51,755 bases of DNA from an uncultured Armatimonadota bacterium (GTDB lineage: Bacteria > Armatimonadota > Fimbriimonadia > Fimbriimonadales > Fimbriimonadaceae), in NCBI GenBank assembly GCA_903927025.1, contig CAIYLG010000026.1:1-51755 (forward strand), given 5' to 3'. The translations under genes were made by a program, and so were the position numbers. Of the stretch, positions 1 to 51,755 are shown piece after piece (within the stretch, counting starts at the first letter, position 1; each line of letters opens with the position of its first letter). The notes below the pieces were generated by a model that worked only from the letters and a program-made list of their open reading frames with translations, was not told the origin of the DNA and did not search any database.

Positions 1-85
1 CTGACGCTATCGCGCCGCCAGCTTCGATTTCCTTCAACACCTTCAGGATCTCGTCCTCGGTGTAGCGCTTGCCAGTTTTCTTCAT
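1..85 (-). CDS. IS3-family transposase OrfA, N-terminal fragment
   Basis: The 28 visible residues begin MKKTGKRYTEDEILKVLKE and continue IEAGGAIAS. This is the typical opening of the helix-turn-helix OrfA protein of IS3-family elements (family pattern MKKxRfTeeqIixvLkEaEaG). OrfA binds the element's ends and is normally joined to the OrfB integrase by a -1 frameshift. A TGGAA Shine-Dalgarno-like sequence sits just upstream of the ATG. The gene is cut by the window edge, so it cannot be told whether the element is intact. Confidence 0.75.
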   Translation of the reverse strand, partial: MKKTGKRYTEDEILKVLKEIEAGGAIAS

Positions 86-140
86 GTGATTCCAGACGGA
101 TTTCACACTTCAAGTGGGTCAAACTACGGGGAACAGGTCA
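1..140 (-). mobile_element. End of an IS3-family insertion sequence (partial)
   Basis: The left edge of the window cuts an insertion sequence that extends beyond it. Read on the minus strand, a sequence starting TGACCTGTTCCCC at base 140 leads within 55 bases into the start of an OrfA-like transposase. IS3 elements have terminal repeats of the TG...CA type, and their orfA lies close to the left end, so base 140 is the likely outer end. The other end, orfB and any target duplication are outside the window, so the boundary is inferred. Confidence 0.6.
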
Positions 141-203
141 GGAAGTTTGAGGACGACTTTAAGGCGTATCAACCGCACATCTATCGCGTGCGGTAACTCG
201 TCC

Positions 204-250
204 GGTTCCCTTCCTGTCGCGCCGGCGAGAGGTAAGGGCCAGGGATGGAG
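204..250. repeat. Dispersed hairpin repeat, copy 1
   Basis: This is an imperfect palindrome: GGTTCCCTTCC-TGTCGC, a short loop, then GGCGAGAGGTAAGGG and an AGGGATGGAG tail. The same pattern occurs at 341-386, 34636-34680, 34850-34900 and 49357-49400. This copy faces the one at 341-386 in opposite orientation, as in paired REP/BIME elements. A second small hairpin (CGGGCC-GTTAA-GGCCCG, 254-270) and a perfect 7-bp stem (CCCCGAC-GA-GTCGGGG, 323-338) lie between the pair. No gene is supported between 141 and 390. Confidence 0.55.
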
Positions 251-340
251 AGCCGGGCCGTTAAGGCCCGGGCGCAGGCCAAGGCCCTATAGTTTGAGCG
301 CCGACAATTTGGTCGTGGGCGACCCCGACGAGTCGGGGCA

Positions 341-386
341 GTCCATCCACCGTCTTCCTCTCGCCGAGCGAAAGGAAGGAGCCCCG
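341..386. repeat. Dispersed hairpin repeat, copy 2
   Basis: The core CTTCCTCTCGC-CGA-GCGAAAGGAAG has an 11-bp stem with one mismatch and is flanked by a GTCCATCCACC arm. It is the inverted partner of the copy at 204-250. It lies directly downstream of the stop codon of the minus-strand GH31 gene, so its RNA hairpin may protect or end that transcript. Confidence 0.55.
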
Positions 387-390
387 GACT

Positions 391-2712
391 TTAGCTGACT
401 ACCGAAACCTTCAGCGTTCTTCCAGTGAGGACAACCTTGCCTGATATCAGCTTCACGGAGCCTCCGTTTAGGCGGACGCTCTTGGGATCTCCATGGATCA
501 CGAAGGTGGGTTTGATTTCGCCGAAGCCGCTGGCGGTCTGCTTCCAATTCAGGGCGAGATTTCCGTCTACGCTGGCCAGCTCAACGTCGATGGCACTGCG
601 GGCGCCCTGTTGGTACTCAAACGAGATGCCGTCATCAGCGCGGTAGTTCAGGGTCGAATCGCCAGACCAACCAGTTGGCACGAAGACGTGGATGTTCACG
701 TCTGAGAAGTTCTTGGTGTTGTCGGTAGGAGTGCCGGCCTGCATGGGGATCATCGCACCGGCTCGGATGTAGAGCGGGGTTCCTGTCCGGTCGTTCTTCA
801 CCGACAGTTCGCCAGCCGCCTCCCAATCTCCAGATTCGGCGTCGAACCAAGGCTCGACTCCCGGGAGCCAAACGGTGCGGATCTTTGCCTTCTCCTCCAC
901 AAACGGCGCCTGGAGAATAGACGGACCGACCAGGAACTGGTCATCCTGACCTCTCGGGCCGCTCTCCTCAAACTCGTAAATCAAGGGGCGTAGAATTGGG
1001 TCTCCGCTAAGCTCCTGTTCGATGAACAGGTTGTATAGGTAAGGCATCAGCTTGTAGCGCAGTCGGATATAGCGCCGCAAAATCGTCATCACTGGGACAG
1101 CAAATGCGAAAGGCTCCTGATTGCGACCGGTCTTCGCGCAGTGATTGCGGAAGAACGGGAACAAGAAGTTGGCCTTCACCCAGTCGACCATCAGGTCATC
1201 CGTCACACTGTCGCCAAACCCGCCGATATCCGGCCCATTGAACGGCAGCCCGGAGATGGATAGGTTCACGGACGTCGGAATCGAAATCTTCAGATAGAAA
1301 TAGTTCGAGAGGTTGTCGCCGGTCCAGATGGCCGCATGCTTGCTGGAGCCGATGTATCCAGATCTAGACAGCATAAATGGGCGCTCCTTCGGACGCGCTT
1401 TCAAGAACCCATCGTGGGTCGCCATCTGCATGCCCAGCGCGTATTGGTTGTGATACGCCGAGTGAGGCACCTTGCCGCCGCCAAAGAACATGCCCTGAGG
1501 ATCAACCGGCCCCGTCGACGGGTCGTTCATATCCAGCCAGCAAGCCCCAAATCCACTCTCCGCAAACTTACGAACGTAGCCGGACCACCATGTTCGAGCC
1601 TTCTTCTCCGAGAAATCGGGGAACACGGTTTCACCTGGCCAGACCATGCCCACAAACTCTTTACCTTCCGCGTTCAAGCAGAAAATCTGGTTCTTGTGGC
1701 CGTCATCGTAGACTGCGTAACCCGGCTCAAACTTCACTCCCGGATCGATGATCGGGACGATTCTCCTACCAGTTTTGGCGAGTTCGGCAGCCGTAACCGC
1801 GGCACCCTGCGGAAACATTTGCTCGCTGGTCTGAAAGATGCGGAATCCGTCCATGTAGTCCAAATCCAGCCAAAGCGAGTCGCACGGAATCTTGTGGTCG
1901 GTGAACTGGCGGTCCAACTCGAGGAGGTCGTCATGCCCGCCGTAGCCCCAGCGGGATTGGTGGTAGCCCAATGCCCAAGCCGGAGGAACCGGCGTCACAC
2001 CGACAAGCTTTTGAAGCTTCTGAGTCAGCTCACGCAGCGTGGGACCCGTCAGGATCCAGAGATTTGGCTCGCCGCCCTCGCTTCCTAGGATCAGGTCGGG
2101 GGCTGTGCGCTGCCACTCGACAAAAACGCGCGCCTCATCCGTACCCGGAGTCTCCATGAAGGTTGGATACGGGTTGTGAAGCAGGAACCCAACGTACTCC
2201 CCTTCAATCTCTGCAATGAGATAGGGCAAAGAGAAGTAGGGTGGATCGGTTGGGTTCTCACCCCATTGGGCAAAGTGGAAGTCTCCCCAAACGTCGGTAT
2301 TCCAGAACTTGGAACGATAGCCGGAGAGTTCGAGCTTCCCGAATGTCTTCTCGCCCATTCCGTAGTAGCGAGCTTCCTCGGCCGGAGCAAAACAGAACAT
2401 CGACGCTTCGCCGGAGACGCCAAATCGGCCGGTGAACAGCGTCTGCCCCTTTGAGCCCTTAACCGAAAGTTCAAATTCGCCACCGACTTCAAGTGATGTT
2501 TCCGAAGCCGTCGAGGGCACAGCCAACGCCTCAAGGCAGCGATTGTCTCCCCAAACCTTTGGATGCCGCACCTGGATATGGGTGATGCCACCCTCATAGG
2601 AACTCACGACGGCATCAAACTCTCGACTGCCCGCTTTCAATCGGTTGGATGCCGCATCGAACTGTTCAACGAAGGAGAAGTTCGAACGATGGGGAAACTT
2701 CGTGAAGTACAT
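391..2712 (-). CDS. Glycoside hydrolase family 31 (alpha-glucosidase/alpha-xylosidase type)
   Basis: The 773-residue protein has the GH31 layout: an N-terminal beta-sandwich, a TIM barrel from about residue 240, and C-terminal beta domains. The barrel carries DSLWLDLDYMDGF, the nucleophile motif WLDMNDPS (Asp394; most relatives have DMNEP) and the acid/base motif WTGDN (Asp466), followed by LSISGLPFNGPDIGGF. GH31 enzymes release glucose or xylose from alpha-linked ends by a retaining mechanism. There is no signal peptide, so it probably acts in the cytoplasm on imported oligosaccharides. The start has an AGGAAGG ribosome site just upstream. Exact substrate cannot be read from sequence. No sugar transporter is adjacent. 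Confidence 0.9.
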   Translation of the reverse strand: MYFTKFPHRSNFSFVEQFDAASNRLKAGSREFDAVVSSYEGGITHIQVRHPKVWGDNRCLEALAVPSTASETSLEVGGEFELSVKGSKGQTLFTGRFGVSGEASMFCFAPAEEARYYGMGEKTFGKLELSGYRSKFWNTDVWGDFHFAQWGENPTDPPYFSLPYLIAEIEGEYVGFLLHNPYPTFMETPGTDEARVFVEWQRTAPDLILGSEGGEPNLWILTGPTLRELTQKLQKLVGVTPVPPAWALGYHQSRWGYGGHDDLLELDRQFTDHKIPCDSLWLDLDYMDGFRIFQTSEQMFPQGAAVTAAELAKTGRRIVPIIDPGVKFEPGYAVYDDGHKNQIFCLNAEGKEFVGMVWPGETVFPDFSEKKARTWWSGYVRKFAESGFGACWLDMNDPSTGPVDPQGMFFGGGKVPHSAYHNQYALGMQMATHDGFLKARPKERPFMLSRSGYIGSSKHAAIWTGDNLSNYFYLKISIPTSVNLSISGLPFNGPDIGGFGDSVTDDLMVDWVKANFLFPFFRNHCAKTGRNQEPFAFAVPVMTILRRYIRLRYKLMPYLYNLFIEQELSGDPILRPLIYEFEESGPRGQDDQFLVGPSILQAPFVEEKAKIRTVWLPGVEPWFDAESGDWEAAGELSVKNDRTGTPLYIRAGAMIPMQAGTPTDNTKNFSDVNIHVFVPTGWSGDSTLNYRADDGISFEYQQGARSAIDVELASVDGNLALNWKQTASGFGEIKPTFVIHGDPKSVRLNGGSVKLISGKVVLTGRTLKVSVVS

Positions 2713-2833
2713 AGAGCCTTCCTATTCTGGCTGAAGTCGCACAGCAAGGGCATATCGCCCTAATGGATGCGTGTGTTTCCAAGTGTGCGTTGCAAAGATT
2801 GAAACGGTGGAATCATTGCAGCCCCTCTACCGG

Positions 2834-2839
2834 TACATT
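2834..2839 (+). promoter_or_regulatory. Putative leaderless -10 box (TACATT)
   Basis: TACATT lies three bases before ATG 2843 and six bases before GTG 2846, and no Shine-Dalgarno sequence is visible. The six-base gap matches the other TAnnnT boxes in this window and favours either start over the more upstream TGs in the same frame. Confidence 0.4.
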
Positions 2840-2842
2840 GGA

Positions 2843-4123
2843 ATGGTGGAACGCCATCGAGATGCGGGAAGAACGGCCAGACACCGTTCAACAAAAATCC
2901 CGTCCTCACTGCGGGTTGTCGGATGCCTGGTCGCCGCCCTAATTGCCATGGTGTCCGCAGCCGCGCAGGATATTCCGCTTCCTGAGATCCCAAGCGTCGC
3001 CAAGCGACCCGCCCCGATTCAGTTTGCGCCTTGGCGCGAAATGGACCAAACCGAGGAAGGGACCGAGTATCTGGAAGAGTTCCCGAGCCCGGTCACGAGT
3101 CCATTTTCTCCAAACAACACGGTCCCACTGAGAATCTTCATGCCCGTCAATCCCGGCATGAAAATCCCCGTGGTATTGATCCTTCACTATTGGGGAGCCA
3201 CAGACCTCAAGAATGAGCGAGCGATGGCCCAGGAGCTCAACCGTGCCAACATCGCCGCGGCGGTGATGACGCTTCCCTACCACCTGACCAGAACTCCGAC
3301 CGGACATCACTCAGGCGACCTCGCTATTGAGCCTGACCCCAGGAAGATGGTCCTGACGATGACCCAGGCAGTACTGGACGTGCGCAGAAGCCTGGACTTC
3401 CTAGAGACTCGGCCCGAATTCGACCAAACCCATGTCGGACTGTCGGGCACCAGCCTCGGCGCTCTCGTTGCAGAACTGGCCTTTGGAGTAGATGACCGCA
3501 TTAGCCATGTTGCGTTCGTGCTTGGTGGGGCAGACATTGCACACATCGTTTGGACGTCCTCCCTTCTGGTGCGTCAGCGCGATGCCCTGATTCGACGAGG
3601 ATTTACGGAAGAAAAGCTTCACCAGTCCATCGAGGTCATTGAGCCTCTCAGATATCTCCCCAGCCGCCGTAGTGCCCCGTCCTTGGTCATTGGTGGTCAG
3701 TACGACACCGTGATCAACCAGCAGTCAACCCAGGAGCTCATCGCGTGCCTCACTTCTCCTCGCGTCTTGTGGCTGGACACTGGCCATTACGGGGGAATCT
3801 TTGTCCAACGACGCCTGATGCGGGAAGTAGCTCGGTTCTTTCAGACCGAGTTCACCGGAAGCAGCTTCAATGCCCCCGAAAGGGTGTATGCGCCAACGAT
3901 CAGGATTGGGGTCAAAGTTGACAGCGGAAACGGATTTGACCTCGGCGTGGGACTCGACCTTCTCAAGTTCGATAAGAAAGGGGACACCTTCACCACCCTC
4001 TTTGTCACTCCACGCGGTCCCCAGCTTTTTCTAGGTCGGAGCATTGCTCAGGGATTCTCGCTCGGCGCTATCGCTTCCACTCGGAAAAGTGGCGTCGCAC
4101 TGCTATGGAGCGCGGTACTTTGA
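2843..4123 (+). CDS. Secreted alpha/beta-hydrolase with an extra C-terminal domain
   Basis: A signal segment (VVGCLVAALIAMVSAAAQD) precedes an alpha/beta-hydrolase domain. Visible features are ILHYWGA (strand and oxyanion region), the nucleophile elbow GLSGTSLGA, an acid region near VIGGQYDT, and the histidine in DTGHYGG. Such enzymes hydrolyse esters or related bonds outside the cytoplasm. After the catalytic domain come about 80 residues rich in alternating hydrophobic and glycine residues (IRIGVKVDSGNGFDLGVGL), resembling a small beta-barrel tail. The frame remains open back to 2771, but ATG 2843 or GTG 2846 next to a TACATT box is more likely. The stop overlaps the next gene by 19 bases. 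Substrate unknown. Confidence 0.75.
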   Translation: MVERHRDAGRTARHRSTKIPSSLRVVGCLVAALIAMVSAAAQDIPLPEIPSVAKRPAPIQFAPWREMDQTEEGTEYLEEFPSPVTSPFSPNNTVPLRIFMPVNPGMKIPVVLILHYWGATDLKNERAMAQELNRANIAAAVMTLPYHLTRTPTGHHSGDLAIEPDPRKMVLTMTQAVLDVRRSLDFLETRPEFDQTHVGLSGTSLGALVAELAFGVDDRISHVAFVLGGADIAHIVWTSSLLVRQRDALIRRGFTEEKLHQSIEVIEPLRYLPSRRSAPSLVIGGQYDTVINQQSTQELIACLTSPRVLWLDTGHYGGIFVQRRLMREVARFFQTEFTGSSFNAPERVYAPTIRIGVKVDSGNGFDLGVGLDLLKFDKKGDTFTTLFVTPRGPQLFLGRSIAQGFSLGAIASTRKSGVALLWSAVL

Positions 4124-4899
4124 CTCCCGAAGAAACCGTGCTGGCGTGTTCCGAGAACCTGCTCCAAACGTATTTCAGCTTGGGGCTTGCGATCCCCAAC
4201 ACCACGATGATCCAGGAGGAAGGGTTTAGGGCCTGCGTGGGTGAGTTCGACCATCCAATCTGCAACTTCGCTGCTGGACTCAACCTCGATCCTTGGTCAG
4301 CAAAGCAGCTTCGGGAACTGGCGGCCAAGAAGAAGGTTTTCAATGTGTACACGCTGCCCAGTGATAAGCCGCGCCACGTTGGAGAGCTGCTCTACCGTTG
4401 CGATTTCCGGGTTGGCTACCGCTTGATTCAGATGGTTGCCGAGCCAGCCGGTCGCCACTACGGTCCACACATGAGAATGGCGGAGACCGCGGAAAGGCGA
4501 ATTGAGACGGCCCAATTTATGACCGAGCAGTTCTTCAATCGACAGTCCGAGTCTTTCCGTCAAAGGGTCGCTCAAGCGACAGCTGATGCCTCGAACATGG
4601 AGATTTACGAGCTTTTGGTCTATGACCGACGATGTGGCGCGATCATGCTTTGTCCTGGGGATGGCGTTCTCGGGGTTTACAACCTCTGCGTCGCGTCTGC
4701 AAATCGCGGAGTCGGGCTCGGCAAGGAACTGACCGCATGGGCACTTTCCGAAGCGCACAAGCGCGGTCAGATCGTCACTTTGCAGTGCGATGCCCGACTT
4801 CAGGGCTGGTATTCTAACCAGGGCTTTCGAACTACGGGCACTATTGACGTTTATACGTTGTCCAAATCGGTTTCCAGCGATATAATGAACGCTACTTAA
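4105..4899 (+). CDS. GNAT-family N-acetyltransferase
   Basis: The 264-residue protein has a C-terminal GNAT fold: beta strands around YELLVYDRRCGAIML, the acyl-CoA pyrophosphate loop NRGVGLGKELTAWAL (about residues 195-209) and the final motif WYSNQGFRTTG. The N-terminal 110 residues resemble a second, degenerate GNAT half, as in several two-domain members. GNAT enzymes move an acetyl group from acetyl-CoA to an amine; the substrate here is unknown. The ATG lies inside the end of the hydrolase gene, which suggests translational coupling. Confidence 0.8.
   Translation: MERGTLTPEETVLACSENLLQTYFSLGLAIPNTTMIQEEGFRACVGEFDHPICNFAAGLNLDPWSAKQLRELAAKKKVFNVYTLPSDKPRHVGELLYRCDFRVGYRLIQMVAEPAGRHYGPHMRMAETAERRIETAQFMTEQFFNRQSESFRQRVAQATADASNMEIYELLVYDRRCGAIMLCPGDGVLGVYNLCVASANRGVGLGKELTAWALSEAHKRGQIVTLQCDARLQGWYSNQGFRTTGTIDVYTLSKSVSSDIMNAT
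4858..4886 (+). promoter_or_regulatory. Sigma-70-type promoter for the pseudopilin gene
   Basis: TTGTCC (4858-4863), a 17-base spacer and a perfect TATAAT (4881-4886) lie within the last codons of the GNAT gene. Transcription would start near 4893, only about eight bases before GTG 4901, leaving almost no leader and no ribosome site. This implies that the pseudopilin gene is transcribed separately from the genes upstream. Confidence 0.6.
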
Positions 4900-4900
4900 A

Positions 4901-5785
4901 GTGCGTCGTCGAAGCTTCGCTTTTACTCTTATCGAGTTGCTTGTCGTCATTGCGATCATCTCGATTGTTGCCGCGGTTCTGTTCCCAGTGTTCCTGGGTG
5001 CCAAGGGCCTGTCGCTTCGCGCCTCATGTGCTTCCAATCTTCACCAGATTTCCGTAGGCTCTCGACTCTATAACGGCGACTACGATGATCGGTACATGCC
5101 GGTGAACTACCAACCAGCCGGTTCGCCCAACTCCAGAAATGACCGAACCTGGGTGCAGATGCTTCTGCCGTATGTAAAGGACTTCGCCATCTTTCATTGC
5201 CCCGCTGATTCCAGTGGCTGGCCAGAGCTTGAAGCGACGTTTGATCAGGACCTAGTCCCGGGAGATGCGGACTCGCAATACTACAGTGCGTCCCAGCGAT
5301 CCGATTACGGCTACAACTATCAAAATCTCGCACCCATCGTCAAGCAGGATTCGAACTGGGTACCGATGCCTCGAGACAACTCAGAAATCATCGAACCGTC
5401 CAACACCATCGTGTTCATGGATTCCGTCTGGGCAAGAACGTCATCAGGCGAGCCCACCGGTGGCGGCAACTGGCTGGTAGTTCCCCCATGCCGATACTAC
5501 GCAGCCGCACCGGGAGGCTTAGGCGTGGTGGATAGCTTTACCGGGGCTCAGCGATACACCGCAGATGTGTACACCACCACATTCGGCTGGCAGCCCGAGA
5601 AACCAACCTCCCCAACGATTTATGGCGGAGCATGGCCATGGCACCTTGGCCGTGCCAATGTTGCAGAGGCAGATGGAAGCGTGAAGAGCGTTGCGCCTGC
5701 GCAGCTCACATCCGGGTGCAATGCACTCGGTCAGTGGGCCGGGCTCATCGTGGACCCCGTTCGATATATGTGGGATCTTCGCTAG
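4901..5785 (+). CDS. Type II pseudopilin-like protein (DUF1559, H-X9-DG)
   Basis: The N terminus RRRSFAFTLIELLVVIAII is a type III (prepilin) signal with a Phe-Thr-Leu-Ile-Glu cleavage motif followed by one membrane helix. Near the C terminus is the H-LGRANVAEA-DG motif that defines the DUF1559 H-X9-DG family. This family is greatly expanded in Planctomycetes, Lentisphaerae and Armatimonadetes. The protein should be processed by a prepilin peptidase and held in the inner membrane, with its body outside. Its role in a secretion or pilus-like fibre is assumed from the family; no assembly genes are nearby. The start is GTG. Confidence 0.9.
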   Translation: MRRRSFAFTLIELLVVIAIISIVAAVLFPVFLGAKGLSLRASCASNLHQISVGSRLYNGDYDDRYMPVNYQPAGSPNSRNDRTWVQMLLPYVKDFAIFHCPADSSGWPELEATFDQDLVPGDADSQYYSASQRSDYGYNYQNLAPIVKQDSNWVPMPRDNSEIIEPSNTIVFMDSVWARTSSGEPTGGGNWLVVPPCRYYAAAPGGLGVVDSFTGAQRYTADVYTTTFGWQPEKPTSPTIYGGAWPWHLGRANVAEADGSVKSVAPAQLTSGCNALGQWAGLIVDPVRYMWDLR

Positions 5786-5818
5786 CTCTCCACGAGCCAA
5801 CAATACTGTTTGAAAAGC

Positions 5819-5858
5819 AAAGAGGCCCCAGATCATTTGGAAGATCTGGGGCCTCTTT
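5819..5858. terminator. Bidirectional rho-independent terminator
   Basis: AAAGAGGCCCCAGATC (5819-5834) pairs perfectly over 16 bases with GATCTGGGGCCTCTTT (5843-5858) around an 8-base loop. It lies between the convergent pseudopilin gene and the Ig-like repeat gene. The A- and T-rich ends of the stem allow it to work on both strands. Confidence 0.85.
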
Positions 5859-5874
5859 GCCTTTGTGGCTGTCT

Positions 5875-8022
5875 CTAGTTCTTGGTTCCCGACCAAGAAC
5901 CAGAATTGCCGTTAAGCACCGAGAATGTTCCACCCGCATAGTTTGAGGTGATTTCACCCACCAGGCTGACGGTTCCGCCTATCGAATTATTGCCAGTGGG
6001 AACTGCAATCATTACGACTGAGTCTCCACCGGAATAAACTCCGTACACCACATAACCCGGCCCGGAACCGGTGATGATTCCCGTCTTCGCAATCGTGACG
6101 TTTAAGGTCGCGTTGTTGCCAAACGTGATTTTATAGTTGCCAGAGTTGATTAAGCCTGAGGGTGGCTGGCCGGTCGCATCCCATGTGCTCGAGTTTCCAC
6201 CCACAAACGAAACGGTGCCGCTTCCGAGGAGCGCACCTGCCTCCACGGTGATCGTTCCCGTAATAGTTCCGAGGCCGTTGTTTCCTTGGGTGCTCGTTGG
6301 CGTTGCGGTGACATTCACGATGCCCGCTGGAGAGACGGTTCCAGCGATAAAGTAAGGAGAGTCGGTCCCTATAGATGCTCCGTACACATAGCCTGAGGCA
6401 TCGACCACGAACTGAATGGTTCCTGGATTCACGCTAATCGAATACATTCCCGCGAAGGATTTCACCAGGCTAAAGCTGGTTGCGCCACTGTTGGCGTCCG
6501 GCTGATAGCCTTCCAGAATTCCACCTGCATCAAAAGCGAAGTACACCGTAACGGTCTGAGTACCACTCTGCTGAGTGGCGGTGAGCGTTGCGATTCCAGT
6601 GGGGGTCATCGTGCCATGGATATTCGTGTATCCAGAAGCCGTGGCGGTGATGCCGCCAGAAGCGGTGACCACCACGTTGTTCAGGGTGGTCAGCTGACCC
6701 TGGCCCGACAACGCGGTTCCATTGTAGGTGCCCGTAAAGAGGTTTCCAGCGCTGTTCAGCTTGGCAGTGATCACGGTGTTTCCGCCGCTATTGACGTCTG
6801 TGCCATTCATGATCGCGGAGATGTATCCGCCCGGCATCATGAGAAGTTGACCGACATTATGCTGTGGACCTTTGCTGTTCGTAACGGTGATCGTTGCCAA
6901 TCCGCCATAGGTCACCGTGCCCGTCAACGTTGCGGCCGAGGGAGTCGAATTTGAATAGTCGGTAGCCTTGCCGGTTAGAGTGCCGGCGGCAGCTATTGTA
7001 AACGTGAGGCTTCCAATTCCACCTTGACTGGAATAGAACGAACCGGAATAACTCCCTGCAAACGATGGGCTCGGAGTCAAAATGAGGTTTGCGCTGGCAG
7101 ACACTGTACCGGTCTTAGCGGTTATCTTCGCAGTCGTCTGGGCTTTCACACCTACCGTGGAAACTGCGAATGTTGCGGTGGAAGACCCGTTGGAAACCAC
7201 GACTCCGCTTGGAACTGTCGCTGAGGTCGAACTACTCAACAGAGTCACAAAAACTCCGGTACCAACCGCCTTCGAATTCAGCGTGACGGTTCCCGTCGCG
7301 CTGGTTCCACCCTGCACGGAAGCAGGGCTGACTGAAACGGAACTGACAACCACTGGCTGAATCGTAAGCGTGTTGGAAATAGTGGATGTCCCCAACACCG
7401 TTGAAATCTTTGAAGTCGCCTTGGTGATCACTGGAAGAGTGCTCACCGTGAATGTTCCGGAAGTTGTTCCTCCAGCAATGACCACGTTGGCGGGAACGGA
7501 GGCAAGGCTGCTCGCTGAGGCAAGCTTGACCGTGAGACCGTTGGCGGGAGCGGACGAAGTTATCGTGACGGTTCCAGTTGAGGAGTTGCCGCCGATGACA
7601 GAAAGCGGGTTCAATACCGCCGACTTTAGGCCTGGAGCCTTGATGATCAGGCTGGCACTGGCGCTGTTCGTCTGGGTGAGTGCCTTGATGCTAGCGGTCG
7701 AATTTATAGCCACCGGCATTGTGCCGATACTGAACGTCACCGACGTCTTTCCAGATGGAACCAAGACCGATTGAGGCACGGTCGCAGCGGTAAGCGAGGA
7801 TGTTAGGGACACGGAAAATCCGTCTCCAACAGCCTTCTTCGAAATCGTCAGCGTGCCTGTCGCGGAGGCTCCGCCGACAACGCTGGCTGGGGCGACCGTC
7901 ACCTTCGTGACGGTTTGGGCAAATGACATGGCCGTTGCCAACACTGCAAATATCGACACTGAAAGAAGTCGTGACAGATGCCTTCGCCTGGGGAGAAGGT
8001 TTGTCGGAAGATTTGAAATCAT
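5875..8022 (-). CDS. Secreted Ig-like repeat protein
   Basis: A signal peptide (LLSVSIFAVLATAMSFAQ) leads into three repeats of about 90 residues, each with the pattern VxPxSVxGGxSxTGTVT, then VxLxSSxxxATVP, then a TFxVSTxPV segment. These are Ig-like beta-sandwich units. From about residue 330 a second type of Gly/Ser/Thr-rich repeat starts (FAGSYSGSF, FAGMYSISV, TGTYNG), resembling beta-solenoid or autotransporter-like passenger sequence. Composition is typical of surface proteins. A GAGGTG ribosome site precedes the ATG. No catalytic motif was seen; adhesion or surface structure is a guess. Confidence 0.8.
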   Translation of the reverse strand: MISNLPTNLLPRRRHLSRLLSVSIFAVLATAMSFAQTVTKVTVAPASVVGGASATGTLTISKKAVGDGFSVSLTSSLTAATVPQSVLVPSGKTSVTFSIGTMPVAINSTASIKALTQTNSASASLIIKAPGLKSAVLNPLSVIGGNSSTGTVTITSSAPANGLTVKLASASSLASVPANVVIAGGTTSGTFTVSTLPVITKATSKISTVLGTSTISNTLTIQPVVVSSVSVSPASVQGGTSATGTVTLNSKAVGTGVFVTLLSSSTSATVPSGVVVSNGSSTATFAVSTVGVKAQTTAKITAKTGTVSASANLILTPSPSFAGSYSGSFYSSQGGIGSLTFTIAAAGTLTGKATDYSNSTPSAATLTGTVTYGGLATITVTNSKGPQHNVGQLLMMPGGYISAIMNGTDVNSGGNTVITAKLNSAGNLFTGTYNGTALSGQGQLTTLNNVVVTASGGITATASGYTNIHGTMTPTGIATLTATQQSGTQTVTVYFAFDAGGILEGYQPDANSGATSFSLVKSFAGMYSISVNPGTIQFVVDASGYVYGASIGTDSPYFIAGTVSPAGIVNVTATPTSTQGNNGLGTITGTITVEAGALLGSGTVSFVGGNSSTWDATGQPPSGLINSGNYKITFGNNATLNVTIAKTGIITGSGPGYVVYGVYSGGDSVVMIAVPTGNNSIGGTVSLVGEITSNYAGGTFSVLNGNSGSWSGTKN

Positions 8023-8136
8023 CGGGGAGCACCTCTGCTGTGAGTCAGCTGCATCAATTGCAGCTACAAAATCCGGGCCGTTTCACGGCTACTGATGCAA
8101 CAATGATAGCTCAGCCAAGCAGACATCCGGGACTTT
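8023..8136. other. Short intergenic stretch
   Basis: These 114 bases separate the Ig-like gene from the transporter operon on the same strand. No convincing terminator or promoter was seen; TAGCTATCATTG on the minus strand is AT-rich relative to its surroundings and may hold part of a promoter for the Ig-like gene. Confidence 0.3.
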
Positions 8137-8895
8137 TTAGCCTGTTGCGAGTCCCCACTTCCTTCTAACATGCCGTTCCAGTGAGCCGAAAATGACTCGA
8201 TCTGTTAACAGGCCAAGCGCCATGATGACGATCATGACGGCGATTACTTGGCTCATATCGGCAAGCTCCCGACCCTGCATCAGCATTTGACCGAGGCCGA
8301 GGCTCACAAATAGCAGCTCGCCAGACATCAGAGCTCGCCAAGCATATCCCCACCCCAACTTTGCGCCCGTGAGAATAGATGGAAGCGACGCGGGCAAGAG
8401 CACGTCTGTGTATATTCTGAAAGGAGGCGTGCCCATGGTTTGGGCCGCTTTTACATAGGTCGGTGGCAAGTTCTTGACCCCATCCTGCACCGCAACCGTG
8501 ATGGACACGAGCGAACCCGCAACCACAACAAACAGAATCGCCCTGTCGTTGAGCCCAAACCAAAGAAGGGCCAGTGGGAGCCAACAAATGCTGGGCAAGG
8601 ACTGGAATCCTGAAACCAGCGTGCCGACCGTAACCTCAAGATTCCTCTGGCGGGCAAGAAGGATTCCCAGTGGGACTCCAACCACCAGAGAGATGCCGTA
8701 TCCAATCAGCACCCGGCGAAGACTTATTGCGGTCGCGGAGACTAGCGCTCCACTGTGAAACTGCTCCCAAAGTGTTTGGGCAACCTTTAGTGGGCCAGGA
8801 AAGAGAGTGGAATCCCAAACTCCACGGGCTGCGATCACTCCCCACAGGAGGATCAGCACCGCAAAGAAGGCAACTCGCTTCACGGCGTCAGCCAC
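8137..8895 (-). CDS. ssuC: ABC transporter permease, nitrate/sulfonate/taurine type
   Basis: The 252-residue protein has about six membrane helices and a permease EAA-like loop (VKAAQTMGTPPFRIYTDVLLPASLPSILTG in two pieces, about residues 155-185) that docks with the ATPase. It matches the SsuC/TauC/NrtB family, which imports aliphatic sulfonates, taurine, nitrate or related anions. It is the third gene after the binding protein and ATPase and overlaps the ATPase gene by 8 bases. Substrate cannot be fixed: no sulfonatase or nitrate reductase gene is nearby. Confidence 0.85.
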   Translation of the reverse strand: MADAVKRVAFFAVLILLWGVIAARGVWDSTLFPGPLKVAQTLWEQFHSGALVSATAISLRRVLIGYGISLVVGVPLGILLARQRNLEVTVGTLVSGFQSLPSICWLPLALLWFGLNDRAILFVVVAGSLVSITVAVQDGVKNLPPTYVKAAQTMGTPPFRIYTDVLLPASLPSILTGAKLGWGYAWRALMSGELLFVSLGLGQMLMQGRELADMSQVIAVMIVIMALGLLTDRVIFGSLERHVRRKWGLATG

Positions 8896-9682
8896 TGAAC
8901 GTCACCACCTGTTCGGTTGAATTGTCCTTTGAAGACCTTCCCACCTTCATTGCATGGGAGATTTGTTGAGCCGTGCGAGCAACCTCCACGTCATCAATGT
9001 GACGTGGCCGACGAATGTTGACGGGAAACTCAGCTTGGATTCGCCCAGGATCCGCGGCGAGGAGAATGACTCGATCCCCAAGGGTCACTGCTTCGCGAAC
9101 ATTGTGAGTCACAAAGACGATCGTTGATCCGCTCTTCTTCCACACATCCTGAAGCTCAACGTATAAGTCTTCGCGTGTGATGGCATCCAGGGCAGAAAAT
9201 GGTTCATCCATTAGGAGAACCTCGGGTTCCAACGCGAGGGCGCGCGCAATCGCGACTCGCTGCCTCATCCCTCCGGAAAGAGTGTGCAGGTCGCTTTCAG
9301 CGACCTTGATCAATCCAACCAAATTTAGATAGTGAGTGGCTTTCTCGGCCGCCTGAGTTCGGGAATAGCCGTTCTGGCGAAGTCCGAACTCGACATTCTT
9401 TTGCACATCGAGCCAGGGAAACAGCGCGCCATCCTGAAAGACCAATGCCCGATCTGGCCCCGGCCCCTTGATAGGAACTCCATTCATCGCCACAGATCCT
9501 GAATCTGGCTTGTCCAACCCCGCAATGATGTTCAGAAGCGTCGATTTCCCACAGCCAGACGGCCCCACCAAGATCAGAAATTCTCCATCCTGAACTTCCA
9601 AAGAAATATTGGAGAGGGCTGAGACGCGCTTGTCGAGATGACGGAACTGCTTGTCCAGTCCTTTCACAACCAGCTTTGGCAT
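8888..9682 (-). CDS. ssuB: ABC transporter ATP-binding protein, nitrate/sulfonate/taurine type
   Basis: All ATPase motifs are present: Walker A GPSGCGKST, Q-loop VFQDGALFPW, signature LSGGMRQR, Walker B LLMDEPFSALD and the switch histidine in VFVTHNVREA. At 264 residues it has the normal length for SsuB/TauB proteins, which power import through the adjacent permease. Its ATG overlaps the stop of the upstream binding-protein gene as TGATG, so the two are translationally coupled. Confidence 0.9.
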   Translation of the reverse strand: MPKLVVKGLDKQFRHLDKRVSALSNISLEVQDGEFLILVGPSGCGKSTLLNIIAGLDKPDSGSVAMNGVPIKGPGPDRALVFQDGALFPWLDVQKNVEFGLRQNGYSRTQAAEKATHYLNLVGLIKVAESDLHTLSGGMRQRVAIARALALEPEVLLMDEPFSALDAITREDLYVELQDVWKKSGSTIVFVTHNVREAVTLGDRVILLAADPGRIQAEFPVNIRRPRHIDDVEVARTAQQISHAMKVGRSSKDNSTEQVVTFSG

Positions 9683-10746
9683 CAGCGAGCCTCAAGTCGA
9701 CGCTGCTGTTCAGCCGCCGCAAGCAGGACGCGATCAAACGCTCCGTCCAAGTTAGGGCTCTCCTTGAGGTAGCCAGCTTGATGTGCGGCATCGGCGAGTG
9801 CCGAGATGCTGGATGGATTTGGATCCACAGAAAACTTCAGCCGAGCCCAGGCGCGATGGAGCACGGTTTCGCCGAGAGCTTTGCCTGTCAGCCTCTTGAG
9901 TTCGCCGTTGACGACCTGTTGCGCCTCAGCAGAGTGATCATGAATCCAATCTATAGTCTGCAGGTGGGCACGAAGAACTGCCTTGACCGCCTCGGGGTGA
10001 AGCCTCTCAAACGCGGATCGGGCGACAACGACGGTGGTCGTGAACGCTTTTCCTGGCCACAGGTCACTTTCATCCACCACGATCTTGGCCTTTGCGTCCT
10101 TCTCCAGACGAGAGGCCCAAGGTTCTGGAACCCATGCCGCGTCGATCTGCTTTTGCAGGAACAGCGCCAGAATGTCAGGGTTCTTCACCGGGATGATGGA
10201 CACCCTTCCACCCTTCTCTTCCGGCGACAGACCGTTCACATCCAAGAAGTGCCGCAAAGATACATCCTGAGTTCCGCCGAGTTGAGGAACCGCAATCCGA
10301 TGATGGTCCAACCCCGCCACCGAAGTGATGTCGACGTCTCCACGCGCTACGAGACAAGCGCCGCCGCTGCATGCACCCGCTAGGATCTTTAGGGCTGTCC
10401 CGTGAGACTTGAGATAAGTGTTCACAGCCGGACTTGGTCCAACGTAGGCAATGTCAACCTCACCAGCAAGCAACGCTTCCATCGCTTCGGGGCCGGCGTT
10501 CACCACGCGAGGTTGAATCGTAAAATCGGGAACCGCTTTTTGAAACGTTCCTCGCGCCATTCCGATCAGCGCAGGGGCGTGTGTAAGGTTTGGGAAATAG
10601 GCGATGTTGAGAAGCGGCTTATCCGACGAAGGCGCCTTTGGCTGGCCGCCAAAGGCAATGCTGAGCACAACCAAAGCGAGTGTCGCAACGAAAGCGGTGA
10701 CTAAATCGCGACTGATCCTTCGGTTCTTGATGCGCCAATCTGCCAT
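9682..10746 (-). CDS. ssuA: ABC transporter substrate-binding protein, SsuA/TauA-like
   Basis: An N-terminal membrane or signal segment (LVTAFVATLALVVLSIAFGG) is followed by a type II periplasmic-binding fold: IAYFPNLTHAPALIGMARG, then AGEVDIAYVGPSPAVN, AVPQLGGTQDVSLRHFL and WVPEPWASRLEKD. These match the NMT1/SsuA-like group. The segment lacks a lipobox cysteine, so it is probably periplasmic or held by an uncleaved anchor. It is the first gene of the transporter operon. A GGAGG-CAA-CCTCC hairpin lies just upstream of the ATG. Confidence 0.85.
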   Translation of the reverse strand: MADWRIKNRRISRDLVTAFVATLALVVLSIAFGGQPKAPSSDKPLLNIAYFPNLTHAPALIGMARGTFQKAVPDFTIQPRVVNAGPEAMEALLAGEVDIAYVGPSPAVNTYLKSHGTALKILAGACSGGACLVARGDVDITSVAGLDHHRIAVPQLGGTQDVSLRHFLDVNGLSPEEKGGRVSIIPVKNPDILALFLQKQIDAAWVPEPWASRLEKDAKAKIVVDESDLWPGKAFTTTVVVARSAFERLHPEAVKAVLRAHLQTIDWIHDHSAEAQQVVNGELKRLTGKALGETVLHRAWARLKFSVDPNPSSISALADAAHQAGYLKESPNLDGAFDRVLLAAAEQQRRLEAR

Positions 10747-10760
10747 GCGGATGCCTATTT

Positions 10761-10773
10761 GGAGGTTGCCTCC
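10761..10773 (-). promoter_or_regulatory. GGAGG-CAA-CCTCC hairpin upstream of ssuA-like gene
   Basis: On the minus strand, AGGAGGAGGCAACCTCC places a five-base anti-Shine-Dalgarno arm after an AGGAGG sequence, some 15-25 bases before the ATG. The normal ribosome-site position is otherwise empty. It could hide or position the ribosome site, but this is inference from pairing alone. Confidence 0.35.
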
Positions 10774-10820
10774 TCCTAAAGGGTATCACGCACTTTCCTA
10801 ATTTCAGACAAAAACAATCG

Positions 10821-10836
10821 ACAAACCTGGGTTTGT
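10821..10836. promoter_or_regulatory. Perfect dyad ACAAACC-TG-GGTTTGT
   Basis: A 7-bp perfect inverted repeat with a 2-base centre lies between the Rrf2 regulator and the transporter operon. Its size and position suit a homodimeric repressor site, and Rrf2 itself is the obvious candidate. The two-base loop is too short for a good RNA hairpin, so it is less likely to be a terminator. Confidence 0.45.
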
Positions 10837-10857
10837 TCTTGATTAGGCTTCTCTGGG

Positions 10858-11316
10858 TTAAATTACGAAGTCAAAAGACTTGGAAAGACCATCCTCGTTC
10901 TGCCGCTGCCTCTCCGCCAATTCCGCGAACGTTGTCTGATCAAGCACTTCCGACATTACGTTCCGCACATCCTTGAAGGCGACTCGAAGGGCACAAACCT
11001 CTGGGTTTGGACAGCCGCACTCGCTGAACTTGGTTACGCTGACGCAGCTGATCGGGGCGATTGGCCCGTCCATAGCGCGAAGTACGGCCCCAAGGGTGAT
11101 TTCCTGGGGTGGGACGGCAAGCGAGTAGCCGCCGCCTGGTCCTTTCCGGCTCTGAACAAAGCCGGTCATCTTCAGCGCAACAAGGATCTGCTGGAGAAAT
11201 TTAACTGGAATGTTCTGCCGCGACGCAATATCCTGAATCTGAATCGGGCCCTGGTCAGCAAGCAGGCTGAGGTCAAGAACCGCTCGGGTAGCGTAGCGTG
11301 CACGGCTGGAAAGCAT
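10858..11316 (-). CDS. Rrf2-family transcriptional regulator, likely Fe-S binding
   Basis: The protein begins MLSSRARYATRAVLDLSLLA, the classic Rrf2 winged-helix start, with the wing region SRKGPGGGYSLA at about residues 56-67. Cysteines 91, 100, 102 and 108 (last three as CGCPNPEVC) lie in the loop where IscR and NsrR bind Fe-S clusters, although the spacing differs. Rrf2 proteins control Fe-S, cysteine or nitric-oxide responses. It lies directly upstream of the sulfonate-type transporter on the same strand, so it may control sulfur-source uptake (inference). The ATG is preceded by a TAAACT box at a six-base gap. Confidence 0.85.
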   Translation of the reverse strand: MLSSRARYATRAVLDLSLLADQGPIQIQDIASRQNIPVKFLQQILVALKMTGFVQSRKGPGGGYSLAVPPQEITLGAVLRAMDGPIAPISCVSVTKFSECGCPNPEVCALRVAFKDVRNVMSEVLDQTTFAELAERQRQNEDGLSKSFDFVI

Positions 11317-11322
11317 AGAGCT

Positions 11323-11328
11323 AGTTTA
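11323..11328 (-). promoter_or_regulatory. Leaderless -10 box (TAAACT) of the Rrf2 gene
   Basis: TAAACT lies exactly six bases before the ATG at 11316, and no ribosome site is present. Transcription would begin at or next to the start codon. Confidence 0.5.
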
Positions 11329-11398
11329 GCGGAGGAACCGCAATCTGAAGATTGCAATTCGAAAAGGTGTCCTCCCGCACCACGCCCAGGCAGACCGA

Positions 11399-11404
11399 TA
11401 TACT
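11399..11404 (+). promoter_or_regulatory. Leaderless -10 box (TATACT) of plsC
   Basis: TATACT lies seven bases before ATG 11412 with no ribosome site between. It supports this ATG over the upstream in-frame ATG at 11352. Confidence 0.5.
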
Positions 11405-11411
11405 CCAAGTT

Positions 11412-12083
11412 ATGAACGGCAAGAATCCAACGTGGTACGCCTTTATCCGATGGACGATGAAGACGGCCTACTTCGGCACCCACGGTGGCATTGGGTGGGT
11501 AGGGCGGGAAAATATTCCCGCTCAGGGGCCGATCCTTGTCGCTCCGGTTCACATCAGCCATCTCGACCCACCCGCAGTTGCGGTTGGGTCCACTCGCCGA
11601 CTCCGATTTATGGCCAAGGAGGAACTCTTCAAGCACCCGATCTTTGGTCGTCTGATTGCCTCCCTGGGTGCCTACCCGGTCAAACGTGGCGAAGGCGACA
11701 CCGAGTCCATACGTCGCACGATTGCACTTCTTGAGGAAGGGGAGGCTGTCCTGATCTTCCCCGAGGGCACCCGTGGAGACGGGAAAGTGATTCAGGAAAT
11801 GAGCCGCGGCGTGGCAATGTTGGCTAAGAAAACCAAGGCTCCCGTGCTTCCCGTTGGGATCGTCGGAACCAACAGGGTGATGCCTGTGGGAAGCTTCAAG
11901 GGCGAGAAATTCAAGGTCGTCATCGTGTTTGGCAAGCCGTTCACCTACGAGGAAGTTGCCACCGACTCCAGCGAAAAGGTGAATCGAGAGCTGTTCGCGA
12001 AAGCCCTTCAATCAAGGATCGCAGACCTATGCCGCGCGAATGGGATGCCGCTAGAACTTCAGCATGGCGCTGATGCTGACTAG
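11412..12083 (+). CDS. plsC: 1-acyl-sn-glycerol-3-phosphate acyltransferase
   Basis: PlsC-family acyltransferase that adds the second fatty acid to lysophosphatidic acid in membrane lipid synthesis. The catalytic HX4D motif is HISHLD (about residues 38-43), followed by the glycerol-phosphate binding block FPEGTRGDG and the later AVLPVGI-like strand APVLPVGIVGTNRV. At 223 residues it has normal length. The frame opens at 11352, but ATG 11412 next to a TATACT box fits better. Its 3' end overlaps the end of the convergent gene at 12051 by 33 bases. Confidence 0.88.
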   Translation: MNGKNPTWYAFIRWTMKTAYFGTHGGIGWVGRENIPAQGPILVAPVHISHLDPPAVAVGSTRRLRFMAKEELFKHPIFGRLIASLGAYPVKRGEGDTESIRRTIALLEEGEAVLIFPEGTRGDGKVIQEMSRGVAMLAKKTKAPVLPVGIVGTNRVMPVGSFKGEKFKVVIVFGKPFTYEEVATDSSEKVNRELFAKALQSRIADLCRANGMPLELQHGADAD

Positions 12084-12659
12084 GGTTTCTCGGTCCCTTG
12101 TGATGAATCGAACGGCCACGTGAGGGGCAGGTCGCAGCTCCACACCGCTGCTAAGGCGAAACCCGTTGTGCTCGGCAATCAAATAGAAACTCTTGCTGAA
12201 AGGAAGAGAGATGCCAATGAATGGCGAAGTGAGGGAGCCGGTTTGGATACCCACGCTGATGTCTGAGTACAGGTTTCCCGGCAGATCATCCATTGGGTTG
12301 CGAAACGTGGTGACCGCATAGAAGCGTCTGCCATCTTGGGTGAGGTTTGAGGCATCGAGGACGCCAAGACTGATTCCAGGAGATATTCCTGGAACTGAGG
12401 CTATGTAGTTGTACGAGAAGTCGAATGTGCCCACCGGATTCATCCCGGACTTCACTACGTCTCGAAGATCAAGTTCGAAGGAGTTGCCGACCCCGATTCC
12501 CAGGAAGTGAGCCAAATCTCCGCTGACCACCGGTGCGGCTCGAAATTCGTAGCGGACGTCCTCAAAAGGGATCTTTCGGGCAGTGGGAATATCAATGAGC
12601 TGGTCGGCCGATGCAATTCCAGCAGTCAGCGACAGCAGCAAAGTTGGGAGGAGGCGCAC
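12051..12659 (-). CDS. Secreted hypothetical protein, likely outer-membrane barrel
   Basis: A signal peptide (LLPTLLLSLTAGIASA) precedes 180 residues with many alternating hydrophobic stretches (FELDLRDVV, GISLGVLDASN, SDISVGIQTG, VAVRFITRD) and a C-terminal aromatic residue (SISAMLKF). This suggests a small outer-membrane beta-barrel. No family is recognised. The start is GTG with a TATGTT box six bases upstream and no ribosome site. It ends inside the 3' end of plsC. Confidence 0.65.
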   Translation of the reverse strand: MRLLPTLLLSLTAGIASADQLIDIPTARKIPFEDVRYEFRAAPVVSGDLAHFLGIGVGNSFELDLRDVVKSGMNPVGTFDFSYNYIASVPGISPGISLGVLDASNLTQDGRRFYAVTTFRNPMDDLPGNLYSDISVGIQTGSLTSPFIGISLPFSKSFYLIAEHNGFRLSSGVELRPAPHVAVRFITRDRETLVSISAMLKF

Positions 12660-12665
12660 CGACAG

Positions 12666-12671
12666 AACATA
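12666..12671 (-). promoter_or_regulatory. Leaderless -10 box (TATGTT)
   Basis: TATGTT lies six bases before the GTG start at 12659, with no Shine-Dalgarno sequence. It gives the barrel-like protein its own promoter just after the rtcA-like gene. Confidence 0.45.
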
Positions 12672-12677
12672 CCAGAG

Positions 12678-13742
12678 TCAGCCGCGCACAATTGTGACAA
12701 CTCCAGGCCCATTTTCAGTCCCACGTACGGTGAGATGAATGGGAAGGAACTGCTTGATGACCCACACAATGGTGAGGAACCGCTTGGTGAGGCGAGAAAC
12801 CGTAAAGGAACTGGATCCTTCGGCAAAAGCTAGTGGGATCACAAGCTGGTCAGCTAAATACGGGTCCACCGTGCTGGATCCAGACATCCAGTCGAGCAGT
12901 TCCTCAAACGCCTGTTGGGCCACTGTCTCGGCTCGAACGCCTTGGGCGCCAATTGCCGTTCCGCCACCCATTCCACGCTGGTACTCAGCCCAGGTTGTGA
13001 CGTAGGCACCTCGGCCCGAACCTTCGACCTCACGAATCTCTGGCTTGATTTTGACGCCGGAGGAGTTGCCCATTCGAATCAAATGGGATGCGATGCGGTC
13101 GCCAACCGAGCTGGGAAGGGCACAAAGGGTCACTACCGCCCGAACTTCCTTAAGGGCGCCACGATCTGTCCATTCAATATTGGAAATCGGACTCGGCTCC
13201 ACATCAAGCGCAACCTGCCCGTTGGACTCTCTGCCAAAACCGGCGCGGACAAGGTCAGGGAACGCGTAGATCCCAATTTTACGCAGGGCGGTGAGGGCGA
13301 CATTCGCGAAATAATCATAGCTAAGCGCGTTCGTGCCAAACGTCTCTCCTTCCACCATGACGCTGGAGTAGACACCGCTTCGGGCAAGCACCGGAAGCAT
13401 GGAGCTTAGGACCACCAGTGCATTGGCACCTCGCTTCAGATCGTTTCTCTCGGATTCAATTTGCCCCTTAAAACCCTTGGGGCGCGAATTGGGCAAAAAG
13501 CTCATCGTGCCAGAAGACTGTTCCGCGCCAATCATCTCAGCCGAAACCACACTGACCAGCGCTTTGGCAAAAGTCAGGTCTTCAGCATCCAGACCAGAAA
13601 ACTTGGAGTTGGCCCGGATGTCGTGAATGCGAGTGGGCTGTTGTGTCAGCGCAGACATTGCAAGCGCCGTGCGCACGAGCGCGCCGCTCCCTTCACCGTG
13701 TGAACCGTCAAGATGAACAAGAGTCTGAGTGCCGTTGCGCAT
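12678..13742 (-). CDS. RNA 3'-terminal phosphate cyclase-like protein lacking the catalytic His
   Basis: The 354-residue protein follows the RtcA/RCL fold: LDGSHGEGSGALVRTALAMS at the N terminus, NSKFSGLDAEDLTFAKAL, RMGNSSGVKIKPEI, SGRGAYVTTWAEY, and near the C terminus YLADQLVIPLAFAEGSSSFTVS. Active RtcA forms 2',3'-cyclic phosphate at RNA 3' ends through adenylation of a histidine (His309 in E. coli, in SCHLLTN). Here the aligned segment reads TKRFLTI, with Arg321 (codon 12780-12782) in place of that histidine. Other parts are well kept, so a changed or non-catalytic role, like eukaryotic Rcl1, is possible. No rtcB or rtcR is nearby. The ATG overlaps the stop of the membrane-protein gene upstream. 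Confidence 0.85.
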   Translation of the reverse strand: MRNGTQTLVHLDGSHGEGSGALVRTALAMSALTQQPTRIHDIRANSKFSGLDAEDLTFAKALVSVVSAEMIGAEQSSGTMSFLPNSRPKGFKGQIESERNDLKRGANALVVLSSMLPVLARSGVYSSVMVEGETFGTNALSYDYFANVALTALRKIGIYAFPDLVRAGFGRESNGQVALDVEPSPISNIEWTDRGALKEVRAVVTLCALPSSVGDRIASHLIRMGNSSGVKIKPEIREVEGSGRGAYVTTWAEYQRGMGGGTAIGAQGVRAETVAQQAFEELLDWMSGSSTVDPYLADQLVIPLAFAEGSSSFTVSRLTKRFLTIVWVIKQFLPIHLTVRGTENGPGVVTIVRG

Positions 13743-14797
13743 CAGATCTTGGCTTTGAAGATCGCGAATTCCAGCATCTTCATGACATAGGTCAATCCGA
13801 TAAGCATGAAGAAGGCGAGCATGACTTCAACGAACATGACCGGCGGCGTATAGTTTCCGGTGGCTCCCATCGTTGCACCGTTGACGATGTGATTGATCTT
13901 TGTAAGGAGAGCCCCAACCGCATCAATCAACATGCCATGGAACAGACCGTAGAATGCAAAGAACCCAATTACGGTCATCGGCATTGAAACTTTATACTTG
14001 TGGCGCTGATGCTCGTTGTAGATGATGCAGCTGTAGCACCGCTCCTTCTTCTGCGCCATGGTCAGCTTGTGGTTGTGAGGAATGAAGTTGGCGGCAAGCA
14101 GTGCATCTTTCGGGATCGGCTTGTTCTCCATCGCCCCTCTGATGACTGATTCCTCGCACATACATCCCACAAGCTCCTTCCAGCAGGTTCGCTTGGACAG
14201 GTAGATGGGGCATTTCTCACGAACAAACTTTCGGCAAAAAGGGAGCTGCCAGCACTTGCCAAGCAGGATGTTCTGCTTGTCCCCTTCCTCTTTAATGCCC
14301 TTGCCGTACTTGAGCTGATCGAGCTTTACACCCGTCTTCACCCGCTGGGTTACACGGAAGAAGATGTCGATCATCAGCACGCAGAAGCCGATGATTCCCA
14401 GGATCGTTCCGCCAACCTGGAGAGATCCGAGCGCGCTTTGCGAAGCCTGGTTGGTCCCGCTGAGCATTCCCGGTAGATACAGGGGTGCAAAATAGAGTCC
14501 AGCCGCCACAACAAGTTGAGCGGCGCCGAGGAACTCACTTCCCCAAAACATGTAGGCAGAGCCCGTAGCCAAGCCGATGACGCCGGCAATAAGAACCTTT
14601 TGGAAGATCTCTGCATTGCGGACGGCATCGGCCATCTGGCTTGCGGAACCGGCATCGCCAGTTACACGGAAGCATGTAAACACGAGCAGGCCAACGGAAA
14701 TGAAGGTCGCGAGAGCGCCCAGAAGCATGACGGTCTTGGCACAGCCCGTCAAGAAATCCTGAAACGTTTCTGAAAGATCGCTTCCTAACCTGCTCAT
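13742..14797 (-). CDS. Membrane protein with a central cysteine-rich domain, unknown function
   Basis: Four or so membrane helices in the N-terminal 150 residues (VMLLGALATFISVGLLVFTC, VLIAGVIGLATGSAYMF, LVVAAGLYFAPLYLPGML, GTILGIIGFCVLMIDIFF) are followed by a soluble part and two C-terminal helices. The soluble part holds nine cysteines in about 90 residues, including KCWQLPFC, REKCPIY, TCWKELVGCMC and RCYSCI, with HNH nearby. Such spacing suggests zinc or Fe-S binding. No known family was recognised. It is joined to the RtcA-like gene by TGATG and follows efp after 5 bases, so all three are probably co-transcribed. Confidence 0.75.
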   Translation of the reverse strand: MSRLGSDLSETFQDFLTGCAKTVMLLGALATFISVGLLVFTCFRVTGDAGSASQMADAVRNAEIFQKVLIAGVIGLATGSAYMFWGSEFLGAAQLVVAAGLYFAPLYLPGMLSGTNQASQSALGSLQVGGTILGIIGFCVLMIDIFFRVTQRVKTGVKLDQLKYGKGIKEEGDKQNILLGKCWQLPFCRKFVREKCPIYLSKRTCWKELVGCMCEESVIRGAMENKPIPKDALLAANFIPHNHKLTMAQKKERCYSCIIYNEHQRHKYKVSMPMTVIGFFAFYGLFHGMLIDAVGALLTKINHIVNGATMGATGNYTPPVMFVEVMLAFFMLIGLTYVMKMLEFAIFKAKI

Positions 14798-14802
14798 AGC
14801 TT

Positions 14803-15372
14803 TTACTTCTTGACGCGTTCTAGATACGAGTCGGTGCGAGTATCCACTTTAACAACGTCGCCGATGTTGATGTGGAACGGAACGTTGATGCTGGCGCCAC
14901 TCTCGAGCTTGGCCACCTTGGTGCTTCCGCCACTCACTGTATCACCCTTGAACCCAGGATCGGCTTCGACGATCTCCAGCTCCACAAAGTTCGGTAGTTC
15001 GTATCCAAGAGTTTCGCCATTTGCGGTGAGAGCTGTGATCTCCGTATCTTCCTTGAGATACTTCGCCTGGGAACCTAAGGTTTCCGATGGCACAGGAATC
15101 TGCTCATAGGAGTCCAGATCCATAAGAATCAGCTCATCCGCCTGCTTGTACAGGAACTGCATCTTCACCTTCTCAACGAAGGCCGGCTCCACGCGCTCGC
15201 CAGATCGGAAGGTCTTTTCCAAAACCTGCCCGGTCTTCACCTTGCGGAGACGGGTTCTTACGAACGCGCCACCCTTACCTGGCTTAACGTGCTGGAACTC
15301 GGTGATGGTGTAAACCTCTCCGTCCAGATAGAAGTGCATTCCATTTTTAAAATCGCTTGTATCAATCGCCAA
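14803..15372 (-). CDS. efp: Translation elongation factor P
   Basis: EF-P binds stalled ribosomes between the P and E sites and rescues synthesis of polyproline stretches. The protein has the three beta-barrel domains of the family and normal length (189 residues): the N-terminal KOW-like domain, LYKQADELILMDLDSYEQI in the middle domain, and the C-terminal GASINVPFHINIGDVVKVDTRT signature. The loop KPGKGGAF places Lys33 at the modified tip position, the lysine type used by EpmA-like enzymes; no modifying enzyme is in the window. The start is TTG, fixed by an AGGAG site (15381-15385) at 8-base spacing. Confidence 0.95.
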   Translation of the reverse strand: MAIDTSDFKNGMHFYLDGEVYTITEFQHVKPGKGGAFVRTRLRKVKTGQVLEKTFRSGERVEPAFVEKVKMQFLYKQADELILMDLDSYEQIPVPSETLGSQAKYLKEDTEITALTANGETLGYELPNFVELEIVEADPGFKGDTVSGGSTKVAKLESGASINVPFHINIGDVVKVDTRTDSYLERVKK

Positions 15373-15599
15373 TCTTGATGCTCCTCGGGGTCACCCCCGC
15401 ATAGGCTCCATTGTGACATGCGGCAGAGTTGCTGCTCTGCGCACTAAACCTCAAGCCGGCATTAATAGTAACTGACGACTCAGTGCGGCGTAACGGTCAA
15501 TTTGTTCAATTAACATTTGGAGTTTTTCTGGCAGACGCCTGAGGAGTCGCTTGGCGTTCTCCAACAGCCCCTAAATAGGGCCCTTTTGTGCATGGCAAG

Positions 15600-15605
15600 T
15601 ACAAT
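15600..15605 (+). promoter_or_regulatory. Putative -10 box (TACAAT)
   Basis: TACAAT lies 14 bases before ATG 15620, the same spacing as the TATAAT box to GTG 4901 at the pseudopilin gene, and again no ribosome site follows. A clear -35 hexamer was not seen. The rest of 15373-15599 holds only small hairpins (GCAGAG-TTGCTG-CTCTGC near 15423; ACTGA-CGAC-TCAGT near 15476). Confidence 0.35.
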
Positions 15606-15619
15606 ACGTTGTTGCCCTT

Positions 15620-16756
15620 ATGGTGCCCGTGAAGTCCCCGATCCCTACCTACGCGCTTTCAGCACCCGTTGGCCATGTAATGCGCCCAACGCTAACCTGT
15701 GCGGCAGAGGATTCACTCCAAAGGGCTGTGGTCGAGCTGAGGCGAAACGGCGGCGGGCTGTTGCCGATTGTGCAGGACGGGGTGCTCGCCGGAGCCATTA
15801 CCGAGTTTTCGATAAGCAGAGCCCTCGCCAACGGCGTGGAGATGGAGACCGCCTGCCTAGAAGCCGCAGACCAGGCAACCACCGTTGCCCCCTACTCAAG
15901 CGGAGCCGAAGCCCTAAGGCTGCTGGAAGACGATCGAGTTCAAACCTTGATCGTGGTAGACGACCTTGGGAAGGTCACCGGCATTCTGAGTCCATCCGAC
16001 CTCATTCCTCGTCGCCGCATGCTGCCCCGACCGGAACCGGTGGGTGGGATGGCCACTCCGTTCGGCGTCTATCTGACCAGTGGCGGGTTATCCGGTGGCG
16101 TAAGCCTTTGGGCAGTGATGGGAACGGGTGCCCTAATGTTCACGATGCTCGCCATCAGCCAGGTGATTGCGATTTGGGTGCTGACACCTTTAGATCACAC
16201 CACTTTGACTGACTCCGTCAAGGATGCCATTGCGGGCGGGTTCACACTCTTTCTCTTTGGATTGACCATGAGGCTGATGCCGCTCTCAGGAACCCATGGT
16301 GCCGAGCATATGGTGGTTCACGCGATGGAGAAGGGTGAAGAGCTCACCCCAGAGATCGTGGCGAGAATGCCTCGAGTCCATCCACGGTGCGGCACAAACC
16401 TTGCCGTCGCCCTCACCCTCTTCTCCGTCATTGCTACGACGGAGTGGGTCAAGAGCTTTGAAACTCGCTTGCTGGTGGCGGCACTTGTAACAATGTTCTT
16501 CTGGAGGCCACTGGGTTCGATGGCGCAGCAGTTCGTCACCACCAAGAAGCCAAACGCCAAACAGCTGAGAAGTGGGATCAAGGCCGCCAACGAACTCATC
16601 GAGCGCTATTCCACAGCGAAGGTGAGCACCGCATCCATTCCCAGGCGCATATGGAACAGTGGCCTGTTGCACGTTATTTCTGGGAGCACCCTAACACTTT
16701 TGGCAACCAAAGGCGTCCTGTGGGCGTTCCATTTAAAGATCCCGGGGCTGGAATAG
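15620..16756 (+). CDS. CBS-domain pair fused to a DUF1385 (YqhQ-like) membrane domain
   Basis: Residues about 15-135 form two CBS domains (VGHVMRPTLTCAAEDSLQRAV; then DDRVQTLIVVDDLGKVTGILSPSDLI), which in other proteins bind adenosyl ligands. A membrane part follows with helices around ALMFTMLAISQVIAIWVL and AIAGGFTLFLFGLTM, and the DUF1385 signature GAEHMVVHAMEKGEELTP...VHPRCGTN (about residues 225-260). A further helix pair lies at the C terminus. DUF1385 proteins are of unknown function. The fusion suggests that the membrane domain responds to a nucleotide level inside the cell. The two adjacent domains read through in one frame, with no sign of a frameshift. Confidence 0.82.
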   Translation: MVPVKSPIPTYALSAPVGHVMRPTLTCAAEDSLQRAVVELRRNGGGLLPIVQDGVLAGAITEFSISRALANGVEMETACLEAADQATTVAPYSSGAEALRLLEDDRVQTLIVVDDLGKVTGILSPSDLIPRRRMLPRPEPVGGMATPFGVYLTSGGLSGGVSLWAVMGTGALMFTMLAISQVIAIWVLTPLDHTTLTDSVKDAIAGGFTLFLFGLTMRLMPLSGTHGAEHMVVHAMEKGEELTPEIVARMPRVHPRCGTNLAVALTLFSVIATTEWVKSFETRLLVAALVTMFFWRPLGSMAQQFVTTKKPNAKQLRSGIKAANELIERYSTAKVSTASIPRRIWNSGLLHVISGSTLTLLATKGVLWAFHLKIPGLE

Positions 16757-16767
16757 AGGCCCCAAGG

Positions 16768-16773
16768 TACAAT
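16768..16773 (+). promoter_or_regulatory. Putative -10 box (TACAAT) of secG
   Basis: TACAAT is placed to start a short leader before GTG 16800, which also holds a weak CGAGG ribosome site. No good -35 hexamer is visible. Confidence 0.3.
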
Positions 16774-16799
16774 AGCGAGTTCGAGGTTATCAGTTTCAA

Positions 16800-17090
16800 G
16801 TGCATACCGCCTACAACATCCTTATGTTTCTCGCGATCATAGTCGCGATCGTTTTCGCTGTCCTGGTTCTCATCACGGGCAAAGGGGACGCCATGTCTGG
16901 TGGAGGCAGTGTTCGCACGTCGTTCAAGGGCAAGGCTAGCTTCGATGACTACATGTCCAAGCTCACCCTCATCTTGGGAGCTTCCTTCTTCTTCTTGATG
17001 CTTCTCATCGACGGTGTCAGCACTCGCATGACCAAAGATGCAGACAGCAAGGCTTCTCAGGTTCCTCCCGCTTCCTCGAAGACCAAGTAA
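16800..17090 (+). CDS. secG: Preprotein translocase subunit SecG
   Basis: SecG is a small inner-membrane part of the SecYEG channel. The 96-residue protein has the two expected helices (ILMFLAIIVAIVFAVLVLI and LTLILGASFFFLMLLID), and between them the typical short loop GKGDAMSGGGSVRTSFKGKA, matching the Gly-rich loop of the family. The C-terminal tail is hydrophilic. The start is GTG at 16800. A strong terminator follows directly. Confidence 0.9.
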   Translation: MHTAYNILMFLAIIVAIVFAVLVLITGKGDAMSGGGSVRTSFKGKASFDDYMSKLTLILGASFFFLMLLIDGVSTRMTKDADSKASQVPPASSKTK

Positions 17091-17102
17091 TCCAGAAATC
17101 AG

Positions 17103-17138
17103 AAAGGCCCCAGTGCTGTGCACTGGGGCCTTTTTTTT
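17103..17138 (+). terminator. Rho-independent terminator after secG
   Basis: AAAGGCCCCAGTGC (17103-17116), loop TGT, and GCACTGGGGCCTTT (17120-17133) form a perfect 14-bp stem, followed by more Ts to 17138. On the opposite strand the stem begins with an A run, so it may also end the convergent YHS gene. Confidence 0.92.
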
Positions 17139-17157
17139 GTTTCACCTGAGAGGCGAC

Positions 17158-17445
17158 TTACTTCTTGGTGCTCTTAGGAGTGGCGATGCTTGGTGCCTTG
17201 GCATACTTGGCAGGATTTGCCTTGAAAGCCTCTGGGCAGCCGGCGCAACAGAAGAAGTATCGCTTGCCCTTGTAGTCAGCAAACATCTTGCTCTTGGTCG
17301 CCTTGGCGATGTCAACGGAATTCTTGGTCATAACAGCACATGCGATCGAAGTGGGTGCCTTGGCCGGTGCCTTCTTGGCTCCCTGAGCGGCGGCGACGCC
17401 GATGATCGATGCTGCGACAACGGTGAGAGAAATTAGCTTGTTCAT
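17158..17445 (-). CDS. Small secreted YHS/TRASH-like metal-binding protein
   Basis: A signal peptide (LISLTVVAASIIGVAAAQ) precedes an Ala/Lys/Pro-rich linker and a single YHS-like module: IACAVM, then YKGKRYFFCCAGCPEAFKANPAKYA. In YHS and TRASH domains these cysteines bind copper, zinc or other soft metals, and the Phe/Tyr-rich strand and KxNPxKY end are typical. A periplasmic metal carrier or sensor role is likely but not specific. A GGAG ribosome site lies 7-8 bases before the ATG. Confidence 0.75.
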   Translation of the reverse strand: MNKLISLTVVAASIIGVAAAQGAKKAPAKAPTSIACAVMTKNSVDIAKATKSKMFADYKGKRYFFCCAGCPEAFKANPAKYAKAPSIATPKSTKK

Positions 17446-17494
17446 GTTTGGCTCCGAATTTGCTAAACGCGTTCGTCTTTTTAGCAGTCATCCC

Positions 17495-17502
17495 AGTATA
17501 AC
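17495..17502. promoter_or_regulatory. Overlapping divergent -10 boxes
   Basis: AGTATAAC reads TATACT on the minus strand (toward the YHS gene) and TATAAC on the plus strand (toward the metallophosphatase). The two genes are divergent, so the boxes would compete for polymerase. No convincing -35 was identified on either side. Confidence 0.35.
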
Positions 17503-17529
17503 CCCTCGCCCTGAGAGTGGCACAATGGC

Positions 17530-18246
17530 TTGTTCGTGGAACTAAAGATCCTCCATACCAACGACATGCATGGCACTCTGACCGACCAGCGGTTCCGGTG
17601 GCTTGAGGGTCTGCGCCAAGACGCCGATCTCTATTTCGACTCTGGCGACGCCATCAAGACCGGAAATCTCGGCATTCCGCTGCGACCAGAATCGGTTTGG
17701 CCCTTGCTGGAGCGTCTGAACTGCACGGCGAGCGTGCTCGGAAATCGCGAGACCCATGTGATGGAGTCTGTGTTCCACGCGAAGATAGCTGGAGCCAAAC
17801 ACCCCGTCTTGTGCGGCAACCTCCGAAGCAAAGATGGGTCGCGCCCCTTGCCACGAACCCTGGAAGTTGAAGTAAAGGGGATAAAGATCGGCATATTTGC
17901 CGTCATGGTCCCGATGCTGACAGAACGCATGGCCACCAGAGCCGCCAGCGCATACCTGTGGGATCAGCCCATTACGACCGCAATTGAGTTGGCAGAGGAG
18001 CTAAGGCCAAAAGTTGACCTCCTCATCAGCCTCACCCACATCGGACACCGCCAGGACCACGAGCTGGCCGAAAAATGTCAGTCGATCGACATCATCTTCG
18101 GCGGTCATTCCCACACCGTGTTAAATCAGCCCGAACTGGTGGGAAAGACGGCGATCTGCCAAGGCGGATCACACAACCGCTTCGCGGGGGTGTATGAATG
18201 GAGCAAGGAATCCGGAATCACTGGCAGTTTGGTAGCATCCGCGTAG
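17530..18246 (+). CDS. Metallophosphatase of the 5'-nucleotidase family, catalytic domain only
   Basis: The 238 residues carry calcineurin-like phosphoesterase motifs: HTNDMHG, DSGDA, SLTHIGH and GGHSHT. These are as in the N-terminal domain of UshA/5'-nucleotidases, but the C-terminal substrate-binding domain is missing and there is no signal peptide. The usual GNH(E/D) motif is GNRE (Arg73), so the histidine that assists catalysis is replaced while metal-binding Asn is kept. Activity may be weak or different. Translation starts at TTG 17530 or GTG 17536; neither has a ribosome site. Confidence 0.78.
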   Translation: MFVELKILHTNDMHGTLTDQRFRWLEGLRQDADLYFDSGDAIKTGNLGIPLRPESVWPLLERLNCTASVLGNRETHVMESVFHAKIAGAKHPVLCGNLRSKDGSRPLPRTLEVEVKGIKIGIFAVMVPMLTERMATRAASAYLWDQPITTAIELAEELRPKVDLLISLTHIGHRQDHELAEKCQSIDIIFGGHSHTVLNQPELVGKTAICQGGSHNRFAGVYEWSKESGITGSLVASA

Positions 18247-18290
18247 AGCCGGACGCACCCAAAACCCCTTTGGCGTTCGACGGTGCTTCC

Positions 18291-19142
18291 TTATCGCACG
18301 ATCATCGTGCCCACACCTGAGTGGGTGAAAACTTCCACCAGGAGCGAATTTTGGGTGCCGCCGTTGATCAGATGCACGCTGGCGACGCCTGCGCCTAGCG
18401 CGGCGAGAGCGCCTTCTAGTTTGGGGATCATGCCTCGGTCGGCTTCACCGCTGATCACCATCTGTTTCGCCTTCGCCACCGTAAGCTCGGAGATCGTGGA
18501 ATGGGCATCGTCCTTGTTCGATAACACGCCGTTCGTGTCGGTCAGAAGAATCAGCTTCGACGCGCCAACCGCAGAAGCAATGGCGGCCGCGGCGCTGTCT
18601 GCGTTTACGTTGAGAGCTCGACGATCTGCGTCAGTCGCCACACTGCACACAACAGGAATGAAACCGGCCCCGGTGGCTACATTGAGCACGTTGGCATTTA
18701 CCCGCACCACATTTCCAACCCGCCCCAAGTCGTCAGAAATCGTTTCCGCCTCAAGCAGGTCGGCATCTCGGCCAGAAAGGCCAATCGCCTGACCACCTTC
18801 ACGCTGCACGGCCGCAACAAGTGCCTTGTTGGCACGACCGGCGAGCGCCATCTCGACGATGTCCATAGTCTCTTCATCGGTCACGCGGAGGCCATTGAGT
18901 GTTCGCTTGGGGATATCGAGCTTTGCCAGCCATGTGTCAATCTCGGGACCACCGCCGTGGACGAGGATCACGCGGATCCCCACAAGCTGAAGCAGGAGCA
19001 CGTTGCGGATCACAAGTTCCATTAACTCGGGGTCGCGCATCGCGCTTCCGCCGTACTTGACCACAAAGGTCTGTCCGCGAAACTCCTGAATGTACGGGAG
19101 GGCCTGATTGAGAACGTCGGCTAGGGTCTGAGGATCGACCAT
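18291..19142 (-). CDS. argB: Acetylglutamate kinase
   Basis: ArgB phosphorylates N-acetylglutamate in the second step of arginine synthesis. The protein shows KYGGSAM (phosphate-binding lysine), LVHGGGPEI (substrate glycine loop), NVNADSAAAAIASAVGASKLILLTDTNGV in pieces (about residues 195-225), and the final MIPKLEGALAALGAGVASVHLI and GVGTMIV. Length is 283 residues, normal for the family. No other arginine genes are adjacent. A TAGGAT box lies six bases upstream of the ATG without a ribosome site. Confidence 0.95.
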   Translation of the reverse strand: MVDPQTLADVLNQALPYIQEFRGQTFVVKYGGSAMRDPELMELVIRNVLLLQLVGIRVILVHGGGPEIDTWLAKLDIPKRTLNGLRVTDEETMDIVEMALAGRANKALVAAVQREGGQAIGLSGRDADLLEAETISDDLGRVGNVVRVNANVLNVATGAGFIPVVCSVATDADRRALNVNADSAAAAIASAVGASKLILLTDTNGVLSNKDDAHSTISELTVAKAKQMVISGEADRGMIPKLEGALAALGAGVASVHLINGGTQNSLLVEVFTHSGVGTMIVR

Positions 19143-19148
19143 CGGTCG

Positions 19149-19154
19149 ATCCTA
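19149..19154 (-). promoter_or_regulatory. Leaderless -10 box (TAGGAT) of argB
   Basis: TAGGAT lies exactly six bases before the argB ATG. It sits just past the end of the esterase gene on the same strand, so argB has its own promoter. Confidence 0.5.
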
Positions 19155-19166
19155 CCCCGGCGCGGC

Positions 19167-20282
19167 CTACTTAAAGAGAAGCTGGCTGAACTCAGCGAGG
19201 TTGCGGCGCCAAACCATCCAGGCATGTCTGCCTGGGGTTTCGTGAACGTCGACCTTTGCCTGCTTGTCATGGAGCCATTTGATCAGGTTTCGGTTGAACG
19301 TGATCAGCCCGTCATCGGTGCCGCAGGAAACCCACAACTCTTTCAGAGCCTTATTCGCCTTGGCACCCTCAAATTCCGGAAATTCTTTATCAAAGTTGTT
19401 GCTGAGCCCGCCCGAGCTGAATGCGCCCACGTACGAAAACTTGTCAAGGTGGTTCAACCCCACGTGTAAGGTTTCCGCTCCACCCATCGAGAGCCCGGCA
19501 ATGGCACGCTGGGCTCGGTTAGTCGAAACGCGGTATTCACGCTCAACCTGAGGGATGACTTCGCCGAGAAGCGCTATCGTATACAGTTCATAACTCCGGG
19601 AGTCAAGACGACGCCCGGGAAACCCTTCCCCGACTCCAGTTGCAAAATAAGGATCGCCATAGCCAAGGGTCATGACCACCACCATCGGCTTCGTTTTGCC
19701 TTCTGCAATCAGGTTGTCTAATATCGTGTGAGCCTGGCCAACCGACGTCCACCCGTTGGCGGTGTCGCTGTAGCCATGAAGCAGATAGAGCACGGGAAGC
19801 TTTGGGCCACGGTTTGCGGTGTATCCGGGCGGAGTGTAAACGAAATAGTCCCGCTCGTCTCCCACCGCGTCGGACTTGTAGAAATGACGGTGGAGCGTGC
19901 CGTGCGGCACATGCTGAACTTCCCACGGCTGAGGAGGGCTACCTGGCACCATCACCATATTGCCGACCCAGATCAGATTCGGCTTAGTCGTGGGATTGTG
20001 GATATCGAGCCGAGCTTGGCCGTCCGAGGAGAAGGTGTAGCCGTATAGGTCCGGCGCAAGGGGAGGGGTGGTGTAGGTCCAGACTCCATCCGCCCCTTTT
20101 TCCATCGGAACGCTGTCTGATCCTTCCAGACTCAGGTCAACCTTTTTGGCCCCGAGATCGCGGAAACGAAACGTTACCGTCCGATCTGAGTGAACCTCCG
20201 GTGAAACGACTGGCCCCTGTGCGACCGCGCAAAGGGCCAATGCAGGAAGAAGCGAAGATACGATCAGTCCAAACCACGCCAT
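19167..20282 (-). CDS. Secreted CE1-type esterase with N-terminal CBM48/E-set domain
   Basis: A signal peptide (LIVSSLLPALALCAVAQ) precedes an immunoglobulin-like E-set domain of about 90 residues (VTFRFRDLGAKKVDLSLEG). An esterase D/feruloyl-esterase-like domain follows with DYFVYTPPGY, VLYLLHGYSDTANGW, the nucleophile motif IAGLSMGGAETL and catalytic His in PGRHAWMVWRRNLAEF. This architecture is common in xylan-associated feruloyl or acetyl-xylan esterases and in enterochelin-esterase relatives. It likely removes ester-linked groups from plant polysaccharide outside the cell; exact substrate unknown. Confidence 0.85.
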   Translation of the reverse strand: MAWFGLIVSSLLPALALCAVAQGPVVSPEVHSDRTVTFRFRDLGAKKVDLSLEGSDSVPMEKGADGVWTYTTPPLAPDLYGYTFSSDGQARLDIHNPTTKPNLIWVGNMVMVPGSPPQPWEVQHVPHGTLHRHFYKSDAVGDERDYFVYTPPGYTANRGPKLPVLYLLHGYSDTANGWTSVGQAHTILDNLIAEGKTKPMVVVMTLGYGDPYFATGVGEGFPGRRLDSRSYELYTIALLGEVIPQVEREYRVSTNRAQRAIAGLSMGGAETLHVGLNHLDKFSYVGAFSSGGLSNNFDKEFPEFEGAKANKALKELWVSCGTDDGLITFNRNLIKWLHDKQAKVDVHETPGRHAWMVWRRNLAEFSQLLFK

Positions 20283-20343
20283 TGTGTGGCCAGTCTATCC
20301 AAAGCAAGTACCAACCTGACCGCAGAGATACGAGGTTTCACGC

Positions 20344-20349
20344 TACTAT
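20344..20349 (+). promoter_or_regulatory. Leaderless -10 box (TACTAT) of the pyrimidine operon
   Basis: TACTAT lies six bases before ATG 20356, with no ribosome site. It is the only promoter candidate seen for the six-gene operon. No regulator gene is adjacent. Confidence 0.5.
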
Positions 20350-20355
20350 TACGGA

Positions 20356-21675
20356 ATGAAGTCGGACGCTGTCACGAGCGCACCTCTGGGCGAGCTTCTT
20401 ACGCCCTTTTCCGACCATGAGGCGACCCTAGAAGCCAACCGGTGCCTCTATTGCTACGACGCGCCCTGCATTCACGCGTGCCCCACCCACATCGATATCC
20501 CGACGTTTATCAAGCGGATCGCGGACAAGAATTTGTTGGGCTCGGCTAAGACGATTCTCGAATCCAACCTCCTCGGCGCGACCTGCTCGCGAGTCTGCCC
20601 CGTTCAGGAGCTTTGCGAAGGAGCCTGCGTTTTGGGGTCCGATCATCCACCGATTCAAATTGGAAGGCTCCAACGATACGCCATGGACGCGATTCGAGGA
20701 CGTGAAACCCAAACGGTGTCGATAGGCGATGAAACGGGTAAGTCGATTGCCATCGTGGGAGCCGGGCCGGCAGGGCTCTCCTGTGCGGGAGAGCTTCGAA
20801 AACTGGGACACGCCGTCACTCTGTTGGAGCGTCGCGCCGTAGGTGGGGGGCTGAGCACTTACGGCATCATTCAGCTTCGCGAACCCATCGATATTGCCAT
20901 CGGTGAAGCCGCGTTCATAGAGCGGCTAGGCGTAAAATTTGAATACGGAGTCGAACTTGGGCATGACAAGAGCCTTGCCGAACTCAGGAGAGACTTCGAT
21001 GCCGTCTACATTGGAGTTGGCCTCGGCCAAAGCCCAGACCTGCATATCCCCGGTGAAGAGTGGATTTTTGACGGCCTGCGCCTCATTGAGCAGAGCAAGA
21101 TGGAAGCCGCACCCATGAAGCTCGGCCAGCGGGTTGTCGTCATTGGGGCCGGCAACACCGCTATCGACTGCGCAACTATCGCCAAGCGACTTGGCGCGAC
21201 CGATGTCACGATTATCTACCGACGAACGATCGACGAGATGACGGCCTATCCTCACGAATACGAATTTGCTAAAGCGGAGGGAATCCGGTTCGAGTTCCTC
21301 GCCCAACCTTCCGCTGTCATCACGGATGAACAGGGAGTCACCGGCCTCACCTGTCAACGCATGCATCTGGGTCCCGATGACAGTTCCGGACGGCCATCTT
21401 CCATCCCTGTACCTGACGAAACGTTTGTGGTGGAAGCTGATCAGATCATCAAGGCGATTGGGCAGGTGAGGCATCCCCTTGCATCGCTGTTGGGACTGGG
21501 AATCGAAAACGGATACATCACAGTAGATGAGAACTTCGAGACCACGCTTGCCGGAGTCTACGCTGGCGGAGACTGCATCCGGGCTACCGGCGCGGCATCG
21601 ACGGTTATGGCGGTTCAAGACGGCAAGCTGGCTGCCAGATCCATTCACCAAGCGATTATGGGAGGGCCCTCCTGA
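20356..21675 (+). CDS. preT: NAD-dependent dihydropyrimidine dehydrogenase subunit PreT
   Basis: First step of reductive pyrimidine breakdown: uracil or thymine to the dihydro form, with PreA. The protein resembles the small subunit of glutamate synthase. N-terminal cysteines CLYCYDAPCIHACP and CSRVCPVQELCEGAC bind two [4Fe-4S] clusters. FAD binds at VGAGPAGLSCAGELRKLG and NAD(P) at VVVIGAGNTAIDCATIAKRLG, and the final flavin motif is GVYAGGDC. At 439 residues length is normal. It starts the operon and its stop overlaps the preA ATG as TGATG. Confidence 0.92.
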   Translation: MKSDAVTSAPLGELLTPFSDHEATLEANRCLYCYDAPCIHACPTHIDIPTFIKRIADKNLLGSAKTILESNLLGATCSRVCPVQELCEGACVLGSDHPPIQIGRLQRYAMDAIRGRETQTVSIGDETGKSIAIVGAGPAGLSCAGELRKLGHAVTLLERRAVGGGLSTYGIIQLREPIDIAIGEAAFIERLGVKFEYGVELGHDKSLAELRRDFDAVYIGVGLGQSPDLHIPGEEWIFDGLRLIEQSKMEAAPMKLGQRVVVIGAGNTAIDCATIAKRLGATDVTIIYRRTIDEMTAYPHEYEFAKAEGIRFEFLAQPSAVITDEQGVTGLTCQRMHLGPDDSSGRPSSIPVPDETFVVEADQIIKAIGQVRHPLASLLGLGIENGYITVDENFETTLAGVYAGGDCIRATGAASTVMAVQDGKLAARSIHQAIMGGPS

Positions 21676-23057
21676 TGGCAGACCTCACTTGCCGATTCGC
21701 GGGGATCACCTCGCCCAATCCGTTTTGGCTGGCCTCAGCACCTCCCACCAACTCAGGCGCTCAAGTCCATCGGGCATTTGAAGCGGGTTGGGGCGGCGCG
21801 GTTTGGAAGACGATCGGCGCTCCAGTACTCAATGTCTCCAACCGCTATGGTGCGTGGCACCACGGCAGCCAGCGGATGCTGGGCATCAACAACATTGAGC
21901 TCATCTCAGACCGCCCTCTTGCCGACAACCTTCGTGAAATTGCTGAAGTCAAGCGAGCCTGGCCAAACCGTGCGGTTATCGTCTCGGCGATGGTCGAATC
22001 CACGCCAGAAGCCTGGCACGAAATCGTCCGGCAAATCGAAGATACCGGCGCCGACGGGATCGAACTGAACTACGGTTGCCCCCACGGAATGAATGAGCGC
22101 GGAATGGGCAGTGCGGTTGGCCAGGTTCCGGAGTACTGCGAGCAGATCACCCGCTGGGTGAAAAATGTCGCCAAGATTCCCGTCATCGTCAAGCTGACTC
22201 CCAACATCACCAACATCATCGGCCCCGCGAGAGCCGCCCTCGCCGGAGGGGCAGACGCGATATCCCTGATCAACACGATCAACTCCATCACCGCCGTTGA
22301 CCTAGAGTCGTTTGATATTTCTCCGAGCATCGGCGGCAAGGGTGGACATGGTGGCTACGCGGGACCTGCGGTGAAGCCGATCGCCCTCAACATGCTCGCT
22401 TCCGTGGCGGGGGACGAGCTGATTTCCAAATCAGGCATTCCTGTCTCTGGCATGGGTGGCATCTCGGTGTGGCAGGATGCCGCCGAGTTCGTGTTGCTTG
22501 GTGCCACCAGCGTTCAGGTGTGCACCGCCGCGATGCACTACGGATTTCGAATCATCGACGACCTATGCGACGGGCTCTCCAACTGGATGGACGCACGCGG
22601 CATCGCCGACTTGAATGACATTCGCGGAAAGAGTCTTCCGCGTTTGTCGTCGTTCCAGGACCTCGATCTGTCATTCCGTGCAGTGGCGAGGATCGATGCC
22701 GACAAGTGCATCCAGTGCAACCTTTGCTACGCCGCTTGCAATGATGCCGCCCACCAGTGCATTGACCTTGTGAATTCCGCTGGCAAAGTGATTCAGCCTG
22801 GTTACAGTGAGCGGGAGAGCGGAAAGAGACTTGCCACCGAGGATCGTCCGAAGCCGGTCGTGCGTGAAGACGACTGTGTCGGTTGCCGCCTGTGTCACAA
22901 CGTTTGCCCGGTAGAGGGTTGTATTGATATGGTTGAAGTGCCCAGCGGTCGGCAGAGCATCACTTGGGCAAAGCTCAGCGCCGAAAAACCGGAATTGACA
23001 AACGACTGGGATGCAATGAAACGCTACCGAGATGCCATGGGCATCCACATTCACTAA
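21675..23057 (+). CDS. preA: NAD-dependent dihydropyrimidine dehydrogenase subunit PreA
   Basis: FMN-dependent catalytic subunit. An N-terminal TIM barrel of the dihydroorotate dehydrogenase type carries ITSPNPFWLASAPPTN, the substrate loop NYGCPHGMNERGMG, IPVIVKLTPN and SGMGGISVWQDAAEFVLLGA. The C-terminal part has two [4Fe-4S] motifs, CIQCNLCYAAC and CVGCRLCHNVCP, which accept electrons from PreT. This matches E. coli PreA and the C-terminal half of mammalian DPD. The insert between the two ferredoxin motifs is longer than in simple ferredoxins, as usual for PreA. It is 460 residues, translationally coupled to preT. Confidence 0.93.
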   Translation: MADLTCRFAGITSPNPFWLASAPPTNSGAQVHRAFEAGWGGAVWKTIGAPVLNVSNRYGAWHHGSQRMLGINNIELISDRPLADNLREIAEVKRAWPNRAVIVSAMVESTPEAWHEIVRQIEDTGADGIELNYGCPHGMNERGMGSAVGQVPEYCEQITRWVKNVAKIPVIVKLTPNITNIIGPARAALAGGADAISLINTINSITAVDLESFDISPSIGGKGGHGGYAGPAVKPIALNMLASVAGDELISKSGIPVSGMGGISVWQDAAEFVLLGATSVQVCTAAMHYGFRIIDDLCDGLSNWMDARGIADLNDIRGKSLPRLSSFQDLDLSFRAVARIDADKCIQCNLCYAACNDAAHQCIDLVNSAGKVIQPGYSERESGKRLATEDRPKPVVREDDCVGCRLCHNVCPVEGCIDMVEVPSGRQSITWAKLSAEKPELTNDWDAMKRYRDAMGIHIH

Positions 23058-23078
23058 ACAACAGGGAGATATGAACCG

Positions 23079-24458
23079 ATGCCGCTGCTGATCAAGAACG
23101 GTGAAATCGTCAACGCTGATTCGCGCTTCTTTGCCGATATCTATGCCGAAAATGAGACGATCACAAGGATCGGTCGTGACCTCGAAGTTCCACCCGAAAC
23201 CGAGATCATTGACGCCACCGGCAAGTTAGTCTTCCCTGGCTTTATCGACCCCCATGTTCACGTCTACCTGCCATTCATGGCCACCTTCGCCAAGGACACC
23301 CACGAGACGGCAAGCATAGCCGCCCTCGTCGGCGGCACCACCACCTATATCGAAATGTGCTGCCCGTCGCGGATGGACGACGCGATGGAGGGGTACCAGC
23401 TTTGGAAGCGTAAGGCGGAGGGAAGCAGCGCCTGCGATTACACCTTTCATATGTCGGTGACCAAATTCGACGACATCACTGAATCTCAACTTCGCGAAAT
23501 CGTGAAGGACGGGATCGCCTCCTTTAAAATCTTCCTTGCCTACAAGAACTTCTTCGGCGTGGATGACGGCGAGGCGTATCAGACGATGAAGCTAGCCAAG
23601 GAACTTGGGGTCATCGTTACTGCCCACTGTGAGAACGCAGAATTGGTGAGCCGCCTCCAGGCAAACCTAATCTCGCAAGGCAAAACTGGACCCGAATGGC
23701 ATGAGCCAAGCCGGCCCGAGTCGGTGGAAGCAGAGGGGACCAACCGATTTGCTACTTTTTTGGAGAACACAGGCGCAGCTGGGTATGTAGTTCACCTTAG
23801 CTGTCAGCCTGCCCTTGAGCGCGCCGCCGCCGCCAAGGCGCGCGGAACTCGACTGTTTGTGGAATCGGTCCTGCCCCACTTCCTGCTCGACAAGACCTAT
23901 GCCGAACGGGAGGGCCTGGACGGGATGAAGCACCTGATGTCCCCCCCACTTCGCGATAAGCGAAATCAGGTTCATCTGTGGAATGCGCTCGGGTCCGGCA
24001 CAATCGACACCGTTGGCACCGACCATTGCCCGTTTGACCTGGACCAGAAGCTCCTCGGTAAAGACGCATTCACCAACGTACCGAATGGCATCCCGGGCAT
24101 CGAGGAAAGGGTCAACCTGCTGTACACCCACGGCTACAAGGCGGGACGAATCGACATTCATCGGTTCGTGGATGCCGCTAGCACCCGTGCCGCAAAGATA
24201 TTTGGCCTGTTTCCCCGTAAGGGCACCCTCTCAGTAGGAAGCGACGCCGACATCGTGGTGTTCGACCCCAACTATCGCGGCACCGTCTCGGTGAATACCC
24301 AGCACACCAACAACGACTACAACGGCTTTGAGGGAATGAGCATTGAAGGGCGCCCATCGGTAGTCACGGTACGCGGGCGCGTCCAGGTGCGAGACGGTCA
24401 ATTCACTGGCGAGCGAGGAATTGGCAAGCTGATTCGTCGCGAACCGATGTATTTCTGA
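23079..24458 (+). CDS. hydA: Dihydropyrimidinase
   Basis: Opens the ring of dihydrouracil or dihydrothymine to N-carbamoyl-beta-amino acid. The protein is a cyclic amidohydrolase: metal ligands in DPHVHVYLPF, the lysine to be carboxylated in ASFKIFLAYK, histidines in TAHCENAEL and VHLSC, and the catalytic aspartate in GTDHCPF. The DPHVHV start with Y/F nearby, the C-terminal SDADIVVFDP and 459 residues agree with dihydropyrimidinases rather than allantoinases. It follows preA after 21 bases with an AGGGAGA ribosome site. D-hydantoinase is the same enzyme class, but context points to pyrimidines. Confidence 0.93.
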   Translation: MPLLIKNGEIVNADSRFFADIYAENETITRIGRDLEVPPETEIIDATGKLVFPGFIDPHVHVYLPFMATFAKDTHETASIAALVGGTTTYIEMCCPSRMDDAMEGYQLWKRKAEGSSACDYTFHMSVTKFDDITESQLREIVKDGIASFKIFLAYKNFFGVDDGEAYQTMKLAKELGVIVTAHCENAELVSRLQANLISQGKTGPEWHEPSRPESVEAEGTNRFATFLENTGAAGYVVHLSCQPALERAAAAKARGTRLFVESVLPHFLLDKTYAEREGLDGMKHLMSPPLRDKRNQVHLWNALGSGTIDTVGTDHCPFDLDQKLLGKDAFTNVPNGIPGIEERVNLLYTHGYKAGRIDIHRFVDAASTRAAKIFGLFPRKGTLSVGSDADIVVFDPNYRGTVSVNTQHTNNDYNGFEGMSIEGRPSVVTVRGRVQVRDGQFTGERGIGKLIRREPMYF

Positions 24459-24466
24459 GGTCATCC

Positions 24467-25717
24467 ATGAGCCTAAACCCATCTCGAACTATCGCCGAGC
24501 TCAAAGAGCTTCGCGCCCTTACCGCCGATGCAGATGGCGCACAGCGCGTGGCGTGGACCGATACTTGGCTACAAGCCCGCGATTGGTTTTCGGGCAAACT
24601 CGATGGCCTTCCCGTTGAGCAGCATCTCGATGCAGCCGGCAACAGTTGGGTGACGCTCCCTGGAGATTCCGAGGTTTCCCTCGTCTTGGGAAGCCACCTG
24701 GACTCAGTGCCGAACGGCGGCTGGCTAGACGGTGCTCTGGGCGTAATGGCAGGACTTGAGGTCATGCGTCGAATCTCGGATGAGTTCAACGGCAAGCCCC
24801 CCATCACCATCCGTCTCGTCGACTGGGCGGATGAAGAAGGCGCACGATTCGGCCGAAGCCTCCTGGGATCCTCTGCTTTCGCGGGTACCCACTCTCTTGA
24901 TGCAGACCGAGTCCGAAAGGACAAGGACGGAATCACGCTCGAAGAAGCGGTGCGCAGATGCGGGGTGGAGATCGACCATATGCCAGATGCCGCCGCCGAG
25001 CAGGAGAACATAGCCGCTTACCTAGAGCTTCACATAGAGCAGGGCCCAGTCCTTGAGCGGATTGGCAAGCCGCTCGCCGTCGTGCTTGGCACCAAAGGGG
25101 TTGAGCGACATTCGATTACGTTCACCGGCCAGGAAGCCCACTCCGGTTCCACACCGATGATGGATCGCAAGGATGCCCTCGCACCGCTTGCGAAGCTCGC
25201 CCTGGAAATCTACGGAATTGCGGGGAAACATCGGGACGCAGTCTGCACCATCGGCAGCGTCAAAACTTTCCCAGGCATCGTCACCGCCGTCGTCGGCACT
25301 TGTGAGGCCACTCTAGATCAGCGCGATTTGGATGGCAGGGTTCTGGCACAGATGTACGGCGAGGCCAAAGCCGCCTCCGAGAAATTTGCCACTGAGCACG
25401 GCTGCACGGTGGAATGGGCTCGAATCTGGAACATCGAACCGGTCCCCTTCCATCCCAAACTGCTGGAATTTGCCGAACAGGCAGTGACGGAGACTACCGG
25501 TGCGGCAATTCGTCTGCCGAGTGGTCCCCTTCATGACGCAGCAGAAGTGGCACGGGCGGGCATTCCCACTGTGATGCTTTTTGTCCAATCGCTGAAGGGC
25601 ATCAGCCACAACAAGATCGAGGACACATTAGAGCCTCACCTCGAACTCGCCATCCAAGCGCTGGATCGGCTTACCGATAAGGCGATGACTTGGATTCAGG
25701 AGACACAGATTGCCTAA
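24467..25717 (+). CDS. N-carbamoyl-beta-alanine amidohydrolase (M20 family)
   Basis: Removes CO2 and ammonia from N-carbamoyl-beta-alanine or its methyl homologue (beta-ureidopropionase step). It belongs to the peptidase M20 AmaB/HyuC/PydC group: GSHLDSVPNGGWLDGALGVMAG (in two pieces, about residues 75-97), DWADEEGARFG, HIEQGPVLE and the lid-domain motif GQEAHSGSTPM. The last metal histidine is in GISHNKIEDT. Family members also act on allantoate or L-carbamoyl amino acids; the operon position fixes the substrate by inference. It is 416 residues and overlaps the next gene by 8 bases. Confidence 0.88.
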   Translation: MSLNPSRTIAELKELRALTADADGAQRVAWTDTWLQARDWFSGKLDGLPVEQHLDAAGNSWVTLPGDSEVSLVLGSHLDSVPNGGWLDGALGVMAGLEVMRRISDEFNGKPPITIRLVDWADEEGARFGRSLLGSSAFAGTHSLDADRVRKDKDGITLEEAVRRCGVEIDHMPDAAAEQENIAAYLELHIEQGPVLERIGKPLAVVLGTKGVERHSITFTGQEAHSGSTPMMDRKDALAPLAKLALEIYGIAGKHRDAVCTIGSVKTFPGIVTAVVGTCEATLDQRDLDGRVLAQMYGEAKAASEKFATEHGCTVEWARIWNIEPVPFHPKLLEFAEQAVTETTGAAIRLPSGPLHDAAEVARAGIPTVMLFVQSLKGISHNKIEDTLEPHLELAIQALDRLTDKAMTWIQETQIA

Positions 25718-27218
25718 TTCCCCCGGGTTCCGCTCCATCGGTCACTGGATTAACGGCCAGATCTTTGACCCTGCCTCAAGCCGTCGACAGCTTGTTTGGA
25801 ATCCTGCTACTGGTGCACCCCAGGCCAACGTTCTGCTTGCAAGTGAACACGATGTCGACGATGCTGTTGCCGCCGCCGCGAAGGCATTCCCTGCATGGCG
25901 GGCAACTCCACTCTCCAAAAGGGCCGAGTCGATGTTTCGGCTTCGAGAACTCATCGATAAAAACCGCCATCACATTGCCTCAATCCTCACCTCAGAGCAC
26001 GGCAAGACGCTCGCCGATGCCGGTGGCGAAGTCGCACGCGGGTTGGAGAATATCGAATTCGCCTGCGGCGCGCCTCAACTTTTAAAGGGCGGCTACACCG
26101 AACAGGCGAGCACCGGGGTCGACGTTCACCAAATTCGACAGCCTCTGGGTGTCGTCGTCGGCATCACTCCGTTCAACTTTCCGACGATGGTGCCGATGTG
26201 GATGTTTGCCAACGCACTTGCCTGCGGCAATACCTTTGTGCTGAAGCCCAGCGAGCGAGACCCCTCGGTTAGCCTCCTCCTTGCCGAATTGATCCAGCAG
26301 GCGGGATTTCCCGATGGCGTGTTCAACGTGGTGCAGGGGGACAAGGTCGCGGTAGATCGATTGCTGAACCATCCAGACGTCAAAGCGATCAGCTTTGTCG
26401 GCTCCACTCCTGTCGCCCGCAGCATCTACGAAACCGCAACCCGAAACGGAAAGCGAGTTCAGGCGCTGGGTGGCGCAAAGAACCACATGGTGGTCCTTCC
26501 GGACGCAGATATCGACATGGCTGCCGATGCCGCCATCTCTGCCGCCTATGGGTCGGCTGGTGAGAGATGTATGGCGATCTCAGTCGTCGTAGCCGTCGGC
26601 GATGCCGCTGAACCTCTGATGACGGCGATTCGGGCACGGATTCCGAATATCAAGATCGGCCCGGGCGACGCGGTGGGATCGGAGATGGGACCGCTCATTA
26701 CACGTGAGCACCGTGACCGTGTCGCCGCCTATCTCGACACCGCCAAGCAGGAGGGAGCAGACGTCGTCGTTGATGGGCGAGAAGACGCGGCCTACCTAAA
26801 AGAGGGTTTCTTCCTGGGCTGCAGCCTGATCGATGGCGTGCGTCCAGGAATGCGCTGCTTCGATGACGAGATCTTCGGCCCCGTACTTGGCGTCGCCCGT
26901 GTGAATTCATACGACGAGGCTCTTAAGCTGATCAACGACAACCCCTACGGCAACGGCACCGCGATATTCACCCGTGATGGAGGTGTCGCACGCCAGTTTC
27001 AGTTCGACGTGCAGGTCGGCATGGTGGGCATCAACGTCCCGATTCCGGTTCCAGTCGCCTACTACAGCTTTGGCGGGTGGAAGGCGTCTTTGTTTGGCGA
27101 CCTCCACATGTATGGCCCCGAAGGCATTCAGTTCTACACTCGGTCTAAACTTGTCACAAGCCGATGGCCAGATCCCAGCACCAGCCGAGTGGATCTTGGC
27201 TTCCCAGAGGTTCGATAA
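25710..27218 (+). CDS. mmsA: CoA-acylating methylmalonate-semialdehyde dehydrogenase
   Basis: Oxidises malonate semialdehyde to acetyl-CoA, or methylmalonate semialdehyde to propionyl-CoA, with NAD and CoA. The aldehyde-dehydrogenase fold shows TPFNFPTMVPMWMFANALACGN, SFVGSTPVARSIY, the catalytic cysteine in GSAGERCMAIS, EIFGPVLGVAR and the MMSDH-type C-terminal NVPIPVPVAYYSFGGWKASLFGD (in two pieces). The missing glutamate near the usual general-base position (QALGGAKNHM instead of ELGG) is normal for this CoA-dependent group. The start is TTG inside the end of the upstream gene. It takes the product of the aminotransferase next door. Confidence 0.93.
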   Translation: MPNSPGFRSIGHWINGQIFDPASSRRQLVWNPATGAPQANVLLASEHDVDDAVAAAAKAFPAWRATPLSKRAESMFRLRELIDKNRHHIASILTSEHGKTLADAGGEVARGLENIEFACGAPQLLKGGYTEQASTGVDVHQIRQPLGVVVGITPFNFPTMVPMWMFANALACGNTFVLKPSERDPSVSLLLAELIQQAGFPDGVFNVVQGDKVAVDRLLNHPDVKAISFVGSTPVARSIYETATRNGKRVQALGGAKNHMVVLPDADIDMAADAAISAAYGSAGERCMAISVVVAVGDAAEPLMTAIRARIPNIKIGPGDAVGSEMGPLITREHRDRVAAYLDTAKQEGADVVVDGREDAAYLKEGFFLGCSLIDGVRPGMRCFDDEIFGPVLGVARVNSYDEALKLINDNPYGNGTAIFTRDGGVARQFQFDVQVGMVGINVPIPVPVAYYSFGGWKASLFGDLHMYGPEGIQFYTRSKLVTSRWPDPSTSRVDLGFPEVR

Positions 27219-27221
27219 CCT

Positions 27222-28505
27222 ATGTCTGACACCGTTCGAAAGCATAAAGAGTTCCTGTTCCCCGTCGTGGCCACCTATTACAAGGAGCCGCTGGCGCTTG
27301 TACGAGGGGAGGGGATGTATGTATGGGATGAACTTGGTGACAAGTATCTGGACTGCTTTGGCGGAGTGCTCACCATCAGCGTTGGTCATGCCAACCCGGC
27401 CGTCGTCAAGGCGGAGGCGGAGCAGCTCGGACGCCTATCCCATACCTCCACCCTCTACGCAAACCACAATCACGCGGACCTTGCGGAGAAGATGGCGGAG
27501 ATTACGCCGGGGAACCTAAAGAAGAGCTTCTTCACCAGCACCGGCACCGAGGCCGACGATATGGCGGTGCTTGCCGCCAAGATGCACACCAAGCGCCACG
27601 AAATCATCGTGCTCCGCCACAGCTATAGCGGCCGCTCTGCCAGCGCCCTGAGCTCAGTCGGTCACAGCAGCTGGCGTCCCATCGCTGCCCAGGTTCCCGG
27701 CATCGTGCATGCTCACGCGCCGTACTGCTACCGTTGCCCGTTTGGACTCACCTTCCCGAGCTGCAACATCAAGTGCGCAGACGACATCAAGAACCTTATC
27801 GACACCACCACGACCGGGGAAATCGCAGCGTTCATGGCGGAGCCCATTCTCGGTGTTGGAGGGTTCATCGTCCCCCCTCCTGGCTATTTTGAGAAGGCGG
27901 TCGGCATCGCTCGCAACCATGGCGGTTTGTTTATCGCCGACGAAGTGCAGACAGGCTTTGGCCGTACCGGTGAGAAGTGGTTTGGCATTGAGCACTGGGA
28001 CGTGGAGCCGGATATTCTCACCACCGCCAAGGGCATGGGGAACGGTGCGCCCATTGCCGTGACCACCGCAACCTCAGAAGTGGCAGACAGCTTCCCAGGT
28101 GTTACCTTCTCGACCTTTGGCGGCAACCCCGTTTCCACCGCCGCCGCACTTGCCGTGATCAAGGAGATCGAAGACCGAGACCTGCGGACGAACGCAAAGG
28201 TAGTCGGTGACTACTTCCGGGCGAAGTTGGACGAGCTAAAAGACAAGCACCCCATCATCGGAGACGTGCGAGGCATGGGCCTGATGCAGGGCGTCGAGCT
28301 AGTTAAGGACCGCGAAACCAAAGAGCCAGCTCCCCAAGCCGTCGCGCAGGTATTCGAGGAAACCAAGAAGCACCGCGTGCTCATCGGCAAAGGCGGCCTC
28401 TACGGCAACGTCCTCCGCCTCGGGCCTCCCCTCATCGCCGATAAGTCCCACATCGACGAACTGATCGGAGCCTTGGACAAGGCATTTTCGGCCGTCGTGC
28501 TGTAG
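27222..28505 (+). CDS. Class III aminotransferase (beta-alanine / AGXT2-like)
   Basis: PLP enzyme that should move the amino group of beta-alanine or beta-aminoisobutyrate to a 2-oxo acid. Motifs are STGTEADDMAVLAAK, the aspartate in IADEVQTGFGRTGEKWFG, the PLP lysine in ILTTAKGMGNGAPIA, and TFGGNPVSTAAALAV. The AGXT2-like group includes mammalian beta-aminoisobutyrate-pyruvate aminotransferase. It is the last gene of the operon, 3 bases after mmsA, and the GABA transaminase label is less likely in this context. Length is 427 residues. Confidence 0.88.
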   Translation: MSDTVRKHKEFLFPVVATYYKEPLALVRGEGMYVWDELGDKYLDCFGGVLTISVGHANPAVVKAEAEQLGRLSHTSTLYANHNHADLAEKMAEITPGNLKKSFFTSTGTEADDMAVLAAKMHTKRHEIIVLRHSYSGRSASALSSVGHSSWRPIAAQVPGIVHAHAPYCYRCPFGLTFPSCNIKCADDIKNLIDTTTTGEIAAFMAEPILGVGGFIVPPPGYFEKAVGIARNHGGLFIADEVQTGFGRTGEKWFGIEHWDVEPDILTTAKGMGNGAPIAVTTATSEVADSFPGVTFSTFGGNPVSTAAALAVIKEIEDRDLRTNAKVVGDYFRAKLDELKDKHPIIGDVRGMGLMQGVELVKDRETKEPAPQAVAQVFEETKKHRVLIGKGGLYGNVLRLGPPLIADKSHIDELIGALDKAFSAVVL

Positions 28506-28551
28506 GCGAGCATCCGTTGATCTCCCCAAAGGGGTGGTTTCTGTGAAGCTA

Positions 28552-28800
28552 AGGGTCAGCCGCTCTGGCGGCTTACCCTGGTAACGGACACCGGCCAATT
28601 GGTTCTACGCCAACGGCGTTGTTTCTCCGAGAACCCGGAATCGGCAACCCACGTCGGTCGGGCGACATGAACCGGATGTCCCCACGCGTCTCCAGAGAAG
28701 CAACCGCGTTGCGGTACCGGTTCGACGGTGCACCGTCATTTCCAGGGAAGCGCTCGCTGCACGAGCATATCTTCGCTACGCAGATTCAGCCCATTTGGGG
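28552..28800. repeat. Cluster of palindromes between convergent genes
   Basis: The 308-base gap 28506-28813 has no gene but holds a run of hairpins. These are AGGGT-c-AGCCGC-TCTG-GCGGCT-t-ACCCT (28552-28579), ACGCC-AAC-GGCGT (28607-28619), GCAAC-CGC-GTTGC (28700-28712), the perfect 14-base palindrome GACGGTGCACCGTC (28724-28737), and a GCTCG-CTGCA-CGAGC hairpin near 28750 flanked by GAAGC and ATCTTC. The cluster separates the pyrimidine operon from a minus-strand gene. It resembles palindromic repeat clusters found between genes in several environmental phyla. One or two of the hairpins may end the operon transcript. Confidence 0.6.
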
Positions 28801-28813
28801 CACGTCCGAGCCA

Positions 28814-29446
28814 TCAAGGCAACAACGTTGACATGGCGGCGAGGCTCTTGAAGTACTCGCCGTCCTTAAACAGATCCTGCCGAAACAGACACTTGCCGGA
28901 ATTCAATTCGGTGCTGTCCTTCGACTGCACCCATTGAAACTTTCCATTCGGCGAAACCATTTCAAACGCCCGACCACCCACAAGCCGGTAGATCGCCTTC
29001 TTCTCAGACGAACGCCGTTCGTCAAGGTCTGCCCGGCGGAACTGGCCGGGCCCGAGCTCAACGTCCAGCACCCTTGGCCACAGGTAAGGCTCCGGCCGAG
29101 AATAGAGACCAAAGATTCGGGCTACGCCCCCATCGCCACGGGCGACGTTGACGTACCGTGCGACGAAGCCATCGAGAATGGGAAAGCGCACTGGGATTGG
29201 GTCATTGAGTGTGCCTTCTAGGATCGCCTGCACCCGACCCGACTCCTTGGCATTGGTGATCATGTCTCCGAGCCCCTCGCGCCGCCGCTCGTTGTCGGCG
29301 ACTCCGTTGAAACGCTCTAGCACCTCACGGGAGGAAACACCCGTTTTCGGTGCCTCCACCGGCGAAGCCGCCTTCCCCGCCAGCAGGAACGCCCCGGCCC
29401 ATATCCCGCCGATCAACCCGAGTCCCACCACCGCCGCAAATTTCAT
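28814..29446 (-). CDS. Secreted or membrane-anchored hypothetical protein
   Basis: A signal or anchor segment (FAAVVGLGLIGGIWAGAFLLAG) is followed by about 185 residues without a recognised family. Readable parts are SREVLERFNGVADNERRREGLGDMI, VLDVELGPGQFRRADLDERRSSEKKAIYRLVGGRAFEM and a C-terminal KCLFRQDLFKDGEYF. The frame extends 70 codons further upstream, into the CoA-transferase gene. ATG 29446 is preferred because the signal segment follows it and an AGGG site precedes it. Function unknown. Confidence 0.65.
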   Translation of the reverse strand: MKFAAVVGLGLIGGIWAGAFLLAGKAASPVEAPKTGVSSREVLERFNGVADNERRREGLGDMITNAKESGRVQAILEGTLNDPIPVRFPILDGFVARYVNVARGDGGVARIFGLYSRPEPYLWPRVLDVELGPGQFRRADLDERRSSEKKAIYRLVGGRAFEMVSPNGKFQWVQSKDSTELNSGKCLFRQDLFKDGEYFKSLAAMSTLLP

Positions 29447-29523
29447 CGCCAATACCCTGATGGTTGAGTGTAGCCTCACGAAGCAGATTGAAGAATGGGA
29501 CGCTGGGTTCAGCCGGATGTGGC

Positions 29524-30183
29524 CTAGTGGAAGCTCATCTCTCTCAGATCGGAAGAAGTCTGGTAACTCGCCTCGGTCTTGGCGAGGATCTCGTCCTCGC
29601 CTACTCCGGGGGCGAGTTCGATGAGGGTTAACCCATCGGGGCCGACTTCGAAGACGCACAGATCGGTGACGATGAGGTCAACGCAGGCTTTGCCGGTTAG
29701 GGGGAGGCGGCACTCGAGAAGGACTTTGCTGTCTCCGGCTTTATTGGTGTGCTCCATGACGACCACGACTCGCTGGACGCCGGCGACGAGGTCCATCGCC
29801 CCGCCCATTCCTTTCACCATCTTGCCTGGGATCATCCAGTTGGCGAGATCACCTTTCTCGCTCACTTCCATCGCTCCCAGGATCGCGAGGTTGATGTGGC
29901 CGCCGCGGATCATGGCGAAGGAGTCGGACGAGGAGAAGTAGCTGGTGCCGGGGATGGCGGTCACCGTCTGCTTTCCGGCGTTGATGAGATCGGCATCTTC
30001 CGTTCCTTCGATCGGGAATGGGCCGAGACCGAGCATCCCGTTCTCACTCTGCAGCATCACATCCATCCCGTCTGGGATGTAGTTGGCCACGAGGGTCGGG
30101 ATTCCGATTCCCAGGTTGACGTAGTAGCCATCCCGAAGTTCTCGGGCAGCGCGCTGGGCAAGTTGTTCGCGTGTAAGTGGCAT
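29524..30183 (-). CDS. 3-oxoacid CoA-transferase, subunit B
   Basis: Moves CoA between succinyl-CoA (or acetyl-CoA) and a 3-oxo acid such as acetoacetate. The 219-residue subunit shows [18 protein letters not shown], the active-site glutamate in [13 protein letters not shown], and [39 protein letters not shown] in the glycine-rich region. These agree with ScoB/AtoA/PcaJ proteins. The ATG overlaps the stop of the subunit A gene as TGATG. It may use acetyl-CoA-linked metabolism fed by the pyrimidine operon, but it lies on the other strand, so that link is only inference. Confidence 0.9.
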
Positions 30184-30890
30184 CAGTTCACCTCCCGTGG
30201 TCGCGTCGTCCGGCGCTCGATGCGCTTCTCGTAGCGGACACCACCGATGAGGCGCTGAACAAAGATGCTGGGGGTGTGGATTTCGTCTCCATCGAGGGCG
30301 CCGACCTCGACAATTTCCTCAACCTCTGCGATGCAGACCTTGCCCGCTGTTGCCATCATCGGATTGAAGTTGCGGGCGGTCTTTCGGTAGACGAGGTTCC
30401 CGGATCGATCGGCTTTCCACGCCTTCACAATGCTGAGATCCGCCTTCAGCGCGGTTTCCATCACGTACATCTGACCGTCGAACTCGCGGGTCTCCTTCCC
30501 TTCCGCCACGAGCGTGCCGTAGCCAGTTTTGGTGTAGAAGGCGGGTATGCCCGCACCTCCAGCGCGGATGCGCTCAGCGAGGGTGCCCTGGGGATTGAAC
30601 TCGAGCTCGAGTTCGCCGCTGAGGTACTGGCGCTCGAACTCCGCGTTCTCACCCACGTACGAGGAGACCATCTTGCGGATTTGGCGGGTCTGAAGCATCA
30701 GTCCGAGGCCGAAGTCATCGACACCGCAGTTGTTGCTGATGACGGTGAGGTCTTTCACTCCCGAATCTCGAATGGCGAGGATGAGGTTCTCGGGGATGCC
30801 ACACAGCCCGAAACCACCGGCCATGATCGTCATGCCGTCAAACAGCAGGCCATCTAAGGCTGATGCCGCGTCTGCGAATACCTTCTGCAT
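30183..30890 (-). CDS. 3-oxoacid CoA-transferase, subunit A
   Basis: Partner of the downstream subunit B. Motifs are [20 protein letters not shown] at the N terminus, [31 protein letters not shown] and [26 protein letters not shown] (in two pieces), all characteristic of ScoA/AtoD/PcaI. Length is 235 residues, normal. A good CAGGAG ribosome site lies five bases before the ATG. Family members differ in substrate (acetoacetate, 3-oxoadipate), which cannot be told here. Confidence 0.9.
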
Positions 30891-30944
30891 GCAAACTCCT
30901 GCGGCAAGGAACTGCGGTCATCCTCGTCCGCCACTCCATTCTAC

Positions 30945-31283
30945 TTAAGCTGGGCTGTCGATTCGGTCCAGGAGGGCCTGGGTTTTAAAGGTGAGCTCGC
31001 TGTTGGTGGCGAGGGTGTCGCAACCGGCCTCTTTGCCGAACGCCATCAACTCCTTCTCCTTATGCCCGGCGTGGCCAATGACGTGGATGCCACGCGATTT
31101 GAGCTCGGGAATGAGGGTCTTATTGTCAAACTTGGAACTGCCGAGATTGACGATTGCGGCTCGTGCCTCGACATCTCCAATCTCCGGCTGGGTTCGAAGA
31201 ATTGGCTCATGCCCCAGCGCCCTTAGCGTCTGGATCAGCCGAGAGCTCCACATGAGATTGTCTTCGAACACAAGGACTTTCAT
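30945..31283 (-). CDS. Degenerate receiver-domain protein
   Basis: The 112 residues begin MKVLVFEDNLMWSSRLIQTLRALGHE, the typical start of a CheY-like receiver with acidic pocket residues Glu7/Asp8. The phospho-acceptor position reads IVNLG (Asn46 instead of Asp), and the conserved Thr/Ser and Lys positions read GHAGH and LATNSEL (Asn in place of Lys). It should therefore not be phosphorylated in the usual way. There is no output domain. It starts 2 bases after the queF stop, so the two genes form a pair. A frame extension upstream overlaps queF and was not used. Confidence 0.65.
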   Translation of the reverse strand: MKVLVFEDNLMWSSRLIQTLRALGHEPILRTQPEIGDVEARAAIVNLGSSKFDNKTLIPELKSRGIHVIGHAGHKEKELMAFGKEAGCDTLATNSELTFKTQALLDRIDSPA

Positions 31284-31285
31284 GG

Positions 31286-31633
31286 TCAGCTCGGCTTGGG
31301 GCCGGTCTCCACCACGATAACGGAGCCGATGCCGCCGCGAACATTGAACTTGCCGGTTACGCGCATCCATCTTGGGCTGCAGGCTGCTGCGAGTTCATCC
31401 AGAAGACGGTTGGTCACCGCCTCGTAGTAGATTCCTTCATTTCGGAACGAGTAGTAATAAAGCTTTAGCGACTTCAGCTCGATGCAAGTCTGGTCCGGGA
31501 TGTACTCCAGGTCGATCGTAGCAAAATCCGGCTGACCCGTCTTCGGGCAGACGCTGGTGAACTCTGGACAAGTGTGCAGAATCGTGAAATCCCGATGCGG
31601 CGCCGGGTTTGGAAAGACTTCTATTTCGTGCAT
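31286..31633 (-). CDS. queF: NADPH-dependent 7-cyano-7-deazaguanine reductase
   Basis: QueF reduces preQ0 to preQ1 in queuosine synthesis for tRNA. The 115-residue protein is the short single-domain type. Visible are the catalytic cysteine in [12 protein letters not shown], and the QueF motif [20 protein letters not shown] (in one 20-residue block) that binds NADPH and preQ0. [11 protein letters not shown] follows near the C terminus. ATG 31633 (MHEIEVF) is used rather than an upstream codon in the same frame. No preQ1 riboswitch was recognised in its leader. Confidence 0.9.
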
Positions 31634-31754
31634 GGAACTCTTAGAGTGTATCTGTTGACTAGGTCTACGAATTCGAGCGGCAAGGCAATTCACGCCGCGT
31701 TCAGCCTCTGAGAACGTCAACTTCGGTCTCCAGGTAAGCGTAAAATCCCATATC

Positions 31755-32522
31755 TTGCCGAAATCTTCGTGGCTTGCTAAAGCGAAAACGGTCCACGACC
31801 TTGGCCACCCGGTTTATCTCCCTGAGCCTGGGCAGGCGTGGGATGATGCACGCCAGGATCGGGTCGACACGAAATGGTCGGAATTCATCAAGCGACCTCT
31901 TCCCGTTTCCGAGACCGATGCACCCTTCTTTGGCACACGAATGCATGACTCGTGGGTCATGGGTATCAATCAGACTCCCGAGAAAGTCACAGTTCGCCTG
32001 GACTCCATTGAGGCTGACATTTTCGTCATCGACCTCTGTGCCGAACTGGGGATTGAGCGAATACCGAGCCAGTGGCCGGTGGAACTCATCTGTCACCAAC
32101 CGGTCTACGTACGTGCGGCGAGGCACGATCCCTACGGCAACCTGCGCTTTGAGGACACCAGAAAGATCCGATCTGCCGTGCCTCAGACGGGAGATGAGTT
32201 CCTGTACGACTGGTTCTTCGAGCAGGACGGCCGAATCCAGTGGATTGCAGAAATTTGCTCCATTCGCCCTGAACGAGGGAAGCTCTCAATGGCGGTGTAT
32301 CTGATGGTCGACTGTGCTCGATGCACTGCCCTCGATCTCCGCGGAAATGCCATCGAGAAGGTTTACGGTCAAAACGCGCGGACGATTTGGAATGAAGTTC
32401 TTCGCGGGAGCGACGACTGCACCCCCTATCAAGGTATTTGGGCATTTGGTCGGATGCGGGAATTCATCAGGGGTCGGATCGACCGCCACGGCTTTGAGAG
32501 GAGCCCGAGGAATAAGGATTAG
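31755..32522 (+). CDS. Hypothetical cytoplasmic protein
   Basis: Not recognised. The 255-residue protein has normal composition, with no signal peptide or membrane helix. Readable parts are [38 protein letters not shown] (about residues 58-95, in two pieces), [25 protein letters not shown] and [20 protein letters not shown]. Pattern of short strands suggests an alpha/beta fold. The start is taken as TTG 31755, with a TAAAAT box eight bases upstream. It is divergent from queF, with 121 bases between. Confidence 0.6.
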
Positions 32523-32630
32523 GGCTCCGGCTCAAATATGAGCGAGATCCCTTGAAAAATAATCGGAACATCATTGTCGGCTTTGCGGACTAACCTGCGC
32601 GGCGCATTACTGGGCCAGCAGGAAACTCCT

Positions 32631-32936
32631 ATGAATATTTCAAAAAGAACAGGCTCTTGGATCGCTTTTGCGATTTTGGGCATCGTTGCCGTCGGTTGCG
32701 CTCCTCAAGAGCCGGCCGTTGTTGTTGAACCAGGCACAACCCGTGTCGTCCACGATAAGGCTCCTGGGAACACCATCATCAACAACCATCCGGCAACTCC
32801 TCCCGTGATCGTGGTGCCGCCGGCGTCGAAAGACTCCAACACGAAGACCGACACCACCACAACAACGAACAACCCTCCAGATGGGTCGAGTTCGTCGAGC
32901 ACTACAACCACAAAGTCCTCCAGCACGGGCGGCTAG
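32631..32936 (+). CDS. Small lipoprotein with a Thr/Ser/Pro-rich tail
   Basis: The signal peptide ends in a lipobox (IVAVGC, Cys at about residue 23). The remaining 78 residues are low-complexity: Pro-rich, then long Thr and Ser runs, ending SSSTGG. There is no recognisable folded domain. It is probably a membrane-tethered spacer or is covered by sugars. An AGGAAA ribosome site precedes the ATG at 32631. Confidence 0.65.
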   Translation: MNISKRTGSWIAFAILGIVAVGCAPQEPAVVVEPGTTRVVHDKAPGNTIINNHPATPPVIVVPPASKDSNTKTDTTTTTNNPPDGSSSSSTTTTKSSSTGG

Positions 32937-32944
32937 TGTCACCG

Positions 32945-32962
32945 GAGCCCCGAAAGGGGCTC
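32945..32962 (+). terminator. Hairpin GAGCCCC-GAAA-GGGGCTC
   Basis: A 7-bp perfect stem with a GNRA tetraloop lies just after the lipoprotein stop codon. The downstream sequence is only mildly T-rich (CCTTCT), so it may stop or protect the transcript rather than act as a textbook terminator. Confidence 0.5.
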
Positions 32963-33056
32963 GACCTTCTGCTCGTTAGTTCAGTGCAGCGGGTTCACCT
33001 TCATTGCATCCTCACATTTGGTGGCCATAGTTCTCATACATCCAGGAGAACGAGCC

Positions 33057-33839
33057 ATGAAAAGAATCCGAACCTCAAACCATCCGACCTTACGAGCTAC
33101 GGCTGTGGCCGTCGCATTGGGTCTGTTAGGGATGGCGAGTGCCGACCTCAGGTTTAACGTCAGCGTAACGACCTCCACATCCTATGCCCGACCTGAAGGT
33201 GTACCCTCCTCTGGCAGTTATGAAATTGACTTCCGGGCTGGTCAGGCACGAGTTGTCGAGCCAGATGGAACCGTTCTGCTATTTGACTTTAAGGCTTCCA
33301 AAGTCACCGTGATGAACTCGACCCTGAAGACGTTCTACACCCAATCCCTTGCCGAGACGCTGAAGTCAGACCACCAGGATGCGGCGGCTCCCACACTCGC
33401 CGAAAGCACTAACGCAAACTCGCAGACCTTTTTTGGTGCCAATGCTTACAAGTTTTCGATCCGAAGTAATACCGCATCGTCAGGCGCAACCTTAGGTGCA
33501 TTGGCCGGTGGATCCACCACCACCACGACAAGCAGGCAATTGGCCAATCTTGAAGGGGATGCCTGGCTCGCGGACGGGTCTGAGACTAAAGGGTTCATCG
33601 GCTCAATCGCCCCAATCGTCCTGATCAGCGCACCGTCCTTCCTCGCTTCCTCGCTCACCGACCAACTCAACAGCCTTACCGGCATCCCCGTCTCGATGTC
33701 CCTGGTATGGAGCAACACCGACAAGAGCACGGGCTCAACCGACATGGTCGTCACCGGTGTCGAATCGGTAACCCTAGACGCAGCTCTCTTCGAGACTCCA
33801 TCGCAGTACAAACCCACTCAAAAACCGCGAACGCGATAA
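33057..33839 (+). CDS. Secreted hypothetical protein
   Basis: A signal peptide (RATAVAVALGLLGMASA) precedes about 230 residues with no recognised family. Beta-type sequence opens the mature part (LRFNVSVTTSTSYA, GSYEIDFRAGQARVVEPDGTVLLFDF), followed by a Ser/Thr-rich middle and the C-terminal SMSLVWSNTDKSTGSTDMVVTGVESV. The short DGTVLLFDFKASKVTVMN segment resembles DUF4412-type periplasmic proteins, which is only a weak impression. ATG 33057 has a clear CCAGGAGAA site; the frame's earlier ATG at 33018 lacks one. Confidence 0.65.
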   Translation: MKRIRTSNHPTLRATAVAVALGLLGMASADLRFNVSVTTSTSYARPEGVPSSGSYEIDFRAGQARVVEPDGTVLLFDFKASKVTVMNSTLKTFYTQSLAETLKSDHQDAAAPTLAESTNANSQTFFGANAYKFSIRSNTASSGATLGALAGGSTTTTTSRQLANLEGDAWLADGSETKGFIGSIAPIVLISAPSFLASSLTDQLNSLTGIPVSMSLVWSNTDKSTGSTDMVVTGVESVTLDAALFETPSQYKPTQKPRTR

Positions 33840-33854
33840 AACCGAGTGTCGCGA

Positions 33855-33892
33855 GCTCCCCGGATGGGAGCCAACTGAAGGAGCCAGGCTCC
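33855..33892 (+). other. Competing hairpin arms between two genes
   Basis: GCTCCC (33855-33860) can pair with GGGAGC (33866-33871), while GGAGCC in the same segment can instead pair with GGCTCC (33887-33892). These are mutually exclusive stems. This could be the end of the upstream transcript or a small control element for the gene at 33917. It is based on pairing alone. Confidence 0.3.
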
Positions 33893-33916
33893 AGTAGAAT
33901 CTTGCTGGAAACGGCG

Positions 33917-34492
33917 ATGACATTCGAAGTCTTCAGACACACCCTGCTGACCGGGACATCCGACGAGGATCTCGCCGAAGTTGTGGATTCCTACGGCCAA
34001 GTTCAGGTCTCCGAATGGTTGGTGCTCATCCTGGGGAACTGGCTAGATACCGCAAGACTGCTTTCCCATGCCCAGCAGGACAGGATTCTGTGGAGGATCG
34101 GCTCGAACCCTATGTTCATCGGCTGGTGGCTGGAAGCAGACAGCAAACTCAACTTCGAGCAAAAGACGACATTGCTGCAGGCATCCAAATCCGTCCCCCT
34201 CGCCATCCCAAGTCTATTCAAACCAGACGAACCGATGGAGAACGGATACTTCATGTGGTGGGACCTTCTCTGCTCGGGCATCAGCGATGAGGATCTGGCG
34301 TCGGAATGCCTAGAGATCTTGGAAGCCCTGAGTCAGCACAACGATAACCGGGTGCAGGCCTCTGCCCTTCATGGCCTCGGCCACCTGCAGCATCCGAGGC
34401 GCGCGCAAGTCGTGGACGCCTATATTGCACGCCACCCAGAAGCAGGGAAAAGCGATTGGATACTGGCCTGTCGCGACGGGACCGTGATGTAG
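33917..34492 (+). CDS. Hypothetical helical (HEAT-like) protein
   Basis: The 191-residue protein appears mostly alpha-helical and cytoplasmic. The N-terminal part has TSDEDLAEVVDSYGQVQVSEWLVLILGNWLDTA, and the C-terminal part RVQASALHGLGHLQHPRRAQVVDAYIARHPE, which resembles one HEAT repeat. A TSDEDLA/ISDEDLA phrase occurs twice (about residues 14 and 117), suggesting internal duplication. No family recognised. ATG 33917 is used rather than the earlier in-frame ATG at 33707, which lies inside the upstream gene. A weak GGAAACG site precedes it. Confidence 0.6.
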   Translation: MTFEVFRHTLLTGTSDEDLAEVVDSYGQVQVSEWLVLILGNWLDTARLLSHAQQDRILWRIGSNPMFIGWWLEADSKLNFEQKTTLLQASKSVPLAIPSLFKPDEPMENGYFMWWDLLCSGISDEDLASECLEILEALSQHNDNRVQASALHGLGHLQHPRRAQVVDAYIARHPEAGKSDWILACRDGTVM

Positions 34493-34507
34493 CGTAGCTG
34501 GCAAAGC

Positions 34508-34615
34508 TTGGGCTTCTGCACTAATATTTGAGCCAACGCCCTCGGTCGACGGTGTTCTGTGTCTTCGAATCGAACCCTTGCTGTTTCCACAGTTTTCTCC
34601 CCGGCAGAAGCCTAA
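34508..34615 (+). other. Long-range inverted repeat, possible structured RNA
   Basis: TTGGGCTTCTGC (34508-34519) pairs with GCAGAAGCCTAA (34604-34615) at 11 of 12 positions, and the odd pair is a G-T wobble. Between them lie smaller stems such as CTGT-TTCC-ACAG. The 645-base gap 34493-35137 has no supported gene, so a structured RNA is possible, but no known RNA class was recognised. Confidence 0.3.
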
Positions 34616-34635
34616 TGCAATCCAGTTTTCGGGAG

Positions 34636-34680
34636 GGACTCCTTCTCCTGCCAAACCTGGCGGGAGAGGCGGGATGAGGG
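34636..34680. repeat. Dispersed hairpin repeat, copy 3
   Basis: The core is TCTCCTGCCA-AACC-TGGCGGGAGA (one wobble in ten pairs), followed by GGCGGGATGAGGGTGG. It belongs to the same family as the copies at 204 and 341, and is the inverted partner of the copy at 34850-34900. Confidence 0.55.
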
Positions 34681-34849
34681 TGGAGATGTTAGGCGCGCCC
34701 CTGTCACCTTGCTGAATCTGGAACATGGAGAGGAGCCATTCAAAAATCCGATCTTTTCTGCGATAGCCCGCAACCAGTGTGAGGCAAGGCAGTTCAGGTT
34801 CGAAAGTTGCGGGTTTCCATTCAAATTTTGAGCCAGGGTCGCGCATTTC

Positions 34850-34900
34850 GGAACCACCCTCACCCTTCCCTCTCCCGCCGCTGGCAGGCAAGGGAACCGA
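34850..34900. repeat. Dispersed hairpin repeat, copy 4
   Basis: CCACCCTCACCC is followed by TTCCCTCTCCCGCC, a short loop and GGCAGGCAAGGGAA (34866-34896). Read on the minus strand it aligns with copy 3 through GGCGGGAGAGG and GATGAGGGTGG. The two face each other across about 170 bases. Confidence 0.55.
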
Positions 34901-35137
34901 TCCACGACGCTTGGCCCTGCTCAGTAAATTTCGGTAATCCGTCCGCACAAAGTGGCAAATCTCAAACTGGCTGGCACTAGGCTGAAGCCGATGGTGCCAT
35001 TAGGGGGCGTTAGAATCCGACATTTTATTGATTTCGTTCAGCTTTAGGACTTCTTGCGAAATCCGCAACACCTGTGCGGGTTGCGGGGTCAATCTTTTTT
35101 GAAACGGCAACGAATATCAACGGAGGAACGATATTTT
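34901..35137. other. Leader region without a gene
   Basis: This is the stretch before the Ser/Gly-rich protein. AT content rises after 35010, with TTTATTGATTTCG, TTAGGACTTC and TTTTTTGAAA, and probably includes the promoter and leader of that gene. No clear -35/-10 pair could be chosen. Confidence 0.3.
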
Positions 35138-36502
35138 ATGAAAATTCTAGCGAGGATTACGCTTTTGGCTTCGGCGTCGCTGATCTGTCTTGCGACCGCT
35201 GCAACTGCCAGCGCAGACCGTGTTTACTATCTGGTCGGTGTGCGCCACGTTTATCGAATCGGCCACGACAAGTACTTCCACGCGGATGAGCGGCGACAGA
35301 TTGAGCAGGACTACGCCGATCAGGTCTCCGCTGACAACTCGCATTATCAGTACGCCATCAACCACGGTTCCGACCCTAATGTAGAGGGTCCGCAGCTCGA
35401 CTCCGCCCTTCACGACCTTGCCGCTGAGCGCGAAACCAGACTGGGTTCACTCTATGAGCGTTGCGATTGGGTCCGTGAAAGACACCCTAGCTTCAACATC
35501 ACGGTAGACGGACCCTATCAGGTGATCGGTGTGGGCTACCACGTCTATCAGAACGCAGAGTATTGGGACAACTACGTTGCCTATGCTCCTTGGCCCGGCT
35601 ATGTTTGCGAGGGACCGAACCCTTACGGGTGGAACTATGGCGTGGTTTATGCGCCTGGCCTCTTCGTGAGCTGCTATCACGGCTGGTATGGCGGCTGGGT
35701 TGGTTTTGGAAGCCCCGCATTTGTTGGGTTTTATGGCTACGGCGGCCCCATCGTGTGCGCTGGCCTATCAATTCATATCGGAGGCGGCTTTGGCTTCAGC
35801 TATTACTCCAACCCGGGTCTCGGCGGATATTACCACGCAGGTCCTGGATACTTCGCTCGAGACGCCTTCCGAGGCGGGTATATCGCGGGACGACGCGATG
35901 CCCGGTTTGCGATGGCCAGACGAGCTGGATACGAAGCCGGATTCAACGCGATCCGCTCGGCAAGATCGGCTGGCTATGCCAGCGGCATCCGCGCAGGCGC
36001 TCGATCCACTTTCAGCAGCAGCACTCGCGGCTCCTCGACCAGCTTCGCTCACGGCGTCAACCGAGGCGGCAGCTTCTCTCACACGGCTCCGCCGGTGCGA
36101 ACAGGCAGTTCCTACTCGCACAGCACCACCGGCAACCGCGTAGGAAGCTTCAACCGAAGCGCGAATACGGTTCGTCCGGGCAGTTCCTACTCCCACACGC
36201 AGGTTCGTTCCACGTCCGGCTCAACCTATAACCGGACGGGAAGCTTCAGGCCCAGCACCCCAACCCGCAGCTCTGGATCCTCGTCCCCGAGCCCAAGCAG
36301 GTACGGGCATAGCTCCGGTAGCTTCCGCCCAAGCGGCAGCAGACCGTCGGGCTCCTTTGGTCACAGCTCTCCGGGCAGGAGTTCGGGCAGCTTCGGCCGA
36401 CCCTCGACTCCTGCAAGTCACGGGTCGTTCGGCGGTAGCCGGCCAAGCGGCGGCGGCCGATCCAGCGGTGGCGGCGGCGGCGGACGCAAGCGCGGCGGCT
36501 AG
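35138..36502 (+). CDS. Secreted protein with a long Ser/Gly-rich C-terminal half
   Basis: A signal peptide (ARITLLASASLICLATAATASA) leads into a folded region of about 110 residues (YYLVGVRHVYRIGHDKYFHADERRQIEQDY), then a Tyr/Gly/Trp-rich middle (WPGYVCEGPNPYGWNYG, GWYGGWVGFG). From about residue 290 the sequence is low-complexity: GSYSHS, GSFNRS, GSFRPS and GSFGHS motifs recur roughly every 15-25 residues and the protein ends GGGGGRKRGG. The repeats suggest a flexible or cell-surface segment. The start is fixed by CGGAGGAACG. No function recognised. Confidence 0.7.
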   Translation: MKILARITLLASASLICLATAATASADRVYYLVGVRHVYRIGHDKYFHADERRQIEQDYADQVSADNSHYQYAINHGSDPNVEGPQLDSALHDLAAERETRLGSLYERCDWVRERHPSFNITVDGPYQVIGVGYHVYQNAEYWDNYVAYAPWPGYVCEGPNPYGWNYGVVYAPGLFVSCYHGWYGGWVGFGSPAFVGFYGYGGPIVCAGLSIHIGGGFGFSYYSNPGLGGYYHAGPGYFARDAFRGGYIAGRRDARFAMARRAGYEAGFNAIRSARSAGYASGIRAGARSTFSSSTRGSSTSFAHGVNRGGSFSHTAPPVRTGSSYSHSTTGNRVGSFNRSANTVRPGSSYSHTQVRSTSGSTYNRTGSFRPSTPTRSSGSSSPSPSRYGHSSGSFRPSGSRPSGSFGHSSPGRSSGSFGRPSTPASHGSFGGSRPSGGGRSSGGGGGGRKRGG

Positions 36503-36521
36503 TTCGCCAAGCTTTTTCGCA

Positions 36522-36561
36522 AAATAGCGGCTCAAGATCGTTAGATCTTGGGCCGCTATTT
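36522..36561. terminator. Bidirectional rho-independent terminator
   Basis: AAATAGCGGCTCAAGATC (36522-36539), loop GTTA, and GATCTTGGGCCGCTATTT (36544-36561) form an 18-bp stem with a single wobble. It lies between convergent genes, and the A- and T-rich stem ends suit both strands. Confidence 0.85.
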
Positions 36562-36599
36562 CGCCTTAGGAGCGTCAACTGGAAGCATCCGATACAGCG

Positions 36600-37088
36600 C
36601 TAGTCCGATTGATGAGCGCGGGAATTTATCCCCAGAACATACATCTTCAACGCCTTCTCAGGGTTTGGGCCATCGACTCGGAGGTAGATAATCGGCGCAT
36701 CGGGGTCTATGCCAGCGTATGCAGGCGGCTTTGCTTCGAGCAGTTCTCGAATGATTCGAGATCCCTTGGCATCGCTTGAAAAGACGGGAATCACCCCAAA
36801 CCAGTGTCGCTTTTTGACCTTTGCGGTGCGAATGAAGCGAAACAGGCTTTCACCGGAAGGACTGTCTCCAAGCGGCTCACATAGGCACGCTTCATGACTG
36901 AGCAGGTATTCAGCTCGACGCGCATCGGAACTCTTCGCCGCCAACTTCTTGAGCTGACTATCGATTTTGTCGATGGCAGCCATGCGCTGCTGAGGTGTCA
37001 CGCTAAAGTGAAACGTACCGGGCGGCAAATCCTGTTGGAGGAATGCCACACCTGTGCTCAGGAACATACCAAAGATCGGGATCAACAA
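36600..37088 (-). CDS. Secreted hypothetical protein
   Basis: A short signal (PIFGMFLSTGVAFLQQ) precedes about 145 residues. Visible parts are VTPQQRMAAIDKIDSQLKKLAAKSSD (helical), SHEACLCEPLGDSPSGESLFRFI and RHWFGVIPVFSSDAKGSRIIRELLEAKPPAYAGIDP. The ACLC pair may be redox or metal related. It is not recognised. The start is TTG 37088 with a GGGAG site at 8 bases. Confidence 0.55.
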   Translation of the reverse strand: MLIPIFGMFLSTGVAFLQQDLPPGTFHFSVTPQQRMAAIDKIDSQLKKLAAKSSDARRAEYLLSHEACLCEPLGDSPSGESLFRFIRTAKVKKRHWFGVIPVFSSDAKGSRIIRELLEAKPPAYAGIDPDAPIIYLRVDGPNPEKALKMYVLGINSRAHQSD

Positions 37089-37127
37089 GTTCTACTCCCT
37101 TGATGGATGCAGGAAATTTAAAGGGCT

Positions 37128-37910
37128 CTATTTTGCTGAGGTTGCCATCTTTACCAGTTCCTGAACCTCACCCATACCGAGGGCTCGGTTGTAGATGCGA
37201 AGGTCATTGATGATTCCATTCCAGCCAAAGTTGTAGCGCGAATTTGGAAAGCCGTTGTTGGTGCCGATTCCAACGCCCGCATGCTGACCGTCAACGAGTG
37301 GGACCAGCGGTGTCAGGGTGAACTTGTCACCCGCACTCGCAACCACTTTTCCATCCATATAAAGCTTCTGGCTACCGGTTTTCTTGTCGTAGGTCGCTGT
37401 GATCAAAACAAATTTGCGGAGGGGCATCGGCGCCTGGATTTCGGACAGGTTGTCTCGCTCACCGGTGGTTAAAAACGCCATTTTGCCTTCTGGATTCACC
37501 TGAAGCGCATACGGATCCATTCCGTTTCGGTCGTCGCCGTTAAAAATGATGGAAGACCAAAGCTTGCTGGAGGCGGGATATGACCTCAGGTAGACCCAAG
37601 CGCTTATTGTAAAGGATGCGTCAAATTGAAGGTCCCGGGGGGAGCGGATGTAGATCCCGGTCGTCGCTCCATCCAGATCGATGCCATATCCCATCACCGC
37701 CGGTACATATTCGTACGGGCCCTGGGGAGTGAGATCGATTTCGCCAGCCGAGTCCATGGCGTTGCCGTTGAACTTCCACCAGTGAATCAATCCTTTGGTC
37801 AGCTTCGCCTGATCCAGGGTTGCGCGAGCCATCCCGTTGGGAGTTGCGGCCAGCACAGCGGCGCATAAGAGGCCGACCGCGACCGAGGTAAGAATCTTTG
37901 GATGGGTCAT
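37128..37910 (-). CDS. Secreted LamG/concanavalin-like lectin-fold protein
   Basis: A signal peptide (SVAVGLLCAAVLAATPNGMA) is followed by one LamG-3 domain: LIHWWKFNGNAMDSAG, YGIDLDGATTGIYI, FTISAWVYLRSYPASSKLWSSII in pieces, FVLITATYDKKTGSQKLYMDGKVVA in pieces, and the family ending GIINDLRIYNRALGMGEVQEL. LamG modules bind carbohydrate or protein ligands outside the cell. No catalytic domain is attached. A TATAAT box lies 36 bases upstream. Confidence 0.82.
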   Translation of the reverse strand: MTHPKILTSVAVGLLCAAVLAATPNGMARATLDQAKLTKGLIHWWKFNGNAMDSAGEIDLTPQGPYEYVPAVMGYGIDLDGATTGIYIRSPRDLQFDASFTISAWVYLRSYPASSKLWSSIIFNGDDRNGMDPYALQVNPEGKMAFLTTGERDNLSEIQAPMPLRKFVLITATYDKKTGSQKLYMDGKVVASAGDKFTLTPLVPLVDGQHAGVGIGTNNGFPNSRYNFGWNGIINDLRIYNRALGMGEVQELVKMATSAK

Positions 37911-37946
37911 GGTAATAAATCGATTCGCCTGAGAATTGACGTTTCA

Positions 37947-37952
37947 ATTATA
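37947..37952 (-). promoter_or_regulatory. TATAAT -10 box of the LamG gene
   Basis: A perfect TATAAT on the minus strand lies 36 bases before ATG 37910. No good -35 hexamer was found at 16-18 bases. An ATTGA-CGTT-TCAAT inverted repeat immediately downstream could be a control site. Confidence 0.45.
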
Positions 37953-38068
37953 GGTGGGTTTTGGCAAATAGCCGAAGATCGTGAGAGTCTTGTCACGTCG
38001 TCCATGCAGGACAAGTTGGCACTAAGTGTCCTATTGCCATAAGATGAAGTGTTGCGAGGCGAACGGAG

Positions 38069-39250
38069 ATGCAGGCGGAAGTCCAATTTACTGAATCAGT
38101 TGTAGCGAAGTCGGCAAATGCACCTCGGTTTGGTCTTCTCTTTCTGAGCCTTGTATGCCTTGCCTTGGGATTCTATGCCTACTTCGGTATCGCGCAACTG
38201 GTGCCACTTGAGATCCGATGGCTGGTGGCGTGGGGAACTGGGCTTGCGGCTTCCTTCTTGACAGTCGTGAGATTTCGAAGAAATGACAGAATCCTCGCTT
38301 CACTGGCACTTGCCTGTTCAATGGCAGGATGCTGGATGCCAATCGCAAGATTCTATGACGTAAACCACACGTACCCATGGGTGATGGTTGGGACACTTGC
38401 AATCACGATGATCGCTGGCGGTCTGATGTGCCGCCTGCGCGTGATTCCGATTCTGGCAACGCTGTTTCTGCTCTCCTGGTTTGGTGGCACCGTCTTGCCG
38501 CCTCAGGCCCACTACCCGGTGGTGAAAGAGGCAGATGGGATTCGCTGTACGCTGAAGTCTCCGCAGGAGATCGACTTTCAAGCCGTGGATTGCAGCGATA
38601 TCTCACTTCAGATCGACGAAAATAACGTGCAGTCAAATGCTTCCATCGGACCATTGATCCAAACCGACAACTTGCTCCGAAGGAGGTTCACGCTTGAAAA
38701 CGCGATGATTCACGGCAGAGACAGGTCTTTTGTTGCGCTAAACCCACAGGTGGAGAAGCCGGTTTGGTCCCGGTCAGTTCGCCTGCAATTCGATGTGCAG
38801 CGGTGGCCCAAAGTGCCGGCATGTGAAGTCACAATTCCTTTAAAATCCACCCTTGACGATTCTTTTCAAGCAAGCCAAGGCGAGTTTGATCTCTCAGCTA
38901 ACCAGGTGCGTTGGACTTCTTCTGCTCACACCGAGTTTCAAGTGAACCTATTCTACAACCGCATCAAACGGCAGACTGGAGCGGACGCAAGAGCGAGCAT
39001 GTACGACCCGACTCCCTACCTGCTGACAGGTAAGGAGTACCGAATCATTGATGATCGGGGAATGAAGGTCGAACCACAGAGGATTGCCGATGGTGTTGAT
39101 CCGATCGACGGTGCCTATCGAAGCGGAGTCTCTCCGCTCCTGCGCATTGGCTTTTGGTCTCGAATGCCAAAGTGGATCAAGATTCAAGTTTTCAACCCAG
39201 ATGATCTGGGCAAGAACCGAACCACGTTTGACTTTGGTCGATTGCCATAG
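38069..39250 (+). CDS. Membrane protein with a C-terminal soluble domain, unknown function
   Basis: Five membrane helices fill the first 150 residues (FGLLFLSLVCLALGFYAYF, WLVAWGTGLAASFLTVV, LASLALACSMAGCWMPIA, MVGTLAITMIAGGLMC, VIPILATLFLLSWFGGTVL). A soluble domain of about 240 residues follows, with no recognised motif. Orientation rules would place it outside the membrane if the N terminus is inside. A GAGG sequence about 12 bases upstream may act as ribosome site. It is a single gene with its own start. Confidence 0.65.
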   Translation: MQAEVQFTESVVAKSANAPRFGLLFLSLVCLALGFYAYFGIAQLVPLEIRWLVAWGTGLAASFLTVVRFRRNDRILASLALACSMAGCWMPIARFYDVNHTYPWVMVGTLAITMIAGGLMCRLRVIPILATLFLLSWFGGTVLPPQAHYPVVKEADGIRCTLKSPQEIDFQAVDCSDISLQIDENNVQSNASIGPLIQTDNLLRRRFTLENAMIHGRDRSFVALNPQVEKPVWSRSVRLQFDVQRWPKVPACEVTIPLKSTLDDSFQASQGEFDLSANQVRWTSSAHTEFQVNLFYNRIKRQTGADARASMYDPTPYLLTGKEYRIIDDRGMKVEPQRIADGVDPIDGAYRSGVSPLLRIGFWSRMPKWIKIQVFNPDDLGKNRTTFDFGRLP

Positions 39251-39300
39251 GTGGGTGCAGAAGCCGCTTCCGGACGCCCACCCGAATCAATCGCTTGGCC

Positions 39301-39879
39301 CTACTTTGTTGTCGCAACCGTGACGGAGATCTTGTTGGAGGTGCCGTCTTTGCTGACCATCAAAGTCTCTGCCTTCTTTCCAGATTTCCAAGTCGCCATC
39401 GCCATGGTGTCGGTGGTCATGGACGACGCTGGCTTACCCAGCTTTCCGGTATAGAAATCGACCACCTTGGCGGCGGCATCGGTCGTCACACGGTTGGACA
39501 TCACCGTGGTTCCCTTGTCCGTAGCGCTCTTCAGGCTGTCTTTGCTTTCCGTGCTTCCAGGATAAAACGGCAATCCCAAGTCCGCCTCGGAAACGCCGGT
39601 ACCCATCTCAAGGGTGTTGCCCTGGCTGTCGTGCGCCTTCACCGTGCCGTTATCGGCAACATACTCCGAAGCGCCATTGCTGGACTTGATGGTCATCTTC
39701 TTGCCATCACCCGAAACGGTGGCCGTGTTTCCTTGGGAATCAGTCGTCTCGATCTTTGCACCTGGTTCGACCGTCACCTTGGTTCCGTCGCTGGCGGTCA
39801 CCGTGTGGCTGCAGCCAAACAATGCGAGAGGCGCTAAGAGAAATCCAAGGCGGGCGGAAGTTGCTACTTTGCTAAACAT
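39301..39879 (-). CDS. Lipoprotein, hypothetical
   Basis: The signal peptide ends in the lipobox LALFGC. The mature part starts with about five short repeats of a DGTKVTVEPG / DSQGNTATVSG / DGKKMTIKSS / DNGTVKAHDSQGNTLEM type, a beta-rich strip. A second domain begins GLPFYPGST and continues VVDFYTGKLGKP and ATWKSGKKAETLMVSKD, resembling small periplasmic proteins of unknown function. A good TTGTTA-17-CATAAT promoter lies upstream and a GAGG ribosome site precedes the ATG. Confidence 0.72.
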   Translation of the reverse strand: MFSKVATSARLGFLLAPLALFGCSHTVTASDGTKVTVEPGAKIETTDSQGNTATVSGDGKKMTIKSSNGASEYVADNGTVKAHDSQGNTLEMGTGVSEADLGLPFYPGSTESKDSLKSATDKGTTVMSNRVTTDAAAKVVDFYTGKLGKPASSMTTDTMAMATWKSGKKAETLMVSKDGTSNKISVTVATTK

Positions 39880-39890
39880 GACTTGTCCTC

Positions 39891-39919
39891 ATTATGCAAT
39901 GGTCATGCAAAGTTAACAA
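39891..39919 (-). promoter_or_regulatory. Sigma-70-type promoter of the lipoprotein gene
   Basis: On the minus strand, TTGTTA (39919-39914), a 17-base spacer and CATAAT (39896-39891) make a near-consensus promoter. It overlaps the last codons of the flavin oxidoreductase gene, so the lipoprotein is transcribed on its own. Confidence 0.6.
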
Positions 39920-40922
39920 GGCTTTGGCCCGCCCAACACTCGGCGAGCAGTTCGAGCGACTTCAACCTGGCATCCAAGTCGAAAATCCGCGCCGTGACCA
40001 TGATTTCGTCCGCTCGGGTCTGCTCGGCAAATTCCTCAAGATCAGCGCGAACACTCTTAGGACTGCCGACAAAGGAACAGCTGAGGAACCCATCCACAAA
40101 CTCATGCTCCTCGGGAGTCCAATGGGCATCGACATCAACAATCGGCGGCTGCATCTTGCCACGCTTGCCTTTCCCCAGGTTCCAGACCCCGATTCGCGCC
40201 GAGGAGAACAGGTTGTAAGCCTCTTCATCCGTTTCCGCAACCACGACGTTGGCGGCTGCCATCGCATGGGGCTTCGGCCACTCAGCCGAAGGTCGATATT
40301 CGCGTCGATAGATATCAAGGGCACGATACAACAGCTCGGGTGCAAAGTGCGAGGCAAAGGCAAACGGGAGGCCCAAGTGAGCCGCAAGCTGGGCGCTGTA
40401 CAGGCTGGAGCCAAGCAGCCAAATTGGCACATGCAGACCGACACCGGGCACCGCTTGGACCGCCTGGTTCGGCACCGCATCTCCGAAGTACATCTGGAGC
40501 TCCTGCACGTCCTGGGGGAACGTATCCATTGGTCCCGCATCGAGGTTGCGGCGAAGGGCGCGAGCCGTCAATCGGTCCGTGCCTGGAGCACGACCCAGCC
40601 CCAAATCAATTCGGCCAGGGTAAAGCGCCTCCAGCGTTCCGAATTGCTCGGCAATCACGAGTGGAGAGTGGTTCGGCAACATAATTCCGCCTGCTCCAAC
40701 CCGAATCGACTCCGTACCACCCGCAATAAAGGCGAGCGCAACCGAAGTCGCCGCACTCGCGATTCCCTCCATGTTGTGGTGCTCCGCCATCCAAAAGCGC
40801 TTAAAACCCAACCGCTCCGCCTGACGAGCCAAAGTTAAGCTGTCCAACAGCGCCTCACGGGGAGATTCGCCCTCCCGCACAAAGGAGAGGTCGAGAACGG
40901 AGAGCGGGATATTGGTAGGCAT
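39903..40922 (-). CDS. Luciferase-like (LLM class) flavin-dependent oxidoreductase
   Basis: A TIM-barrel flavin monooxygenase of the bacterial luciferase family (the MsnO8/YhbW-type group). Features are [36 protein letters not shown] near the start, [41 protein letters not shown] at about residues 75-115, and [15 protein letters not shown]. Such enzymes use reduced flavin and oxygen; the true substrate is rarely known. Length is 339 residues. An AAGG site lies seven bases before the ATG. Confidence 0.88.
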
Positions 40923-41280
40923 CGCTACCTTGACTCTACGTAGTCAGCAACCTCAGCCTCTTACCGTGAGGCTTGCCTCCAACCCAATCCCCCTCCCTCG
41001 GAGGGGTGGACAGCTCGACTTACACCCCATGTACCCAGAATACGGTTCAAGATGCAGCCAGGTTTAGCGAACTGGCCGCCAAGGCGCTCAGCCTTGATAT
41101 CTGCCGTTCCGAGAATACGAGAGCTGCCTATACGCCTCTTTCCGAGTGTTATCCAGCCTCGGATGACGTCGGATGACCCCCTGAGCGTGCCGGACCGCAT
41201 CCTGCTTCTGGCCAAGCGCATCGAGATCCTGCGAGAGGGCGATGCGGTTGGAATCGTCAGCCGGACTTCTTTTATCATGA
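40923..41280. other. Intergenic region with no supported gene
   Basis: Overlapping frames on both strands are open here, but none has protein-like composition throughout. A short G/C hairpin (CCCCTCC-CTC-GGAGGGG) lies near 40990, and the direct repeat GGATGAC occurs twice around 41160. It may be a decayed gene or spacer. Confidence 0.35.
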
Positions 41281-41625
41281 TCAGGCAGGTTTTGATTTCT
41301 TCCGCGTAGCCGCATTCGGGAGCTCGTAAGGCAACTTTCTGACCAGGTTGATTGATTCAGTGAAGTTCTGCCGAGATGAATCAAACGTATTCCAACCTGC
41401 ATAACCGCCAAGAATGAGATACCCGAGCGGGTTCCGGAAGGTATCCGACCCCTGCTTGTCGCGGAGTCGCCCGAACGCCAAAGACTGATTGAACGCGTGT
41501 TTGAACCTTCTGAAATGAACATCAGCGGGGTTGAAACCCATGTCTAAAAGCGGGCTAAATTGCCCGCGCGCCCATTGGTCCGTCTTATCCAAAAGACATC
41601 CAAACCTCAAGAAATAGAAATCCAT
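41281..41625 (-). CDS. Possible small hypothetical protein
   Basis: The 114-residue reading frame has protein-like composition: MDFYFLRFGCLLDKTD, then PADVHFRRFKHAFNQSLAFGRLRDKQ and NPLGYLILGGYAGWNTFD, ending in KKSKPA. No family recognised. It starts at ATG 41625 (a TTG 15 bases further upstream is also possible) with no clear ribosome site. It could be a real gene or a chance frame. Confidence 0.4.
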   Translation of the reverse strand: MDFYFLRFGCLLDKTDQWARGQFSPLLDMGFNPADVHFRRFKHAFNQSLAFGRLRDKQGSDTFRNPLGYLILGGYAGWNTFDSSRQNFTESINLVRKLPYELPNAATRKKSKPA

Positions 41626-41688
41626 CTTGCTAAAGCACAAATAGATGCGCTGATGCGGATTTACTGAAACAATCCTCGAAACGAATTC

Positions 41689-43314
41689 TCACTCCAATAC
41701 GACGGTATACGTTGCCGCTTCTGCCACGCTGAGGCCGAAGAGGAGGCGTTGGCTGGGGGTGACTGTGTTCTTATCGTTGACGGAGGACACCTTGGCCAGG
41801 AATCCCATGCCGCGAAGGTCGCCTGAAACGAGGAAGTCTACGATTCGGCCGTAGAAAGCAAGCGACGCGGAGCCGAAAAACGGGGCCTGAACAACGGCGT
41901 TGGAGAACAGTTGGCGCTGGTTTGCATCCATGTTGGTCACATTGATGCCATCTGCCATTGCGGTAGGAATCTCCCGGCCCCTTAGCGTCGAATAGAATTG
42001 AAGGGCTGGCATGGAGCGCTCGAAGAGCTGGGTCGGAAACTGAGCGAGAACCTCTTCCTTCAACTCCAAAACCCGGGCTTGGGGCGGGGTCAGCTTGGCG
42101 ACGAACGAGGCGTAGTCCGCAATGCTCAACTCGGACTTCTCCGATTTTTTCTCCAGCGGCTGAAAGGCGGATTCTGGCGTCTCAAACTTTCTCAACCGCC
42201 AAAATCCACCATGACGGGACATCACAATGCCGTCGTCGAAACGAGTGAAAACGTGACATTCCTGCTTCATTTGGGCCAGCCAATTAATGTAGGAAGAACC
42301 TAAACGGGTGGGGGCTCGACCAGGGGCGGGGACGCGAAATGCATCCGCAATGATCGGCACTCCGGTTGCATCAAACGCCATCTCGTAAAGGTCCGAGATC
42401 GAAACGCGCTTGCTGTAGTAGGGAGATACGGCTGTGGCGGGGACCGTCAGAACATTCTCCCAACCACCCCCAGTCGGCACCGGCTGGTCCCAGGCGAGAA
42501 CGGCTTTTCCAAAAGGCATTGCCGCCAATTTGCTGTTTGGAGTGGGATCTGCCACCACTTCGGTTGGCCGCTTGCCAAACGTTCTAGCCGCCCCACGAAA
42601 GGTGTATCGCACCTGATACAGCAAAGGATCGACCTGCATGAAGATTGGAATCGCGGCCCGAGATACGGGAGCGCGCCTTCCTCCCCGAGTCGGGGCGGAA
42701 GGGTCAACGGGCACCGCCGTGATCGCGTTCATGCTGGGGTCCCTTGCCGCGACCACATCTCCGCGCCAAAACGCCGAAGCCTGCTGATTTCCCAGTGAGC
42801 CGATCACCTGCCCAAGCACGGCGGCATTGATTTTGGCCATACGGGGAGCGCCTGCACCCGCTTTGGGTGCTTCTTCGGGACCGTTTGCATCCACCAGCTT
42901 CTTCACCTCGTCCGAGAGCTCCTGGAGCGCGATCTCATCCTCTTTTGCCACAAACTTCTCTCGGTCATGCGTGGCTTCAAGCGTCATGTGCAGCCGCCAC
43001 AGATCGCCGTCATGCACCCACTCGCAACCCAGGACGGACGCGATCTTTTCCAGCACAAGGCCGGCTGGAATCTTCTTAACGAGCACTGTTACCTTTAGGT
43101 CGTTGATCGGCTCGACGCTGGCGAGCTTGACCCCTGTAAGCTTCGATATCTCCTTGAGCGCATCTGGAAGCTGGGCGACTTTGAGCTTGATTGAAATCGG
43201 TTTGCCTAAGCTGGTGTCATGGGCGATATCCGCCGACTGGGCACAGGCCCATCCGGAAAGGCACGCCAAGAGGAGAGGAAGCGCGACTCGGCGAAGCAGG
43301 TTGGATGGGGTCAT
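41689..43314 (-). CDS. Secreted STN-domain protein, paralogue B
   Basis: A signal peptide (VALPLLLACLSGWACAQS) is followed by an STN-like (secretin/TonB short N-terminal) domain: ISIKLKVAQLPDALKEISKLTGVKLASVEPINDLKVTVLV, in pieces, ending GCEWVHDGDLWRL. A helical linker and a large unrecognised domain follow. The latter includes GVPIIADAFRVPAPG, NWLAQMKQECHVFTRFDDGIVMSRHGGFWRLRKFETPESAF in pieces. The upstream neighbour has the same layout, so the two are diverged duplicates. STN domains occur in secretins and TonB receptors, but no secretin barrel is present here. Function unknown. Confidence 0.7.
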   Translation of the reverse strand: MTPSNLLRRVALPLLLACLSGWACAQSADIAHDTSLGKPISIKLKVAQLPDALKEISKLTGVKLASVEPINDLKVTVLVKKIPAGLVLEKIASVLGCEWVHDGDLWRLHMTLEATHDREKFVAKEDEIALQELSDEVKKLVDANGPEEAPKAGAGAPRMAKINAAVLGQVIGSLGNQQASAFWRGDVVAARDPSMNAITAVPVDPSAPTRGGRRAPVSRAAIPIFMQVDPLLYQVRYTFRGAARTFGKRPTEVVADPTPNSKLAAMPFGKAVLAWDQPVPTGGGWENVLTVPATAVSPYYSKRVSISDLYEMAFDATGVPIIADAFRVPAPGRAPTRLGSSYINWLAQMKQECHVFTRFDDGIVMSRHGGFWRLRKFETPESAFQPLEKKSEKSELSIADYASFVAKLTPPQARVLELKEEVLAQFPTQLFERSMPALQFYSTLRGREIPTAMADGINVTNMDANQRQLFSNAVVQAPFFGSASLAFYGRIVDFLVSGDLRGMGFLAKVSSVNDKNTVTPSQRLLFGLSVAEAATYTVVLE

Positions 43315-43416
43315 GGTTATCGGACGCCTAGAACGCCCCTCAGTTACTCAAAGGCCTATCATTTTGGCGCGTGGGCAGGGCCTCTCCAGCCGCTTTTGGC
43401 ACTGCAGATGCGACCG

Positions 43417-45315
43417 TCAGTGCCCACCTTTGTCTGGAATGACTACTTCAGCGATGACTCCATCGACATCGCTCACGGCGGAGAAGAACTTAAAGGTTCC
43501 ATACAGCCTTCGTGGCGAAGCTTGTGCCGCTACAATGTCCATCTGATTCACGTCACGGAACGAAAAGAAGTGGGCGTGGTAGAGCGTGACCGGGTCGAAG
43601 GCATTGACAAACTGCGTCGAATAATCCGGACTGTCAGACCACAGGTATCGGTAGGCAGATGGCATCACTCCTGCCTCCAGGAGCTTCGACTCAATTCCGA
43701 CTGGGATTCCACCATAGAACACCCCCCACGCACCAGAAGAGTTTATGAAAAAGTCGGTTCCTTGCCGTCTACCGGTCGTGGCCATTTCATCAAGAATGAT
43801 CTTCAACCCGGTCTTTGGAGATTTCTGGAAGGTGACATTGTGAGTGACGCGTAAATCGTCTTGGATATCTCGATACCAGTTGACGAATCCACCCGACAGC
43901 AGGTGAAGGCGCTGCTCGTTCGTGAGCTCCCCGAATGCCGCCAGTGCAACTGGATTCGTTTGGAACGGCTTTGAATCAAAGAGGGTCAAGGGCACTTCTT
44001 GAGACTCGAAGAAAGGCATGAGATAGGTGCGGTCGGTGTTTCCCCACCAGCCCTGTTCAAACGCAAAATCTGCGTATTCATCCAGCCCTGGGCGGGGGAT
44101 CGCCTCGAAGCGCCTCAGTGCTTCTTCGGGAATTTCGAGCGTCCTCAGGTCCCAGAAGCCACCGTGTCGGATGCAGACGCTTCCGTTCTGAACGTGGACG
44201 AAGCTGCCCTGTCGGGTTCTCAGGGACTCAAGCCAATGTCTGAGATCCGCTCCCTTAACCGGTTCCTTACCAATAACGGGCATGCGAAACGCATCCGACA
44301 CCACCGGAATCTTGAGTGCATCGGCGAGTGCTTCAAGATAATCCTCGATGCCCTGCCCGCCACCATGGAATGGTGGAGGCTGTAGGGCTAGGCCTGTGAT
44401 CTGTTTGTCCAGGATCGGATCATCAGAGTCGTCGAGCGGCGTTTCCCATTCCATAAGCCACTTGCCGGGAGACGTCTTGGCGAGATACCCAACTGGCTTC
44501 GGATATCGAATCAAATGCTTCGGGCGATTGTCAGGACGACTTCCAGCACCCACCACCACCGATTGGAGAGATCCGGCCCAAGGGGCGGGGCGAGCAAGGA
44601 TCTGGGCGCCTTCGAGCCCCGCGCCTGCGTCTCCAGCAGCGCTGCACTGGAGCGATTCCGCTATTTTCTCCGTAGGAGGCACAATCAATCGGTAGGCAAT
44701 TTGGTAGTAGGTGTTGGCAAATCCACCAAAACAATCAAATTTCCGGGTCCATTCCTCAGCCGCTCTCGTGCGGGCAAACATGAGCCCAGCCACGAAATAC
44801 GCAGGATCGTGAATCTTTGCCTCAGCCCACTGCTCAGGCGTTGCGTCATCCGATATGTTGGAAAGCGAAGAATCGGAGCCTTTCGCCAATTCCGACCAGC
44901 TATGCTTAGAGACGGCTTCGGCCAGAGCTCGCGCACGGTCCTTTATATCGGCGATGAGGACCTGACGCTCGGAATTCTCATAGACGGGCAGAAGGAGCTT
45001 GGATTCGGAGGACTCAACCAAGCGCCATTCCGACCCGAGATCCTTCCACTGGCCGCCAACAACCTCGGCGACATTCTTCATGATCAGCCCAAGGGGCTGA
45101 TGTTCGGCAAACACGCAGACCATCAGCGGTTTCAGCGTGTCTTCCATGATGAAGAGCTGATTTGAATGGACCTTCAGGTAGCGAAGAAGGTCAGGCAAGA
45201 GCACCCGCTTGAGGTGAACGTCAATCGGCTGTTGGAGGCGCGGGTCTTTTGAGACATCAGGCGTCGCCTGATGCCAACCCATTGCAGCCAAACAAGCAAC
45301 CGTCGCTAGAACCAC
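43417..45315 (-). CDS. Secreted STN-domain protein, paralogue A
   Basis: The 632-residue protein starts with a short signal (VLATVACLAAMGWHQATP), then an STN-like domain (IDVHLKRVLLPDLLRYLKVHSNQLFIMEDTLKPLMVCVF, in pieces, ending GGQWKDLGSEWRL). A shared block also occurs in its neighbour: IPVVSDAFRMPVIG, HWLESLRTRQGSFVHVQNGSVCIRHGGFWDLRTLEIPEEAL in pieces. It is about 90 residues longer than paralogue B. The start is GTG with a perfect TATAAT box six bases upstream, and no ribosome site. No known family was recognised outside STN. Confidence 0.7.
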   Translation of the reverse strand: MVLATVACLAAMGWHQATPDVSKDPRLQQPIDVHLKRVLLPDLLRYLKVHSNQLFIMEDTLKPLMVCVFAEHQPLGLIMKNVAEVVGGQWKDLGSEWRLVESSESKLLLPVYENSERQVLIADIKDRARALAEAVSKHSWSELAKGSDSSLSNISDDATPEQWAEAKIHDPAYFVAGLMFARTRAAEEWTRKFDCFGGFANTYYQIAYRLIVPPTEKIAESLQCSAAGDAGAGLEGAQILARPAPWAGSLQSVVVGAGSRPDNRPKHLIRYPKPVGYLAKTSPGKWLMEWETPLDDSDDPILDKQITGLALQPPPFHGGGQGIEDYLEALADALKIPVVSDAFRMPVIGKEPVKGADLRHWLESLRTRQGSFVHVQNGSVCIRHGGFWDLRTLEIPEEALRRFEAIPRPGLDEYADFAFEQGWWGNTDRTYLMPFFESQEVPLTLFDSKPFQTNPVALAAFGELTNEQRLHLLSGGFVNWYRDIQDDLRVTHNVTFQKSPKTGLKIILDEMATTGRRQGTDFFINSSGAWGVFYGGIPVGIESKLLEAGVMPSAYRYLWSDSPDYSTQFVNAFDPVTLYHAHFFSFRDVNQMDIVAAQASPRRLYGTFKFFSAVSDVDGVIAEVVIPDKGGH

Positions 45316-45321
45316 AAACTT

Positions 45322-45327
45322 ATTATA
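45322..45327 (-). promoter_or_regulatory. Leaderless -10 box (TATAAT) of the STN paralogue pair
   Basis: A perfect TATAAT lies six bases before GTG 45315 and no ribosome site is present. It is the clearest example of the leaderless start pattern in this window. Confidence 0.6.
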
Positions 45328-45444
45328 GGGTGAATTTTCGGATCAAGAGGAACCTGAATAGGCTCTCAGAAAAATAGAAATGGGAGGGCCCTTCACTTCG
45401 ACGTTAACCGTTTGAGAAGCGAAGGACTTCCTCCCTCTATCCGT

Positions 45445-45465
45445 GTAGCAGGGTGGCCCTACTAC
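45445..45465. terminator. Hairpin at the end of lpdA
   Basis: GTAGCAGGG-TGG-CCCTACTAC forms a 9-bp stem with one A-C mismatch and includes the lpdA stop codon. No T run follows on the minus strand, so it may act with rho or as a 3' protection hairpin. Confidence 0.35.
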
Positions 45466-46877
45466 TTGTGAATCGCGTGGCCCTGGGCGTCTTCAAACGC
45501 TTCAAGAACCGCTTCAGACATCGTCGGGTGAGCGTGGATGCAGTCCACCATGTAGTCCAGAGTGGCTTCGAGCTTCAGCGCGACAACCGCTTCATGGATC
45601 ATGTCGGTGACGTGGGCGCCGATCATGTGGACGCCGAGAACCTCGCCGTACTTTCGATCGCACACAACCTTCACAAAGCCATCCTGCTCCGTCGTGGCCA
45701 TTGCCTTGCCAAGCGGGCGGAAGTTGAACTTGCCAACCTGCACGTCGTATCCCTTCGCCTCAGCCTCGCTCTGGGTAAGACCCACGCTGGAAACTTCAGG
45801 GGACGTGTAGACGGCGTTCGGTACTGCCTTGTAGTCCATCTTCTTTTCAGAGCCGGTTACCGCATTGGTAGCGGCGCAGATGCCTTCCGCAGAAGCAACA
45901 TGGGCGAGCTGAATTCGACCGGTGACGTCGCCGATGGCGTAGATGTTCGGCACGTGAGTCTTCATCGTGTCGTCCAGCAGGCTAACGCCGCGTCGATGAA
46001 GCTGAACGCCGATCTTCTCGAGGTTCATGCCTTCCGTATTGGCCTTGCGTCCGACGCCAAGCAGAACAACATCGACTTCGATAACTTCGACGTCGGTGCC
46101 CTTCTTGATGGTGACCTTCCAGCCCTCGCCACTTCGCTCACACTTTTCGATGGTTGCGCCGGTTCGAACTTTGATTCCCTGTCGGCTGAGGAGCTTGCCC
46201 AGTTCCACGCCGAGGTCGACATCCATCATCGGCAGTAGCTGAGGCATCATCTCGACGAGAGTGACGTCCGAGCCGAGCCCGTTGAAGACGTAGCCAAATT
46301 CGCAGCCGACGGCTCCGCCGCCGAGAATGACGATTCGCTTTGGAACATACGGCATGTTGACCGCTTCGTCGGACGTCCAAACGTTGTTTTCCTTACCGCC
46401 TTCCAGACCTGGAACGGGGATGTGGATCACGCTGGAACCCATCGCGAGGATAATGTTCTTGGCCTTGATCTTTTCGACCTTGCCGTCCTTCTCCACGTTG
46501 AGGGTGTGCGCGTCGACAAAGCTTGCGAAGCCTTCTACGTGGCGAATTCCGTTCTTTTTGAACAGCATGCCCACGCCGCCGCGCTGGGTCTGAACGATTT
46601 TGTCCTTGCGGGCGATCATTGCGTCGAAGTCGACGGTGGCCTCACCGGACACCTTCACGCCGAGCTTATCGGCATGCTTCACGCTCTGAAGTCGCTCAAC
46701 GGTGGCGATCAGGGCCTTGCTGGGGATGCATCCCCAGTTGAGACACGTACCGCCGAGATATTCCTTCTCGACAACGACTACCTTAGCGCCCAGCTGCGCC
46801 GCACGAATCGCCGCAACATATCCTCCCGGACCCGCGCCGATCACTACGAGGTCTGCGTCGAAGTTCTCATTTGCCAT
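45462..46877 (-). CDS. lpdA: Dihydrolipoyl dehydrogenase
   Basis: E3 subunit shared by 2-oxoacid dehydrogenases and the glycine cleavage system; it reoxidises dihydrolipoamide with NAD. FAD binds at VVIGAGPGGYVAAIRAAQLG. The redox-active cysteines are in GGTCLNWGCIPSKAL, NAD binds at ILGGGAVGCEFGYVFNGLG, the second FAD motif is IYAIGDVTG, and the dimer-interface base is HAHPTMSEA. With ATG 46877 it has the usual 471 residues and a CAGGAG site 12 bases upstream. A longer frame starts at ATG 47000 and adds 41 residues without lipoyl or binding-domain motifs, so the shorter form is preferred. Confidence 0.93.
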   Translation of the reverse strand: MANENFDADLVVIGAGPGGYVAAIRAAQLGAKVVVVEKEYLGGTCLNWGCIPSKALIATVERLQSVKHADKLGVKVSGEATVDFDAMIARKDKIVQTQRGGVGMLFKKNGIRHVEGFASFVDAHTLNVEKDGKVEKIKAKNIILAMGSSVIHIPVPGLEGGKENNVWTSDEAVNMPYVPKRIVILGGGAVGCEFGYVFNGLGSDVTLVEMMPQLLPMMDVDLGVELGKLLSRQGIKVRTGATIEKCERSGEGWKVTIKKGTDVEVIEVDVVLLGVGRKANTEGMNLEKIGVQLHRRGVSLLDDTMKTHVPNIYAIGDVTGRIQLAHVASAEGICAATNAVTGSEKKMDYKAVPNAVYTSPEVSSVGLTQSEAEAKGYDVQVGKFNFRPLGKAMATTEQDGFVKVVCDRKYGEVLGVHMIGAHVTDMIHEAVVALKLEATLDYMVDCIHAHPTMSEAVLEAFEDAQGHAIHK

Positions 46878-47011
46878 TAACTGTTCTTGCTCCTGCAGGA
46901 CGGGGATGTTCGCAATATCTCGAATAAGGGATTCAATCGGCGCGGCAACGGTTGCAGGACCGTTCGTTGGATGGATTGATGGAGATTCGTGACTGCTCAT
47001 TAAGCGTCCTA

Positions 47012-47044
47012 ACTATAACGGTTGAGTTTACCTACCGGGTAAAC
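47012..47044 (-). promoter_or_regulatory. lpdA promoter with inverted repeat GTTTACC-N5-GGTAAAC
   Basis: A TATAGT box (minus strand, 47017-47012) is preceded by a perfect 7-bp inverted repeat spanning 47026-47044, where a -35 element would lie. A transcript start near 47005 fits the lpdA start at 46877 with a 128-base leader. The repeat is a good candidate operator for an unknown regulator. Confidence 0.45.
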
Positions 47045-47135
47045 CTGCCGGTCCTGTCTGGCGTTAAGCAATGCAATCGCATCGGTTTGGCGTCAGAATT
47101 CTAGGAGCCGTCGAAACACGCGAGAAAGATTGAAG

Positions 47136-47900
47136 ATGGGTTTGGTTGAGGAGTTCAAAACTTGGTCCCGACGGGAAGGATACGCCGTCACCGCCATCTT
47201 GGTGGTGACTCTCACCCTCAGCACCCTGTACTTCTTTGTCTCCCAGTTCCAGGGGATTGAGTACTTGGCCTACGCGGGTGCCCGACTGACCAAGCCCTGG
47301 ACACTATTCACCTACCCATGGGGCGCCCTGCTGGGCACTGGCGGCGGACTGCTAGCATTCGTTTTCCTCATGGTTTGGCTGTTTTGGGTCGGTCGCAAGA
47401 CTGAGCAAGATATCGGGCCGACCAAGATGGCAATTCTGTGGTTCGCGTTTACGATGACTGGGGCGGTATTCAACTGGCTCGCGGTTGAGATGACCCGAGT
47501 CAATTCACCCCTTCTCGGCCCTATGGTTCCCGTGATGGCGATCACCGGGGTGTGGGCCGCAAGAAATCCCCGTTCGATCGTCCGCATCTACGGAATCATT
47601 CCGGTGGAGGCGCGATGGCTCGGCGTGCTTGCCGCCGTGCTTCTCGTCTTCGCCACCGGCATCCAGCATCCACTTATTGGATTGCTCGACTGCGTCCCAA
47701 TGGCGCTCGGGGCTCTGTACGCAATGGATCGATTGCCGGGAATTCGATACGGGGCAGGGCGAGTCTACGAATCCAAGCAGAAGAAGGCAACCACGCGAGG
47801 GCAAGTGATGTACGACGAAGCCTACTTTGACGATGTCAAACGCCGCGAAAAGGAACGGGCCGAGCAAGAGCGCCTTCGTAAGCTGTTTGGCGAGGACTAG
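47136..47900 (+). CDS. Rhomboid-like membrane protein without the catalytic serine
   Basis: The 254-residue protein has about six membrane helices and an overall rhomboid-like plan: WTLFTYPWGAL in the first loop, GRKTEQDIGPTKMAILWFAFTMTGAVFNW in helices 2-3, and GIQHPLIGLLDCVPMALGALYAM near the last helix. Active rhomboid proteases have GxSG with a serine in helix 4; here that place reads LGPMVPVMAITGVWA, so it lacks the nucleophile. It is probably a non-proteolytic relative (derlin- or iRhom-like) or another membrane protein of similar shape. The C-terminal 55 residues are charged and helical. Function unknown. Confidence 0.65.
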   Translation: MGLVEEFKTWSRREGYAVTAILVVTLTLSTLYFFVSQFQGIEYLAYAGARLTKPWTLFTYPWGALLGTGGGLLAFVFLMVWLFWVGRKTEQDIGPTKMAILWFAFTMTGAVFNWLAVEMTRVNSPLLGPMVPVMAITGVWAARNPRSIVRIYGIIPVEARWLGVLAAVLLVFATGIQHPLIGLLDCVPMALGALYAMDRLPGIRYGAGRVYESKQKKATTRGQVMYDEAYFDDVKRREKERAEQERLRKLFGED

Positions 47901-47916
47901 GCATAGCTCTCCCGTC

Positions 47917-47922
47917 TAAAAT
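47917..47922 (+). promoter_or_regulatory. Leaderless -10 box (TAAAAT) of the nanE-ROK gene
   Basis: TAAAAT lies five bases before GTG 47928 and no ribosome site is visible. It also lies 16 bases after the stop codon of the rhomboid-like gene, so the fusion gene probably has its own promoter. Confidence 0.4.
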
Positions 47923-47927
47923 ATCCC

Positions 47928-49352
47928 GTGACGTCTGCCGACTTTCTTCACCTGCTCGACCAATGCCCCCTGATCGCCTCCGTGCAGGCAACCGATGGAT
48001 CGGCGACAGATGATCCCCAAACACTTAGCCAGTTGGCTCAGGCGAGCGCAGCTCAAGGCGTCAAAATCCTTCGCCTCCAGGGCATTGAGAACATCAAGGC
48101 GATCCGCGCCGATTTGGATTTGCCGATTATCGGACTGATCAAGAAGACCTATTCAGACAGTTCGGTCTATATCACACCCACATCGGCTGAGGTCACGGCG
48201 TTAACTGACGTCGGATGTGAAATCATCGCCATAGACGGCACTAGTCGCCCGCGACCTGGTGGAGAAAAGCTCTCAGACTTGATCGCTCTGGCGCACCAGC
48301 ACGGAGTGCTGGTGCTGGCTGACATCGACACTTTAGAGAGTGCACAGCAAGCCATCATGGCTGGAGCAGATTTCATCAGCACGACACTCTCCGGTTACAC
48401 CTCAGAGTCGCCAAGCATGACGGGACCCGATCTGGAACTGCTTCGAAAAGTCGTTCAAGCGGTGGATGTGCCCATGCTTGCGGAAGGTCGCTTTGCCGAG
48501 CCTTGGGAGGTTCAGGCAGCGATATGCATTGGAGCGAAAGCCGTGGTCATGGGCGGCGCGCTGAACGACCCAGTGAAGACCACCCGGCGGTTCACCCCTT
48601 CGCAACGGCCATCAGGAAAGGTCGGGGCTGTCGACATCGGGGGCACATGGATGCGCTTTGCGACGTTTTCTTCCGATTGGAAGCTGGAATCCATTGAGAG
48701 AATGCCACTGCTCGAAGGTCGCCAAGAGCGTATCGACTGGGTGAGGCGTATGGTCGCCGAAACTGGAGTCTCGGCGGTAGGAGTGAGCACAGGCGGAATC
48801 GTGGATCCAAAGACGGGAGAAGTGTGGGAAGCGAAGGCGCTGATTCCTGACCACATTGGCACCGTTTTCTCGGAAGACACCATTGGGGTGCCAACGCGGG
48901 CCCTGAATGATGGACTTGCCACGTCCTGGGGCCATGCGTGCCTCCCACAATACGCCGGCAAACGAGTGGCAACCCTGGCACTGGGAACCGGCGTGGGATG
49001 TGGCTTTGTGGCGGAAGGCAACCTGATGATGGGCCCACGCGGCGAGTACCCTCGCCTCAACGACCTGCCCGCACCCGGAGGCGCTACGTTTGAACAGCTC
49101 ATGGGAGGAGCCGCTTTGAGCCCCACCCCTGCACCGGAGCAGATCAAGAGTGCCCTGACCGCCTTCTTCCAAGCAGGTATCACGCTCCAAGAGATGTACT
49201 TCCCCGACCAGATCGTGGTTTGCGGAGCGGTTGGGCTGAGCGACTGGATGTCCCCTTACCTTCAATCCCCAGGCCTAAGCGGCTCCCCGTTAGGCTTCGA
49301 CGCCGGCCTCTACGGAGCCGCCGCGCTAGTTCTTTTCCCGCCTACGGCGTAG
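47928..49352 (+). CDS. NanE-ROK kinase fusion: ManNAc-6-P epimerase and ROK sugar kinase
   Basis: Residues 1 to about 228 are an N-acylmannosamine-6-phosphate 2-epimerase TIM barrel: LIASVQ, PIIGLIKKTYSDSSVYITPT (catalytic lysine region), GCEIIAIDGTSRPRPGGE, and VPMLAEGRFAEPWEV. Residues 234-474 are a ROK-type sugar kinase: VGAVDIGGTWMRFA (phosphate loop), GVSTGGIVD, RALNDGLATSWGH (catalytic aspartate) and ALGTGVGCGFVAEG. The ROK zinc motif (CxCGxxGC) is absent; that place reads RGEYPRLNDLPAPGGATFEQLMGG. Together the halves could phosphorylate ManNAc and convert it to GlcNAc-6-P. There is no sialic acid transporter, NanA or NagA nearby. GTG start. Confidence 0.85.
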   Translation: MTSADFLHLLDQCPLIASVQATDGSATDDPQTLSQLAQASAAQGVKILRLQGIENIKAIRADLDLPIIGLIKKTYSDSSVYITPTSAEVTALTDVGCEIIAIDGTSRPRPGGEKLSDLIALAHQHGVLVLADIDTLESAQQAIMAGADFISTTLSGYTSESPSMTGPDLELLRKVVQAVDVPMLAEGRFAEPWEVQAAICIGAKAVVMGGALNDPVKTTRRFTPSQRPSGKVGAVDIGGTWMRFATFSSDWKLESIERMPLLEGRQERIDWVRRMVAETGVSAVGVSTGGIVDPKTGEVWEAKALIPDHIGTVFSEDTIGVPTRALNDGLATSWGHACLPQYAGKRVATLALGTGVGCGFVAEGNLMMGPRGEYPRLNDLPAPGGATFEQLMGGAALSPTPAPEQIKSALTAFFQAGITLQEMYFPDQIVVCGAVGLSDWMSPYLQSPGLSGSPLGFDAGLYGAAALVLFPPTA

Positions 49353-49356
49353 ATTC

Positions 49357-49400
49357 AACCAGCCGTCACCTTCCTTTCGCCTGGCGAGAGGGAGATAGCA
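49357..49400. repeat. Dispersed hairpin repeat, copy 5
   Basis: AACCAGCCGTCACC is followed by TTCCTTTCGC-CTG-GCGAGAGGGAG, an 11-bp stem with two wobble pairs. It fills most of the 61 bases between the convergent nanE-ROK and glyS genes and may serve as a terminator for both. Confidence 0.5.
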
Positions 49401-49413
49401 CGGATATTTTGGC

Positions 49414-51504
49414 TCAGCCCTCAATAACCAGTTTGGAGAAATCTCCTGCCGCCAGCAATTGCTGGGCGACACCGGCGAGGAGCGAAAGACGTGCGTGGCG
49501 GACCGCAGGGTTCTCGGCCATGACCATCGTGGTATCGAAGAAGGTGTTGATCGGCGAGGCAAGTTGCTTCACGAGCTTGATGATCGTTTGTGCGTCTTCG
49601 TCGACAACCGCCAGAGCCATTCCTGAAACCTGAGATGCGGCGGCAGCAAGCAGCGCTTCTGCCTCGGCCGATTCCAAGGACGCGGCGGAAATGTCGCTGA
49701 TGGCACCGTCAGCACTGAACTCGACCCCGTCTCTTCGGGCAGACGCGAGGATATTCAGGGGACGCCTAGCGGTTTGGATAAACGCGGTGTCCTCTGTAAA
49801 TGCGTTGATCGCATCCTTTCTGAGCCGCACTCCGCGTGGCACCAACAGGCTGGGACTGTCCGTGGAGAGCATCGCCGCTTCCAGAGCATCGTGGCGAACG
49901 TCGGGCAACATCGATGAGTAGCGTGAAGCGAACAGGCTGATCAAAGATTTCTTCGCCGCCGCTCCATCGAGTTCAAATCCCTGATCCGCGTAGAGACCCA
50001 GAGCGAAGTCGAAGAACGACTCGTAGCTTGGCAACGTGCCTGGCCACATCCACGCAATCTCGATTAGGATGGTGGCGGCTCGCCGCAGTCCAAATGGGTC
50101 CGAGGAACCTGTGGGCTCCTTACCGATGCCAAGATATCCGGCGAGCTTATCAAGCTGGTCCGCCATCGACAATCGCAGCGATGCTCTTTCCCCTGAGCAG
50201 TCGCCAGGGTCGGTGTTCTTGGTGATGTCGTACTGCGTCTCGATGGCCCAGGCGATGGAACCGAAGATCCCTTCTCGGCGGGCATAGGCGCCTCCGATGA
50301 TTCCCTGAAGCGACGATAGCTCACTGACCAATCCGGTGCTGAGGTCGGCTTTGGCATAAAGCCCAGCGGTACGAGCAAACTCGACTTCGCGACCAATCGC
50401 TCCGGTGTTCAGGGCGATGTGCTCGGCGAGCTTGCTGAGGCGGTCTGCACGCTGGCGGACGGTGCCAAGCTTCTCCTGGAAGATGATCTGGCTTGTCTGT
50501 TCGAGGAAGTAGTCCAGGTTGTGCTGGCTGTCTTCATCGTAGAAGAACTTCGCATCGTTGAACCGGGCGTTGAGCACCCACTCGCTGCCGCGACGAACAT
50601 CTTCGTCTTGGCCCGAGTTTCGGATGAACACGAACTTGTTGGTGAGCTTGCCGATCTCGTCGCGGACCGGGAACATCCTCTCGTGCTTGGCCATCGCGGT
50701 TACGAGTACGGCCTCGGGCAAATCAAGGAAACCTTCCTTGAACTCACCCTGAATCGCAGTGGGCCACTCGGTGAGGAAGGCATTCTCTTCAAGGAGTCCC
50801 TCATTGAAGTCCGGTCGTCCCTCCGCCACAGCTGTTGCCTGACTGAGAATCTTCTCACGACGCACTTCGGCATCGGGCTCGACGTTTCGATCACGCAGTC
50901 CAGTCAGCAACATTTGAAGATTCGTTGCCGGAAACGGCTCTGGCGCATAGAACCGGTGACCATAGCTATGGATTCCGCTGAGAACTCCTTCGATGCCAAA
51001 CGGCACCAGGCTTCCCCCAAACGTCGCCACGATCCAGCGGATCGGACGAGCAAATCGCATCCGAGAGCTGCCCCAACGCATTGTTTTGTCGAAGGAGAGT
51101 CCTCGAATGGCCTTAGGCAAAACTTCGGAGAGGATTTCGGTGGTGGGCCTGCCAACGACCGTCTTGCTTGCCCAAACATACTGGTCGTCTTTGCGAAGAT
51201 CAGCCGGGTCTACACCTTGTCCGCGGCAGAAGCCGAGAAGTGCCTGGGTGGGGTTTCCGTCAGCATCGTAAGCGGCCTTGACTCCAGGCCCGCGAACTTC
51301 CTTGACCTGGTCCTCCTGCCTCGCCTTGAGCTTTGGGAAGGAGAGAATCAGTCGGCGCGGCGTGCCCATCGCCGTACCCGGCTCCTCAAGCACGCCAGCT
51401 TCGGCTAGCTGCTGGCTGACGCTCGCGAGAAGATCGGTATACGCCTTACGGACAAACGAAGCGGGCAACTCCTCGCACCCAACCTCCAAAAGCAACTCGG
51501 ACAT
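49414..51504 (-). CDS. glyS: Glycyl-tRNA synthetase, beta subunit
   Basis: The beta subunit of the alpha2beta2 (bacterial) glycyl-tRNA synthetase binds and positions tRNA. It begins MSELLLEVGCEELPASFV, the family hallmark, followed by TPRRLILSFP, KTMRWGSSRMRFARPIRW, EWPTAIQGEF and an HD-like domain (ERASLRLSMADQLDKLAGYLGIG, SDPFGLRRAATILIE), and ends with a tRNA-binding DALR region (VDEDAQTIIKLVKQLASPINTFFDTTMVM in pieces). It is 696 residues, normal. ATG 51504 is preferred over ATG 51513 three codons upstream. TATCCT lies nine bases before it. glyQ is not in the window. Confidence 0.93.
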   Translation of the reverse strand: MSELLLEVGCEELPASFVRKAYTDLLASVSQQLAEAGVLEEPGTAMGTPRRLILSFPKLKARQEDQVKEVRGPGVKAAYDADGNPTQALLGFCRGQGVDPADLRKDDQYVWASKTVVGRPTTEILSEVLPKAIRGLSFDKTMRWGSSRMRFARPIRWIVATFGGSLVPFGIEGVLSGIHSYGHRFYAPEPFPATNLQMLLTGLRDRNVEPDAEVRREKILSQATAVAEGRPDFNEGLLEENAFLTEWPTAIQGEFKEGFLDLPEAVLVTAMAKHERMFPVRDEIGKLTNKFVFIRNSGQDEDVRRGSEWVLNARFNDAKFFYDEDSQHNLDYFLEQTSQIIFQEKLGTVRQRADRLSKLAEHIALNTGAIGREVEFARTAGLYAKADLSTGLVSELSSLQGIIGGAYARREGIFGSIAWAIETQYDITKNTDPGDCSGERASLRLSMADQLDKLAGYLGIGKEPTGSSDPFGLRRAATILIEIAWMWPGTLPSYESFFDFALGLYADQGFELDGAAAKKSLISLFASRYSSMLPDVRHDALEAAMLSTDSPSLLVPRGVRLRKDAINAFTEDTAFIQTARRPLNILASARRDGVEFSADGAISDISAASLESAEAEALLAAAASQVSGMALAVVDEDAQTIIKLVKQLASPINTFFDTTMVMAENPAVRHARLSLLAGVAQQLLAAGDFSKLVIEG

Positions 51505-51513
51505 AGTCCCCAT

Positions 51514-51519
51514 AGGATA
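51514..51519 (-). promoter_or_regulatory. Putative -10 box (TATCCT) of glyS
   Basis: TATCCT lies nine bases before ATG 51504 and directly abuts the alternative ATG 51513. If it is the -10 box, transcription begins close to the second ATG, which supports that start. It is weaker than the six-base-gap examples. Confidence 0.3.
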
Positions 51520-51573
51520 CCGCCGAGGGTCGCGAACCCCAACACGAACCCTATTGCATCGCCCGAGCGCAAG

Positions 51574-51601
51574 ACAGCCCAGGCGGAATCGCCTGGGCTG
51601 T
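51574..51601 (-). terminator. Rho-independent terminator of the gene at the right edge
   Basis: ACAGCCCAGGCG (51574-51585), a 4-base loop and CGCCTGGGCTGT (51590-51601) form a perfect 12-bp stem. On the minus strand it follows the stop codon at 51625, with a short T-poor tail. On the plus strand TTCGTTTC follows, so it could work better in that direction. Confidence 0.7.
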
Positions 51602-51624
51602 TTCGTTTCTAGGGTGTGTCTGTC

Positions 51625-51755
51625 TTAGTTGCGGACCACCGTGATGGTTCCCACGTTCTCGTAGACGCCAGGTCCTACTGTAGGATCGATAACGATCTGT
51701 CGTCCTAGCTGAAGTCTCATGATGCCGCCTGTCTGAGCGACCTGGAAGTTGGGGC
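51625..51755 (-). CDS. C-terminal end of an unidentified protein
   Basis: The last 43 codons of a minus-strand gene enter from the right edge: NFQVAQTGGIMRLQLGRQ, then IVIDPTVGPGVYENVGTITVVRN and TAA. The alternation of hydrophobic and polar residues suggests the beta-strand end of a secreted or pilin-like protein. Too little is visible for a family call. A terminator follows and glyS starts 121 bases downstream. Confidence 0.55.
   Translation of the reverse strand, partial: PNFQVAQTGGIMRLQLGRQIVIDPTVGPGVYENVGTITVVRN

Follow-up and report, generated by a model that had tools for sequence, protein, structure and literature searches.

What does an STN domain do in a large protein that has no barrel? 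Such domains are familiar chiefly from pores, receptors and the anti-sigma partners of these, in which they form the docking end. Two genes in our window (the whole analysed stretch, 51,755 nucleotides of a contig from an uncultured Fimbriimonadaceae bacterium) were predicted from the sequence to encode adjacent, secreted STN-domain paralogues of 632 and 541 residues, here called P632 and P541. Genes were called with an in-house codon-score caller, and both reading frames were found as predicted, next to each other on the minus strand, behind an lpdA-like gene and separated by 102 bases (Table 1). A phmmer search of the ORF set aligned them over two homologous stretches (E 1e-30; residues 16–145 and 238–393 of P541), consistent with their description as tandem paralogues. 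They are distant ones, about 23% identical overall.

Table 1. Features of the P632/P541 locus, in window coordinates.
Feature	Position	Strand	Residues	Basis or remark
lpdA-like dihydrolipoyl dehydrogenase	45462..47000	-		Pfam; conserved upstream neighbour, same position in 6 relatives; locus marker only
P632, apparently exported protein with two STN-like domains	43417..45315	-	632 aa	GTG start
P632 signal-peptide-like N-terminus	45265..45315	-	1-17	short, without charged start
P632 STN domain 1	45010..45231	-	29-102	AlphaFold2 model; VIA-align to 6ovk
P632 STN-like domain 2, degenerate	44164..44355	-	321-384	model; same alignment columns as P541
P632 RHGGFW motif	44152..44169	-	383-388 of 632	end of STN-like domain 2
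P541, apparently exported protein with two STN-like domains	41689..43314	-	541 aa	ATG start
P541 signal-peptide-like N-terminus	43240..43314	-	1-25 (...GWACA, then QS)	sequence; hydrophobic core flagged
P541 STN domain 1	42979..43203	-	38-112	AlphaFold2 model; VIA-align to 6ovk
P541 STN-like domain 2, degenerate	42208..42405	-	304-369	profile-profile comparison with domain 1
P541 RHGGFW motif	42199..42216	-	367-372 of 541	end of STN-like domain 2
queF	31286..31720	-		usual downstream neighbour in relatives; here about 10 kb from P541

Is the N-terminal domain an STN domain? Neither protein reached the Pfam STN family (PF07660) at E <= 1, and a longer paralogue from the same genome matched it below threshold (E 0.003). 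AlphaFold2 models, built from alignments of 12 sequences each, reached pLDDT 81 and pTM 0.79 for P541 (22% of residues below pLDDT 70) and pLDDT 76 and pTM 0.81 for P632 (35% of residues below 70). Both models contain an N-terminal domain of about 75 residues in the order beta-alpha-beta-beta-alpha-beta-beta (in P541, strand 39–48, helix 49–60, strands 63–66 and 74–83, helix 84–95, strands 98–102 and 105–109). The best VIA-align match of either model was the PupR STN domain 6ovk (P541: Z 6.2, rmsd 1.6, 73 aligned; P632: Z 6.9, rmsd 1.7, 73 aligned); a Z below 8 is weak taken alone, and the match lists are nonetheless dominated by a single fold. The first 20 Foldseek rows of P541 were all of N0/STN type (probability 0.93–1.00, E 0.008 to 0.29), and those of P632 ranged from E 0.1 to 1.8 with spurious rows interspersed. 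The structural matches were mostly N0/STN domains, from PilQ, EscC, InvG, MxiD, XcpQ, GspD, FpvA, PupR and the FecR-like entries 4m0h and 4m0n; phage-baseplate proteins also appeared among the VIA rows (Z 4–5.8). The top Foldseek row of P632, 1pn4 (enoyl-CoA hydratase 2, E 0.11, probability 0.08), was dismissed as spurious at an rmsd of 19. The modelled fold and its structural matches bear out the predicted N-terminal STN-like domain in both proteins, and on the models we assign this domain to the STN/N0 fold. As the original prediction had it, no barrel follows the STN-like domains in either model; in Pfam at E <= 1, neither protein matched a plug or Secretin domain.

Does the pair belong to a named family? 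Sequence searches against Pfam, NCBIfam and the PDB name neither protein, and no known-family match displaced the view that their type is unnamed. A Pfam Fe_bilin_red match to P632 (E 0.1) was discarded as chance, the family profile retrieved nothing from the PDB by sequence, and the STN domain retrieved ribosomal S10 only (E 1.3), again a chance match. PADLOC gave no match in a search for defence systems, and literature searches found nothing on P541, P632 or their family. The genome itself holds about ten family loci, the copy-number survey proposed along with the original prediction. A search with P541 recovered a copy on contig C63 (59% identical), a 640-aa member on C56 and, on C12, C17 and C35, members of greater length. 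The profile of the longer members added weaker matches on C52, C53 and C14 (E 1e-24, 2e-8 and 2e-6). The C63 copy (G000 C63:1737-3071, L039), the nearest to P541, has two internal stops and matches residues 1–446 only; it appears to be a decaying paralogue.

Across genomes we distinguished a short class (32 members, 533–664 aa plus one of 714) and a long class (40 members, 660–835 aa). The two align collinearly in hhalign (464 columns, probability 99.9, E 3e-32) and have a common layout of signal-like N-terminus, STN domain, second STN-like domain and helical region. The short-class profile matched 74 of the 85 genomes of the taxonomic family at E <= 1e-6, many of them in the STN domain only. 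Among the matches listed, E values below 1e-30 came from 14 of 20 genus members (this genome included) and from 1 genome outside the genus, suggesting that hardly any of the short class lies outside a single genus; in a further genus, one frame (G070, L108) matched both domains more weakly. The long-class profile matched 167 of 291 genomes of the phylum at E <= 1e-8, including 81 of the 85 of the family and, among those listed, 28 genomes of the order's other families; beyond the order its best E was 6e-23. Up to 15 candidates per genome were scored for the short class and up to 3 for the long class, so that copy numbers are lower bounds. Tandem arrangement is common: of the 72 members for which an upstream neighbour was called, 24 are directly preceded by a further member in the same orientation. 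One locus (L122, G058 C23:1-16000) carries an unbroken same-strand array of seven long-class genes, and another (L112, G048) a tandem array of five. In a tree with 8 of 29 inner branches open and some long rows meeting, the orthologues of P632 and those of P541 fall into two distinct clades, both with full support, which suggests that the pair predates these species.

What, then, is the conserved block around RHGGFW? The original prediction had placed a shared block, RHGGFWxLRxxExPExA, at the C-terminus. Both proteins do carry RHGGFW, in mid-protein rather than at the C-terminus, and in the models it closes a degenerate STN-like domain, the second in each protein, with the order helix-strand-helix-strand-strand (P541: helix 306–317, strand 321–324, helix 342–353, strands 355–360 and 363–368; P632: helix 323–334, strand 338–342, helix 358–369, strands 372–376 and 379–383). 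A domain 1 profile built from 32 sequences scored 30.2 against domain 2. Shuffling the columns 100 times gave a mean of 9.1 (SD 1.6, maximum 13.7), and the reversed profile scored 9.8. When windows were slid along the protein, the domain 1 profile stood out only where they overlapped the domain 2 region. The long class gave the same answer more weakly, its own domains 1 and 2 aligning at 45% probability. Because the domain 1 profile scores far above the shuffles, we read the RHGGFW block as the close of a second STN-like domain. Around this domain in P541 lie near-invariant polar residues (D324, R327, R367, H368, E378 and E381), and beyond it both models are mostly helical. Past residue 370–390 or so, VIA-align returned only rows at Z 2.1–3.1, in parts that the tool flags as thinly covered. 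The family appears to be lineage-specific and without an existing name, made up of exported STN proteins that carry a further STN-like domain.

Where would such proteins act? Signal peptides were judged by an in-house hydrophobicity rule. The N-termini of P541 and P632 both resemble signal peptides, consistent with the prediction that they are secreted. The start codon of P632 is uncertain because its signal stretch is short and lacks a charged start, with an in-frame stop about 10 codons upstream. Signal-like N-termini occur in 27 of 32 short-class and 32 of 40 long-class members, against 1 of 32 and 1 of 40 for a control window. No TM-like stretch follows residue 70 in any of the 72 family members (32 short and 40 long), and a lipobox-like motif occurs in 1 of the 32 short-class members and in neither P541 nor P632. 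Both proteins are apparently exported and soluble. We infer Sec export; the location is probably periplasmic, since TM-like segments after residue 70 and, in this pair, a lipobox are missing.

Does the position of the genes hint at their function? Relatives carry lpdA, then one to three family genes, then queF, and queF directly follows the last family gene in all 8 relatives where it was seen (gaps of -53 to 86). Beyond queF, the closest relatives have a short receiver-domain-like ORF without a Pfam match and scoA/scoB-like CoA-transferase genes. In this genome, the roughly 10 kb between P541 and queF looks like an insertion or rearrangement; positions 31755-41688 of the window hold a LamG-domain protein, a luciferase-like monooxygenase and several ORFs without Pfam matches, and one ORF of the stretch (35054-36502) is Ser/Gly-rich. 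Elsewhere in the window, a single ORF at 47928-49352 joins a NanE-like epimerase with a ROK-family kinase domain. We rejected lpdA and queF as partner genes: they are housekeeping genes, present whether one, two or three family genes intervene. Because the neighbours are housekeeping genes, the position gives no functional hint. Identities to two relatives (G014/G012) are 46/39% for P632 and 41/38% for P541, against 90/85% for LpdA, 87/79% for QueF, 88/85% for ScoA and 87/84% for ScoB; the receiver-like ORF is 56–65% identical in relatives. P632 and P541 thus seem to diverge fast at a fixed locus among mostly slow neighbours. At the lpdA-queF locus of three genomes (L046, L047 and L048), a cupin/GPI-like gene (about 170 aa) sits between family genes.

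A scan of 68 of 94 listed neighbours (the other 26 were mostly orthologous lpdA, queF and cupin repeats, with several very long, short or doubtful ORFs) found no conserved partner gene of the family. In three genomes (L108, L125 and L126) STN-family genes lie directly downstream of an Amidase_2-Golvesin_C peptidoglycan amidase gene, an adjacency that makes a cell-wall link possible.

Could P541 and P632 instead serve a secretin? As accessory proteins of a T2SS or type IV pilus, they would dock their free STN domain on the N0 ring or on an inner-membrane partner. The nearest folds are indeed secretin N0 domains: those of PilQ, GspD/XcpQ, EscC, InvG and MxiD share the fold of P541 residues 33–114 with an rmsd of about 2 Å over 70–80 residues. 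Secretins of relatives also show profile-level homology to the family, and the long-class profile matches the N-terminal STN of a true secretin (G046 C49, E 2e-9), whose Secretin domain lies within the same 541-aa frame. A genome-wide PF00263 search found seven secretin ORFs; P541 and P632 were not among them, having in place of the Secretin barrel the degenerate STN-like domain and the helical part. However, none of the seven secretins lies within 20 kb of any of the about ten family loci (the nearest is 21 kb away, on C52). Genome G064, at 100% completeness, lacks any family match at E <= 0.01 but carries four secretins; in G027, three secretins go with a single weak match. We therefore regard a secretin accessory role as unlikely.

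Alternatively, the STN domain could contact an anti-sigma factor or a receptor and so control an ECF sigma factor. According to PMC7186176, the STN subdomain of PupR and its neighbour jointly bind the transducer's own STN domain. As noted, PupR was the top VIA match of both models, and the PupR/FecR-type regulators (6ovk, 4m0h, 4m0n) resemble P541 and P632 in carrying an STN domain in a barrel-less protein. In PupR, however, the anti-sigma domain comes first, followed by a TM helix and, at the C-terminus, the STN domain; P541 and P632 have their STN domain N-terminally and lack the anti-sigma domain and a second TM segment. The TonB-dependent transducers (FpvA, PupA and FecA signalling domains) likewise have an N-terminal periplasmic STN domain after a signal peptide, but continue into a plug and barrel that our pair lacks. 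The best lead for a signalling role is a gene order in L109, L111 and L120, in which a membrane protein (DUF2142 or PMT_2) precedes a long-class STN gene with an ECF sigma gene directly downstream. Against this, ECF sigma genes account for only 3 of the 68 neighbours scanned, all in this one kind of order, all beside the long class, and none at the P541/P632 locus. Moreover, no TonB Plug domain scored over the cut-off anywhere in the genome, the two FecR-domain ORFs that it has are on contigs carrying no family member, and neither P541 nor P632 has a FecR Pfam match. Cell-surface signalling of this type is, in our judgement, quite improbable.

Both results bear on the earlier suggestion that the proteins may partner a secretion or signalling system not yet described, which now has little positive support: in this genome no secretin lies within 20 kb of a family locus, a close relative keeps four secretins without the family, no conserved partner gene was found, and the short class sits between housekeeping lpdA and queF.

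A free-standing N0 fold without a barrel has precedents in DotD (Legionella) and VirB7 (Xanthomonas). Both of these are lipoproteins, with solved chains of 102 and 120 residues, whereas P541 and P632 run to 541–632 aa and lack a lipobox.

Might the STN-like domains be mere scaffolds? P541 and P632 could then be exported ligand-binding, matrix or enzymatic proteins, and tandem expansion would reflect environmental adaptation. Fast divergence, tandem arrays, the broken C63 copy and the narrow spread of the short class all fit, as does the polar cluster around domain 2, which can just as well be read as a catalytic site or one for a ligand. The observations would be equally compatible with an exported protein that is an enzyme, binds a ligand or sits at the surface. 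On the other hand, no enzyme or binding-domain family was matched, and no known fold emerged outside the STN-like region, in parts that VIA-align covers thinly. We consider the scaffold explanation somewhat unlikely.

Our preferred, tentative reading is that P541 and P632 are Sec-exported, soluble periplasmic protein-docking adaptors; their family, with its two STN-like domains, spans the order and evolves fast. The proteins would leave the cytoplasm by the Sec route and remain soluble in the periplasm, where the STN domain would bind an envelope partner in the manner known from TonB transducers, secretins and PupR/FecR, and each paralogue would owe a client of its own to its diverging middle and C-terminal parts. 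The STN domains of secretins and of cell-surface signalling proteins bind other proteins, which makes docking the most economical role; docking and client specificity are what we infer here.

A bolder proposal, for which we see only a slim chance, is that the Fimbriimonadales envelope has a modular layer for docking or signalling, made up of this exported, barrel-less twin-STN family and working independently of both secretins and TonB receptors, in which client specificity diversifies among paralogues at fixed loci; besides pores and transducers, the STN fold would then have a third major use. The Fimbriimonadales, members of a poorly studied phylum, appear to have multiplied pore-less STN proteins with a second STN-like domain. 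If these proteins do dock on envelope machines, this would be a reuse of the STN fold; at the least, a block of unannotated, apparently exported proteins in Fimbriimonas and its relatives is accounted for.
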